A DNA stretch of 64,000 nucleotides from Sabellastarte sp. h YS-2021 (lineage: Eukaryota > Annelida > Polychaeta > Sabellida > Sabellidae). The DNA lies in contig OZ024933.1 in NCBI GenBank assembly GCA_964017235.1, positions 61,486,255-61,550,254 of the forward strand. Reading direction: 5' to 3'. Made by a program: the position numbers and the translations under genes. The notes below the pieces were generated by a model that was not told where the DNA came from, searched no databases, and worked only from the letters and a program-made list of their open reading frames with translations. This document shows positions 1 to 64,000 of this stretch, in pieces. Positions within the stretch are counted from its first letter, which is position 1. The number at the start of each line of letters is the position of its first letter.

Positions 1-549
1 AAAAAAATTTCTACCTCCTCAACATCTCTGCTGTGATGCATTTGCAAAAAAATAAAACAAGTTAAATATGAAAATAGCTTTATTTTCTTTAACAGAATAC
101 AAATTATTTCTAAAAAAAATCATGACCCATCTAATAACCCCTTATTACACAAAATTCTTTTCAGTTTTCACTACCACCATCTCTTCATGTCAGAATTCTA
201 CTAAATATTTTTGCTGTTGCAGACATTAGTGGACGTTAACGACTCCATGTTGAGAGTAAATACTGCTCGTACTGCAGATCGTCAACTAGATAACAACAGG
301 AAGTCAAACATATCCATTTGAATACAATTTAGATTTGTAACTACCCACAAATTCAGTGTTGTGTTTACCAGAAGATCAAACGATTTTATAATCACTTTTC
401 CGAAAGTATATTGTTTCGCTGTGTGGACATCGATATTGAATGTAAAAGTATTTTAATATCGGTTGATGTCAGGGACAATATTTTTAAGCGCGAGCCTCAG
501 TCGAGCTGACCCTTCTAGGAATCACTTTTTTTCATCTCTGGACTTTCAT
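1..549. other. AT-rich sequence, no gene seen
   Basis: I see no convincing coding exon, RNA gene or terminal repeat here. The short open frames lack family motifs. Confidence 0.5.
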
Positions 550-665
550 GAACTGTGGCGCAACGTGATGAGTATTTGTCTGCTCACTGAAGTTAAGCGG
601 CAATGGGCTACGTTAGTACTTGGATGGGTGACCGTCCGAGTTCTAGACCAGCTGTGGGATGTGTC
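550..665 (+). pseudogene. 5S rRNA-derived segment (SINE3-type head or 5S pseudogene)
   Basis: The stretch at 587-601 (ctgaagttaagcggc) matches the 5S rRNA internal A-box region. The stretch at 612-634, containing gttagtacttggatggg and then gaccg, matches the 5S intermediate element and C box almost base for base with correct spacing. Similarity continues to about 660, with the 5S 3' end recognisable as ccagctgtgggatg. The first third of a 5S gene is only weakly matched. No T-run terminator follows directly, so this is more likely a 5S-derived SINE (SINE3-like) or a relic than a working 5S gene. A 79-codon open frame across it is an artefact. Confidence 0.75.
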
Positions 666-2203
666 CGAGTTGGAATTTTTGTGTGTCATCAGAATTTTGT
701 AAATTCTAGAGCACTACTCGTGTCTCTGATGGCTTTGCACTCGCGCTAGGGGATCGAAACACGTTTTGGCCTTGTTAACAAAAAAGTCCAAATCTGGGAT
801 CCCCAAAAAAGTTTTGTTTTAGCATATTCCCAACCGCTAACAGAAACTGAAGTTTATCAAAATAAAACACGACAGTTTTGATCAAAAACACATTAAAAAC
901 TACAAAAATATGGAATTAAATTGCACAATACATTTCAATTAAGGGCTTATTTTAAATACCTGCGGTGTAAGTTCATAGTTATACATAAAATGATGATACT
1001 GAACTTTGCACATCGATATCAGCAACCCCTGTCCCAGAACAATATCGCCCGTATTGATAATGTTGTACCCACTATCAGAAAGATAAGGGGATGCATTATG
1101 TAATAGTTATTCATTGAAAATAATGAGAAGTGCATTCACCCCAATTTTGTTTTGTGGTGCCCTATTTCTTCCATTTTATGGAGTACTAGGTACTCCCCAT
1201 AAAATAACAGCGACAAATTAAGATATTTAAACATCACACTGTACCAAACACTGGAAAATAAAAATCCAAATATTTTTATTGTAATCCTCTGATATCAATA
1301 TAATTCATATTGATGATTTGCGCAAAGATATGACAAATGCTAGAAAATATATGTCAGGCAGTGGCCAACTGGGCTTACATAATTGATCCTAAAACCATTT
1401 ATATACTGAATACAAGTAATACATGAGGAACCATGGCACAAGGTTACTGCAGTGTACTCCTAACTCTTAAGGCCTAAAGAGTAGTGTAATGATTTATTTT
1501 GAGAACAAAAATTGAGAAATAAAACCTATTTTCTTTTTAAATATCATTAGTTTACAATTATTCTCACAAAGTACCAAAGTTACTAACTACTAACCCCTCC
1601 CCCCCTATTTAGAACTTACAGATAGCTTGTGCCAAGATCAAGTATCTATCTCCTTGTTCAAAAACACGACACATTAGAATGCGAGATATGAGAGTTTTAC
1701 AAAATCATACTCTTGATACTATTTGGCGAACTTAAAGAGTTCACAATTAAATCATATATTTCCTGCTTTACAGTCTGTTGCATAATAGAAAATACCACCG
1801 ACTGAACCATTTTATCTGCAAATATAAAAAATTGAGCACGAGTGCATGATGCATTCTACATTACTAAGCCTTTCATATTATATATACATACAATGACTAT
1901 AAATTTGTCACTATAACCTATGTTTCTTGTCTGAATGGTTACAACTGATAGTGTTACTGATATTTTATCTAGGTTTGCTGATACCCTGAGGTAAGAAATG
2001 AGAAATTTGCCACACGTGTAAAATTAACTATCCCCTTTAAATGTAATATTTAGGGTTACCCTACGAGAATTTGATTACATATATTATTATCACAATTTAA
2101 AATACAAGGTAGTTTTGGATTTTCTTATTTGTAGTTTCACATTTGTGGACAATAATGCATTTCTTACTCTTTTTATTATTTTCACACCCAGTAAAAATAA
2201 ACC
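666..2203. other. Intergenic AT-rich DNA downstream of ARPC4
   Basis: No coding exon is recognised. A short imperfect inverted repeat surrounds a tactaggtact centre at about 1173-1205. The only feature tied to a gene is the ARPC4 polyadenylation signal near 2172. Confidence 0.5.
2172..2177 (-). promoter_or_regulatory. Polyadenylation signal of ARPC4
   Basis: The plus-strand tttatt is AATAAA on the minus strand, 27 bp beyond the ARPC4 stop codon, so the gene would have a very short 3' UTR. Confidence 0.5.
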
Positions 2204-2710
2204 TCAAAATTGCTTTAGAAATTCCTCTGCTGAAATCCTAGCCCTTGAATTAACTGCCAGTTTCATCTCGCTGATTTCCTTATCGATTTCCTCCATGAAC
2301 TGAATAATGAAATCGACCAGCTTGTGTTTGTACATCTGCTCTGTGTGGAAATTTGTAACCAGGAAACTGATATCATAACCTTCCACTGGCTTCCGTCTCA
2401 GGATCACAAAGTTTTCGGCCCGCATCATCATAAATCCCATAAATTTGTGACAGAGGATTTTCTCAATTTCATCAGCCTGCTTCACTGCAATACTGATCCT
2501 CAGGGAATTAATTGAACCCTCAATCAGTACCTTTTCTTTTTCATTTCTACTTATCACCACTGGGGTGAGGAGTAGTTCTTTACTGCTGCGAAGCTCGACT
2601 TCTGGTTTGTTGTGTCTCTCAATGATCTGGGAGGGGAAGTTTTCCAAGCACAGTGCAGCAGTCAATGTGTGTCGAACAGCAGTTAAATAAGGCTTTAGAG
2701 TGGCTGCCAT
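2204..2710 (-). CDS. ARPC4: Actin-related protein 2/3 complex subunit 4 (ARPC4)
   Basis: ARPC4 is a core scaffold subunit of the seven-protein Arp2/3 complex, which nucleates branched actin filaments in the cytoplasm. The 168-residue product equals the length of vertebrate ARPC4 and is nearly collinear with it. Recognisable blocks include [62 protein letters not shown] and [16 protein letters not shown] chose the ATG at 2710, which gives MAATLKPYL like the vertebrate start, although the frame stays open further upstream. On the minus strand a pyrimidine-rich tract ending in cag lies at 2725-2723, just upstream of the ATG. This indicates a 5' UTR intron whose upstream exon was not located. The entire CDS sits in one exon, whereas vertebrate ARPC4 is split into several. 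No stop or frameshift is present, so it looks functional; a retrocopy is the alternative. Confidence 0.95.
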
Positions 2711-2722
2711 TGTGCTAAGTGT

Positions 2723-2724
2723 CT
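2723..2724 (-). other. Predicted splice acceptor before ARPC4 start
   Basis: The minus-strand sequence runs ttcctgtatttcag followed by 12 nt and the ARPC4 ATG. This is a good pyrimidine tract plus AG, which suggests a 5' UTR intron. Confidence 0.6.
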
Positions 2725-2725
2725 G

Positions 2726-3533
2726 AAATACAGGAAGGTACCATGATTTGGTTAAATTTATTTTCTCATTATTTGCTAACAACACAAGTATATGTACCAC
2801 TAACTTAATACAGCTGATTTCGTCGTAAAACTAAAATATATTTATAGTTGGGAAGATGGATCAGTGACAATTTGCTGAGGTGATAGCCATAGTAATTTTT
2901 ATAGGGCCTAGTAAAATTATGTACACTTTTGTACAGGTTTGGGAAATGACAATGGCAACAACACTTGCATTTTAAGATTACAAATTACATAATCTGACAT
3001 TAAAAACATTTACACTGAAAATTGGAATTTTCCAGATATTGGTGCATGAACTTTAACATATTGATGAGTCTGTGTTGGGGTGAGTACAGTACTGATGCAA
3101 TTAAAGCAACTCGTTTACAGTACTAAACACAAAGATTAACTGTCTTCAGAGATTTGCATATATCTTATTTGTATAAACAACAAAACTGCACAGACTAAAT
3201 GATAAATGCCAAGATAAGCTTTGTTTCAGTGTATTTTGTTATTTAGTTTATGCAGTTTTATTGCTTACACCATTTTAAGACATGGTTAGCTACCTCAGCT
3301 GTACTTTACTTTCATGTAGAGCTGTGGCATGGCCCCACATAAAACTGGATATTCGTAAAAAAGACTTTCCTGCTAATCCTGGGTGGCATTTGGATATCAA
3401 AAACCTGTTTTTGACGCGACAGAATCAAAAACTGGTTTAAACTGTCAAAAACCTCATGGCCACCAGTTTACAGTACAGAACCTTGACCAGCTGTACATAC
3501 TGGTTTCCTTTGTCCATAAAACTATCTGTTGAG
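2726..3533. other. Putative ARPC4 5' UTR intron or promoter region
   Basis: No coding motif was seen. The ARPC4 first exon should lie here or further right, but I cannot place it. Confidence 0.3.
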
Positions 3534-3701
3534 ATATGACCTATACAGTGTTGAAAGCGATGTGAAAACCTGAATTAATAACACTTATATTTGAACAATT
3601 CTGAAGACTCTGTCCACATATGACCTATACAGTGTTGAAAGCGATGTGAAAACCTCAATAAATAACACTTATTTTTGAATAGTTCTGAAGGCTGTGTTCA
3701 C
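3534..3701 (+). repeat. 83-bp tandem duplication with SINE-like conserved block
   Basis: Two adjacent copies start at 3535 and 3618. Each begins atatgacctatacagtgttg and continues to a gcgatgtgaaaacc block. A third, diverged copy of the same block occurs far away at 31787-31815. The block (cat/gtcatat ... aacgtcgctttcaac on the other strand) resembles the conserved body of invertebrate tRNA-derived SINEs, but no tRNA head was found here. Confidence 0.6.
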
Positions 3702-4192
3702 AAAGATAAATGGAGTGTGTCCAACGAACAAAAACAGCCTTTTCAAATCTAAGTGGTTTAAAACTCAAAATCACACAAACTAAATAAACACACTGAAATA
3801 AAGCTTACCATCACACTAGTTTAGTTTGTGAGATTATGTGGTTTCACTTTACACCATATAGATATGAAAAGTTAAGAAGACTAATTATCTTCGGCGACAA
3901 TAAAGCCACGTTATTGTGATAATGTAGTGCTTTATTTCCACACAAAAGGAATCGAAATGTGCAAGTCATGAATTTTTCGATATTACTTCTAAATTGTTAA
4001 TCTGTGTGTTTAAGTAAATAAATATATTAAAATAGTATGTACACTTATAAATAGTGTCAGGAAACCCCATGGAATTCTGTGAGCTCATATTTACTTGGGC
4101 AGGTGGACTTGCAGGTGCACAAACTTTGACAAATAGGAAGAAATACTATGACAGAAACATGGTAGGAGACAATATTATTCATTTATCTAGTT
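3702..4192. other. Unassigned intergenic sequence
   Basis: AT-rich, with no gene or repeat structure that I can support. Confidence 0.4.
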
Positions 4193-4233
4193 AAGCGTCC
4201 CGCAAGGGACGCTTGTTTGTGTATGGGAGAGCT

Positions 4234-4280
4234 TCAGGCTCCGCCGGCTCCGCCGGCTCCGGCGGCTCCGCCGGCTCCGC
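4234..4280 (+). repeat. GC-rich microrepeat (ggctccgcc)n
   Basis: About five imperfect copies of a 9-mer ggctccgcc directly follow the left hairpin of the HT-I element. The other HT-I-like hairpin at 60623 is also next to a GC trinucleotide run. Confidence 0.7.
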
Positions 4281-4608
4281 ATTTTGTTTTCCTTATAACT
4301 CTGTAACCGTTAGGCGGATTCTTTTCAAATTTGGCAGGTTTAGGCAGTAGCCTTGGGGAATTTTTTTGAATATACTGCAGTGACATTTCAACCAATCAGA
4401 GAGGTCACATGACCAAAAATGTCTTTTTTCGATGGGGAAGCTTGTCCGGATGATAACTTGAAAGGAATTTTATCAATTCACCTGAAACTTGGCAAATACA
4501 TTCATTCTATTAAAATCTGGAAATCATTAGATTTTGGCATTGATTGGTCAAGAAATGGCCGAGTAATTAATGATTAATTAATCATTACGAATTTTCCAAA
4601 TAAGGAAA

Positions 4609-5440
4609 ACACAAAAATGCTTATATCTCGAAAACCGTGCTAGATAGAGCGATTTCGACGAAATTTTTGACCCACAGGGTATCTCTGCAGAGTAGTTTTC
4701 CCAATTTTCAAAAAATTTTTCTCTCGCCCAAAATGGCGGCCATTTTGAATTTTCGAAATTTTCGCAAAAATTGCAAAACACAAAAATGCTTATATCTCGA
4801 AAACCGTGCTAGATAGAGCGATTTCGACGAAATTTTTGACCCGCAGGGTATCTCTGCAGAGTAGTTATCCCAATTTTGAAAAAATTTTTGTCTCGCCAAA
4901 AATGGCGGCCATTTTGAATTTTCGAAATTTTTGCAAAAATTGCAAAACACAAAAATGCTTGTATCTCGAAAACCGTGCTAGATAGAGCGATTTCGACGAA
5001 ATTTTTGACCCGCAGGGTATCTCTGCAGAGTAGTTATCCCAATTTTGAAAAAAAATTTGTCTCGCCAAAAATGGCGGCCATTTTGAATTTTCGAATTTTT
5101 CGCAAAAATTGCAAAACATAAAAATGCTTATATCTCGAAAACCCTGCTAGATAGAGCGATTTCGACGAAATTTTTGACCCACAGGGTATATCTGCAGAGT
5201 AGCCATGCCAATTTTCCAAAAAAATTTGTCTCGCCAAAAATGGCGGCCATTTTGAATTTTCGAATTTTTCGCAAAAATTGCAAAACATAAAAATGCTTAT
5301 ATCTCGAAAACCCTGCTAGATAGAGCGATTTCGACGAAATTTTTGACCTGCAGGGTATCTCTGCAGAGTAGCCATGCCAATTTTCAAACAAAAAATTTCT
5401 CGCAAAAAATGGCGGCCATTTTGAATTTTCGAATTTTCAG
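4609..5440 (+). repeat. Tandem array T2, five 169-bp units
   Basis: Unit starts at 4609, 4778, 4947, 5116 and 5285, spaced exactly 169 bp. Each unit carries a tatatctcgaaaacc block, a gatttcgacgaaatttttga block and an aaaatggcggccattttgaa block. Repeated short open frames on the minus strand are by-products of the repeat. Confidence 0.95.
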
Positions 5441-7690
5441 ACCCATAGCTAATTACTCACCTACTCAAAATGAGTAAATGCGAATTATCTCTAAAAGTAT
5501 TGCAGATAGCCAATTTTTCTCAAATAAATCATTCACCTACTTTTGGGAGAGCTTTCACTTGGTGAAGTTTCAGACCCATAGCTAATTACTCACCTACTCA
5601 AAATGAGTAAATGCGAATTATCTCTAAAAGTATTGCAGATAGCCAATTTTTCTCAAATAACTCATTCACCTACTTTTGGGAGAGCTTTCACTTGGTGAAG
5701 TTTCAGACCCATAGCTAATTACTCACCTACTGAAAATGAGTAAATGCGAATTATCTCTAAAAGTATTGCAGATAGCCAATTTTTGTCAAATTAATCATTC
5801 ACCTACTTTTGGGAGAGCTTTCACTTGGTGAAGTTTCAGACCCATAGCTAATTACTCACCTACTCAAAATGAGTAAATGAGAATTATCTCTAAAAGTATT
5901 GCAGATAGCCAATTTTTCTCAAATAACTCATTCACCTACTTTTGGGAGAGCTTTCACTCTGTGAAGTTTCAGACCCATAGCTAATTACTCACCTACTCAA
6001 AATGAGTAAATGCGAATTATCTCTAAAAGTATTGCAGATAGCCAATTTTTCTCAAATAACTCATTCACCTACTTTTGGCAGAGCTTTCACTTGGTGAAGT
6101 TTCAGACCCATAGCTAATTACTCACCTACTGAAAATGAGTAAATGCGAATTATCTCTAAAAGTATTGCAGATAGCCAATTTTTCTCAAATAACTCATTCA
6201 CCTACTTTTGGGAGAGCTTTCACTTGGTGAAGTTTCAGACCCATAGCTAATTACTCACCTACTCAAAATGAGTAAATGCGAATTATCTCTAAAAGTATTG
6301 CAGATAGCCAATTTTTCTCAAATAACTCATTCACCTACTTTTGGCAGAGCTTTCACTTGGTGAAGTTTCAGACCCATAGCTAATTACTCACCTACTCAAA
6401 ATGAGTAAATCCCAAATATCTCTAAAAGTATTGCAGATAGCCAATTTTTCTCAAATAACTCATTCACCTACTTTTGGGAGAGCTTTCACTTGGTGAAGTT
6501 TCAGACCCATAGCTAATTACTCACCTACTCAAAATGAGTAAATGCGAATTATCTCTAAAAGTATTGCAGATAGCCAATTTTTGTCAAATTAATCATTCAC
6601 CTACTTTTGGGAGAGCTTTCACTTGGTGAAGTTTCAGACCCATAGCTAATTACTCACCTACTCAAAATGAGTAAATGCGAATTATCTCTAAAAGTATTGC
6701 AGATAGCCAATTTTTCTCAAATAACTCATTCACCTACTTTTGGGAGAGCTTTCACTCTGTGAAGTTTCAGACCCATAGCTAATTACTCACCTACTCAAAA
6801 TGAGTAAATGCGAATTATCTCTAAAAGTATTGCAGATAGCCAATTTTTCTCAAATTAATCATTCACCTACTTTTGGGAGAGCTTTCACTTGGTGAAGTTT
6901 CAGACCCATAGCTAATTACTCACCTACTCAAAATGAGTAAATGCGAATTATCTCTAAAAGTATTGCAGATAGCCAATTTTTCTCAAATAACTCATTCACC
7001 TACTTTTGGGAGAGCTTTCACTTGGTGAAGTTTCAGACCCATAGCTAATTACTCACCTACTCAAAATGAGTAAATGCGAATTATCTCTAAAAGTATTGCA
7101 GATAGCCAATTTTTCTCAAATAACTCATTCACCTACTTTTGGCAGAGCTTTCACTTTGTGAAGTTTCAGACCCATAGCTAATTATTCACCTACTCAAAAT
7201 GAGTAAATGCGAATTATCTCTAAAAGTATTGCAGATAGCCAATTTTTCTCAAATAACTCATTCACCTACTTTTGGGAGAGCTTTCACTATGTGAAGTTTC
7301 AGACCCATAGCTATTTATTCACCTACTCAAAATGAGTAAATGCTAATTATCTGTAAAAGTATTGCGGATACCCAATTTTTATCAAATACTCATTCATCTA
7401 CTTGTGGGAGAGCTTTCACATGGTGAAGTTTCAGACCCATAGCTAATTACTCACCTACTCAAAATGAGTAAATGCGAATTATCTCTAAAAGTATTGCAGA
7501 TAGCCAATTTTTCTCAAATAACTCATTCACCTACTTTTGGGAGAGCTTTCACTTGGTGAAGTTTCAGACCCATAGATAATTATTCACCTACTCAAAATGA
7601 GTAAATGTGAATTATCTCTTAATAGTATTGCAGATAGCCAATTTTTCTCAAATAACTCATTCACCTACTTTTGGAAGAGCTTTCACACAC
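5439..7690 (+). repeat. Tandem array T1, about seventeen 133-bp units
   Basis: Units begin agacccatagctaattactc at 5439, 5572, 5705, 5838, 5971 and onward at 133-bp spacing, with very high identity in the first dozen units and more divergence after about 7180. Each unit contains the imperfect palindrome ctactcaaaatgagtaa. No coding potential was seen. It is a satellite module inside the HT-I element. Confidence 0.95.
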
Positions 7691-7779
7691 GAAAATGAAA
7701 AATTGTGAATATCTCGGAAAAGCTATTTCTTCTGCTTTAATGCTCGGCGGGAGATACACACCGCGGCAGTGGTCTTGAC

Positions 7780-8035
7780 AAAAATTTTTGTCTCCCCAAA
7801 AATGGTGGCCATTTTGAATTTTCAAAGTTTTTGCAAAACACAAAAATGCTTATATCTCGAAAACCGTGCTATATGGAGCGAACTCAACAAAAATTTGGAC
7901 CTGCTGGGTATCTCCAATTTTCAAAATATTTTTGTCTCGCCAAATATAGTGGACATTTTAAATTTTTTTATTTTTTGCAAAACACAAAAATGCTTATATC
8001 TTGAAAACCGTGCTAGATAGAGCAGACTGCGCTGA
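7780..8035 (+). repeat. Diverged T2 units at right of HT-I
   Basis: Two degraded copies of the 169-bp T2 unit recur here, with tgcttatatctcgaaaaccg at 7848 and again near 7990. T2 therefore flanks T1 on both sides. Confidence 0.75.
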
Positions 8036-8324
8036 CTTTGGTTGCCACAACAGTATAAGGCTAGAAACGAAGCATTTTCTTAATACTTTAGCACTCACCT
8101 TTATATCCTTTTCGGGACGCTTTGTTTTTGCTATGCAAAAACATTATCTTTTTTTTTTGCGAGCGATCCTCTAGTTTTATTTGCTGTTAGTCCCCGACAT
8201 ATTTTAAACTTAGTGGTAGTGGACCAATTCACGCCTGGGTACCAATTTTGGCCCACCCCCAATTTTCCTGAAGATTTATAATTTTTCACAGAGAAGATGT
8301 TTAGCAGCACATCATAGATAATCA

Positions 8325-9412
8325 TAGACCGAGTTTCTGTCCCGTCGCCAATTGCTATTGATATACTGATGGACGCAATGGCGAGGGACAGAGCTCACAT
8401 GTACTTGTTTTCTGTGTAAATTTTGAACGGCATATTTGTACACATATTACACCTGTGTTGCGAACTCGGGACACTTTTTGAACAAATAGTGTAAATACAC
8501 AATAAAGAATAATAGAATATCTGCTTATCCTTATCATATGAGAAGACCAGTGAGAGTCTAGCACTCACAGAAAATTACCCTGTATAAAATGCCTCCCTGT
8601 CTACTAAACAACAACCAATATGTATTCCTGGGATTTTCATTCTATTTTTAACTCAGGACACTTTTAAAAGATATGCCATTTCCGTAAATCAAAGGTAAAC
8701 GTGATTTTTGTTATATCCTGTGTTTATTGATGTTTTTTTACAGATACTATTTTGTATAAAATAAAGCATCACACAATTTAACTAGGATATATGCTGTGCC
8801 TAAGGGACACTGAGTTCAGCAATATCGCTGAAAATCTGCACTGGATGACATCTTAAAAGTGTCACTCTATCATCTTAGGAATAATGTGGTAAAAATTATT
8901 AAAAAAATATATTATTTTGGTGGGTTATGACAAATACACTTGTGTATTATTGATATGGATGGTGCCACTATTTTTATGAAGTTTTTATCATTTTTGTGTT
9001 TGGGTGTCCTGAGTTAAAACCGTCCCGAGTTAACAACATAGGTGTACCACAAGTATAAAGTCTGGTTTGATTTCTTTAAGGTATGTATATGTGCCGTTCA
9101 CTTATATTTATGCCAATCAAACTGGCACGTATATATTTCCACCAATTTTCAAAATGTAAACAAACCTTCAACATTACACAGTTATCTACAAAAGAAATTC
9201 CTGGCTTCTAAAACAGTTTAATTTTATAACATAAGTATTGTAAATTGGATACAGCTATAATAGACGTAACAAGGAGTTTTGAAAGTGAATACAATAATTC
9301 CCCACAGTTCGAGATTTACACAGAAAACAGGTACATGTGAACTCTGTCCGTCGCCATTGCGTACCCTCAGAAATATCAACAACAATGGGCGACGGGACAG
9401 AAACTTGGTCTA
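8325..9412. mobile_element. MULE-like non-autonomous DNA transposon, copy 1
   Basis: It begins tagaccgagtttctgtcccg and ends with the inverse (acagaaacttggtcta), with TIRs of roughly 100 bp that include gcaatggcgagggacagag. The 9-bp direct repeat agataatca at 8316-8324 and 9413-9421 is a target-site duplication, and the uninterrupted target is visible in the intact MITE at 10053-10275. Long TIRs plus a 9-bp duplication are typical of Mutator-like elements. No transposase is encoded. Confidence 0.8.
8450..9044. mobile_element. TA-target MITE nested in MULE-like copy 1
   Basis: TIRs cacctgtgttgcgaactcgg at the left and the inverse ending gttaacaacataggtg at the right are flanked by TA at 8448-8449 and 9045-9046. 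The second MULE-like copy (9543-10037) shows the empty site, cacatattaccacaag. A second internal inverted pair (taactcaggacac near 8650, gtgtcctgagtta near 9004) lies inside. The TA duplication suggests a Tc1/mariner-type non-autonomous element. Confidence 0.75.
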
Positions 9413-9542
9413 AGATAATCATCACATCGATCATATACATTTGTAATATATTGTTTAACTGTGATTGTTTCAGATAAATTCAAGGGTGGGTGTGAATTGG
9501 TCCACCACCACTAAATTTAAAGAGATGTTTTATTTGAAAACA

Positions 9543-10037
9543 TAGACCAAGTTTCTGTCCTGTCGCGTATTGCTGTTGATATTTCTGATGGTACGCAATG
9601 GCGAGGGACAGAGTTCACATGTACCTGTTTTCTGTGTAAATTGTGAACGGCATATTTGTACACATATTACCACAAGAATAAAGTGTTATTTGGTTTCTTT
9701 AAGGTATGTACATGTGCCATTCACTTTTATTTCATGCCAATCAAACTGGCATGTATATATTTCAACCTATTTTCAAAATGTAAACAAACCTTCAACATTA
9801 CATAGTTCTCTACAAAACAAATTCCTGGCTTCTAAAAGCAGTTTAATTTAACAACATATGTATTGGAAACTGGATACAGCTATAATAGACATAAAAATAA
9901 CTTTTTAAAGTGAATGCAATAATTCCCCACAGTTCAAGGTTTACACAGAAAACAAGTACATGTGCGCTCTGTCCCTCGCCATTGTGTCCATCAGTATATC
10001 AATAGCAATATTGGCGACGGGACAGAAACTCGGTCTA
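9543..10037. mobile_element. MULE-like non-autonomous DNA transposon, copy 2
   Basis: It carries the same termini as copy 1 (tagacc ... ggtcta), long TIRs and a shared interior. A perfect 9-bp target duplication ttgaaaaca lies at 9534-9542 and 10038-10046. It lacks the nested TA element, so it shows the pre-insertion state of copy 1. Confidence 0.82.
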
Positions 10038-10052
10038 TTGAAAACAATATGT

Positions 10053-10275
10053 GTAGTGGTGGTGGACCAATTCACGCCCGGGTACCAATTCAGGCCCACC
10101 CTCAATTTTCTTGAAGATTTATAATTTTTCATAGAGAATATGTTAACCACATCATAGATAATCATCAAATGGATCATTTACATTTGTAATTTATTGTTTA
10201 ACTGTGACTGTTTTGGATAAATTTAGGGGTGGGCGTGAATTGGTACCCGGGCGTGAACTGGTCCACCACCACTAC
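10053..10275. mobile_element. MITE copy 2, 223 bp, about 50-bp TIRs
   Basis: The left 50 bp (gtagtggtggtggacc, then ttcacgcccgggtacc) is matched in reverse by the last 50 bp with about two mismatches. The interior is AT-rich and non-coding. It serves as the uninterrupted reference for MITE copy 1. Confidence 0.85.
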
Positions 10276-11008
10276 TGAATGGTATTTTTAGGAAACTCCA
10301 CGGACTTCTATGAATTAAATATTCCAAGGAACGTGGAAGTAAGAGCCACTTCACCGCCACGTGAAACGTGGTTGTAGTCCGTCCGAATTATCTTCGTGTC
10401 CACCAGTGTATGGGGATAATTGACTGATGTTCGGAACATTTCAGTGAAATGGGACTTGACGTAAAAAAATCTTTTATGCAACTGATTATTCAGTTTATCA
10501 AAATACATACTACAGGAGTGCTGGTAATATATGACTTTACAGAAGCAGAATTATACTGTCCACTGCAGATATATTTGCATTTCACAAAAGTCTCTTGAGT
10601 AACCACTTCCTGGTCCGACTGACTGCAACCGGTATTTAGGTAATAAAATACTGATGGCAAAAGTTTCGTTTGCGTAAACTCCCGCAAATTTGCATATTCC
10701 CCCGAAAATAGAGCGTGTAAATTTTCATAATAATCTTGGTGTAACCACCCATTGGCTGTTGTAACATAATTTAATATGTTAAAATGACCGCTTGATTATT
10801 TAATATTGTCTATCAAAATGTATAGAAACGATGATGGATTTAGCTAATATTTTGCACATCTTCAAATTCCTGGTTCCAGAAAGTGTTTATGGCATATTTT
10901 TCTGCTTCAGCTGTTTGTTGCAACGTTTCAAAATTCAGAAACTTCCACATATGTTTTAAAGAAATGTTACTGCTTTAACATTTTATCCCAAGATGGGTCA
11001 GATTTTTT
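10276..11008. other. Unassigned non-coding sequence
   Basis: Short open frames lack recognisable motifs and no repeat ends were found. Confidence 0.4.
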
Positions 11009-11104
11009 TATCTCCTGCCGGACTTTAGCCGGCAGGGAGATTATGAAATGATGCATGCATGCACGCCCTTGAAATTTGTTTTGGTTTTATGGACTTAGGC
11101 CTAG

Positions 11105-12285
11105 AGAAAAGTGAATAATATAGCAATTTTAGCTACTTTGAGTAAAGGACTCACAACTCAAAAACTATTGCAGTTACAGCTTTTTCTTCAAATATATTGT
11201 TCAGCTACTTTCTCCTTAGCTATAAGATGGTACATAGTTTGGGGTCCCATTCCATGCCATAAGTGAGTAATAGCTATTTTCTTATTTCTAGCAAAATAAT
11301 GACATAAGTAAATGTCAAATATCTTCAAAAGTATTAAAGTTAGGGAATTTTTTTCAGTATGTTATTCATCTACTTTTTCATAAGCTATCACATAGTAAAG
11401 TTTCACACCTGTTGCACATTGCATAGCTGAGTAATAGCTACTTTGAAATTGTGACTGTTGAGTAAATCCATTGTAACTCCAAAAGTATTGCAGTTAGAGT
11501 ATTTTCCTAAAATATGTTGTTCAGCTACTTTCTCCTTAAATATAAGATGGCATATAGTTTGGGGTTCTATTGCATGCCATAAGTGAGTAATAGCTATTTT
11601 GTTATTTGTAGCAAAATAATGACATAAGTAAATGTCAAATATGTTCAAAAGTATTAAAGTTAGGGAATTCTTTTCAAATATGTTATTTATCTAGTTTTTG
11701 ATAATCTATCACATAGTAAAGTTTCAGACCTGCTGCACATTGGATAGCTGAGTAATAGCTACTTTGAAATTGTGACTGTTGAGTAAATCCATTGTAACTC
11801 AAAAACTATTGCAGTTAGAGTATTTTCCTACAATATATTGTTCAGCTACTTTCTCCTTAGCTATAAGATGGTACATAGTTTGTGGTTCTATTGCATGACA
11901 TAAGTGAGTAATAGCTATTTTCTTATTTGTAGCAAAATAATGACATAAGTAAATGTTAAATACCTTCAAAAGTATTAAAATTAGGGAATTCTTTTCAAAT
12001 ATGTTATTTATCCAGTTTTTGATAAGCTATCACATAGTAAATTTTCAGACCTGTTGCACATGGATAGCGGAGTAATAGCTACTTTGAAATTCTGACTGGT
12101 GAGTAAATCCATTGTAACTCCAAAACTATTGCATTTACAGTATTTTCCTAAAATATGTTGTTCAGCCACTTTGTACTTAACTATAAGATGGCATATAGTT
12201 TGGGGTTCTATTGCATGACATAAATGAGTAATTACTATTTTCTTAATTGTAGCAAAATAATGACAGAAGTAAATGTCAAATATTT
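11105..12285 (+). repeat. T1-related tandem array, about 320-bp dimeric units
   Basis: The phrase gagtaaatccattgtaactc recurs at about 11460, 11781 and 12101, a 320-bp period. Each unit contains two half units related to the 133-bp T1 repeat (shared aaaagtatt, attcatctacttttt and gtaaagtttcagacc phrases). Confidence 0.8.
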
Positions 12286-13345
12286 TCAATGTATTTGTAA
12301 AATTGTGTTTATCTCGGAAACGTAGCAAGATAGAGCAATTTCGACGAAATTTTTGACCCACAGGGTATCTGCAGAGTCTACTAGCAGCTTTTTCCAACAA
12401 TCATTTTCCCGCCACTTTTGGTGGCCATCTTGAATTTCTGCGTAAAATGCAAAAAAGCGTTTATCTAGGAAACGGAGTGAGATATTGTGATTTCGACAAG
12501 CTATTTTACCCACAGGGTATCTGCAGAGACTACTGGTGACTTTTTTCAAAACAATGTTTTCCAGCCACTTTTGGCAGCCATCTTGAATTTCTGTGTTAAA
12601 TGCTAAAACACGTTTATCTCGGAAACAGAACAAAATAGAGTGATTCCGACAAAATTTTTGACCCACAGGGTATTTGGAGACTGTACTGGCGACTTTTTGC
12701 AAAATTGTTTTCCCGCCACTTTTGGCAGCCATCTTGAATTTCTGCGTAAAACACAAAAACATGTTTATCTCGGAAACAGAGCGAGATACAGCGATTTCGA
12801 TGAAATTTTTTGATCCACAGGATATCTGCAGAGTCTACTGGCGACTTTTCCCAAAAGTTGTTTTCCCGCCACTTTTGGCGGCCATCTTGAATTTGTGTAA
12901 AACAGAAAAAAAGCGTTTATCTTGGAAATGGAGCAAGATAGAGAGATTTCGACAAAATTTTTGACCCGCAGGGTATCTGCAGAGTCCACTGGCGACTTTT
13001 TGCATAGAACGTTTTCCCGCCACTTTTGGCGAACATCGTGAATTTCTGCGTAAAATGCAAAAACGCATTTATCTCGGAAACGGAGTGAGATAGAGCAATT
13101 TCGACATAATTTTTGACCCACAGGGTATCTGTAGAGTCTACTGGCGACTTTTCCCAAAAAAACGTTTGGCGTCCATTTTGAATTTCTGCGTAAAATGCAA
13201 AAAAAAACGTGTTTATCTCAGAAATGGAGTGAGATAGAGTGATTTCGACGAAATTTTTGACCCGCAGGGTATCTGCAGAGTGTACTGGTGACTTTCCCCA
13301 AAAATCATTTTCCCAGCTATATGGAATTTTTGCATAATAATAATA
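12286..13345 (+). repeat. T2-related tandem array, about 155-160-bp units
   Basis: About seven units each carry cgtttatctcggaaac, gatttcgacgaaatttttga, cacagggtatctgcagag and a ccgccacttttggcggccat block. These correspond block for block to T2 in the HT-I element. Minus-strand open frames across them are repeat by-products. Confidence 0.9.
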
Positions 13346-13584
13346 CTCATTGGGACGCAAACACTAAAGTGCCTCTTGCGTATTGTCACTTCTACATGTG
13401 CCTCCATCTCACAAGAAAATCTGTATTCCACTATCTTTAGTGCATCTAATTTATACGGCGGGAGATAACTGCATGCATCAGAATGCTTGTTTGAACTTGT
13501 ATAGGTGGATTGTACACTTGGTCCTATGTAAGTTACAGCTCTCCATATTTCTTGTTTTTATGAACTTTTTAAATCAATAATTTT

Positions 13585-14880
13585 TACCCCACAGCCCTTA
13601 AGGGCTGTCGGGATATTATTTTCACCCATGGTGTCCAGATGGGTGGGTGAGTGGGTGGCAGGAAAAAGATTGTCTGGGCTATATCTCAGAAACCATAAAG
13701 TGTGGGAAGTTGATACTTGGTAGGGACATTGGTTAGGATGTGTAGGTGTGCAACGCCATGGTCAGACCTTGATTTGACCTTTGACCTTGCCGTAGTGACC
13801 CCCTGAGTTTGAAAATCTTGTCCAGGCTATATCTTGGAAACCGTAAGGTGTAGGAAGTTTATACTTAGTAGGGACATTGGTTAGGGGGTGTAGGTGTGCA
13901 TCGTCATGGTGTGACCTTGATTTGACACTGCCGTAGTGACCTTGACCTATAAAATCTTGTCTGGGCTATATCTCGGAAACAGTAAGGTGTAGGAAGTTGA
14001 TACTTGGTAGGGACATTGGTTAGAGGGTGTAGGTGTGCAACGTCATGGGCTGACCTTGATTTGACCTTTGACCTTGCTGTAGTGACCTTGACCTGTAAAA
14101 TCTTGTGCAGGCTATATCTCGGAAACCGTGAGGTATAGGAAGTTGATACTTACTAGGGACATTCGTTAGGGGTGTAGGTGTGCAACGTCATGGTCTGACC
14201 TTGATTTGACCTTTGACCTTGCCGTAGTGACCTTGACCTATAAAATCTTGTTGGGCTATATCATGGAAACCATAAGGTTTAGGAAGTTGATGCTTGGTAG
14301 GGACATTGGTTAGGGGTTGTAGGTGTACAGCATCATGGTGTGACCTTGATTTGACCTTTGACATTGCCGTAGTGACCTTGACCTTTAAAATCTTGTTGCA
14401 CCTTTGGGTCTGTCATTTGATGCAGATTAAACACTTTTAAAGTCATATTAGAATTCATTAAGAATTTTACTTTTACAACTTCCCATTGTAACAGATGGAA
14501 TTTCATCAAGTGAGCCACAGATTTTGCTTCAACACCACACATAAGCATTCATTGAATGTATTACCACTTCCGTATGCGTGGTAATGTTCAAAACATCCAA
14601 ACCATAATTCGGCCATGCCAGATGTAGAGTGTTTACTGAGTAGTTTACTGATTAATGCTGTCATCTTGTTATTCACTTGTCTTGTTTTAATACTTCATCT
14701 TTATGTGCATTATCTTTCTGTTAGATATTATATTCTCTATTTAAACATTGTTTGGGCCTTTATATAACTGACAGTGCTCCGAAAGAATCCTGAACTTTGT
14801 ACTGATACAGTACTTCTATATCTCATGGTGTTAAAAATATTTCCCTAGGCTGTGGGGTACAGACATCTCTGATGCTATTT
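13585..14880 (+). mobile_element. Hairpin-ended element, family HT-III, copy 1
   Basis: The left end carries the palindrome acagcccttaagggctgt (from about 13590) within taccccacagccc. The inverse arm taggctgtggggta recurs at 14846-14859, followed by a conserved tail cagacatctctgatgctatt. The core (13680-14400) is a tandem array of about 145-bp units containing ctatatctcggaaaccgtaa and gtgaccttgacc blocks. It is non-coding. It abuts the HT-IV element at 14884. Confidence 0.65.
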
Positions 14881-14883
14881 TTA

Positions 14884-15646
14884 GGCGGGTTGCGTGTAAC
14901 CAACCCGCCTATTAGATTGATGTGTCCGACGTCCGTCTGTCCGTCTGTCTGTCCGTCTGTCCGTCCACATTTTTCGTTTCCGGACTCTAACTTTAAAACG
15001 GTTTGACCAATCAAATTCAAACTTCACAGGGAGATAGATCACCATCATAGCTAGGTTCCTTTCGAAATTGGTGAAATTCCGTGTGTTCGTTTGTCCGTTT
15101 TTCGTCCGTTTGTCTGTCCATCCATCTGTTTGTCCACATTTTCGTTTCCGGACTATAACTTTAAAACGGTTTGACCAATCAAATTCAAACTTCACAGGGA
15201 GATAGATCACCATCATAGCTAGGATCCTTTCGAAATTGGTGAAATTCCGTGTGTTCGTTTGTCCGTTTTTCGTCCGTTTGTCTGTCCATCCATCTCTTTG
15301 TCCACATTTTCGTTTCCGGACTCTAACTTTAAAACGGTTTGACCAATCAAATTCAAACTTCACAGGGAGATAGATCACCATCATAGCTAGGTTCCTTTCG
15401 AAATTGGTGAAATTCCGTTCGTTTGTTTGTCCGTTTTTCCGTCCGTTTCTTCATTTTTGTCCGTTTTTCTGTCCATCCATCTGTCCGTCCACATTTTTGT
15501 TTCCGGACTCTAACTCGAAAACGGTTACTCCAATCTAATTCAAACTTCACAGGGACATACATCACCATCATAGCTAGGTTCCTTTCGAAATTGGTGTAAA
15601 TCCGTCCGTTCATTTGTCTTGTTTTTCTGTCCATTTGTTCGTTTTT
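14884..15646 (+). mobile_element. Hairpin-ended element, family HT-IV, copy 1 (right end missing)
   Basis: It starts ggcgggttgcgtgtaacc then aacccgcc, a hairpin with 8-bp arms. The body is a tandem array of about 167-bp units, each with aacggtttgaccaatc, gagatagatcaccatcatag and gtccgttt-rich spacer. It stops where a second HT-IV head begins at 15647, without its own right terminus. Confidence 0.6.
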
Positions 15647-16270
15647 AGGCGGGTTGCGTGTAACCAACCCGCCTATTAGATTGATGTGTCCGACGTCCGT
15701 CTGTCTGTCCACATTTTCCATTTCCGGACTCTAACTTGAAAACGGTTTGACCAATCAAATTCAAACTTGACAGGGACATAGATCAACATGATAGCTAGGT
15801 TCCTTTCGATATTGGTGAAATTCTGTCCGTTCGTTTGTCCGTTTTTCGTCCGTATGTCCGTCCATCCGTCTGTTTGTCCACATTTTCGTTTCCGGACTCT
15901 AACTTGAAAACGGTTTGACCAATCGAATTCAAACTTGATAGAGAGATAGATCTCCATCATAGGTAGGTTCCTTTCGATATTGGTGAAATTCCGTCCGTTC
16001 ATTTGTCTGTTTTTCGTCCGTTTGTCCATCCATCTGTTTGTCTACATTTTCATTTCCGGACTCTAACTCGAAAATGGTTTGACCAATCGGATTCAAACTT
16101 GATAGGGAGATAGATCTCCATCATAGCTAGGTTCCTTTCGAAATTGGTGAAATTGCGTCTGTTCGTTTGTCTGTTTTTCGTCCATTTGTCTGTCCATCTG
16201 TCTAGAGCAGTTGCTAACCTTGTTTCCTGCGTGCGCAACCCGCCTTTTGGGGCACCTCTGACCCTCTTGT
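15647..16270 (+). mobile_element. Hairpin-ended element, family HT-IV, copy 2
   Basis: A second complete head, with the same hairpin and the same following attagattgatgtgtccgac, starts at 15647. Further 167-bp units follow, then the terminus gcgcaacccgcc at 16233-16244 (inverse of ggcgggttgcg) and the tail cctctgaccctcttgt. DIRS-A sequence begins right after it. Confidence 0.65.
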
Positions 16271-16298
16271 CTATGTTTTACATGGTAAACTTTGTCAT

Positions 16299-16568
16299 TT
16301 GCATAGCTCAATAGTTCTTTCACCAGAATTGCTAGACAGTCTGACTTCTGGATCACCGGCTTCTTGGCCTATAGCACAGCTAGAAACCCTGAGGAGATGG
16401 GAGAGATTGACCAGAGACCCAACCTTTATTTGCAACCAGACAGCAGAGTTTAGTGGCTGTTTGACAAAAGTTCAAGATAGTATGGCCACTCAACTTAAAT
16501 TCATTCAGGATGAAAAAGCCAAGGGGAAGTTGAAACACAGAAAACAACTGATTAACTGGCCTATTTAA
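16299..16568 (+). pseudogene. Possible gag relic of DIRS-A
   Basis: An 89-codon open stretch in the gag position upstream of the RT relic. It has a charged, Gln/Lys-rich C-terminal half but no motif of its own. The assignment rests on position only. Confidence 0.35.
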
Positions 16569-17279
16569 TGCCTAGTAATCAGAGTACCATGGTTAGAACT
16601 ATGCAAGATCTGTCAGACTTTGTGTTTATTAACATGGCAAACCTCTCTCTGGTATGATAGCTACTTGAATTATTCTAAGGCAGGGGTCAAATATGATACA
16701 CTAGCTCCTCTTAGGGACTCACCCCTACATAGGACCTCTGTTTCCAGTCCGTGTGATCTCGAAAGTAGAGGAAGAAATATCTCACCATGATGATAAAGTT
16801 CCATGATAAACATTTCTCCGAAAGCTCCTATAAGAAATCTAGCCAAGGAAGCATTGGACACCAGCTGGAAATCCAGTCCACCGGCATGGACTCACAGTGA
16901 CCGGCCAAGAGTCAAAGTTCTTATAAATGACAATTACTGTGTAACCCATGGATTCATGGATACACTTGTGGTTAGTTGTCAGACGTTTTGCTGTGAATCA
17001 TGTATCTTTTGTCACTAGGCAGCCACAACAGAAAGGCATAGTACTAAGACACTTTGTAAAACAAATAAAATGTGGAAAGATGTTTCCAGTGTGGGTCATT
17101 TGTCTTCTGTCCAACCTATAACTAATGCCCACGCCCCGCAGTGCTCAAAATCTACCTGTAGGGGCCAGACTGAACCAGTTTTGGAAAACTTGGGCCACCC
17201 TAGGGGTCAGGTCCAAGGTCATAAGTATCCCCAAGGAAGGCAACACCCTCCCCTTCTGGGACTGACCAACTTTCACCAG

Positions 17280-17935
17280 ATCTCCAAGTATAATGAGAGG
17301 CTATGTACATCCCCTTAGGGACAGCTACTTGATGGCGGCATTACATGCACTTATACAGAAGAATGCTGTAGAAAAGGTCAGAAATCTCTGACTTTCTTCA
17401 GACTTTTCTCTGATCCAAAACCCAACAAGTGGCGACCTATCCTAGCTCTGAACTCCCTGAACAAATATCCAAAATCAGAGAAATTCAAAACGGAGACACC
17501 AGAAAGCATATGGACTTCTTTGCAGAAAGGCAAATGGGTAGCACCATTAAATTTCCATATCCCAATAAATTCACAGTCCAGGAAATACCTGCTTTTCCAT
17601 GCACAGGGTCAATCCTACCAATTCAAAGCTGTTAATATCACTCCAATATCATTCCAATGGAATTCACAGCATTAGTCATCGAAGTCAAACTGATGGCTCA
17701 AAACAGAGGTATAAGAATTCACCTGTACCTAGACTTGGTCAGAGCCACATCCCACCAAACCTGTCTGTATCATACTCAGACCCGTGTAGCTATGTGTCAG
17801 GAATTAGGTTGGATAGTGGACATGGAGATATCAATTTTTGTGGGTTATCAGATTTTTAATCTTTATAGGTTGCCAGTTCGACCTCAAAGAGAGCAATTAA
17901 TTAAGGTCAGACCCACTCTGTAACACTGGTAGACC
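17280..17935 (+). pseudogene. Reverse transcriptase relic of DIRS-A
   Basis: Fragments in shifting frames match the DIRS-E polymerase: a QKNAVEKV-like stretch near 17350, a KWRPILALNSLNK-like motif near 17440, KFKTETPESIWTSL near 17480, and VIEVKLMAQNRGIRIHLYLD (start of the catalytic YxDD region) near 17675-17735. The catalytic YLDD reads YLDL here. It is not functional. Confidence 0.8.
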
Positions 17936-18039
17936 TCAAACTTAACCAATCCCAAGATCTCTCTACCCACACTTAAAAGTGGTGACTCCAAGAGACAAAT
18001 ATCCTTCAAGGTGAGGCAGTACACACACTTAGCCATGCT

Positions 18040-18740
18040 CTTTAAAACTTTACAGATGCCTCAAGAGAAGGCTGGGGCACTCACTTGGGAGCTCTCACAA
18101 GAGGGAGTTGATCCCTGCCAGAAAGTAAGTTACATAAAAACTACCTATAACTAAAAGCGGTCTTTCTGGCCCTAAAAGAGTTTCAAGACCTGTTCAAACA
18201 AGATCCTAACCATAGCAACAGACAGTACAACAGTTGTTTTCTACACCAGCAAACAAGGAGTCATGAGGTTGGTAATGAATGTTTGCCCTACTGTGGCGAA
18301 TCCTAACCTGGTGCTCCAGGAATCAGGTGACCCTCGAGGCCCAATACATTCCAGGCCGGCTGAATGTGGTAGCTGGGAAGCTGTCCAGACTATATAGGCC
18401 AGATTATACAGAGTGCTTCCAGAGGTTTTCAGTTGATATGCACCATATGACCCCAACCTGAAATAGACCTATTTGCAACAAGGTTCAACAAGTTACCTCA
18501 GTTTGTGTCACCAGTTAAAGACTCCCTTGCCTTCCCTTGTTCTCAGTCTACCTTGGAAGGACCTGGACCCATATGCCTTCCCACCAGGAGCCATTCGGGG
18601 GAAGGTGGTGGCGAAACTAAGGGACTATCCATGCAGGAGAATCCTCCTGATTGCTCCAGGGTTGCCCAACATGCTCTGGTTCTGGGATCAGGTAGTTCTA
18701 TCAAGCCAGATCCTTCTGTGAATGTCCACACCTGCCCAAT
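18040..18740 (+). pseudogene. RNase H and downstream-domain relic of DIRS-A
   Basis: Frames carry DASREGWGTHLG-like sequence near 18055, an ATDSTTVVF-like motif near 18215, HIPGRLN-like (QYIPGRLNVVAGKLSRL) near 18335-18400, and the APGLPNMLWFWDQV stretch near 18650. This is the usual DIRS order of RNase H followed by the methyltransferase-like module. It is interrupted by stops. Confidence 0.75.
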
Positions 18741-18799
18741 CTGTTGACTCAGCCATTCAGTCAGATTCTACACAAAAATCTGTCGAACCTAAATCTCCA

Positions 18800-19835
18800 T
18801 CCCTGGCTCCTTGAGCCTCAGCAATCACGGAGCAAAGCTTCTCTGAGGCAGTGGCAGCATGAATTGAGACTCCTCAGTGTCTCAACCAGGCCATTCCACG
18901 AAGCAAAGTGGGCTATTTCACAAGTGGTGCCACAGTAATCAGGTAGACTTAAGGTCTACCTATCAAATCCATAGCCAACTTCCTCTTGTATTTGTTCCAT
19001 GACAGGAAGATACAGCCAAGTACTATAGATCGCTACAAATCAGCCATAGCAGACAAACTGGGAAATTCACCCATCAATGTCAGCAAGGATGAAAATGTCA
19101 TTTGTGTCCTTGATTGTTTCCGAAGAGACATACCTATAACGGTTGCAGAGGCATTCCCTCTTGGAACCTTTCCTTGGCCCTACACTAGTTGACAGGTCCT
19201 ACATCAGCTGACAAAGGCTCCTTTTGAACCCTTTAAAGAGGCTTCCTTAGAGTACCTGACCTCCTAGACTGTCTTCCTCGTAGCACTGGGTTCCAGCAAA
19301 CGCAGGAGTGAGATCCATGCTTGGCTCAAGAAAAACATCAGACACCAGACAGACTGGCCCCAGGTGTCTCTCTGCCCTTCATCCTGCTTTCTCTCCAAGA
19401 ACCAGCTGGCCACAGAAGGCCCAGACATTGTGGCCCCAGTTGTTATTCCAGCCCTCGCCCCAACTCTGGATATGTCACTCAAGGCTGATTGGTACCCAGG
19501 GTCCAGTTAGAGCCCTGTGCTACTATCTGCACAGGACGTTAGACCTCAGACAAAACAAAGAATTGGTCTTTTTCTCTTTCAAGAAAGGTTGGGACAAAGA
19601 TATCTCTTCTGCTACTATCGCATCATGGATCAAACAGACTGTGATCCTATGCTAGGAGCCCTCTGATCAGGAGGCCCTTAATCTATATCAGGTTAAAGCC
19701 CATGATGTTTTGGGCCTTTGCTGCTTCTAAGGCCTTCCAGTCAGGAATCTCCTTAGAACAGTTGTTGTCATCCTGTCACTCGAAATCCCACAACACCTTT
19801 ACACAGTTTTACTTGAAGATTAAGGCCTAGCTGAT
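18800..19835 (+). pseudogene. Tyrosine recombinase relic of DIRS-A
   Basis: The recognisable pieces are STIDRYKSAIADKLG (N-terminal SAM-like domain, 19020), SSKRRSEIHAWL (catalytic Arg region, about 19295), CPVRALRYY-like sequence (19500), a KAHDV-like HxxR box (about 19700) and SHNTFTQFYLK (nucleophile Tyr region, 19785-19815). Stops and frameshifts separate them. The preserved FYL motif is a useful reference for DIRS-E, which lacks it. Confidence 0.8.
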
Positions 19836-20139
19836 TCAGAGATCTTTCATCTGGGCCCTGCGATGTCTGCTGAGCAGATCCACCAGTAGCCTGTACATAA
19901 ACAAGCAGCCTGCAGCTGTGCCGATCAAGGTCTTCAAGGGGGAGTGGTCTGTTAAAAGACTACTAACTAGACTCCTCTTCTTTCCAAAGAGGGCCTCTCC
20001 AGGGACTGAACTCATCCCTCTCTTCCCCCTCCTCAGAGGAGGTCTGAAAAATGGGGGGAGAGCAAGGACCACTAATGTCTCTTAAAGTTCAATCTTAATT
20101 CCTAGTAAGATACCCACCTTCCAAGCAGTAGTTATTATA

Positions 20140-20235
20140 GCTGATTGTCTATTAGGTAAGATGTATTAGTGCAATAAAATTGCAAATTGAATAAGTAAAT
20201 AATTTTTTTATAAGTTAATACCTTACCTAAAGAGG
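20140..20235 (+). repeat. Internal complementary region of DIRS-A
   Basis: A near-palindromic junction: ttaggtaagatgtattagtg, then cgcaataaaat-like core (tgcaataaaat, 20170-20180), then AT-rich sequence and ttaataccttacctaa. It has the layout of the other DIRS junctions in the window (joined left and right termini). Confidence 0.7.
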
Positions 20236-20484
20236 AAGAGGCCAGCTCAACCGACCCCGCATTCATCTTACTAGGGGTCATCTAAGGTTAGAAGAAGAAA
20301 AAAGATGCTATGACATCACATTCTCTAGCCAGGAAGGAAGTACTGGATGCCCCAAATGGGGGTGACCTAGCCAGTCCCGCATATGGAGACACATCTTGGA
20401 GTTTTGTGAATATAATTGAATTATGTGGGTTTTTTTAATTTAAAAGACATTTAGAGGGAGATAGGGCAATTTGGACTTGATTTT

Positions 20485-21925
20485 TAGGCAGTTTGCATGT
20501 AACCAATCCGCCTATTAGATTGATGTGTCTGACATCAGTCTGTCCGTCCACATTTTCGTTTCCGGACTCAAACTCGAAAATGGTTTGTCCAATCGAATTC
20601 AAACTTGACCGGGAGATAGATCACCATCATAGCTAGGTTCCTTTCAAAATTGGTTAATTCCGTCTGTCCGTTTTTTGTCCGTCAAAATTTCTGTTTCCGG
20701 ACTCTAACTTGAAAATGGTTTGTCCAATCGAATTCAGACTTGACAGAGAGATAGATCACCATCATAGCTAGGTTCCTTTCAAAATTGGTGTAATTCCGCC
20801 TGTTCGTTTGTCCGTCAAAATTTCTGTTTCCGGACTCTAACTCAAAAACGGTGTGTCCAATTAAATTCAAACTTGACAGGGAGATAGATCACCATCGTAG
20901 CTAGGTTCCTTTCAAAATTGGTGTAATTCTGTCTGTTCATTTGTCCATTTTTTGTCCGTTTGTTCGTCAACATTTCTGTTTCCGGACTCTAACTCGAAAT
21001 CTGTCAAAATTTCCGTTTCCGGACTCTAACTCGAAAACTGTTTGACCAATCGAATTCAAACTTGACAGGGAGATAGATCACCATCATAGCTAGGTTCCTT
21101 AAAAAATTGGTGTAATTCCGTCTGTTCGTTTGTCTGTTTTTTGTCCGTTTGTCTGTCCATCAACATTTCCATTTCCGGCCTCTAACTCGAAAATGCTTTG
21201 TCCAGTCAAATTCAAACTTGACAGGGAGATAGATCACCATCATAGCTAGGTTCCTTCGAAATTGGTGTAATTCCATCTGTTAGTTTGTCTGTTTTTTTGT
21301 CCGTTTGTCTGTCAACATTTCTGTTTCCGAACTCTAACTTGAAAATGCTTATTCCAATCGAATTCAAACTTGACAGGGAGATAGATCACCATCATAGCTA
21401 GGTTCCTTTCAAAATTGGTGTAATTCCATCAGTTCGTTTGTCCATTTTTTGTCTGTTTGTCTGTCAAGATTTCTGTTTCCGGACTCTAACTTGAAAATGC
21501 TTTGTCCAATCGAATTCAAACTTGACAGGGAAATAAGTGACCATCATTGCTAGGTTCCTTTCGAAATTGGTGTAATTCCGTCCGTTCGTTTGTCTGTCCG
21601 TCAACATTTCCATTTTCAGACTCTAACTCGAAAACGCTTAGAGCGAATTAGAGCGAATTCAAACTTGACAGGTAGATAGATCACCCTCATAGCTAAGTTG
21701 CTTTTGAAATTGGTGTAATTAGGTCCTTTTGTTTGTCCATTTATAGCATAGATACAATTATGTAACCTAGATTACAAGTTTTACATTTCTTAGCATGCCT
21801 AACACATTCACCTTAACTGGGTGACCTAACATTTCTTTCCTTGTTTTTAAATTTAATTACAGCAGTTGCTAACCTTATTGCTGCCTGCGCAACTCGCCTT
21901 TTGGAGCATCTTTGACCCTCTTGTT
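20485..21925 (+). mobile_element. Hairpin-ended element, family HT-IV, copy 3
   Basis: A degraded head (aggcagtttgcatgtaacc, then aatccgcc) starts at 20485. The body holds about eight units of 120-165 bp with gagatagatcaccatcatag blocks. The terminus gcgcaactcgcc and tail tttgaccctcttgt end near 21924. It has the same orientation as copies 1 and 2, so the decayed DIRS-A lies between direct HT-IV copies. Confidence 0.65.
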
Positions 21926-22488
21926 AACCCGTTAGCATCCTCAAGACTCTTGTGACTTTTCAAGTTGTGGCAATTTTTTTGCTAGTTGTGGCATATTAAC
22001 AAAATCTCAAAAAAGTAAGCAGTGTCAGAGAACACATGCCACTGAAATCCCCATAGGTAGTACTGAAAAAGAATTGAAATCACTTCAGGACTTTCAGTCA
22101 AGAGCAGGATCATCCATCTGGATCCAAATTAACAAGTATAGGACCAATCCATGGATAGACGCCCACCTTGTGTGCAAATATATTGGTTGAGTAGCTTGAG
22201 GCTTTTAGCTATGGAGCACATTTTGGCAAAAAAACACAATAGCAATTCTTGATTTTTAATCTGGATATTCTTGAAGGAGGACCACTCCGTGGAAAGACCC
22301 ACCTTGTGTGAACATATTACCCGGATCCAATATATTATTAGTTTTTCATAGACAAGTGGATGTGATTACAATACTCCTTCCAAACCATTTGGGAATAAAT
22401 ATTTGTAGATTGATGAATGATAATGTGATTTTACAGTCAGTTTCAAACCCTAAAGGGTAATCGAGCTAGTTCTGGGAATATCATACAG
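21926..22488. other. Unassigned non-coding sequence
   Basis: No gene recognised. Two degenerate phrases around aggaccaatccatggatagac (22140) and aggaccactccgtggaaagac (22277) look like a diverged duplication. Confidence 0.4.
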
Positions 22489-22565
22489 TTTTGTTCAGGG
22501 GTTATTTTTAGGTTTGTGAACAACATGTCGTGGTTCACAAACCTAAAAATAACCCCTGAACAAAA
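22489..22565. repeat. Perfect 33-bp inverted repeat with 11-nt loop
   Basis: The left arm 22489-22521 begins ttttgttcaggggttatttt and ends ggtttgtgaac. The right arm 22533-22565 is its exact reverse complement. The loop is aacatgtcgtg. It would fold into a 77-nt hairpin, or a cruciform in DNA. No flanking target duplication was found and nothing is encoded. Confidence 0.95.
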
Positions 22566-24494
22566 ATGCACACATCCGATTAAAGGCTCAACGAATTGTC
22601 AACTGTAATTCTGTACTTTTTTCCTTCTAATAAGTAAAACTCTTAGCTGAGAGTTTTGTTTTGAAAAAAATTCTTTGCACAATTTCAAATACAGAGAATA
22701 TTTGCCTGAATAAATATCTCATATATTTGGTTTGACTTAAACAGAATACCTTGGTTGAGGTTTGCAGAGACAATAACTTGCTCTTAAGCGTGCCCTTTAA
22801 TATAACTTTTGACATGGTTTATTATACTCAGAGAGATATATAATTTAATTATTTGACAAATTTCCATAAAATAAAAGGAGAATCAGTAAAGTTATTTTGC
22901 TTTTGAACTGTTACATTTCGACTTGTCTGGTACATATAATTCAAGGGGCGTAGTTTATGTGTTTTGTTAGAATTACTAATGAGATTATACAATACCCCAT
23001 CCCCTAACAAATGTTACACATAACCACAGCTTTCTGAAAATTAGTGCATACCAAATAAAATATCCTGGCTCCTCCCCTGAATTTAGGTGCCACTGTATCA
23101 AGTGTGTAACCCATGTCACAGGCAATGGGAAATTTGTAATATGTCTTGCAGCGACATGTGGTGAAATTATCTTATATGTACCTCCAAAGCAATTAGTTAT
23201 TACTATTAATTTAAATTTCACGCAAGGAAAATCTGTCAATGTGCATGATGATCCAGATTTTCCCAAAAGTATAAAGTATTTGTGTGTTTTTGGAAACAGT
23301 GTAAACTATTGTACACTTAAATTATATTCATATATTGGTGTACGTTAGAGATTCCATACACCAATACTATATATGTAATGTACGTGTGGGGGTTTCATAA
23401 TAATGATTAAATGTTTCATTGCACGTGACCTTGTCTTCTTGCAAAAGGACAAGAAATTTGATTGATTTCCTCCCTTGTGTAACAGGCACTATGGGTGTTG
23501 CATAAGTAGACAGATACCAGGGTTACACATGCACGAATTAAACGAACAAAACTTCAATAACCCATAGATTGATAAAATCGGCAATAATTTGAAATTGGCT
23601 ATTGTCAGATGTTAATAGCTAAGCTGAAAGTATTATAAAATCCAAAATATGAAAGTTCTGTTTTTAATACTGGTTCAAGGTATACAATAAATTATTAGCA
23701 TATTTTATTTTCTAAGTTGTATTACATTGAAAAACAGTTGTGATAAAATGAAAAAAAAAAATACGCGGGAATCGAGAGGTAAAGATTAAAATAATCAAGA
23801 AGCGACTTAATTATAATCTCTCAGAATCGGTTTTTAATAAAAGTGAAAATGATTAAGTTAAACAATAAAATTTCCAGTTTACTTTACAATCCATATGACA
23901 CATACAAGGTGTATAGTAATTACAATGAAGACAAAAAAGAACTGATCAACAAAACAAAGAACAGTTAAGTATTTTAACCACAAATTATATACTGTTAAAT
24001 TTTGCTGGAGGCACTTAATTGTTTCCCCCCTGAGGAATCTTGTAGGTGTGACCTAGACAAACACTGACCCATTTTAAATACAGCTTCAGGTTTTTCCGAT
24101 CATTTCATGTGTTTGTGTCATATAGTAGGCAGGTCAGGTACAAAGTAGGTAGGTTTTAACATTAGCTGTAACAACAGATTTTCATTGTATAATTTAAGGG
24201 TTAATTATAATTGCGAATGATGCATTATCATTTTACCTAATATTATATATATAGTCTACTTAATATTCTAACAAGTTTAACTTGTATTGTGTTTGTTTCT
24301 TCTGCATTTTCGGTAAATAGATGTGCATCACCAATGCATCTGATATACGTTACACTGAGTTTACTGCTTCAAATTTCTGCCATCAAAAGCTTTACACAAG
24401 ACTTAATTATCAGTTTTTGTTTGCTTATTGTGAAAGCTTGGGATACCGTCAGAATTTTAAATACAAATAAACACCTGTCTTCACTTTGTGCTTT
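22566..24494. other. Upstream region or 5' UTR intron of the lyase gene
   Basis: AT-rich, no coding motif. An inverted repeat (tatattggtgta ... tacaccaata) lies at about 23331-23370. A non-coding first exon of the lyase should lie in or before this region because a splice acceptor precedes the start codon. Confidence 0.4.
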
Positions 24495-24496
24495 CA
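24495..24496 (+). other. Splice acceptor before lyase start codon
   Basis: The tract cttcactttgtgctttcag is a strong pyrimidine tract plus AG, followed by tgaccATGG. It implies an upstream 5' UTR exon and argues against starting translation at the in-frame GTG at 24488. Confidence 0.7.
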
Positions 24497-24502
24497 GTGA
24501 CC

Positions 24503-25969
24503 ATGGCTGAAAATAAGCAACCGTTCAGGAGCCTAGTGCTTAAACTATTGCAAGGATACAGAAAGGTAACAGATGACATCAGTTTAACTGGATGTGACTT
24601 GACCATTGCACAACTTTACCATATGAAGAAGTCAGGTCATCCTAGTGTCAGCATTGACAAAGATTCAATAGATGTCATGATAGAGAACTGTCAGTATTTG
24701 GAACAAAAGGTAAAGCAAGGCTGTGTGATATATGGAGTAAATACTGGGTATGGTGGCAGTGCTGATGTCAGATCCAATGATATCATTGAAGTCCAGCGTT
24801 CCCTGATCAGACATCTGAATGCTGGGTTTGGTGACAGCTTGCCAAGTGCTTTAGTAAGGGCTGTGATGGTTGTTCGGGCAAACAGTCTCTGTCGTGCTTA
24901 TTCTGGAGCCAGACCTATTGTTCCACAACTACTTTGTGACATGGTTAACTCTGATATCATTCCTGTGGTGCCAAAGAGAGGATCAGTGAGTGCAAGTGGC
25001 GATCTGATGCCAACGTCTTATATTGCATCCTGCATGGTGGGTAGGGAGGATGCTAAGGTAGAATACCATGGGCAGGTCACGACAGCAACAGAAGCATTTA
25101 AAGATGCTGGTCTAGTGCATGTAACATTCCAAGCCAAAGAAGCATTAGCTGTCATTAACTCAGCCTCATTTTCCTCTTCCCTTGCTGCCTATGTTCTGTT
25201 TGATGCTTCAATTGCAGCTTTTCTCACTCAGGTTGCCACTGCATTGTCAGTGGAGGCTCTACAAGGACGGGTAGAAAGTTTTCATCCAACAATCCACAAT
25301 TGTCTCCCTCACCCTGGTCAGCAGGAAGTGGCACAGACAATTGCTTGCTTATTGAAGAGCTCTAAGTTTGCAATTCAGAAGCTAGAAGTTAACAGGAAGG
25401 ACAAAGCAGATGCCCTGAAACAAGACAGGTATGCCCTACGATCCTCACCACAATGGCTTGGGCCAACACTGGAAACTCTACAGGAGTCCATCCGAAGGGT
25501 TCAGATTGAGCTAAATAGTGCCAATGATAACCCTATCATAGACCACAGGAATGACGAAATCCTCCATGGAGCTAATTTCCAGGGCACTTCTGTAACAGTG
25601 GCTATGGACCAGGCCAGACAATCCGTTCAGCTATGTGGCAAGCTCCTGTTTGGACAAATGCAAGAAATTGTTAATTACACCATGAACAATGGACTGCCCC
25701 CAAATCTCAATGGCAGTGACATCACTACAGACTTTGGTTTTAAGGGCATGGACACTGCCATGGCTTCGTACATGTCTGAGCTGGATTTTCTGACCAATAA
25801 CATGAGTAACCATGTGCTGAGTACAGAGATGCACAACCAGGCTGTCAATTCCATGGCCTTAGTGTCTGCACGCTTTACACAACAAGCTGTGGGCATCCTT
25901 CAAATGATGTTATGCAACATAATGTGTGCACAGATACAAGCGATAGATCTAAGATGGCTCAAATCAGAG
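24503..25969 (+). CDS. Aromatic amino acid ammonia-lyase (PAL/TAL type), exon with MIO core
   Basis: MIO-dependent lyases remove ammonia from Phe, Tyr or His without an external cofactor. This exon encodes residues 1-489. Visible landmarks are YGVNTGYG with the catalytic Tyr77, the substrate-selectivity pair His104-Leu105 in LIRHLNAG, the MIO-forming triad Ala164-Ser165-Gly166 in GSVSASGDL, KQDRYALRSSPQWLGP, NSANDNPI, HGANFQGT and STEMHNQAVNS. These match plant and fungal PAL better than histidine ammonia-lyase, whose selectivity pair is Ser-His. The plant PAL pair is Phe-Leu; a His there marks tyrosine-using TAL and grass PTAL. The start has the Kozak context ACCATGG. The exon ends at tcagag followed by gtaag in phase 0. 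I infer a tyrosine or Phe/Tyr ammonia-lyase; an aminomutase is possible. Confidence 0.93.
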
Positions 25970-26149
25970 GTAAGAATAAGAATTCACCATGTATAGAATA
26001 TTGTTTGGTGGAATGTTGTGCAAGCTTTTACATTATAAATCTTCACGGAATTACTTTCTACAAAATGAAAAAAGATTCCATACACACATCTTTACAGTAA
26101 AAAATCTCTATTCTATATTAAAATCTATAATTATATCTAGAATCTCTGC

Positions 26150-26998
26150 CTTTAAAGACTGTGTGGGTATTGTTCTTACTCATGGCATTCAGCTTGGTAA
26201 GAAGAAAATCTTGTCCAGGGTATATCTGAGAAACTGCAGGAAGTTGTTACTTGGCAGGGACATTGGATGGGGGTGTAGGTTTACTATATGATGGTTTTGC
26301 CTTGATTTGACCTTTGACTTTGCTGTATTGACTTTGACCTTTGATTTATTGTAGGGGCTATTGTAGGATACTGTGAAGTGCAAAAAGTTGATACCTGGTA
26401 TGGTCATTGGTTATGGAATGAAGGACTACAGTCTCATGGTTTGACCTTGATTTGCTTTTTGACCTTGCCTCAGTGACGTTGATGTATAAAATCTTGTACC
26501 GGCTACATCCTGGAAATTGTAAGGTATAGGAAGTTGACACTTAGGACCATTGGTTGGAGAAGGTGTACAAAGACATGGTATAACCCCTTGGTTTGACCTT
26601 GAACTTGGCTCTGCAAGAATGTTTTCTACTGTCATATTTAAGACATATTTCTGTCATAAAGAAATATAGATTTCTGGAACTGATTATTATTAGAACTTTT
26701 ACCTAGTAGTGCAGTGTTCATTGACTGATATACTCCAATTAAGAAACTTTACAGATTAATAACTTTTATTAATTAATGCTGCCATCTTGCTGTTGAATTG
26801 TCTTATGTTTTATCTTTACATACATTTTCTCTCTGTTAAGCATAATTTCTCCTGCATTGTGACATAACTTGCTCTGTGTTGAAAATCTGCTTATCTTTGT
26901 AATGTGTCTTACCCTTATCTTTGTCTTGTGTGTCTCATGGTTTCCTAACACTATTTCCTCAGAGTGTAGGGTGTGGGCATCTCTGATGCTATTTTCTT
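26150..26998 (+). mobile_element. HT-III element copy 2, inside lyase intron
   Basis: The left end is degraded (agactgtgtgggtattgttc, compare agggctgtcgggatattatt in copy 1). The core has about three units with gtatatctgagaaactgcag, gttgatacctggtatggtca and tttgaccttgatttg phrases. The end agtgtagggtgtgggcatct then ctgatgctatttt matches the tail of copy 1. Non-coding. Confidence 0.6.
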
Positions 26999-27412
26999 TT
27001 TTCACAAAATTTTCTTTGTGAAAGTCAGGTTGCACATGTTCATCATGCATTGCCTTATTGTTGAGCAAAAATTTCCTTATAACAGATCTTAGGTAATAGA
27101 TGTTAGATAATAGGGCAGCATATGTGTATTTCATTAGACATTATTTACAACCAGTGTCCACAATTTCTCTCCACAAACACCACTTTTACACCAAAGAGAA
27201 AACTGTAATTTTAGTTTGATTATATATGACCTTTACAAGTTACAGGATTGCAACATTTCTAAGGTTGAATTTGCCTTTTAATTTTAACAAAACTTTATCC
27301 AATATTGTTGAAGCATCGTATCAAAAGGGATTTCTTTCCATGTTCAAGATATTTTTACATGTACATACTATGTACAGAACAGTTTAAAATATCTTCTACA
27401 TTTTTTTTGCAG

Positions 27413-27424
27413 ATTTCAAAACAA
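27413..27424 (+). CDS. Lyase candidate microexon, 12 bp (Ile-Ser-Lys-Gln)
   Basis: The acceptor ttttttttgcag at 27401-27412 is followed by atttcaaaacaa and then the strong donor gtaagt at 27425. The piece is 12 bp, phase 0 on both sides, and adds ISKQ between DLRWLKSE and VEFTLDS. The family has a helix at this position (DLR.LEENLK in plants), so a few extra residues fit. The flanking exons also join in frame without it, so it may be alternative or, less likely, a chance match to splice consensus. Confidence 0.6.
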
Positions 27425-27602
27425 GTAAGTGTTGTACTGTAAAGATTTACTACATTCTCAGGCTGTCATCCATTTTTATTCTGGGTACATCAAGCATTCT
27501 ACTGGAAGAGTGTGAATGGGTTACTAACAACCATACTGATAAATCTTGAGCATTGATGTATTATACATGTTATAATATTGCACTAGTTTCGTTATATTCT
27601 AG

Positions 27603-27864
27603 GTTGAATTTACTCTTGACTCACTGTTTGACAAAAACCATCTCACTGATTTAAGTGAATTAAGTCTTATCAGAAAATCCTTTCCTTGGTACAACTTCGC
27701 CTTCAATGCCAAAAGCACAGCAGAAAGCTTACTGAATGTGATCCCAACCAACGGACTGGACAAGGAGCTTTTCTGTGCTGAGCTAGAAAGAAGCATGAAT
27801 CGACTGATGAAGAAAACCAGGGACAATAAGCACCTAGCAGAAGTGGAAAGTCGTATGGGAAAAG
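27603..27864 (+). CDS. Aromatic amino acid ammonia-lyase, C-terminal helical exon
   Basis: The acceptor is ttatattctag at 27601-27602; the exon reads VEFTLDSLFDKNHL... and ends MGKG at the donor aaaag/gtactt, phase 1. Lengths agree: 262 bp here plus 173 bp in the last exon make 145 codons including the stop. This is the C-terminal helical extension that distinguishes eukaryotic PAL-type enzymes from shorter bacterial HAL and TAL. No stop or frameshift. The following intron is 11,031 bp and contains DIRS-B and DIRS-C. Confidence 0.85.
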
Positions 27865-28179
27865 GTACTTGAGGAAATGAAAACTAGTCAGATACTTGTT
27901 AAAGAATACATAATTTTATTGCATTAATATGTCTTACAAAACAGACCATTGCCACAGGTAGGGCGCAAGTCTGTCCCGCCAAACTTCAGAAAAAGATGTA
28001 CCCCGTCTCCTCCAGTAGCACCGGCTCCATTTCCCCCTTTACTCACCAGGGGCTAGTGCCTCCCATACATGCCAGGTGGCTATGCCTTAATTTCCTCTTT
28101 TTTGTTTGGCGCATTCCAAACAGACACTTAAAAAGGCAGTCTTTCTAATTCTTCGATATTTGTGTTAATTCAAGGGTTT

Positions 28180-30085
28180 TTTGTGTGCCAGAGCATTTCT
28201 TTTGTGGATCCATCTCCTGTTACTGTCATTGGACCCACTGACACTGACATTATGCATACTTCTAAGTTCTAACACTTCTCCAGTCAAGGCTACAACTAAA
28301 GCTTCTGATCAACAATTGTCTTCCCACTTCACCAGGCTCGAAGCTGTATTAGCATCTGTGGGTGCTCTTCCCCCTTCTCATCAGAAAGGCCATGTTTTCT
28401 GCTGCCAGGGTCTCAACTCCCCAGTTGATTGGTCTCTACTACTAACTTTATCATGCAATCTACACCCCTCACCACTGTTACTGCTTTGGCTAGCCACAAT
28501 GCCCCTGGTTCAGACCCTGATTCTCCCCAGTTGAACTGGTTCGGTTGACCCGAGACTTTCTTTTTGCTAAGAGTCCCTCTGCGTCAGCAGACGTGGTACA
28601 AACTCCTGTTTCCTGGCATATCCCGGTTAGTTCAGCTGATCAGGCTGACCACCCTCAGGAACCTCTAGCTTCCTCTTAAGCGGCAGAGGGAAGTGCTACT
28701 TGGTCAGTTAGCCGCCAGCAGGCTCCTCATCAGGCCTTCCTGCCGGGTCAAGTCTTCTCATAGATCCTGGTTGCCAGCTCTACCCTGAATTCAAGCCAGA
28801 CTCAGAAACCTTCTCAACATATTTCTTAGGCCTTCACTACAGTCTGAAACTGGCCGACTGTCTTTTCAGATCAAGTAGACGGGATGTTAACCCTCAGGCC
28901 CTGGGTGATCAACGATATTCTTCACCTCTGGTAAATCTGTACCCGGACCAGGACTCAGAACTTCATAGCTGGATGCTTTGTCAGCCACTCCCTCCAACCA
29001 AGTTCCAGTTTCCTATGAGGATTTGCAGGAAGTTCCTTCTTGCTAAGAAGCTGACCCAGCTGACTTCAGAGTATCTTCAGTCTGAGGACCAAAGTTTCAA
29101 AGAGACTGTACATTGGCATTAGACCTTAAATGAAGTGGTCGTTCAACCCTTGGGCAGGCAGGCGGTCTCAACCGACCATTGAGGTCTCTGTTGCTATACC
29201 AGCGGACCACTAGTTCTGCTTCAAGTTGAACAGATGAATCTGCATCTCAGTCAAGGTCATGCCTCCAACACAGGTGACTGAAACTGGCTTCAGACCAATC
29301 AATTCATCAAACCACCCAAATCACAGGCGGGTATGCCATGCACCCTGGACCTGAGCCCTGTGTTACTAGAATAGGGTAATCAATCAAAAAGTAGTCGGGC
29401 AAAGCTTCCCCACTCAATAGTGCCTTCACAAGTGTCTCTTTCCCTTCTCGTCCTATCTCTAGAGACCATGCACAAGTGGGAGAAATCTTTTAAGGAATCT
29501 ACAGTTGTCTGCGACCAGGCTGCAACCTTCAATATGTGTGTTAGCAAAGTATAGGATGAAGTCCAAGACAACCCCAAACTTTTGTTTGGTGAATGCAGTA
29601 AAGGAAAATCTTCCTGGAAGACAGATAAAGCTCTTCTGCTTTTCAGCAAAATGTCCACTTTGTGCAGGCAATTTCCTCCTACACCAGGGCTCTTTCCCAG
29701 AAAACTACAAGCCCGGGGTCAAGCCGTATACTTGGTACCCTCTCAGAAACAGTCCTCCCTATCACTCAGCCTTATTCCCCGATGCAGTCATTGCAAAGGC
29801 TGAAGAGGACATTGTCAAATCTGAGACTGATGCCCGTCTCTCCTCAACCTGGTTCATGTTCTGGTAGGAGCAGACACAAAAATGGTCATTATCAGTCTTA
29901 CAAGTGAACTGGTCCAAGCACAAGGATGGTAAGAAGAAGTCACCTCAGGCTCAGGACAAAACTCAGGATATGCCCGCATGGCATAGTTTTTGGCAGCAGG
30001 ACCAACTTCTCCAGAGGCATGGATCAGGTGCTCCCAAGCATGGTAGTGGCTCTTTCAGGGGAAAATACAAGCAAAACAAATGACA
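28180..30085 (+). pseudogene. gag-region relic of DIRS-B
   Basis: It lies between the 5' inverted repeat and the RT relic and ends with a GSFRGKYKQNK-like basic tail, compare FRGPHKKRGS at the end of DIRS-E gag. Several short frames are broken by stops. The assignment rests on position and the basic tail. Confidence 0.5.
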
Positions 30086-30589
30086 GTTACAGTTAGTTAA
30101 ATCTTCCACAGAGTCTGTGGAGCGTACTGACTTTGTTTCTCTTAGCTGTAATGATCAGTGTTCTGACAGTGAGAAGACTCAGATAAAACTGATGAACAAA
30201 ACAAATATTGTAAATTGCATGTGTGTTGTAATTCTTGTTTTTGATTGTCTTTTCAAGGACGTCCATAGAAGAAAGGAGTAAGTCACACAAGGAGAAAGAA
30301 CAAAAGAAAGGCTGTAAATCATGCTTCTTTTGTAAATCACTTGTGCTCTGCTGCTCCTGTAGAAAGTGTCCACAAGGATATCCAAAATCTGCCTGTGGGA
30401 GGATGTCTGAAAGAATTCTGGCAAATCTGGGCCTCCAAGGTGCAAGCCCAAGTGTAGTGTCCATTCCTGAAAAACAATTACAACCTTCCCTTTAGTATAA
30501 ACCTCCCTCAACCAGAAACCCTTTAGTCAAAAGCGGATATGCAAATTCCCTCAGGAACAGCTACCTGCAGGAGGCATAGCATTCCCTTT

Positions 30590-31260
30590 TAGACAAGCAG
30601 GCCATGGAGCTGGTCAAGGTTGAATCCTCTCTTGCCTTTTAGAACCACATTTTCTTGGTCCCCAAGCCAAACAACAAGTGGCGCCCCCTCAGTTCTCTGA
30701 ACAAGTTCCTGAAGGTCCAAACCATCAAAATGGAAATTCCAAAATGGGTCATCTCCCTAGATTTCAGTGACACCTTCTTTTACATCCCTATAAGTCAGAG
30801 CTCAAGAAAATATCCTAGGTTCCACTGTCAGAATCAGACCTTCCAGTTTGCAGCCCTACCTTTTGGCCTATCCACAGCTCAAATGGAGTTTACCATTGTG
30901 GTAAAGGAGGTCAAACTTGTGGCTCAGACTCATTTTATTCAGATTCATCAGTATTTGAACGACCGGCTCATCTTGGCCCAGGACAGACATATAACCAACA
31001 CATCCAGTCCCTCCTTGCCCTTTGTCAGGAGCTAAGCAGAGTTGTCAACCTACAAAATCAGAACTAGATCCTCAACAAGTCTTCAATTTTGTAGGTTAGC
31101 AATAGGACATAAACAAGGATGAGGCTATAAAATCAGACTTTGTTCCCTGCTTTGGAGACTTCTGTCCTGGTTCAACCAGAGGAATATTGTCCTACAGGCA
31201 CGCCACATTCCAGGGAAGTTGAATGTGATTGCAGACAAGCTATCTCATTATGTCAGAAGG
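30590..31260 (+). pseudogene. Reverse transcriptase and RNase H relic of DIRS-B
   Basis: An open stretch (30655-31035) reads VPKPNNKWRPLSSLNKFLK, ISLDFSDTFFYIPI, FQFAALPFGLSTAQ and IHQYLND. The catalytic YLDD is altered to YLND. About 30 codons of the RNase H end (HIPGKLNVIADKLS) follow near 31205-31250. The middle of RNase H is deleted. Confidence 0.85.
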
Positions 31261-31439
31261 AATGGTCTCTTCACCATATCTGAAAATGGTGTAATACAGA
31301 TGAAATCAAACCTTTTGCCACTGGGTACAACAGGAAATTTCTCCTGTTCATGTCCCAGTGATGGCAAATTATGTAAACAAGATTCTGTTCGAGAATAATA
31401 CAGATAGCCCTACATACTGTGGTTTTGGAATCTATTGAT

Positions 31440-31565
31440 CCCATCAGGTGAACTTTAAGACACAATCTATAAACCAGAGAGCCGACTTCCTCCTGTATCT
31501 TTTCCAGAAGAAGCTTCAACCATCCACCATAGATCAGGTTACAGAACTGCCATAGCAGATGAGGT
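31440..31565 (+). pseudogene. Tyrosine recombinase fragment of DIRS-B
   Basis: Only the N-terminal piece ADFLLYLFQKKLQPSTIDQ survives, matching DFLMYLFQDWKLQPNTIDG of DIRS-C. The catalytic half is missing. Confidence 0.7.
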
Positions 31566-31786
31566 TAACTTTATCACTTAGGTCCCATAGTGGCAGCTCA
31601 GCAAAATCACAATTGACTGCTGACCATTAGGACTTTATTACCTCCCATTGTATTTGTCTCAAATATTCGAGGAGGTATCTCTTAGAAGGGTAGAAGGGTT
31701 TCCCTTTTCCAGACCTCAGATAATACACCAGAACCTCATGCCAGTCTGAGAGTAAGATGTTTTTGCTTCCCTGATCTAGTGCCATC

Positions 31787-31822
31787 GTGATATGACCTGT
31801 ACAGTGTTGAAAGCGACGTAAA
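31787..31822 (+). repeat. Dispersed SINE-like block
   Basis: gatatgacctgtacagtgtt followed by gaaagcgacgtaaa repeats the block found twice at 3535 and 3618. It lies inside DIRS-B and looks like a separate small insertion. Confidence 0.55.
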
Positions 31823-32267
31823 CCCCTGATCTAGTGGGGGTGGTGTACCTGGTCCAGTTTGGTAACCAGTCAAACCCAGGACCTAATAATCCTCCCTAGA
31901 GTTCTATCTTGTCCCTCCAGTAACCTAACCACCATCCTTCCAGTAGTTTTTCTGGTAATAGTCTGTTAGGTAAGATGTAAGTAAATTTGCAAATTTAATA
32001 AGTAAATTAAATTTTTATATTAAGTTAATACCCTATCCAATGGACAATTGCTAATCCGGTCAGCGCAGACCGGCCCGCCAAACGCCAGAAAAAGACGTCC
32101 TGTGTTTCCACCGGCCAGGCCGGTCCCAGTACTGTGCATTCGCCAGGTGGCGCATGGTATTTACTTCCTGTCTAGACAACATGACGTCAGCATCTTTTTC
32201 GTTGTCTAAACCTATTAGACCCCTAGTAAGCTGATTGCGGGGTCGGTGGGAGGATCTTGTGTGTCCA

Positions 32268-32350
32268 TTGGATAGGGTATTAACTTATAAAAATTTAATT
32301 TACTTATTAAATTTGCTATTTTATTGCGTTAATACATCCTACCCAATGGA
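32268..32350 (-). repeat. Internal complementary region of DIRS-C
   Basis: tccattggatagggtattaa followed by AT-rich sequence, attttattgcg (32318-32328), and taatacatcctacccaatgg. The left half is the reverse complement of the left terminus and the right half that of the right terminus, as in a joined circle. Confidence 0.85.
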
Positions 32351-32759
32351 CAATTGCTGAATAACTACCGCTTGGTCGGCGGGTAAGTTACTAGGGACTT
32401 ATGTGAACTCACAAGTAATAGCAAATTTTAACCTACGGTCTAGGCTGACTTTGTCAGGAGACCTATAGGCCCAGGCCTGGGTTGACCTTATGGTCAGGAA
32501 ACCCTGCAAGGCCATGGTGGTTGCCAGCAGCCAGTTACCCGGGGCTATACCGCCGTCGCCCCCCCCCCCCTTTTTGCAGACCTGCTCTGAGGTAGGGGAA
32601 GAGAGGGATTAGTTCAGTCCCAGAGTGCAAATAAACCTCCCGAAGGAAGCACGCCACACCTAATTCTTATGTACATAAGAACTGTTTATACATATATATA
32701 TAAATCTCCTCAATCTAAGGGCCCTTTGTGGATCTGCTGAGCAGCCACTACCGAGCCCA

Positions 32760-33990
32760 ATTGGTAAAGCTCTGAGTCAGCCCAAGCCACGCCCTTCAGA
32801 TAGAACTGTGTGAAGGTATTATGTGACTTCAATAGCAGGCTGACAAGATTGGATCTAAGGAGACTCCCGACTGGAAGACCTTAGAAGCAGCAAAAGGCCC
32901 TGACATCATGGGCTTTAACCTGATGTGAAGTGTGGGCCTCCTGGTCGGAGAGCTCATAACATAGGATCTCAGTCTGCTTGATTCAAGAGGAGATAGTGGC
33001 AGGTGAGATGTCTTTGTTGAAACCTTTCTTAAAGGAGACAAAACCCACCTCCTTATTCTGCCTGAGATTGGAGGTCCTGTCCACATAGTAGCGCAATGCT
33101 CTGACCGGACAGAGGGACCTGTCAGACTCGAGAGATCTATCTACAGTTGGGACCAGGGCTGTTATACCCCTTGGGGCCACACTGTCTGGACCCTCTTTGG
33201 CCACCTGATTCTTGGAAAGAAAGCTAGGTGATTGGTACAGGGACACCTTTGACCAGTCAGATTGGTGTCTAATATTTCTGTTTTGCCAAGCATGTATCTC
33301 ACTTCTACACTTGCCCGACCCCAGGGCCAAGCGGAAAAATGTCTTGAAGGTCAAATGCTTCAAGGAGGCCTCTTTAATTGGTTCAAAATGAACCTTGTCA
33401 GCTGGTGCAAAAACCAGGGAGAGGTTCCAGGAGGGGATTCCCTTCCGGCCTTTGGATCTGTCTCAGTGGAAACTATCCAGGAGACGAGTGATATTTTCAT
33501 CCTTACTGATATTGATGGGTGAATTTCCCAGTCTATCAGCAATGGCTGACCTGTAACCATCAATGGTATTGGGCTGCAACTTCCAGTCCTGAAACAGGTA
33601 CATAAGGAAGTCAGCAACTGACTTTACTGGGGGGCCCCGAAGTCCACCTGAGGAGTGATACATCACTTTGTAAAAAGGCCCACTTGCCTTATAGACTGAT
33701 CTGATTGATTCCCTTTGAGGAGCCTCAATTCTTGCTGTCACTGCCTCAGACAAGCCCCGCTCCTCGATTGCTGAGGCTCTAGGACCCATGCATGAAGATT
33801 CAGATTTGTCAGATTTCTGTGAGGGATCTGATTGAATGGCTGTCAACAGGTTGGGCAGATAGGGCAGGCTCAGTGGGATTTGGCTGGACATGGCCACTTG
33901 ATCCCAAAACCAAGGCATGTTGGGCCACCCCGGAGCAATCAGAATGATTCTCTTGCACGGGGAGTCCTGCAACTCCTCCACCACTTTGCC
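32760..33990 (-). pseudogene. Tyrosine recombinase of DIRS-C, frameshifted
   Basis: Long open pieces read VYKASGPFYKV..., ADFLMYLFQDWKLQPNTIDG, LALGSGKCRSEIHAWQ (catalytic Arg), CPVRALRYYVDRTSNLRQNK, SFKKGFNKDISPATISS, an HDV-like HxxR box, and finally SHNTFTQFYLKGVAW with the nucleophile Tyr (about 32785-32815). A missing G in the CxWK codons near 32835 and other shifts break the frame. After the Tyr motif it continues ADSELYQLGSVVAAQQI, which shows what is missing in DIRS-E. Confidence 0.85.
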
Positions 33991-33993
33991 CAA

Positions 33994-35280
33994 TATGGTG
34001 GATGGTGGGAAGGTGTATGCTTCCAGATCCTACCATGGCCGACTGAGTGCATCCACTGCTGTGGCCAGGGGATCCGGTACCGGTGACACAAACAGAGGCA
34101 ACTTGTTGTTGAACCTCATGGCAATTAAGTCTATTTGGGGCCGGTGCCACCTGCTGCATATTTAGTGGAAGACCTCTGGAAGGAGAAACCACTCTGTTTG
34201 GATGGTCTGGCCTAGCCTGGATAGCTTGTCTGCTACCACGTTCAGCCGGCCTGGAATGTGTCGGGCTTAGAGTCACTTGTTTCCTGGTACACCAGGTCAA
34301 GATTCTCCATAGTAGGGCACAAGAGGGCCCGACCTCATGCCTCCTTCCTTGTTTATGTATGACACTACTGTGGTGTTGTCGGTTGCTACAAGTACTATCT
34401 TGTTTGAGCAAAGGTCTTGGAACTCTTTTAAAGCCAGAAAGACTGTTTTAAGTTCTAGATAGTTTATATGCAGCTTGCTTCCCGGAAGGGACCCAGTTCC
34501 TCCTGCAGTGTGCTCGTTTAAGTGAGCGCCCCACCCTTCTATTGATGCGTCTGTAAATATTTGCAGAGCATGTTTTATTGGGTGTAATGGTTGGCCTGTA
34601 AGTACATTGTCTTCCTTCAGCCACCATTGTAAATGGGGTTGCAGGGACCTGGGGACTTGGATCACCTTTTCTAGTAATTCTGGTACCCTCCAGTTGTTTT
34701 TGAGATACCACTGTATGGGTCTCACATGAAGTTGGCCTAGATGAACTAGCTTTTCTGTAGCTGTTAGTATCCTATCAAGGACATGAACTCCCGGACCGGG
34801 CAAGCCGGTGGGGATAGCCGTTTTAGCATAGTCTCTTGAAGGTTCTGCCACCGGTCCAGAGTCAGTCGGAACCGATCAGACAGATCAAAATCGAAGTCTT
34901 GTTGGGGCTCCAGCTCTGATTTCTCTAAGTTCATCAGCCGACCCATTTGTTGACACATTATTTACTAGTTCCTGTGTATGTTGGAGACAAGCCTGGTGGG
35001 ATCTGGCTCTCACCAACCAGTTGTCTAGGTACTGGTGGATTCTTAAATCTTTGTGTATGGCCATCAGTTTCACCTACTTTGGAGTCACGGTGAACTCCAA
35101 GGGTGCTGTGGACAGACCGAATGGCAGGGCCTTGAACTGGTATGCCCGACCTTGGATGTGAAATCTCAGGTATTTCCTGGATTGTTCCTGTAGGTATATG
35201 GAAGTGGGCGTCCTTGAAATCTACTGAGGTAACCCACTCCCCTTGGTCTCAGAAAGGCTTGGTTTGTCCAGACCTAAAAT
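33994..35280 (-). pseudogene. RT and RNase H of DIRS-C, broken
   Basis: Readable pieces in shifting frames are KLMAIHKDLRIHQYLDNWLV (RT catalytic YLDD as YLDN), an RNase H stretch with the acidic residues in FTDAS, YLELK and ATDNTTVV at 34297-34570, ADKLSRL-like and APGWPNMPWFWDQV. The order matches DIRS-E. It is inactive by frameshifts. Confidence 0.85.
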
Positions 35281-35749
35281 AGGTCTCCATTGGCTGTGTA
35301 ATTTTGGAACCAAGAAAGGTCAGCTGAAGAAGCCCAGAGATTTTGAACTGGCTTGACTGCATCTTGTCTTGGTTCCCAAAAAGGATTTAGTCTAGATCCT
35401 ACAGGCAGATTGTGTTCCACATTTGGGACATTTGGAAGTCTGACAAACATTTCCGGTCCCTCCGGACACCAGTCCGGTCTAGTGACAATGATCCAAGTTA
35501 ACAGTCTCTCTGTTCTTGTTGTGGTCCGGTCAACTTTTCACCTTTACACTCTTTGCCCCACACCAGCTGCCTGCAAGACGTGATGAAAACTTGTTTGACT
35601 GTAGACTACCTTTCCTATTTTTCCAGTCAAGCCCAGAACCGAGTACAGGCTGTAAGAGGTGTGATAAGGCAAGGTTGCCTGATAGTAGCTTTGGAAATTG
35701 CCATATCAAGACCACTGATTGGTCTAAGAATTTTCTGAAACCAAAATGA

Positions 35750-36470
35750 CCTTGGGCAACTCTGTCAGGTACCAGGTCTCTGTAACCGGTAATTTCCTGT
35801 AACCAGTAATTCTCTGTAACCGGCAAACTGGTAGGCTGGAGTCACCCCTGAATTTAGACAGCTACTGGTCTATATTTAGCTAGTAGGTTTAAGTAATTCT
35901 TGTAAATGCTTCCACATCTACCTGAAGAGTTGAATGGATTAGGTGGGTAGACTCTGTAACCGGTTTTGGTGAAGCAAGGTTGTATAGCCGGTACCTTGTC
36001 GGCAGGCTTTGCAACCAGTGGTTGAGGTGATCACTCTGCAACCGGTTTTGGTGAAAATAAGGCTGTATTATAAGCCGGTAAACTGGTCTGGTGACTTGAA
36101 GACTCTGTAACCAGTCAGTTGAAGCCATATTTGTAGATACTTGCTGTCTACCTGCCCCAGAATCAACGCAGAGTTGAATGGACTGGGTCGGATGACTCTG
36201 TAACCAGTTGGGGGGGGGGGGGGGGTCGGGTAAGCTGTACCAAGGCTGTGTAGCCGATACCTGGTCAGTACACTCTGTAACCAGTTGTTGAAGCAACTGT
36301 ACGAGGCTGTGTAGCCGGTCGGTATACTCTGTAACCAGTTGTTGAAGCAAGTGTACAAGGCTGTGTAGCCAGTACCAGTCGGTACACTCTGTAAACAGTT
36401 GTTGAAGCAAATGTACAAGGCTGTGTAGCCAGTACCAGTCAGTACACTCTGTAAATAGTTGCTAAAGCAA
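35750..36470 (-). repeat. Microrepeat array in the gag region of DIRS-C
   Basis: Repeats of about 60 bp with gtaaccagttgttgaagcaa and ggctgtgtagccggtacc phrases fill the place where gag would be expected. A run of about 17 G lies at 36210-36226. Short minus-strand open frames rich in Leu/Gln/Ser repeats are by-products. Confidence 0.75.
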
Positions 36471-36599
36471 TTTTACAACTATCTTTTGTGATTAATTCAG
36501 CTTGCTGTAGGTTTCCTCCATTAATTAATTTAATTTAATTAATTTAAGTATTTCTTTAATCCCACGTCTTACTTGTAGATTTGACAGTTGCTGGGAAAG

Positions 36600-37440
36600 C
36601 CCTTGTGAGCTATTTTTAGAAGCACTTGTTGTTCGGTGTGTCACGTGACCTGCTTGCTGGTCAGAAAGACACGTGATTGGCTGATTGGAGCTCGTCAGTT
36701 GTCACGTTCTTTTGTGATACTTAAACATGCAAATGCGCAGTATTCTGCTCATCCACAAACCCCACTACCGACAACGAAGGCCGGTCCATGAGAGAGGGAC
36801 TGGTATCTCAGTAGACGTGAAGTTGTGAAGAACGCAGTTCCGACCTTCCTGGTCGATGAAAACACGTGACCAGATTCGTGATTTGGTCGGAAGGACACGC
36901 GATTGGCTAACTGGAGATGACGTCAGTATTTGCGTTCTTTGTGCGATGCTTTACTAGCAACTTTACAGTCCGCAAAACCCCACTACCGACAACAAGGCCG
37001 GGTCTGCAAAGCAGGGACTGTAATCACAGTAGACGTGAGTTCTGAAGAACGCACTTCCGACCTTCCTGGTCGGTGAAAACACGTGACCAGCTTCGGGATT
37101 TGGTAGGAAGGACACGCGACTGGCTGACTGGATATGACGTCAGAGGTCACGTTCTTTTGAGCTGGCCGGCCGGCTGATGCTTTTAAAGCAGAGAAGCCTG
37201 GACCGGTGCGCTCTGTAGATGTGTAGATGAAATTCCTTCCTTCTTTTCAGCCGGCTGTGCACTCAAACCAGTGTCCTGGCCATCCACTGCCCTTATTGCC
37301 GACACACGTGCCGGATCCACAAGGGTGGGACTGAGAGTGAAATTCCTTCTATGTCGTAGATATGAAGTTTTGATGAAAAACACTAAATACTCGAGCTAGG
37401 CTGGTGTGACTGATGCTTTACAGCAGAGAAGTCGGTACCA
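36600..37440 (-). repeat. Three about 220-bp repeats in the 5' part of DIRS-C
   Basis: The phrase ggacacgcgattggctaact-type is found at about 36668, 36893 and 37108, each time after cacgtgacc and before tgacgtca, with cccactaccgacaac and ttccgaccttcctggtcg repeated between them. Direct repeats in the 5' untranslated part, possibly containing the promoter (CRE-like tgacgtca motifs). Confidence 0.6.
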
Positions 37441-38435
37441 GTGCGCTCTGAAGAATCTGAAGAATGCATCTCTTGCTTGGGGAATTCCTTCTATTTACAG
37501 TGTTCAAAACTACGTAGATTGAAGTTCCCCGTGATTTCTATTGGTAGTACTAGAAAAGACGTTTCTATGGTGACTGTAGCCTCAAACAAAAGACACGGAT
37601 AAAAATACCTGTAAGCAGTATATCCATAATTCCTCAATATTGTCGATCTGCCCCTAACAACACAAAGGTTGAATGGGAGGAAACTAGTAAATGGCTGCTT
37701 TTATATTTCGCGTCGTAACTGCCCTATCATCAACACTAAATTGAGTCAGCTAGGGAGCGTTTCCAGCAGATTTAATAATGTATATCCGTGCTTGAGATGT
37801 AGATAACACTTTTAAACTAAAATATTTGCAATTCAGGTGAAAAATCCATCATAATGCACACTTTTCCTTAAAATATCTGGAGATTGTTGAAAACACGTTC
37901 GCACAGTACACGCGCCAAACGAAAAAGATGCTGACGTCATGTTGTCTAGACAGGAAGTAAATACCATGCGCCACCTGGCGAATGCACAGTACTGTGACCG
38001 GCCAGCCGGTGGAAACACAGGACGTCTTTTTCTGGCGTTTGGCGGGCTGGTCTGCGCCGACCGGAGTTAGCAATTGTCCATGTCCATTGGATAGGATGTA
38101 TTAACGCAATAAAATCAATTTTTATAACTTAATATCTTACCTAACAGACAGGGGAGTCCCACCCTCCATCCCCCTTTTGTAATCTTATTGGAGGCTGTTT
38201 AAAGGTGAACCTTTCAAACAAAAATGGGAAGTTGCGTCATAGCCACCTGGCGAGTATGAGAGGCACTACCCCCTGGTGAGTAGAGGAGTAAATGGGAACC
38301 AGACTGGCTGGAGGAGACTTGGGATGCCTTTTTCTGATGTTTGGCATGACCAGCTTGCGTGGGACCTATGGCATTGGTCTGATAAATAAGATATTAATTT
38401 TTAAAAATTGAATTTCCTTATTAAATTTTCTAAAT

Positions 38436-38895
38436 AATTAGTCAGGGTTTAAACTTAGTAAAAATAGTTTTATTTTTTTTATCATAAATAGCAGTTCTGC
38501 AAATACTGTCAGATAATTTGACATAAAACAAACCATTTTATATAAATGTTAAGAGAAAATGAAAGTAGAAAATGCATGGCAATAAGTTTATAAAATAGCG
38601 ATGAATATTTAAATAATTGTCATACAATAGAGAAATAAATTTATCAGTGTAAAAAATAAAGAAGGGGGTGGGGGGTGGGTCAAAATATTCATGAAAAGAG
38701 TAATGATTTAAGAGTATGCACATACTAAAATAACAACTCGAGTGTGATCAATGATGATCCCTGGTCAGCATATGTATGGCTGTATCTTTGAATCAAACTC
38801 ATGAAACATGAGTGAAATACTTTTGGCCTCCTCTATTGTGCCCACACCGTTAATACAGACACAGAGCATAACTTTGAATATCTACTTTTCTCCAG
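38436..38895. other. Remaining lyase intron sequence
   Basis: AT-rich. It ends in a pyrimidine tract tatctacttttctccag that forms the acceptor of the last lyase exon. Nothing else seen. Confidence 0.6.
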
Positions 38896-39068
38896 GAACA
38901 AAGAAAATGTACAGCTTTTTGAGGAGGACCCTGAAGATCCCTTTCTACTGTGGAACCTCCCCACTTGATGTGTCTCTGCAGAAAATTCATGATTCCATCA
39001 AGACACAAAACATTGACACTGTAGTTGAAGAATTGTTAGAAAAAGTGTGTTCAGTTTCAGAGCTCTAA
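38896..39068 (+). CDS. Aromatic amino acid ammonia-lyase, last exon
   Basis: The acceptor is cttttctccag at 38885-38895. The exon continues the split Gly codon and reads TKKMYSFLRRTLKIPFYCGTS..., ending VCSVSEL and a stop at 39066-39068. This matches the C-terminal PAL segment (YPFVREELGTGLLTG... in plants). With the upstream exons the CDS totals 1914 bp, 637 residues. In-frame joining across an 11-kb intron containing two retrotransposons is the main support that the gene is intact. Confidence 0.87.
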
Positions 39069-40079
39069 AAATGTCGATTGTCTTGTGTGATTTGGTGCAT
39101 GCTACTCATTCACTGGAGTGATGTAATGTAGCTTGAATTACAAAGCAGAAAATATGATTTTCTAGAGTGACGTTTTGATTTTTACCCCACAGCTGGTATT
39201 ATTAAGTTAACCTGGATTTTGTAATGCAAATTTAAAATGGTTGGGTCTGTCTTCACAGGAAAATTATGATGTTTAATTCACATGAATGAGATGTAAATTA
39301 GTTGCCATTCAGTAGCCAAGGCTATTTGTTATAGCTCACTCATATACAGGAGTATAACACTGCTGTACCCTGACTATTCATGAGGTCATAGTTATATTAG
39401 CTACTGAAGCACATACACTGAAGCACTGCCAACAAGATATACGTCAAGTAGCAAACATAAAATTTGTTAAGCGAAAAGGTCATCATAGGTAACATTAAAG
39501 CAATAAATTATATACTACCGTTATCTCCTTGCAAATACCGTAACACACAAGTAGAACACTGTGGTGGATTATGGTGAAAATGTTAAGACTTGATACTTCA
39601 TAATTTAATTTATTATTTCAACCAAAGTTCCGCAGCATATTCCTTTGATGTTATAATGTACCATTCTGCATTTTAGTTTTAAGGGGTAGTCTTTTGAAGT
39701 TAACAAAATGACAGCTACAGTCCAAGGTCTGGTGGAAAAAAATCTCTTACTTGTATTCACTATGTTAGGAAAATTTACATTTGTGTTTTTCTACCATATT
39801 TATGTGTTAATATAAAAGTAGCTGTAGTTATAGTAATATAGGATATATATTTAACATAGCAGAACTCTGTATTTATAGGTAACTTTTTTGCGCAAGGTGG
39901 AATGGATATTTACTAGTTTAATGTGCTTTTTTACTGTAAAAGCTGTTTTGGCTAAATTATATTTTTTGGAAAGTGTAAATCAATGTGATTGACTGAATAA
40001 AAATATTAATAGCTTTAGTACACTATGCACCAAAATTATTCCATTTCCATTTTGAGTCAGTGCATAACCAAAACAACTT
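39069..40079 (+). other. Putative 3' UTR of the lyase and short spacer
   Basis: No coding motif. Candidate polyadenylation signals AATAAA occur at 39503-39508 and 39996-40001. DIRS-D starts about 80 bp after the second. Confidence 0.45.
39996..40001 (+). promoter_or_regulatory. Candidate polyadenylation signal of the lyase
   Basis: AATAAA in gactgaataaaaatatt, giving a 3' UTR of about 0.95 kb. An earlier AATAAA is at 39503. Confidence 0.4.
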
Positions 40080-40337
40080 GAAAAATTTTGTTGTAATTTT
40101 AATTTTTATTAGATAAATACTTACCATTTCCTGACCATTGCTATATGTTGGTGCCATCCAACTCACTGGCCAACGTTGAGAAACGTTTTAAGAAACCTTA
40201 AGAGGCCAGTGAGTGAGTGTGAACTAGCATGTCCCCCTAGTGGTCATGTGACCACGCTAGTAAACAACCTTCATTATTTTTGTTGCAGAAAATACTCCCC
40301 TAGTACTGAATCTGCGGGGAGGTAGGGGGGGACTATC

Positions 40338-40440
40338 CTGGTCAGGAAATGGTAAGTATTTATCTAATAAAAATTAAAATTACAACAAAATTTTTCAATT
40401 TTATTGCGAAAAATACACTTACCATTTCCTGACCATTGCT
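40338..40440 (-). repeat. Internal complementary region of DIRS-D
   Basis: tcaggaaatggtaagtattt, AT-rich stretch, attttattgcg, aatacacttaccatttcctg. The left half is the reverse complement of the left terminus, the right half that of the right terminus. Confidence 0.85.
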
Positions 40441-41329
40441 GAATGCAGCCTTCATGGAAGGAGGGCAGTACTAGAATATAAAGACCCAGTACACCACTCT
40501 GCACAGCTATCATACACAGCACAAGCCTATAGGCATTCAGATCCAAACTCACCTCCCAGATGAGGCAGTGGAACTGTTGAGCACTACAAAACAAACAGCC
40601 TTGTTGTTGTTGTTGTTGTAGGAAGTAATCATTACAGAGATTCACTACCTAGCCTACAACTAAAACATTATGAGAAGTTTACATTGAAATTTACATGCAT
40701 ACAACAACATATAAACTTCCAACAGTCACCACATACCATACAGATCCCCTAAATCATAGTATGTAGTTGAAGTTCTCACAAATTGACAGTTATTGCCACA
40801 GTTGAATGCTGTATCTAGACAAACATCCAACACCCACACAGGTGATACAAATATTAGAAGTGTCATCAGCATATTGTGTAATTCCAAGTCTGAATGAAGT
40901 CAACAAATCTGCCTAATATAAAAACAGATAGTATGACAGACATACAGCTGCAAATGCATACTAAAGTATCAATATAAGTATCACGCATATACTTATAAGA
41001 TAACAAACTGTAGGACACAATAGCAAAGTCTGACCACAAGCAAACCACGCAGGTGGGACTGAAAATTGGTAAAAAAGTTATGGTTTCCAGTAACATGCAT
41101 CTAAAAATTCATATACAGAAACACTATCCTAAAACCTAAAGATTCTTGCTTTGACTCGCTGCTGTTGAGAGTCAGAATTTGACTTCTCCTCAGTCAAAAA
41201 GATAGTCTGCCTACAGCAAGATAAGATAGTTGACCTGAAAATATCTGCTGTAAAGCCTCCCAACTAGGCACAGACAAGACATAAAAATTCCTCATTGAAT
41301 CCTTTGTCCCAAGTAAAAGTATTTCAAAA

Positions 41330-41760
41330 CCTCACAAGACAAAGAGGTCTATCTTGAGTAAAACTGCTGTCCCAGTGATTGAGAGCTGGCATATCGACCG
41401 GCTTGACTGAAGTAGGCCCATCCGAAGCCAACTGATTCTTGGCTAACAAATGGTCAGAGCCACTTGTGAGCAATACTCATTTAAAGTAAGGGAAGACAAT
41501 GCTAACGAGAATACCCTTCTTCCTTTGCCTAATGCCAAAGTCAAAAGAAAGACCGTCTTGAAAGTTAATAACCTCCAAGAAATCTTCCCCAAAGGCTCAA
41601 AAGACTGTCTGGTGAGACCAAACAAGACCAGAGACAAAAGGTAAAGAAGGCTTAACCTATTGGCTACTGGATTGTCTCTATAGAAATATGTCAACAATCT
41701 ATACAGCTGAAGAGTTCTAGAGACTCATTTCCCTTCAAGGAAAGCAATCTACCATTGTTA
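41330..41760 (-). pseudogene. Tyrosine recombinase relic of DIRS-D
   Basis: An 84-codon open piece contains FEPLGKISWRLLTFKTVFLLTLALGK followed by GRR, matching the segment before and at the catalytic Arg in DIRS-E (HLTLKTAFLLALASSKRRSE). The conserved SEIHA part is lost. Surrounding frames are broken. Confidence 0.75.
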
Positions 41761-42810
41761 TTCTGTAACCAGCAATAGTAGATGGCTTAAGATTCTTTTC
41801 CTTAAAGAAATAATTAAGGAAATTTGCTACATCTAGAAAAGTAGAATCTGAGAAGTTCACCACAAAGAAGCCTCAGATGTGCATAGATCTACCAGGTCCC
41901 ACAACCAAGAACATCCACCATGACCATCATGATTCAATCATGATGAATCTGCACCTGAAGGTGGGCATCTTCCAAATCACCTGAAGAATCCTTGGCTATC
42001 CTGGTGCAACCATGATGATTGTGCACCTGTAGGTGATCATATTGAATCACCTGAGGAATGAGAGCCACTGGAACAAACACAAAGCTGTCCAGATCCTCCC
42101 AAGAAATGATTAAAGCACCTGTTCCCCAAGCCCCACAGTCTAAGAAAGGAAGCTTAAGATTCAGGATGTTGGATACTAATGGCAGAATGATTGAACCCAC
42201 CTGCAAGGGAAGCCCTAAAAGGAACCTTTGTGGAACAGATACACCAGATCCCAAAAATAAGACATCCCTAGCCACTCTGCTGCAATCCAGATGATTCTGC
42301 ACCTAAATCTTGGAGTAGCCCTTCTTAATAGCTACAAAAAGAATTTTCTTGCCTTTCCTGAGATCTTTGACTTATCAAGATAACCTCTCAAGGCTCTCAC
42401 TGAACAAAGAAACTTATCTGGCACCAAAGCATAATCTAAAGAAGGTTTCAAAGCAGGAATGACTACAGGTTGAAAATCAAAGGAGCCTTAGAAGCCAAAT
42501 GATTCACCTGTATCACCTGAATCAAGGTCACAGGACCAAACAAACTGTCCAGTCCATCCCAAGAAAAGTTGAAAAAGACAAGCTTGTGGTTCAAACTAGT
42601 TGCAAAACAAATCCATCATTGGTGATTGTAATCAAAGACAGATTTGATTGAACACCTGAATCAGAATAGAAGATTCAAAAGTCATCCAAAACACATTCAC
42701 TTTGAATCAACTTGACTCTCATGAACAAAGAATTTGTTGGAATATTTGTATACCCTGGGAAGTGATATGCCTGAATCTGAACCCATGGCATTCGTGCAAG
42801 GAATGATTCT

Positions 42811-43167
42811 TCAGATAAGGAAACACATTCCTGAAAGTGGGTACCTCCCTACCTGTTCAGATAGGAAACCACTGAAGAAATATCTGGGGAAATCAACAGA
42901 TTCAGAATCCGAATCAGACCTCCAAATGATTCTAAAGGTAGTAGCCCTGTTAATGTGGAGTCTTGACCCCTCATGATACAACAGACCACTGGCTGTTTGA
43001 TGCCATAATTGTGCATCCCAACCCTTAAAGAAAGCATCTAATAACAGAAGGAGATTGTGCTCCTTCTGATGAAGTAAAGGGAGCTCCTGCAAATTTGAAA
43101 AGTCGTTCCACCACTGAAGAGGATCCCTGAAAACCGCCACCAAAGAAATGGCTTCCTTAGAAACCAT
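42811..43167 (-). pseudogene. RNase H relic of DIRS-D
   Basis: The piece LQWWNDFSNLQ ... LLLLDAFFKGWDAQLWHQTA ... EGSRLHINR follows the RNase H pattern of DIRS-E (LDWWQNPSN ... LFTDASNEGWGAHLDQN). It ends before the second acidic residue. Divergent and inactive. Confidence 0.65.
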
Positions 43168-43259
43168 TAGCCGGAGAAGAAGCTTTGCTATGAGTAAAGA
43201 TGTACCCTAAGGTGGAATCTGCAATCCAAACTAAAAATCCTGGTACTTTAGACAAGATG

Positions 43260-43287
<28 letters not shown>
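43260..43287. repeat. T28 homopolymer
   Basis: A run of 28 T followed by ataagctggcgacaccc. It could be the poly-A tail of a minus-strand insertion, but no body was recognised. Confidence 0.7.
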
Positions 43288-43291
<4 letters not shown>

Positions 43292-44069
43292 GCTGGCGAC
43301 ACCCAATGCCTTCTACTGCAGCCATCAGGTTCACTATCCGTTGATGTAATAGTAAAGTCGAAAATAAACCATTTCCAAGAGCAAGGCAATGAAATGGTCT
43401 ATATAGTGGTAAATCAAGATGCGTTCTTATAGATCCCACAGACTCACCATGTACTAACACAGCAAACAGGCTGTGAACCGGTGTGAATTGTCATCAACAC
43501 TGAAGTGAAGATAAAATTCGCGTGAATCCGGCTACGAAAGAATGCAACTGCAAGGAAACATGAACCTACCTCCATTCACTTACTAGAAACAAAGGCGAAT
43601 ATTGTAACATTGTGAAATTAAGGTACATGTAAAAGCTTATTTACCTGACCTCAACTATTAGTGGTAGCCATCTCCTCCCAGCTTATCACAACCGATAAAC
43701 TGTAAAATTGCAGCGATATCACCATCTTACTGGTGTTATCGCCCTTTTGTCGATCATTTCATAAACAGCTTTTATGAACACTGTTGTCTCTCGCATTTTA
43801 TATATATATTTTTGAAAGACATGTCCACAACTGTTTTAGGAAAATGGCTAAGTACTCCTTCCTGCTACTCTCGCTTCTGTGAAAGTAAAGTATGCTTGAA
43901 AAAATTATCCTCTTACTATCTTAAGATGTAAGGTACAGAATATCTTCCAATACTGGACAAACATACCACCTAAAGATTAGTCCTAACACCTCTAAGTCCT
44001 ACAGAGGAGAGTTTTGAAACAGTATATCAGCTATCCACCCTAGCCTGAATCATCCTCCTGGCGTTCTCC

Positions 44070-44215
44070 GTGGTGTTCGACCCCTGTTATGTCCCTGGAC
44101 ACAGAATTTTGTTGACTGCTTTTTGTTTTGTTGCGCCTTAGAGTCCTCTTGTTTGGGGAGATTAAGCGCTATAAAAGTCCAATTAGAATTAGAATTAGAA
44201 TTAGAATAAGAGGAT
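44070..44215 (+). mobile_element. SINE or LINE 3' fragment with (aattag)n tail
   Basis: A B-box-like ggtgttcgacccctg at 44072-44086, then gattaagcgctataaaagtc and four copies of the hexamer aattag. The gcgctataaaag plus short-repeat tail is typical of animal SINE/LINE 3' ends. It lies inside DIRS-D. Confidence 0.5.
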
Positions 44216-44552
44216 TAATTATCATAATAGGGATAAAATAACTGCCCTGGGGCACTTATCCCAATACTAGCCATGTGTAGGAGTTTGCTCCTTCCTAGAC
44301 ATAAGAATCACTATACACCCAAGATCACAAAATGAAGTTTCCCTGGGCATCTTGACCATGTGTCCAACAGGAAAAAGTCATTAAGAGTGAAAAAAGCACT
44401 TCTTATTCTACCAAAATTATCTAAGAGATAACATGAAGAAAAGTAAGATTTGTAACACTGCACAAAAAACATACAGGATCATTGAGGACTGTAATTGCAA
44501 TTACTGTACACACAGTCCAAAGCATTACTAGACATTCTATGAGATCCTGTTA

Positions 44553-44706
44553 ATCCTTCAAAGTCAAAGTTAGGGTTTAACGTCCCGTTCAACAGCCAGG
44601 GTCATATTGGGACAGGTCCTCAGCATTGTCACTTGTAGGACTGGAACCCACAGAGGTGACAGCCTATGATTATATGCCAAACTTGCTAACCACTAGGCCA
44701 CCTTAA
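44553..44706 (-). mobile_element. tRNA-derived SINE
   Basis: On the minus strand it starts aaggtggcctagtggttagc (tRNA A box, tggcctagtgg), and 44 nt later has a B box ggttccagtcc. A conserved SINE body tttgttgaacgggacgttaa-type sequence follows. It lies inside the decayed DIRS-D. Confidence 0.7.
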
Positions 44707-45770
44707 ATTCTTGAAGACCTCCTGCTAGATAACTCCAAATTATTATGTTGACATGATTATGCTGCAAGTTCTATGTACCGGTGCCGGTTTCCAGCAGAAA
44801 CCCTGCATTACACCACAGAATGAAAGCTAACTTCTGAGATGAAATACAACTCCGGTCATCTGACAACCCGATTTCAGACCTTTTGGGAGGTATGGAAACT
44901 CGATTGTCTTCGGATGACGTCATGCAGGTATTTTCCTCCGTGAAAGTTCCGACTGAACTTCACCGGAAAAATTTATCGCAGAGAAAGCCCAGACCTGTAC
45001 TCGGAACTTCTCCACGATGATGCATCCAACGGAAAATTAAGATGTCTGCCTCCATGGGGAATTCCTTCTTGTCGTTCTATTCGACTGAGACGTACGTACT
45101 GAAGAAAAGCTTCCAAACGACTATCTATTAGAACCCGACGTATGATCAGGTTTAATGACAGTCGAATATTCTGTTTTTCATGGCGACTTCCTTGGTTGCC
45201 TAGCAACCTGTAAACTGTCCCTGTCGGAGCTAGTAAGACTGCCGACAGTTTCAGTGTTTTATTGTAGCAATTGTAGATCTTCAATCTAGTGGAAAAAATG
45301 CATAAAAATAAAAGAACTTGTCCCATTCTCGTGTAACACGTGCCTTTAGAAGAATAAATTGTATTCTGAATTGAAGAAACAATGCCGCCATCTTAAATAG
45401 TCTTCCTCAATCCGCCATAAAATGGCCACAAAAGCACTTTTCCTGTGTGCTTTTTAAAATTTTGTCCTGAGAAGACATTGTCAACACAGATGTCTAACCA
45501 CAGAACTCAAAAAAAAACACACGAAGTCCATAAAACTTAACAAAAATCCGAATTGAAAATAACACATCCACACTCTAGGATGGCCAACAAAAATAATGAA
45601 GGTTGTTTACTAGCGTGGTCACATGACCACTAGGGGGACATGCTAGTTCACACTCACTCACTGGCCTCTTAAGGTTTCTTAAAACGTTTCTCAACGTTGG
45701 CCAGTGAGTTGGATGGCACCAACATATAGCAATGGTCAGGAAATGGTAAGTGTATTTTTCGCAATAAAAA

Positions 45771-46228
45771 ATCCTTCACTTTTACCATCATATAATTCTG
45801 AACTGCCAGTTATAATTTGTTAAAGTGTTAATATTAATTTTATTGTACTGAAAAGGAGACTGGGTTACTTTCACTGGTTTTTTTTCAGTTCATTTGTCAA
45901 CTAGAACATTGCAAAATTTAATTCTGGGAGGTTTATGATTCTCCAGATTAACCAAGCATTTAGGTAATGTATGTTTAAAATACTGGGTTATGATAAAGAC
46001 TGGGTTTTTCTTACAATAAAAGTGCACATGCATTGGTTTGTTAATTTTCAACATATATCCTGTTCTGCTGTTAACAATTTAAGAGTGAGGAAATTTGTTG
46101 AGCTTTACATGCAAGCCCCCTGAGCAAGCATGGACATTGTATGTGTATCTAACTGTGGTGTACAAGAAAAAGGTGACAAAATACCTCCCTTTCATGGCCA
46201 AAACCAAGGTTAGATTTTGAGAAAAGAG
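45771..46228. other. Unassigned AT-rich sequence
   Basis: No gene or repeat terminus that I can support. Confidence 0.4.
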
Positions 46229-47460
46229 ATAGCATCAGAGATGCCTGTTACCCACAGCCTGTGGAAACAGTTTTTGACATTGTGAGCTATAGAAGAAGTG
46301 AACAGTAAGAACATCAGGAGACTTTCACAGCAAACAATGTCAGTTATGTAAAGTCCAAACAATGTTTAAGGAAAAGAAATTTTAAGAGAGTGTATGTAAA
46401 GGTAGAGTATTAAAACAAGACAAGTCAATAGCAAGATTACAGCATTAATCAGTAAACTAAAAATTATGAAGCTGTAAATTTACCAACTGAAGTACAGCTG
46501 ACAATAGAAATAGCACAATTAAGTAAAAATAGCTATAATAATCGGTTACAGCAATCCATATATATCTTTGTCATAAGAGAAACATCTCAATTACGGAAGG
46601 TGAACACACTCTGGCAGAGCTAAGGTTAAAGGTCTGCACTCCCCAATCAATGACCTATCCAAAAATCAACTTCGTACACCTGATGGTTTCTGAGCTGTAG
46701 CCCAGACATTATTTTTAAGTTCAAAGTCACTATGGCAAGGTCAAAGGTTAAATCAAGGTCATAGATGACATTGCATACCTACACCCCTAACTAATTTCCA
46801 TACAAAATATCAACCTTCTACACCTTACAGATCTCGAGATATAGTCTGGACAAAATTTTAATGTTCAAGGTCTCCACAGCAAGGTCAAAGGTTCTTCTCA
46901 AGGTCACACCAACTTCTGCACCTTACAGTTTCTGAGATATAGCCCAGACAATATTTTTAAATTTTTAAAGCAAAGTCACAACAAGCAAGCAAGCAAGCTT
47001 TAAAGGTCAAATCAAGGTCACACCAAGACGTTGCAAACCTACAACACCCCCCCCCCCCCCCCCCCCCCCCGACAAATGCCCCTACAAAAGTATCATGCTG
47101 AGATTTTCAAACTCGAGGTCACTGTAGCAAGGTCAAATTAAAGTTACATCATGACGTTATATACCTACACCACCCAATCAATGTCCATTCTATGTTTCAT
47201 TTTCCTGCACCTTATGCTTTCTGAGATATAGCCCGGACAAGATTTTCAAACTCAAGATCACTATGGCAAGATGAAATCAAGGTCGCATCTTGACATTGGA
47301 CGCCTACATGGCCCAACCAATGTCTCTACCAAGTATCAACTTCTTATACCTTACATTTTCTGTGATATAGCCCAGACAAACTTCTTCCTACCACCCGCCA
47401 GCCCATCCAGACGCCATGGGTGAAAACAATACCCGCACAGCCCATAAAGACTGGGGGGTA
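46229..47460 (-). mobile_element. HT-III element copy 3 (minus orientation)
   Basis: It starts with the HT-III tail in reverse (tagcatcagagatgcctgtt, cccacagcctgtgg) and ends with the hairpin side in reverse (cgccatgggtgaaaacaata, cagcccataaagactgggg). The core has about five units with ggtcaaatcaaggtc and tttctgagatatagcccaga. A run of 24 C lies at 47047-47070. Confidence 0.65.
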
Positions 47461-48822
47461 ATTAAAATGTGCAAACATGCCAAAGTATATGACAACACTC
47501 GTGCAAACTTGCATAACAGCCCAGTCCAAAATCATGATAAATATGCTTAAATGCCAGCACTTTCTAACAAAATATAATGCCCATATTTCAATATCGATGA
47601 ATAATTCCTTCCCCACTTGTGACAATGATTCCAAGTTATACTCAAAATGGAATATATTTGCACTTAATATAAACAGTGGCTATTAATGGAAATCTGCATA
47701 ACTTACTGATTTGATCTTTTCATGTGTGTGTCTGACCTCATTAAAATATTTTGCCATGTGATGGATTATCTCTTATTTTTCTTGCATCTAATGCCAATAC
47801 ATATACCATATATCACTTTTCAAGAGATTTTCAATGACAAATTTGAGGCAGAGTAATATACTAGTGGCGAGACAGGGTACCTGAAACCTTGGTTGATACA
47901 CTGCTCCGCTAACAACTTCTGAGTTTCAGTTTGTTGACTTTAAAAGGCCTTTCACAGGTTTTCTATAAGATTTCATAAAACAGTGACTACGATTTCAGAA
48001 CAGCTATCCATGTGGCCACAATGGAGCTTAAATTTTGTAAAGTATCATGAAGATTTCCTTTTCCAGCCTCACTTTCATATGCACTTCCATTTCCTGTGAA
48101 AGATGTAAAACAATGACTCAGAGGTTGTCAGTGCAAAATATCGGATTATTGGATTGTTTTTTCTACTTTTTTTTGGATAAGCTAATAAATTTATAACATG
48201 AGGGTACAAATTCAATGGATCATTGAGACCTGATTTGTAGACTTGTCTCACCTCTAGGACACATTGAGATAAAATCCACTGTGTCGAGTTTTAAGAAGTT
48301 GGGAATTATTTTTCATATTTTATTCTAACCTAACATACTTGAAAATAATAAATAACCACAAAATCTTAAACAATTTATGAGCATAAATATTATAAATACA
48401 ATTCTAAATCATGATATTCAAGCTAAACTAGAGGATGCGATACTAATAATGATAAATAAATGACCAATTCTATATATGACATGTCATTATACAGTTCAAT
48501 GAGAATTGGTAAGATCCAAACATATTTGATTGTCTGCAAGGTCTGTAGATATGATGGGACATGTCACACAATAAACTTGTTTCAACTACCATGTGAATCA
48601 GTCACAAAATACTCTCTGTTCTATTACTGGTTCAGCTTCTCTTAATATCTGTTGAGCATTTTCGGATTTATGCTCTTCATTTTTTCGCTTGTCAAAAATA
48701 ATTTCTCGTTCCAGCTGCAATAGACCAACTTATACAGCACCAAAATTGATAAAGAATTGATTAATACCTGAACCTCACAACTGATTCCACCTAAACCTAA
48801 ACTTAACCTGCACTGGTTCTAG
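47461..48822. other. Non-coding DNA 3' of the 48.8-kb exon
   Basis: No coding motif. It probably contains the 3' UTR of the minus-strand gene. Minus-strand AATAAA candidates exist (for example tttatt near 48318), none decisive. Confidence 0.4.
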
Positions 48823-49173
48823 TTATACAGAATGCACTGTAATTGTCATTTCTTGGTTGTCTTCAGTCTCTGTTGTATCTATTACCATGCCAGTTGTTTC
48901 CTCACTGTTATGATCCTCTGTATCTATGTTTACAATACTCTGAACATAATTCTGGGTGGGAGTTTCTTCTGTAGCATAGATCACAGTGGCTTCCATGCTC
49001 TGTCCATCACTGACCAACATATTGTCTGTCTCAATATCATTTCCTTCAGCGTCTGTATGTATAACAGTGTAACTTGTATCACTATGGACAGCATCTCCAG
49101 TTTCTGTTGAATATACTATCATATTATTTGAAGACTGGGCATCATATGTGCTGGAAGTTGCCGCGTCTTTAGT
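48823..49173 (-). CDS. Last exon of an unidentified acidic protein
   Basis: On the minus strand the tract gaaaattttgtttcag (49174-49189) is a good acceptor and opens a frame in phase 0 that reads TKDAATSSTYDAQ... to ...EMTITVHSV and a stop, 116 residues. The sequence is rich in Thr, Glu, Asp and Val, has no cysteine and no basic cluster, and repeats short V-I/T-D/E patterns such as YTVIHTDAEGNDIE and ATVIYATEE. This composition resembles the activation tails of transcription factors, including zinc-finger proteins, but I do not recognise the family. Upstream exons were not found in the window and may lie beyond DIRS-E. Confidence 0.6.
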   Translation of the reverse strand, partial: TKDAATSSTYDAQSSNNMIVYSTETGDAVHSDTSYTVIHTDAEGNDIETDNMLVSDGQSMEATVIYATEETPTQNYVQSIVNIDTEDHNSEETTGMVIDTTETEDNQEMTITVHSV

Positions 49174-49307
49174 CTGAAACAAAATTTTCATCAAAGAGAA
49201 CAGGAATATATTGTCATCAAAGATAGTGGTTAAAAGTGATGAAAAACCCAACTTTAACAACTGATCTTTACCAAAAGACAGAATTCTGAAAGTCACACAA
49301 CAAAAAT

Positions 49308-49660
49308 AGCATCAGAGATGCCTGTACCCCACAGCCTGGGGAAATAGTTTTCAACACCATGAGATAAAGAAATAGTGAAACAGAAAAGAATCGGGATACT
49401 TTCAGAACAGTGTCAGTTATATAAAGGTCCAAATAATGTTTAAGTAGAGAAAATAACGTCTAAGAAAAAGAAAATGTATGTCAAAATAAAGTATTAAAAC
49501 AAGACAATTCAATAGCAAGATGACCGCATTAATCAGTAAACTAGAAATTATGCAGCTATAAAATTTATCAATTAGAGAATAGCAGCTGTCAATGGAAATA
49601 GCATGTAAAAGTACATAATATATTCAGTTGCAGCAATCCATATATCTTTGTTATCAGAGA
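49308..49660 (-). mobile_element. HT-III element copy 4, one end only
   Basis: tagcatcagagatgcctgta and cccacagcctggggaaatag match the HT-III tail in reverse, followed by the same AT-rich subterminal sequence as at 46230-46600 (agcaagatgaccgcattaat). The hairpin end is missing. The sequence runs into the 49.75-kb array. Confidence 0.6.
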
Positions 49661-49749
49661 AACATGTCTCAACTAGACCTAGCATATCGGAGAACCAATG
49701 CAAATTGTATGCACCAGAAAGAAAACTCATCAAAGCCAATCAACCATCG

Positions 49750-50410
49750 CTTAACCTTGAAGGAGGAGCCCAAGGTGAAATCTGATCACATGAAAAGATT
49801 CTTAGCCCATGATTTCCTATAGTTTGGTGTGACATTGCAAACCTCTTGGAACAAGAATAAGCGAGTTATAAAAACTTTTAATTTTGGCTATCCTTATTTG
49901 ACCTTGAAGGAGGGGCCAAAGGTCAAATCTGACCACATCAAAAGATTCCCAGCCCATGCTTCCCAATAATTTGGTTTACCATCCCAAACCTCTACGACCA
50001 ATAATAAGCGAGTTATAAGCACTTTTAGGTTTGGCTATCCTCATTTCACCCTGAAGGAGGAACCCGAGGTCAAATCCGACCACACCAAAAGATTCCCAGC
50101 CCATGATTTCTTATAGGTTGGTGTACCATCCAAAGCCCCCATGATTTCTTATAGGTTGGTGTACCATCCAAAACCTCTAGGACCAATAATAAGTCAGTTA
50201 TAAGCACTTTTATGTTTAGCTATCCTTGTTTGACCTTGAAGGGGGGGTCCAAGGTCAAATCTGACCACACCAGAAGATTCCCAGCCCATGATTTTCTATA
50301 GGTTGGTTTGCCATCCCAAACCTGTATGACCAATAATAAGCGATTTAGAAGCACTTTTAAGTTTGGCAATCCTTGTTTGACCTAGAAGGAGGGGCCTAAG
50401 GTCAACTAGA
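49750..50410 (-). repeat. Tandem array, about 145-bp units
   Basis: About five units carry accttgaaggaggggcc, ggtcaaatctgaccacacc, agattcccagcccatgattt and accaataataagcgagttat. The same unit forms the array at 60650-61025. Non-coding. Confidence 0.85.
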
Positions 50411-50619
50411 AAAATGTTTTTGCTGACAAAAACGAAGCGGCCCTGATGAAAAAGTGTGAAGTAAGCCATAAAAGATGTGAAGATATGCATCACAAGGAAT
50501 AGAAAATGTAAAGTTTATTGCATTGTGTATGTTACCATATTTAACAAATGAAAGAACAACCACAGCTTGGCAGAAGATAAATTGTAGGTGTGAAATTTAC
50601 TTCTCAAAAGAATGTATGT

Positions 50620-51440
50620 CCGATGCGCGGAAAAAGTGCCTCCTAGAAAATATGCCTCCTGGGAAATATACCTCCTAGAATGAATGCCTCCTGAATATTT
50701 TGTGACCAGGAAAAATACCTCCTAAGAAAAAAAAGTTCTTTCAAGTATTATAACACTACAGGTTCACATTACAACTTCAGAGGCATCTTCATTGTTTCCA
50801 CTTGAGTCTTATAGTCACCAATGCCTGTCCAAAATTCACAGTCTTTTACCCATTTTGCTTAGCTGTACAAAGGTATGTAAGTTTCTCTTGTAAGGTTTTG
50901 CTGGTGCTTCTCACTCTTTTGGCTGGCTGCTCATCCCTGGTTTCCATTATGACAGGTGTCGTGTTTTTCTTGTAATTACATTTCTGCCCCTCCTAGTGTA
51001 TCTAACTGCGATCAACTCCTTACAGAGGGGATAACCTATGTTGTAATTTGATAAGAATGCATATTGTAAGCCATAAAGGCCACAACTATTTCATCAAGAA
51101 ACCTCACAGCCATAAATCCTGCTTTTAAACTGCTCCAGAGTACAGCTGAAGGGATACCCTTTCAAGAAGATATTTGTAATTTGTACTTCACGATATTGTA
51201 CGTTCTGGTTTTGACTGTACATATCTGAAATTAACATGTTTTTGATATTATACGTTATAGGTTTCATATGTAACCTGTTTACAAGTTGAAATAACTTTTT
51301 TTTCTCAGGAGCCATTTTTTCCTAGTCACAAAATATCCAGGAGGCATTCTTTCTAGGAGGCATTTTTTCCAGGAGGCATTTTTTTCTGTGAGGCATTTTG
51401 TCCAGGAGGCATTTTTTTCCTGGATTCTGTATGTCCTACA
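50620..51440. mobile_element. Foldback element with about 110-bp inverted arms
   Basis: The left arm (about 50630-50740) and right arm (about 51300-51425) are reverse complements, for example tcctgaatattttgtgacca against tagtcacaaaatatccagga. Both arms consist largely of an 11-13-bp microrepeat atgcctcctgg / ccaggaggcat. The 560-bp interior has no credible coding frame. Confidence 0.75.
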
Positions 51441-52992
51441 TTCTTTGGTAATGTTTTCAGAGAAGAGGTCTCAAGTGAAAGGGTACACTGACCAGAGACA
51501 TTTCTGTTCAAAATGTCATTAGTATCAGACTTAAGTATAAAACACTAATTGAATGCAGTGGACTAAGATGCTTAAGAACTATTATTTAAAATTACTGGTT
51601 GTGCTTCAACTAAAAACTTAACAAAACCACTAATAAAATCCAGTGAACCAAAGTGTGTTAGACTTTTTGTTCAAAAGTTACTGATTTTGCTTCAGAGTTA
51701 TTGCTGACAAGAAAAATCAAGTTACAAACAAGTCAAGCTATAGTGCTAGAAAAATGTTACTGGATTTATTGGGAAAGAAAAGTATGAGTTTATATATTGC
51801 AATATTTATGAATGATTTAGCAATTGAAATTAAAAATCTAGGCTTAGGAATAAGAGTAGGAGATCATGATCCATTCCACACTTCAATAATGCACAAAATT
51901 AAGACCAAACAAGTTACTGGACTTCTTGTAGCTGTGGAAAAAGTAGCCTAATAAGTTTAAACATATTTTAACAAAATGTTGTGAACGCAATACTTTTCAA
52001 GTTATAAGTGATTTAGTGCATCACTTCAGGAATTTGAATGCATTAAAGTTTCAAAAATTCATTTCCCACTTGAGCTAAAATTAATTAAATGTAGAAGTCT
52101 AAGTGAAATGGAAGAAAGTAAAAGAAAAGAAAACAATATACATTTGAAAGAACAGCATAAATATTCCACTTTTTTTGTTCCACTTTTGCTTCACACACAC
52201 ACACATATATATGTTACAGTCAATCTGTGAAACCAGTCATTACGCGTATCTCTATCTATCATCTCCCTCCATGAACCCCCCCACTTCCCCCACTGAGGCC
52301 ATTCTTTTTTCCACTTGCTTTTTGTGTGCACTAAAGGGGAGTTGGGGGGGTTCTTTCTGCATAGAAAGACTTTCCATGAATGTGCCTTTTGATAGATATC
52401 ACACAACAGAGTTGGGGAGGAAGAAGAAAAGGACAAGTCATTCATTTCCACTCAGCTGGAGATACATAAAATGCTGTACAAGAAAAACTGTTTATGAGAA
52501 AGTGTTTTTTTTTTCAAGCATCTTATATTGTGAAAGAAGTCCGGTGTATACATTTGACCAATTTATATAGTCTATGTGAACAAGTAGCTAGATCATCAAC
52601 TCCTTCTACAAAACAAAAGTTGAATCAATTGAAGCTTTTTTTCCAAAAAGGAAAAGTTATATCCCCACATTTCCAAATGAATGGAATCAGAAGAATGTGG
52701 TTTTTTTAATCTGCCTAAAATTGGGAATTTATATTATGTGAACACTGATCAGTTGCAATATGTTAATAACCACATCATAAATAGCTCATTTTTTTCTTTA
52801 AAGATGTCATAACTTCATAAACACTAAGAGATTAGGTTTGCCAGACAGCATAAATATTTTTAAGCATACATATGCCAGGTGTGATTTTAAAAAGTGTTAA
52901 AATAAATGAGGAGGGAGCAAGAAGTATATATTTATCATGTTAAGATGGCCAAAGCCTCTTAAGTACAGGAATTTTAAGTGAAATGTTATACA
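51441..52992. other. AT-rich sequence, no gene recognised
   Basis: Includes a short (CA)n/(TA)n microsatellite at 52192-52212. The open frames at 52.2-52.7 kb lack known motifs. Confidence 0.45.
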
Positions 52993-53187
52993 AAATTGAA
53001 AATTTTAATTACTTAAATGTAGCTTTTATAAGCTACAAGCTTACCATGTGGGACTTAATGCTGTTCTCGGGTTGCCACACCCGGGGCCAACGTCTTAGAA
53101 AAAAAGATCGTTCTTGTTAGCCACCGGATATACTGGTAGTTGTCGTCACGTGATAACTTATGACCAATCGCCCTACTTTCTCGTTGA
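52993..53187 (-). repeat. 3' inverted terminal repeat of DIRS-E
   Basis: From aaaattgaaaattttaatta at the tip to cgccctactttctcgttg. The outer about 48 bp, including the small palindrome gcttttataagc, is absent from the 5' repeat but present in the internal complementary region. Confidence 0.9.
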
Positions 53188-53250
53188 AATTTTTTTATTA
53201 AACCTACCCCTCAGCTGTAAACAGCGGGGAGGCAGGGTGGGACTCTCCTA

Positions 53251-53352
53251 AGTCCCACATGGTAAGCTTGTAGCTTATAAAAGCTACATTTAAGTAATTA
53301 AAATTTTCAATTTTATTACGTTACAATAGCTTACCATGTGGGACTTAATGCT
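53251..53352 (-). repeat. Internal complementary region of DIRS-E
   Basis: aagtcccacatggtaagctt at the left, attttattacg at 53310-53320 and caatagcttaccatgtggga at the right. It equals the reverse complements of both element tips placed end to end, the signature used by DIRS elements to form and close circular intermediates. Confidence 0.92.
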
Positions 53353-53711
53353 GAATTCAACCGCCCGGTGGCGGGATTACAGCTGAGACTGGAAGATATG
53401 TAATTTTTTTCTAAGATTTGAATTAATATATACAGAATAGTGCCAGAAATGCCAGTCTGAGTCCCTTTTACAGAGCCCCGATCCCGAAGATCGGGCCTGT
53501 AACGAGTCAAAAACCTGAGTAAAAAAGGGACAGTGCTAAAACTGTCCAGATGTTTGGTAGTAGGACGGAAGTGCAGCGGTGCTCACTTCGAGGTCTAAGG
53601 GTCCCTATTAGACCTTCACGTGTGACTGACCAACCCAGTGGTCGGGCATCTCATGAAATTTTTAACCTGAAATATGAGATTAACGACAACTGACTAAGTC
53701 CTTAATAGAAA

Positions 53712-56705
53712 TTACCTGATAATTAAAAAATAAAATGACCTTACCCGTAACATCTTGAAGGTAAAGGAATACCTAGATCCTGGCTGGGAGAGACTCCTGA
53801 AGACTTGGTTGTAGCGGATGTGCCCCCCCCCCCCCCCCCCCCTTTTTTCTTTCCGAGGACAACTGGTCTGAGGGGAAGGATCTAGGACTTGTTGTGCCGC
53901 CACTACGGCCACTAATGTGTTGTGAGCTTTCCAGTGACAGGCTTGCATGATTTGGTCCACCGATACTCCACCGTAAAAGGCCTTAGAGGCCGCGAAGGCC
54001 CGGATGTCATGCGCTTTGACTTGGACCAAGTCCAAGGCTTGTTGATCTGCTTGTTTGTAACAAAGTAGAATGGTTTGTTTCAACCATGAGGAGAGTGTAG
54101 CGGGTCTGATGTCTGAAGTATGTCCTTTCTTAAAGGAGATGAAAAGGAGAGAACGAGACCCTCTCAGGTCTTTAGTTCGGTCCAAATAGAACCTCAGGGC
54201 CCGCACGGGACACAGGGTCCTGTCTTCCTTAAACTGTCTATCTACAATGGTAGTCAAAGCAGGGATAGTCACTGGTGACACACTTTGAGAACCTTCTCTT
54301 GCTAGTTGGTTTTTGGCTATGAAATCAGAAGAAGGGAACAAGGCTACCTTTTCCCATTGGCCTAAATTAGCTACTTTGTTAGCGACCCAGGCATGGATTT
54401 CGCTGCGGCGCTTGCTGGAGGCCAAGGCTAGCAAGAAAGCAGTTTTGAGAGTAAGATGTTTGAGGTCTGAGTCTTTCATGGGCTCAAATGGTGCTTTGGT
54501 GAGCTCGTTAAGGACAACAGAAAGGTTCCACTTGGGTAAATTTCTGGAACTTTTAGGACGATCCCTGTGAAAACTGGAGAGTAACCTATGAAGGTCTGCA
54601 TTGTGCGCAATGTGTTGGGCTGTTGGGCCCAAAGTGTCAATGATAGCAGTCCTGTAACCATCAATGGTCGAGGGGCGCCTGTTTAGGTCTTGGTACAGGT
54701 ACATGAAAAAATCTGAGATTTGTTTCACAGATGGAGTGGAGAAATCCACCGAATTTTCTCTGCACCATTTTTCAAATAGGGCCCACTTTGACCTGTAGAT
54801 GGTCCTTGTTGATGACCGCTGAGGGGCAGCAATTCTCTCTGCCACCTCCACAGAGAAGCCTTGTTCTTGGAGTTGTCCGCTCCTAGACACCAGGCGTGGA
54901 GGTTCAGCTGTTGTGGATTGTTGTGGAACACATAGTTGTGGGACTGTTTGAGTAGGGTCGTTGACACTGGGAGTTGTAATGGGATCTCTGTTGAGAGCTG
55001 CACTAGGTCCCAAAACCAGGGCATCCCTGGCCAGCCTGGGGCTATCACGATGATCAGGCAATGGCATTGCTTGATCTTTTGGATCACCTTGTGAAGGAGA
55101 GCCGTAGGAGGGTAGGCGTAGGCCGTGAGGTTGGTCCAGTTTATGTTCAGAGCATCTATGTTCCAGGCCCTTGGGTCTGGGATAGGAGACACATATAGAG
55201 GGAGTTTGTGATTCAGGTGAGTGGCGAATAAGTCTACATGAGGAGTGAACCACTTTCGGCAGATTTGCTTGAAGACCTGAGGGTGCAGAGACCATTCTGT
55301 TGACTGCACTTGGTTGGACCTGGATAGGAGGTCGGCCATCACATTCAGACACCCTGGAATGTGCCTGGCTTTCAATGTTATATGGTAGTGATGGCACCAG
55401 GTCATGATTTTCCACAGGAGAGCGCACATCTCTGCTGAGTGAGTTCCCCCTTGCTTGTTGATGTAGGCTACCACTGTTGAGTTGTCCGTCGCAACTAACA
55501 CTGTTTGATTCTGGCACTGGTCCTTGAAGTCTCGAAGGGCCAGGGAGACCGCCTTCAATTCTAGGACATATATGTGTAGACTTTTTTCCCGCTCTGACCA
55601 CAGCCCTTTTGTAGAATTTTGATCTAAGTGAGCGCCCCAACCTTCGTTTGAGGCGTCGGTAAAGAGTTGGATACTGTGGTCCTTGGGATGAAGGTCTGCG
55701 CCTTTCATCACATTTGAGGGGTTTTGCCACCAATCTAGGTGGGCTACAATGGCTTCTTTCCAAGGAAGGATTTTGTCCAGCGACTGAGGATATCTCCAGT
55801 GCTCCTTGAGATGAAACTGAAAGGGCCTCATGTGAAGGCGTCCCTCCGGGACCATTTTCTCCGTTGAGGCTAGCAACCCAATTAGAGACATCAAACATCT
55901 TGCAGTCAAAACACGTTTTGACTTGAGTCGTAGGATCAAATCCTGAAGTTTGAGCCATCTCTCGTGAGTGGGTCTTACAAGGGCTGAATCTAGGTGGTAT
56001 TCGTAGCCCACGAACGAAAACACCTGAGTAGGTTTCAGTTCTGATTTTTCCTGGTTGATTATCCAACCCAAGGATTGGGTTAGGTCTACCACTGCCTGTG
56101 TGTCCCTTTGAGATTCCTCCTGGGACTGGGACCTGATCAGCCAGTCGTCCAGGTATTGGTGAATTCTGAGTCCTCTTGAGAGGGCCATTAGTTTCACTTC
56201 CTTTACGATCATCGTAAAGACCTGGGGGGCTGTGGCCAGTCCGAAAGGTAGGGAGGTGAACTGGAACACCTGGGCCTTGTAGCAAAACCTTAGGTACTTC
56301 CTTGAGTTTGGATGGATGGGGATGTGAAGGTATGCGTCCGACAGGTCTATCGACGATACCCACTCCCCTGGGACCAGGGAAGTCCGGATGGACTCCGGGG
56401 TTTCCATTTTGAACTTTTCTACATGTAGAAAAGTGTTGAGCCTGCTTAAGTCTATGACTGGCCTCCACCTTTGGTGAGGCTTGGGTACTAGGAACAGGCG
56501 ACTGTAAAACCCGAGAGATTTTACGTTTTCCACCCTTTCGATGGCGTTCTTTGACAAGAGAGACTGGATACAGGTGGCCAAGGCTTGGTCTTTTTGTTGG
56601 GCCTTGTACTCTGATAGAATCAGAGGAAATCTGATCAAGTTTGGCTTTGAACGGAATGGCAGAACGTAGCCATTGGTGATAATGTTTAACACGTTTTGAG
56701 AACAT
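53712..56705 (-). CDS. Tyrosine recombinase ORF of DIRS-E (nucleophile segment missing)
   Basis: The 997-codon frame encodes a DIRS tyrosine recombinase in its last third; integration of the circular DNA copy would be its task. Visible parts are the SAM-like domain (STRTIYRSKWALFEKW, DFFMYLYQDLNRRPSTIDG; about residues 640-690), the first catalytic Arg in SSKRRSEIHAW (about 768), CPVRALRFYLDRT, HDIRAFAAS (HxxR box, about 898) and ACHWKAHNT (about 920). The next residues are LVAVVAAQQV. In DIRS-A and DIRS-C the segment FTQFYLK..., with the nucleophile Tyr, stands between HNT and that VVAAQQ-like stretch, so about 18 codons are deleted in frame. Residues 1 to about 640 overlap the RT frame and may be translated only in part. 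A C-run at 53823-53842 encodes a Gly run near the end. Confidence 0.85.
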   Translation of the reverse strand: MFSKRVKHYHQWLRSAIPFKAKLDQISSDSIRVQGPTKRPSLGHLYPVSLVKERHRKGGKRKISRVLQSPVPSTQASPKVEASHRLKQAQHFSTCRKVQNGNPGVHPDFPGPRGVGIVDRPVGRIPSHPHPSKLKEVPKVLLQGPGVPVHLPTFRTGHSPPGLYDDRKGSETNGPLKRTQNSPIPGRLADQVPVPGGISKGHTGSGRPNPILGLDNQPGKIRTETYSGVFVRGLRIPPRFSPCKTHSREMAQTSGFDPTTQVKTCFDCKMFDVSNWVASLNGENGPGGTPSHEALSVSSQGALEISSVAGQNPSLERSHCSPPRLVAKPLKCDERRRPSSQGPQYPTLYRRLKRRLGRSLRSKFYKRAVVRAGKKSTHICPRIEGGLPGPSRLQGPVPESNSVSCDGQLNSGSLHQQARGNSLSRDVRSPVENHDLVPSLPYNIESQAHSRVSECDGRPPIQVQPSAVNRMVSAPSGLQANLPKVVHSSCRLIRHSPESQTPSICVSYPRPKGLEHRCSEHKLDQPHGLRLPSYGSPSQGDPKDQAMPLPDHRDSPRLARDALVLGPSAALNRDPITTPSVNDPTQTVPQLCVPQQSTTAEPPRLVSRSGQLQEQGFSVEVAERIAAPQRSSTRTIYRSKWALFEKWCRENSVDFSTPSVKQISDFFMYLYQDLNRRPSTIDGYRTAIIDTLGPTAQHIAHNADLHRLLSSFHRDRPKSSRNLPKWNLSVVLNELTKAPFEPMKDSDLKHLTLKTAFLLALASSKRRSEIHAWVANKVANLGQWEKVALFPSSDFIAKNQLAREGSQSVSPVTIPALTTIVDRQFKEDRTLCPVRALRFYLDRTKDLRGSRSLLFISFKKGHTSDIRPATLSSWLKQTILLCYKQADQQALDLVQVKAHDIRAFAASKAFYGGVSVDQIMQACHWKAHNTLVAVVAAQQVLDPSPQTSCPRKEKRGGGGGGHIRYNQVFRSLSQPGSRYSFTFKMLRVRSFYFLIIR

Positions 56706-57055
56706 TTGTTTGTTAGCCAGTCTCTCTTGAAAGAACGGAGGCGACTTCCTACTGGTGGACTGAATGAGGCTTTGGAGGAGTCATTGCGAAGGGGGGTTTC
56801 CACGCCCCCTTCCCCTATTGTGGGGTCGAAAACGACCCCTGGAGCCTCTGAAGTTGGATTTTCCTCTTCCCGAGGGAAAGGATTGGTTACTGCTTTGAGA
56901 GGTATTGCCCCCATAGGGGCGTTTCCTCTAGGAGCCTCTTTTCTTGTGGGGGCCACGAAAGGGCTTATTCTGGTAGGGTGAAAAACCCTGAGAATCTTTT
57001 GAGGTGCCTTTTTTGAGAAGGAAGTCCTCACCTTCCTTAACAAGTTGAGACTCAA
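54725..57055 (-). CDS. Reverse transcriptase-RNase H ORF of DIRS-E
   Basis: The 776-codon polymerase copies element RNA into DNA. RT motifs are LFLVPKPHQRWRPVIDLSRL (about residue 190), SIDLSDAYLHIPI, FTSLPFGLATAPQ and the catalytic YLDD in HQYLDDWL (about 300). RNase H has its acidic residues in LFTDAS (about 465), VLELK (about 497), ATDNST (about 524) and MADLLSR (about 575). A C-terminal module with HVDLFATHLN (about 609) and IAPGWPGMPWFWD (about 675) lies where DIRS elements carry the DAM-like methyltransferase domain; I did not verify a methylase motif. The frame overlaps gag by 128 bp (gag frame +1) and the recombinase frame by 1.98 kb, so frameshifting, reinitiation or splicing is needed. 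Confidence 0.92.
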   Translation of the reverse strand: MSLNLLRKVRTSFSKKAPQKILRVFHPTRISPFVAPTRKEAPRGNAPMGAIPLKAVTNPFPREEENPTSEAPGVVFDPTIGEGGVETPLRNDSSKASFSPPVGSRLRSFKRDWLTNKCSQNVLNIITNGYVLPFRSKPNLIRFPLILSEYKAQQKDQALATCIQSLLSKNAIERVENVKSLGFYSRLFLVPKPHQRWRPVIDLSRLNTFLHVEKFKMETPESIRTSLVPGEWVSSIDLSDAYLHIPIHPNSRKYLRFCYKAQVFQFTSLPFGLATAPQVFTMIVKEVKLMALSRGLRIHQYLDDWLIRSQSQEESQRDTQAVVDLTQSLGWIINQEKSELKPTQVFSFVGYEYHLDSALVRPTHERWLKLQDLILRLKSKRVLTARCLMSLIGLLASTEKMVPEGRLHMRPFQFHLKEHWRYPQSLDKILPWKEAIVAHLDWWQNPSNVMKGADLHPKDHSIQLFTDASNEGWGAHLDQNSTKGLWSEREKSLHIYVLELKAVSLALRDFKDQCQNQTVLVATDNSTVVAYINKQGGTHSAEMCALLWKIMTWCHHYHITLKARHIPGCLNVMADLLSRSNQVQSTEWSLHPQVFKQICRKWFTPHVDLFATHLNHKLPLYVSPIPDPRAWNIDALNINWTNLTAYAYPPTALLHKVIQKIKQCHCLIIVIAPGWPGMPWFWDLVQLSTEIPLQLPVSTTLLKQSHNYVFHNNPQQLNLHAWCLGADNSKNKASLWRWQRELLPLSGHQQGPSTGQSGPYLKNGAEKIRWISPLHL

Positions 57056-58940
57056 ACAAGGAGGAGTCCCAGAAGGACGAGTTCCTAAGTTCTTGGCGTC
57101 TCGTTTCCCCTAGCTGGGGATGCAATAGAGTCATTTCGGCTTCGAGCCTAAGCAAGCCGGTATTAGCCATGGAATATAATTCCCTCTGGAGAATATGGGC
57201 TAGCGATTTGCTGAGACAGGTAAGAGCTCTATGTTGAACAAGAACCGTCTTGTTCCAAAAATCCAAGTACTCAGCAACTTCCTCATATCCGCGCTTTGCT
57301 GCTTTCTCAGGATTGGCACCTTTCTGGATCTGAGACTTTATCTTCTTGACAGTTGACTTGATGCTATGTTGGCACTTTTCCAAAGAAGCATTGCAGGAAG
57401 AAGAGGTTTTGGCAAAGGCAGCGGTGAAATTGAGGGTTGAAATATTTTGTCTAGCCTGATGTTCCAGCTCCTTAAGGACTGGCATAGCGACTTTGGCTAC
57501 TGGTGCCCCAGGAGGTCTAGGAGTAATACAGATCTTGGCAAAGTCCGTATTCAACTCCTGGATTTTGTCTTGAAAAGTGGGCTGTCCAACCTTATACCAC
57601 TTAGAAGTGGATGGAGGAGGCTTGACATATTTTCCCTCAGATAAATTGGCAGCTTTGAAATCATGTTGAAATTTATCAAAGGCGTCCTTGATAACTGAGC
57701 TAAGTGGTAGGATAGAGGAAAGACCTCTAGGTCTGAGCTCTTGACGGCCTTTTTCGTCATCCAGACCCAACACTGAAGTTGAAGACCTAGGCATAGAGTC
57801 CCTGGGGTCAGGGAGAGAAAGAATGCGCCTGAAGGTGTCTACCTCTTCAGAGTATTGGGAGGGAATGTCAGACAGGGCTACTTCCCTATAATAAGGGGGG
57901 TCTGGATCATGTTGTGGGAGGTCTTGATCAGAAGCTGCGCCTGAGGGCTGAGCCCTAGAGGGCTTAGAAGACCTGTGTCTGGCCACAGGGGAGTGATCTT
58001 CCTCTGAAGATGACACATATCTGGACCTAGATTTATGCATGCGCTTGTCAGAGTGTTTCTTAGGTCTAGGATGGATCCGAGGTTCGTCGGAATCCTCATC
58101 CAGTTGATCCGAGGCAGAGCTCGGTGCTACTGTTTGCCTGTGGCTTTGTCTTTTGTGTGAGTACGAGGAATCCTTCGGTATAGCTTCAGAAGGGGCAACG
58201 TACTGATCCGAGGAAGTTTGGTTAAGTACTAGTCGAGGAGGGAGTGCTGGACCAACGTCCACATCCATTGCCTCAGACTGTGCATTAGTACTTGACCTCG
58301 GAGGGGGTAGGTCCAGATGAGCAGCAGAGTTGCTGGATGGACCAGCTTTTGAAGCAAGAGGCGAGGGATCAACCTCGGCAGGCTTTTTAACTGTCAACTC
58401 CTCTCGGAGTGATTGAAATGCTTCTAACATGGATGCCTGGAAGGAACCCATTTGCTGCTGGATATGTATATTTAAGGAATCACCCAGGGATTTCTCTAGA
58501 TTTCTTTGAATTTTGTTTTGTGAAACAGTACCTGGGGTGGGTGGAACAGCTTTGGCTGGGGTCTTTAGTGATAAAGAACTGAAGGCGAGAGGTTGAGGAC
58601 GGGGGGGTGAGGTAAAGAGGTTATCGGCAGCACTCTCAAGGTCTGCATTAGAACCAGTAAAAGAGTCCCCATCGCCTTCACCCAAGAGATCTAGTTCATC
58701 TTTGGAACTAGTTTCCGCTTTTTGCTTTTTTAAGTACCGCTTCCTGTTTTGAATTTTTTGCAATTGTTCATCAGTGAGAGACGTGCAAATATGGCAGGGT
58801 GTTTCAAAAGTGACACAGGGGTCATCTCCCTTGCCAGCCTCCCTACAGGTAGGGCAGTAATTATGAGTATCAAAACTGAAGCAAAAATGGCGGCATTTCT
58901 GAGCTCTCGGTTTGTCTTTGTTTGCTTGATGGAGAGACAT
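56928..58940 (-). CDS. gag-like ORF of DIRS-E
   Basis: The start is the ATG at 58940 (MSLHQANKDK), chosen because the next in-frame ATG upstream (58994) adds only 18 residues lacking the basic, hydrophilic pattern. The N-terminus carries a Cys/His cluster (CRHFCFSFDTHNYCPTCRE, then C..C in PCHIC), a likely zinc-binding fold. The middle is Ser/Pro-rich and charged, with QQQMGSFQASMLEAFQSLRE as a possible coiled coil. The C-terminal third is helical and ends in a basic tail (KPFRGPHKKRGS). It probably packages element RNA. The motif ttttattgcg, shared with the element tips, lies 5 nt before the ATG. Confidence 0.85.
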   Translation of the reverse strand: MSLHQANKDKPRAQKCRHFCFSFDTHNYCPTCREAGKGDDPCVTFETPCHICTSLTDEQLQKIQNRKRYLKKQKAETSSKDELDLLGEGDGDSFTGSNADLESAADNLFTSPPRPQPLAFSSLSLKTPAKAVPPTPGTVSQNKIQRNLEKSLGDSLNIHIQQQMGSFQASMLEAFQSLREELTVKKPAEVDPSPLASKAGPSSNSAAHLDLPPPRSSTNAQSEAMDVDVGPALPPRLVLNQTSSDQYVAPSEAIPKDSSYSHKRQSHRQTVAPSSASDQLDEDSDEPRIHPRPKKHSDKRMHKSRSRYVSSSEEDHSPVARHRSSKPSRAQPSGAASDQDLPQHDPDPPYYREVALSDIPSQYSEEVDTFRRILSLPDPRDSMPRSSTSVLGLDDEKGRQELRPRGLSSILPLSSVIKDAFDKFQHDFKAANLSEGKYVKPPPSTSKWYKVGQPTFQDKIQELNTDFAKICITPRPPGAPVAKVAMPVLKELEHQARQNISTLNFTAAFAKTSSSCNASLEKCQHSIKSTVKKIKSQIQKGANPEKAAKRGYEEVAEYLDFWNKTVLVQHRALTCLSKSLAHILQRELYSMANTGLLRLEAEMTLLHPQLGETRRQELRNSSFWDSSLFESQLVKEGEDFLLKKGTSKDSQGFSPYQNKPFRGPHKKRGS

Positions 58941-59166
58941 TTTAACGCAATAAAAAGACGTACAATTAAAATTGCCTGAACCGAGAAAACTCAAAACACG
59001 CGGATTGTAAGGAAAATACTTAAGTTGTGAAATTAAAAATTTTACAGTATAATCTATGAAATATATTTAAAGAAATATCCAAATATTAGCCTCCAACAAT
59101 ACGTGAATACTGAGAAATAAATGAAAATGTCTGTATATTTACAAACTGCTACCAGTCATCGTGGCC

Positions 59167-59332
59167 AACGAGAAAGTAGGGCGATTGGTCAGAAGTTATC
59201 ACGTGACGACAACTACCAGTATATCCGGTGGCTAACAAGAACGATCTTTTTTTCTAAGACGTTGGCCCCGGGTGTGGCAACCCGAGAACAACATTAAGTC
59301 CCACATGGTAAGCTATTGTAGCGTAATAAAAT
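59167..59332 (-). repeat. 5' inverted terminal repeat of DIRS-E
   Basis: From caacgagaaagtagggcgat to the tip gctattgtagcgtaataaaa. It is the inverse of the inner 150 bp of the 3' repeat. It should carry the promoter of this minus-strand element. Confidence 0.9.
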
Positions 59333-59399
59333 CTTACTTTAGTATAATCAATGTCAAGTTAAACTGATGTTACTGAACAGTAAATCAGTTAGGGGCTGA

Positions 59400-60644
59400 A
59401 AATCCTCATTTTCACGTCAAGATGGCCATGACTGTACTTGTATTGGAACTCCAAGGTGGAAAGAAAATAAGAATGTCCCTAATGTCATCTTTAAAAGTGT
59501 ACAAATTTAACCGAGCTCTGCTGAACAATACGATAGCTGGAGATTAAAAACTCCATAATTTCACTGCAAGGTGACCATAACTTCATCCATATTGCGACTT
59601 TAAGGTGACCATAAAATGAGAATGTCCCTTTTGTCATCCTTTATAAGTGTACAAAGTTTAGCTGATGGCTTTATTCAAATGTTATGACTTTAGGGGGGCC
59701 AAAATTATATTAACAGTTTAAGGTCACCTTAAAGTCAGGATAACCCTTTGGTTTGCCATCCTTTATAAGTGTGCAAAGTTTAACTGAGGTCAGTCGAACA
59801 ATAAGATACTTGGAGGCTGAAAACCCCCTTATTTCACTTTAAGGTGGCTACAACTCCATTCATACTGAGAGTTTAAGGTGACCATAAGTATTATTTTTAT
59901 CTAGTTTAATACCAGTGATAATTTCGATATAAAAAAATGGAAAAAGAAAGGAGCCAGAGCATTTTATTCCAATTTGATGACTTTAAGCAGGCCAAATGTC
60001 CATTAATATTTTGAGTTTAAGGTCACCATAAAGTCAGGATATTCCTTTGGTAAATCTTAATATATGTGCCAAGTTTGGTTGAAAAAAGTGAAAAACTAAG
60101 TGAACTGGAGGGCTAAAACCCCATTTTTTGACATTAAGGTGACCTTAAAATTGCAGATACAGGGCTAAAACTTCGGCATGTGAAAGATTATCAAAAAGTA
60201 GCTGAATAAGTTATTCCAACAAAACGCCGAAATCCTGACCGTTTTTGAGATACAGACCAAGTACCCATTTTTAAAAAATTTACGAAAATAAAACGCCTCC
60301 CATTCAGGCATCTATGGTCCGATTGATGAGAAAATCCTTTCCGACCTTGGAAATTTGGTCTAGAATGTACCTGATAACTTTTATAGCACAGGTGTGTGTG
60401 GTTTTTTCCGAAACGCGATGACGAGGTGTTTTGGAGGTATGCTTAAGGTTACCTTAAGTAAAGCTTAAGGTCTGCGCAAAGTATCTCAAAAATTTCTCCC
60501 GCCCCAATAGTTTTAAGAAAGATAAGGGAAGAAAAATTTGAAAGGCTAAGAAGTTATTCAAGGGAGACCATAATCCGGCGGCGGCGGCGGCGGTGATCAG
60601 TCGAACTTCGGTGAAAACAAATAAGTGTCCCTGACAGGCCGCTT
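59400..60644 (-). mobile_element. Probable HT-I-related element, minus orientation
   Basis: Diverged tandem units with ttaaggtgaccataa and gtgtacaaagtttaactga phrases fill 59430-60130. At the right lie a (cgg)n run (60576-60593) and a 22-bp hairpin-like end at 60623-60644 whose reverse complement aagcggcctgtcagggacac then tt matches the HT-I hairpin at about two thirds of positions. In both copies the hairpin is followed inward by a GC trinucleotide-type run. The left end was not located. Confidence 0.4.
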
Positions 60645-60649
60645 AAATA

Positions 60650-61025
60650 TGACCACACCAGAAGATTCCCAGGCCATGATTTAATCCCAAACTTCTAGGG
60701 CCAATAATAAGTGAGTTATAAGCACTTTTAGGTTTGGCTATCCTCATTTGACCTTGAAGCAGGGGCCCAAGGTCAAATCTGACCACACCAAAAGATTCCC
60801 AGCTAATGATTTCCTATGAGTTGGTTTCACAGTGTAAGCCTCTAGGACCAATAATAAGCAATTTATAAGCACTTTTAAGTTTGGATGTCCTCGTTTGACC
60901 TTGAAGGAGGGGTCCAAGGTCAAATATGACCACATCAAAAGATTCCCAGCCCAAGATTTCCTATAGGTTGGCTTGACATACCAAGCCTCTAGGACCAATA
61001 ATAAGGGAGATATAAGCACTTTGCA
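60650..61025 (-). repeat. Second array of the about 145-bp unit
   Basis: About 2.5 units match those at 49750-50410 (agattcccag, accaataataag, ttataagcacttttaggttt). Non-coding. Confidence 0.85.
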
Positions 61026-61364
61026 TCACTGACAAAGAAACACCCGTGGCGGCCTTCATATATTTCAAAATGAGGCCAAAAATATTCCTAGTCAAGATTT
61101 TGTAATGAGGAACATATCCTGCGAATTTGAGATCTCTTTGCTCTAGAGGGTCAACAAAAATCCTTGTTGAAAGTCAAAAAACGCCCTTGGCGTGCATCTT
61201 GTTTATCAAAATGAGGCCAAAAATATTCCCAGGCAAGATTTTATGGTTATGAATATATCCTGCAAATTTGAGATAGCTAGCTATATTTTTTTCGTTAGAG
61301 CAGTAATGCTGAAAACTCTCTACACACTGCGGCGGCAGCGTAATGAAGCGGTCGATACAAATAT
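61026..61364. repeat. Diverged direct repeat, about 150 bp
   Basis: tcaaaatgaggccaaaaata and attcc(t/c)ag(t/g)caagatttt recur at about 61065 and 61207, followed each time by atatcctgc(g/a)aatttgagat. Non-coding. Confidence 0.6.
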
Positions 61365-62045
61365 GGCAGGTGAACACATTCTGGCAGAGCCAAAATTAAA
61401 GGCCATACCATCATACACACCAAATTTTAAAGGTCAAGGTCACTACAGCATGATTAAAGGTCAAAATCAAGGTCAAACCATGGTGCTACACACCTACAAA
61501 CTCCAACCAATGAGCCTACCAAGTATCAACTTCCTACACCTTACAGTTTCTGAGATATAGCCCAGACAAGATTATATAGGTCAAGGTCACTACGGTAAGG
61601 TCAAAATTCAAATCAAGGTCACACCATGACGTTGCACACATACAACCCCCAACCAATATCCCTACCAAGTATTAACTTCCTACACCTTACAGTTTCCAAG
61701 ATATAGCCCCAACATGATTTTTTAGGTCAAGCTCACTATGGCAAGGTCAAAGGTCAAATCAAGGTCACACCATGAAGTTGCAAACCTACAACCCGTAACC
61801 AATGTCCCAAGTATCAACTTCCTACACCTTATGGTTTCTGAGATATAGCCCAGACAAGATTTTCAAACTCAAGGTCACTACAGCAAGGTCAAAGTTTAAA
61901 TCAAAGTCACATCGTGACGTTGCACACCTACACTCCCTAACCAGTGTTCCTACCAAGTATCAACTTCCTACATATTACAGTTTGTGAGATATAGACACCA
62001 TGGGTGAAAGCAATACCCTGACAGCCCTTATGGGCTGTGGGGTAA
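61365..62045 (-). mobile_element. HT-III element copy 5 (minus orientation)
   Basis: Four to five units with tttctgagatatagcccaga and aggtcaaatcaaggtcacac end in the intact hairpin acagcccttatgggctgtgg at 62021-62040. The tail side is missing; the left part joins directly to ggtgaacacattctggcaga, the same junction as at 46600 in copy 3. Confidence 0.65.
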
Positions 62046-62262
62046 AAACTGATCTATAAGACTCGACAACTTCAAGCAACATGTTTATCTACACATTACA
62101 TGAATATCAATTATCTACAGTTATCTCCACTAGGAGGTTATGTTTTTGAATGTGTTTGTTTGTCTGTCTGTATGAGTTAGCAATAACTCCAAAAGTAATG
62201 AACAGTGGCTGTATTCATAAAAGGTCTTAGTCAAGTCTTAGGCTTAACTTTTGTGAACAAAT
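62046..62262. other. Short unassigned spacer
   Basis: No gene or repeat seen beyond a short gtttgtttgtctgtctgtat run. Confidence 0.4.
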
Positions 62263-62524
62263 TGTAACAAATTTTATTGTAATTTAACTTTTTGTAAGTT
62301 AAATACTTACCTTATCCTCACAAATGCTTACTTGGTTTTGTGGAGGCAAAACGCGGCGACCAACAAGAATATTTAAAAATTATTCTTGTTCGAGAGGTGA
62401 ACCCCGTAGTTAGTGATAGGTGCGCATGCGCACAACACATTGTCGGTTGGACTTTGTCGAGAGATCCTCATTTAATTTTTGGTCCCCTATGAAAACAAAC
62501 TTCTGAGGGGAGGAAGGGTGGGTC

Positions 62525-62640
62525 TGTCCTTGTGAGGATAAGGTAAGTATTTAACTTACAAAAAGTTAAATTACAATAAAATTTGTTACATTTTATTGCG
62601 TAAAATAGCCTTACCTTATCCTCACAAATGCTTGATTCCA
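62525..62640 (-). repeat. Internal complementary region of DIRS-F
   Basis: tgtgaggataaggtaagtat, AT-rich stretch, attttattgcg, and ccttaccttatcctcacaaa. The left half is the reverse complement of the left terminus at 62263-62330. Confidence 0.85.
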
Positions 62641-63149
62641 ACCATAACAGGAGGAGGGGTTTGTTTTGCAACCTCCCTGTTAATAGAATATGGGGTTCAC
62701 CATGAAAGCATTTGAAGGAGAGGATAAGATAAGGTTAAGTATGCTACAACAGAATTTTTCATCACTGTAAAATATCTGTAAAGATAAGTAATGATAGCTA
62801 ATCTCATGAATATTCATGATGTACTGTTGTAGTTGACACTTGTCCCATGTAGCATAAAGTTGTCCTAAATCTAAACCATCACCCAGAACTGTGTGGTGGG
62901 AAATGGCTTCCTGGGTCCCTCGAGCTGGGAGCTGTTATCCAGCAAGAAGGCATCCCAAGCTGGCTTCTGTGTTTTACAAAATACAGTCATGAGGCCATCT
63001 GCCACAGCAGAAGACATATGTCCATACAAGATACAGGTATGGAAGGAACAGAAAAGTATGTAAGCCATATGAAATACTCAAGAACATACTCAAAGCCAAT
63101 CATATGCTGAGCAGAAGCCACTGGGCCTAATTGTAATCTGTTTGGTCCG

Positions 63150-63960
63150 TGGACTGCCAAGACACATAGGTTAAAAGGTAGAAAACGTGATGTGGCTCTT
63201 CCAATGGCAGGAGCCTAAAATCTGCTCTAGGGACACCCATCCTTGAATACTAAAGAAGCAGACATGGACCTAACATCATGGGCCTTAACCTGTAGGTCCT
63301 GTGTATCAAAATTGGATGACTGATAAGCCAATAAGACAGTCTGTCTGATCCAAGAAGAGATAGTAGGTCCCATGAGACCTCTGTCAAAGCCTTCCTTAAA
63401 GGACATAAACAAGAGATACTTTCCCTTCCTTAAAGCACTAGTTCTGTCTAGATAGTATCTAAGTGCTCTGACAGGGTATAAAGTCATATCCTCAGTGAAG
63501 CCTGAGCTCAAAAAAGGTTTAAGAGCTGGAATGACCACCGGTTTTAGCGAATCTGGGCAAACAGAAGCCAACTGATTCTTTGCTAAGAAGGCAGGAGAAG
63601 GAGAAATGGTGATCTCCTTCCAGTGAGGTTTTGTGTCTGAGAGAAGAATATGTCCAAGCATGCACCTCCCCCCTCCTTTTGCAAGATGCCAAAGTCATCA
63701 GGAAAACAGTCTTGAAAGCCAAAATCTTACGACTTGCAACCTTCAAAGGTCAAAAGTCAAAGACAAAAGAACCAAAGATAGGTCCCAAGAGGGAATACCC
63801 CTATTTGCAATGGGTTTGTCCCTGTGAAAGCTTACAAGAAGTCTATTCAAGTGTAAACTCTTGCTCCCTTCCTGGCCAAAATATCCCAAAGATTAGCTAT
63901 TGCAGTTCTATAGCCAGCAATTGTGGCAGAATTCATCCTTTAGAGGCTCAAAAGGGGCCT
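63150..63960 (-). pseudogene. Tyrosine recombinase relic of DIRS-F
   Basis: Pieces in two frames read ILAFKTVFLMTLASCKRRGE (catalytic Arg), PVRALRYYLDRTSALRKGK, SFKEGFDRG, ISSWIRQTVLLAYQ and VKAHDVRSMSAS (HxxR box). After DGCP a stop and frameshift follow. In another frame SCHWKSHITFSTF is readable and then a stop replaces or shifts the expected Tyr-Leu. Inactive. Confidence 0.8.
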
Positions 63961-64000
63961 TAGTCAAAGCCATGAGGACTAAAGACAGATCCCAGGCTTA

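Follow-up and report, generated by a model that had tools for sequence, protein, structure and literature searches.

MIO-family enzymes act as homotetramers, and a His at the substrate-selectivity site is found in dual-function enzymes too. Proteins labelled PAL-like turn up in the automatic annotation of certain invertebrates (oysters, for example), so that finding one in an animal is in itself less of a novelty; no study of an animal PAL was found among the matches listed in a search of titles and abstract beginnings, which took in few subscription journals. The eukaryotic PAL cluster was described as comprising plants and fungi only, a distribution taken as grounds for a gene transfer when phenylpropanoid metabolism arose in land plants, and a bacterial-type homologue was noted in Dictyostelium (Emiliani et al. 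2009, PMC2657906, in the part of the text available). As to selectivity, the accessible text of PMC9002059 holds that it is strongly influenced by the site in question, citing a His89Phe switch in Rhodobacter TAL; that of PMC11949857 calls the site crucial, and the portion of PMC13067276 at hand contains nothing on active-site residues. How does the lyase gene of Sabellastarte compare with these systems?

The gene lies at positions 24503-39068 of the window, i.e. the whole stretch of 64,000 nucleotides that was analysed, on the + strand, as do all features given below. It is predicted from the genomic sequence to have three exons joined by two in-frame GT-AG junctions and to encode 633 residues, rather than the 637 given in an earlier, sequence-only reading of this DNA. 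Exon 1 (24503-25969; residues 1-489) carries nearly the whole lyase domain and all the catalytic residues examined; the stop-to-stop open frame around it spans 511 codons, a stop-free length expected by chance at about 4e-15 given the base composition of the window. Intron 1 (25970-27602; 1633 bases, phase 0) is followed by exon 2 (27603-27864; residues 490-576 plus base 1 of codon 577), which begins the C-terminal extension and was delimited by its open frame, a TAG acceptor, a GTACTT donor and phases 0 and 1. Intron 2 (27865-38895; 11031 bases, phase 1) holds tandem repeats and pieces that were named by eye as DIRS-like retroelement, and exon 3 (38896-39068), entered in frame through a CCAG acceptor, supplies the C-terminal end with its MYSFLRR motif and a TAA stop. 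The start ATG at 24503 sits within GACCATGG, and directly upstream of it, in GTGCTTTCAG (24488-24497), a TTTCAG acceptor-like site ends five bases before the ATG, so that a 5' untranslated exon may exist further upstream. An AATAAA at 39502-39507 is a possible polyadenylation signal, and Rfam gave no match at gathering score within the window.

That this 1.79-Gb genome is an animal's is supported by 41 Wnt matches. A single ARPC4 match exists in it, on the lyase gene's own contig at a distance of 22 kb, and a separate multi-exon HAL is found on another contig (C4); given these three features, the lyase looks like a host nuclear gene. When the best candidates were scored, the five other matches to the lyase domain PF00221 in the genome were all exon pieces of that HAL, and the exon-1 protein found no second genome match at E 0.1.

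PF00221 itself matches the product at E 2.4e-140. The phenylalanine ammonia-lyase equivalog model TIGR01226 is passed narrowly (525 bits against a cut-off of 519.15, a margin of ~6 bits), whereas the HAL model TIGR01225 (297 against 539) and the BagA/FevW model (241 against 1000) are failed. Identity to plant, Taxus and fungal PAL or PAM is 41-43% (40% for the fungal one in a second comparison), as against about 36% at most to the prokaryotic sequences compared, and in searches of the PDB the best matches were Taxus PAM/PAL chains (386 bits). In trees with a plant sampling of just four rows and a single row for fungi, the lyase fell inside the eukaryotic PAL clade, apart from bacterial and HAL rows, with support of 100/99 (42 rows); the same clade was recovered at 100/100 in 19 rows and at 100/99 in 33 rows without the fungal row. 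The fungal row appeared, weakly, as its sister (92/68 in 42 rows; 82/79 in 19 rows). On these trees, then, the lyase is a deep branch of the eukaryotic PAL clade, with fungi, plants or both as the candidate sister. The earlier assignment to a PAL/TAL type distinct from HAL is thereby borne out.

Several other affiliations were tried and discarded with AU tests, for which all groups except HAL were chosen after the tree had been seen, making the p values slightly flattering. Grouping with HAL, the outcome that the sequence-only reading had named as fatal to its proposal, was rejected both with the two HAL rows (p-AU 8e-9) and with the genome's own HAL (2e-62), and HAL identity overall is ruled out by tree, models and residues. 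Descent from bacterial TAL (p-AU 1.9e-7 with a single TAL row, RsTAL) and grouping with cyanobacterial PAL were rejected as well. Kinship with the grass row was likewise rejected (p 1e-9) despite a common RHLNAG, and the His of the lyase has therefore arisen separately or is ancestral. As for a prokaryotic donor, a search of prokaryotic contigs gave at least 592 pattern-matching stretches, 571 of which encoded relatives; among the best 80 of these 571, together with three groups of genomes, identity reached at most about 36%, and this candidate was set aside. Relatives at E <= 1e-60 occurred in 11 of 386 genomes around a cyanobacterium, 18 of 301 around a chloroflexote and 5 of 385 around an alphaproteobacterium.

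The residues of the active site were compared with 101 other aligned rows. All the motifs pointed out earlier are present: the MIO-forming triad Ala164-Ser165-Gly166 (24992-25000), identical in all 101 rows (Ala-Ser-Gly having been written into PDB rows wherever the chain shows mature MIO), KQDRYALR (residues 306-313), NDNP (341-344) and the substrate-selectivity pair His104-Leu105 (24812-24817) in LIRHLNAG. By alignment, Tyr77 in the Ile76-Tyr77 pair (24728-24733) is the lid-loop catalytic Tyr, and the Gln307...Tyr310...Arg313 stretch (25421-25441) provides the catalytic base and the carboxylate-binding Arg. Asn219, Asn343 and Phe359 are kept too, as are the PAL-type Lys414, Glu442 and Gln446. 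Against this conserved background, 7 of the 57 columns conserved at >=95% are changed. Among these changes, Asn219-Ser220-Ala221 (25157-25165) replaces the Asn-Gly-Thr found in all 100 other rows with residues there, and G132A and L171T, the latter adjoining the MIO loop, alter two further columns in which no more than one of the 101 rows deviates. Each of these three changes could weaken or alter catalysis. At the pocket position 418 (25754-25756) the lyase has Thr, while Ile stands in 81 of the 101 rows.

The His-Leu pair is shared with just two of the other rows, 6at7, which we take to be sorghum PAL1 with Tyr activity, and 2o6y, presumably Rhodobacter TAL. The grass enzyme 6at7 also has the IYGV and RHLNAG stretches, and hence both Ile76 and His104-Leu105, but its stretch after LNAG is longer by several residues and it carries NGT, Tyr and Ile in place of NSA, Phe411 and Thr418. 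Where the lyase has Ile76, the PAL rows of parsley and Joinvillea (9pkh) have Ser and the grass row has Ile. Judged by eye over the stretch printed, just two substitutions, Ser to Ile and Phe to His, distinguish the Joinvillea PAL chains 9pkh and 9pkj, and the lyase has both of these changes, in Ile76 and His104. By contrast, 2o6y combines the His-Leu pair and the catalytic residues with only 29% identity, Met at the Lys414 site and Asn at the Glu442 site. The structure 1y2m, in our assumption the PAL of the fungus Rhodotorula/Rhodosporidium toruloides (RtPAL), is 40-41% identical and resembles the lyase in its MIO chemistry residues, GGSAD after the lid Tyr, the selectivity-site His and a C-terminal extension; it differs in having His-Gln for His-Leu, NGT for NSA, Ile for Thr418, the Tyr that the grass row also has for Phe411, and a longer shielding stretch. 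Taxus 2yii and 4baa, presumably phenylalanine aminomutase/PAL, are 42-43% identical and have the SVSASGDL and NSANDNPIIDH stretches, but Cys-Leu at the selectivity site. The genome's own HAL belongs to the same MIO superfamily and yet shows Ser-His as its pair, Met at the 414 site, Glu at the 446 site and a division into many small exons.

The C-terminal region, where eukaryotic PALs carry a shielding extension that cyanobacterial PAL lacks, adds a further comparison. From QAIDLR to the terminal motif the lyase has 96 residues, as against 133 in parsley, 126 in the fungal sequence and 20 in Anabaena. The joined C-terminus resembles that of RtPAL (4 of 2000 shuffles as good), and its similarity to parsley (311 of 2000) and Anabaena (303 of 2000) is not above chance.

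The intact in-frame gene, the PAL cut-off passed, the place in the PAL clade and the kept catalytic residues, together with the rare His-Leu, the combination of Ile76 and His104 and the RtPAL-like C-terminus, suggest that the host genome probably encodes, at this locus, a functional aromatic ammonia-lyase from the eukaryotic PAL clade. In such an enzyme, a homotetramer with a shortened shielding domain, the Ala-Ser-Gly triad would cyclise into the MIO electrophile, to which the substrate would bind through its amino group; the catalytic Tyr would remove the beta proton, and ammonia would depart before release of the trans-acrylate. A hydrogen bond from His104 to the ring hydroxyl of tyrosine would let the enzyme turn L-Tyr into p-coumarate at least as readily as it turns L-Phe into cinnamate; tyrosine is accordingly put forward as a likely substrate, and a preference for it over Phe, as proposed in the sequence-only reading, as a possibility. 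Weighing against this main reading are the NSA motif, G132A and L171T, the margin of only ~6 bits over the PAL cut-off, Phe411 and Thr418, which neither the grass nor the fungal row shares, the short shielding stretch with no above-chance likeness to parsley or Anabaena, and the long terminal branch (1.5 to 2.1).

It is conceivable, if rather unlikely, that the enzyme is mainly a phenylalanine lyase that tolerates His without useful tyrosine activity, since Phe411, Thr418 and NSA differ from known dual enzymes. The passing of the PAL model alongside failure of the FlxA-type TAL model (255 against 700) would fit, as would the grouping with PALs and not with RsTAL; against it stands the occurrence of His-Leu in only 2 of 101 other rows, both presumably Tyr-active. 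The earlier notion of His-Leu as a selectivity signature has held up, the pair being real and rare and the site influential in the available text of PMC9002059, and such influence, like the crucial role in that of PMC11949857, also disfavours a mere phenylalanine lyase. Somewhat less plausible is a remodelled pocket that accepts a different aromatic substrate (DOPA, for instance, or some para-substituted phenylalanine) or supports an aminomutase reaction, to which Thr418, NSA and the Taxus chains as best PDB matches would point. However, the aminomutase models are missed widely (TIGR04473, 392 against 1250; TIGR04475, 258 against 800; TIGR03832, 233 against 501), which also leaves the beta-tyrosine-like products once suggested for this enzyme unsupported, the AU test speaks against joining the lyase to Taxus PAM in a clade (p-AU 0.015 in 19 rows), and the selectivity site of Taxus carries Cys instead of His.

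The seven altered conserved columns, with NGT and the neighbour of the MIO loop among them, and a long terminal branch (1.5 to 2.1) would also suit a relative that folds yet has little or no activity and persists for some other reason, or a gene in early decay; 633 codons without stop or frameshift, splice sites matching the consensus and the retention of the catalytic residues examined make this quite improbable. Hardly credible at all is an origin by contamination, or by recent transfer out of a plant, a fungus or a bacterium. The restriction of the eukaryotic cluster to plants and fungi, in the available text of Emiliani et al. (PMC2657906), would favour such an origin, but the nearby ARPC4, the Wnt genes and the introns argue against contamination, the 11-kb intron with its retroelement-like pieces among them. 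Moreover, identity to any sequence compared, few of them plant or fungal, does not exceed 43%, and the lyase stays outside a clade made up of the four seed-plant rows (99/98 in 42 rows; 98/95 in 33 rows without the fungal row).

What would a working aromatic ammonia-lyase mean for its host? From the one genome examined, we would only tentatively propose, and with more doubt than belief, that a branch of eukaryotic PALs proper to animals separated long ago, its selectivity being of the tyrosine type and its second shell rebuilt at the otherwise invariant Asn-Gly-Thr. If so, the animal itself would make p-coumarate (or caffeate from DOPA), and both the 'plants and fungi only' distribution and the one transfer placed at the beginnings of phenylpropanoid synthesis would have to be revised; a third deep eukaryotic PAL branch, in an animal, would make the transfer scenario of Emiliani et al. 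testable again. An active enzyme would provide an animal with a direct route from tyrosine to hydroxycinnamates; roles that one might guess at for it include UV screening, a phenolic for defence and Tyr/Phe breakdown. PALs serve as phenylketonuria enzymes, and a divergent natural active site is therefore of practical interest. Two of its departures, NSA for Asn-Gly-Thr and Thr418, had gone unmentioned in the sequence-only reading.

The ammonia-lyase predicted at 24503-39068 (+) falls inside the eukaryotic PAL clade (branch supports 100/99) of a 42-row tree composed of 13 references, including the window protein and the pieces of the genome's own histidine ammonia-lyase (HAL), and 29 bacterial or archaeal rows; the latter derive from 32 picks among 99 loci (L008-L106), 95 of which have a usable ORF, the picks L038, L041 and L049 having none. 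Both HAL rows group far from it with archaeal, chloroflexote and Lysinibacillus rows (100/99). The sequence-only reading had held that the enzyme is not a HAL and had named beforehand, as contrary evidence, a grouping with HAL; the AU test rejects it for both HALs (8e-9) and for the own-genome HAL (2e-62), and this part of the reading stands. Except for the HAL grouping, the AU groups were chosen after inspection of the tree, and those joining the window row to Rhodobacter TAL (2e-7), the sorghum row (1e-9) or cyanobacterial PAL (2e-6) were also rejected. Its sister is the one fungal PAL, a placement that is not firm (92/68), and the window row is flagged as a long branch (1.51); the AU test rejects neither a grouping of the window row with plants (0.14) nor one of plants with the fungus that leaves it out (0.28). 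A 19-row tree, in which the window and fungal rows are both long branches, is concordant, with 100/100 for the clade, 82/79 for the pairing with the fungus and 0.17-0.18 for the alternatives. Removal of the fungal row leaves the window row in the clade (100/99), outside the four seed-plant rows (98/95). Since the other eukaryotic PALs are represented by no more than four plant sequences and a single fungal one, any order of the window, plant and fungal lineages is tentative.

The window protein exceeds the cut-off of the NCBIfam PAL equivalog (525 bits; 519.15 required) and does not reach those of the HAL model (297 of 539), the FlxA TAL model (255 of 700) or the aminomutase models (392 of 1250, 258 of 800 and 233 of 501). 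A PDB sequence search, for which several organism names are presumed since mostly molecule names were listed, gave 386 bits for Taxus PAM/PAL, 348-362 for plant PALs, 325 for fungal PAL, 267 for Nostoc PAL, 164-176 for Pseudomonas HAL chains and 164 for Rhodobacter TAL. Identity over the lyase domain is 41-43% to three eukaryotic rows and 30-36% to the prokaryotic loci. From QAIDLR to the terminal motif the window protein has 96 residues, whereas fungal and parsley PALs have 126-133 and Anabaena PAL has 20; this extension is similar to that of the fungal PAL (matched by 4 of 2000 shuffles), with no above-chance likeness to that of parsley (311/2000) or Anabaena (303/2000).

The window belongs to contig C7; the genome spans 1.79 Gb and comprises 647 contigs. 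Exon 1 of the lyase (24503-25969, +) is a single open frame that covers almost all of the PF00221 domain (profile 1-448 of 466, E 2.4e-140), joined via GT-AG introns of 1633 bases (phase 0) and 11031 bases (phase 1) to exon 2 (27603-27864, +) and exon 3 (38896-39068, +), which ends in TAA. With these junctions, predicted from sequence, the product has 633 residues, slightly fewer than the 637 first proposed; all the motifs then named were found. The start codon lies in GACCATGG, just 3' of a TTTCAG that resembles a splice acceptor; a non-coding exon may therefore precede it in the mRNA. That the gene is a contaminant is very unlikely, because the genome has 41 Wnt matches (none in 14 control genomes, the named controls being prokaryotes), because the only ARPC4 match found in the genome lies in the window as a complete gene (Arp2/3 subunit; 2204-2800, -; one open frame, 198 aa), because lyase intron 2 contains tandem repeats and pieces identified by eye as DIRS-like retroelement, because HAL is a distinct gene on contig C4 (five exon pieces in one search and seven in another, an eighth at E 4.2 being left out), and because a search with the exon-1 protein finds one copy in the genome. 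The sole ARPC4 gene thus seems intronless in its coding part.

Two alignments, with 22 and 101 other rows (the latter 12 references and 89 prokaryotic ORFs, the remainder of the 95 once identical ones were removed), show that lid Tyr77, the MIO triad 164-166, Asn219, Gln307, Tyr310, Arg313, Asn343 and Phe359 are retained, as are PAL-type Lys414, Glu442 and Gln446. At the selectivity site, the pair His104-Leu105 recurs in 2 of the 101 rows, 6at7, which we take to be the Tyr-active sorghum PAL1, and 2o6y, which we take to be Rhodobacter TAL. Seen most often are Phe-His (47), Tyr-His (19), Ser-His (16) and Phe-Leu (10). Two papers describe this site as important for the choice between Phe and Tyr (PMC9002059, PMC11949857). 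In the printed stretch, compared by eye, only two positions distinguish the Joinvillea PAL chains 9pkh and 9pkj, which we infer were made to study Tyr use: the residue preceding the lid Tyr changes from Ser to Ile, and the one at the selectivity site from Phe to His. The window protein combines both distinguishing residues, Ile76 and His104; Ile76 by itself is not diagnostic (68/101 rows).

At seven of the 57 columns conserved at ≥95% among the 101 rows, the window protein departs. Among these, Gly220Ser and Thr221Ala alter the NGT motif, which is shared by all 100 rows that cover it (the own-genome HAL, whose piece is missing, being omitted), Leu171Thr adjoins the MIO loop (Leu in 100/101), and Gly132Ala replaces a Gly found in 101/101. 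Thr418 stands where 81 of the 101 rows have Ile and, by our own matching, is the counterpart of maize PTAL Ile447, which PMC9002059 counts among the residues surrounding the ring. Such changes may tune activity, change the substrate or lower activity.

The MIO mechanism established for the ammonia-lyase family most likely applies here: the MIO electrophile would be self-made, as in MIO ammonia-lyases generally, and would form an adduct with the substrate amino group, whereupon the beta proton would be removed and ammonia and a trans-acrylate released. Tyr and Phe are likely substrates because His104 is present, and we lean, if only modestly, towards the enzyme being functional and taking tyrosine; its place in the eukaryotic PAL clade is much surer. 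Emiliani et al. (PMC2657906) reported that cluster from plants and fungi only, and a Dictyostelium homologue of bacterial type. Among the matches listed, a title and abstract search of the open-access literature found no study of an animal PAL, which is not proof of absence. Automatic PAL annotations presumably exist in invertebrate proteomes. The chemistry is already known; the novelty lies in the branch found in an animal, in the residues altered there and in how it originated.

Elsewhere in the window, three long overlapping open frames (53712-59066, -) look by eye like a DIRS-type retroelement, with RT and RNase H-like stretches and a tyrosine-recombinase-like end; the 997-aa frame among them matched no Pfam family at E 0.01. 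DIRS-like fragments, also named by eye, lie at 16200-19800 (+), 33000-35200 (-), 41400-43200 (-) and 63200-63700 (-); one set sits in lyase intron 2, and one frame there has a weak RNase H match under the cut-off (17.4 of 24.8 bits). The open frame at 48823-49311 (-) has a high content of Thr, Glu and Asp and is possibly an exon of another gene; the 157-aa portion of it that begins at an ATG, GTG or TTG matched no Pfam family. Tandem arrays occupy 4606-7686, 11155-16203, 20541-21597, 49754-50405 and 60687-61994, mostly with units of 130-190 bp (320 bp in one), and those at ~15-16 kb and 20.5-21.6 kb have TTTCCGGACTCTAACT in common.
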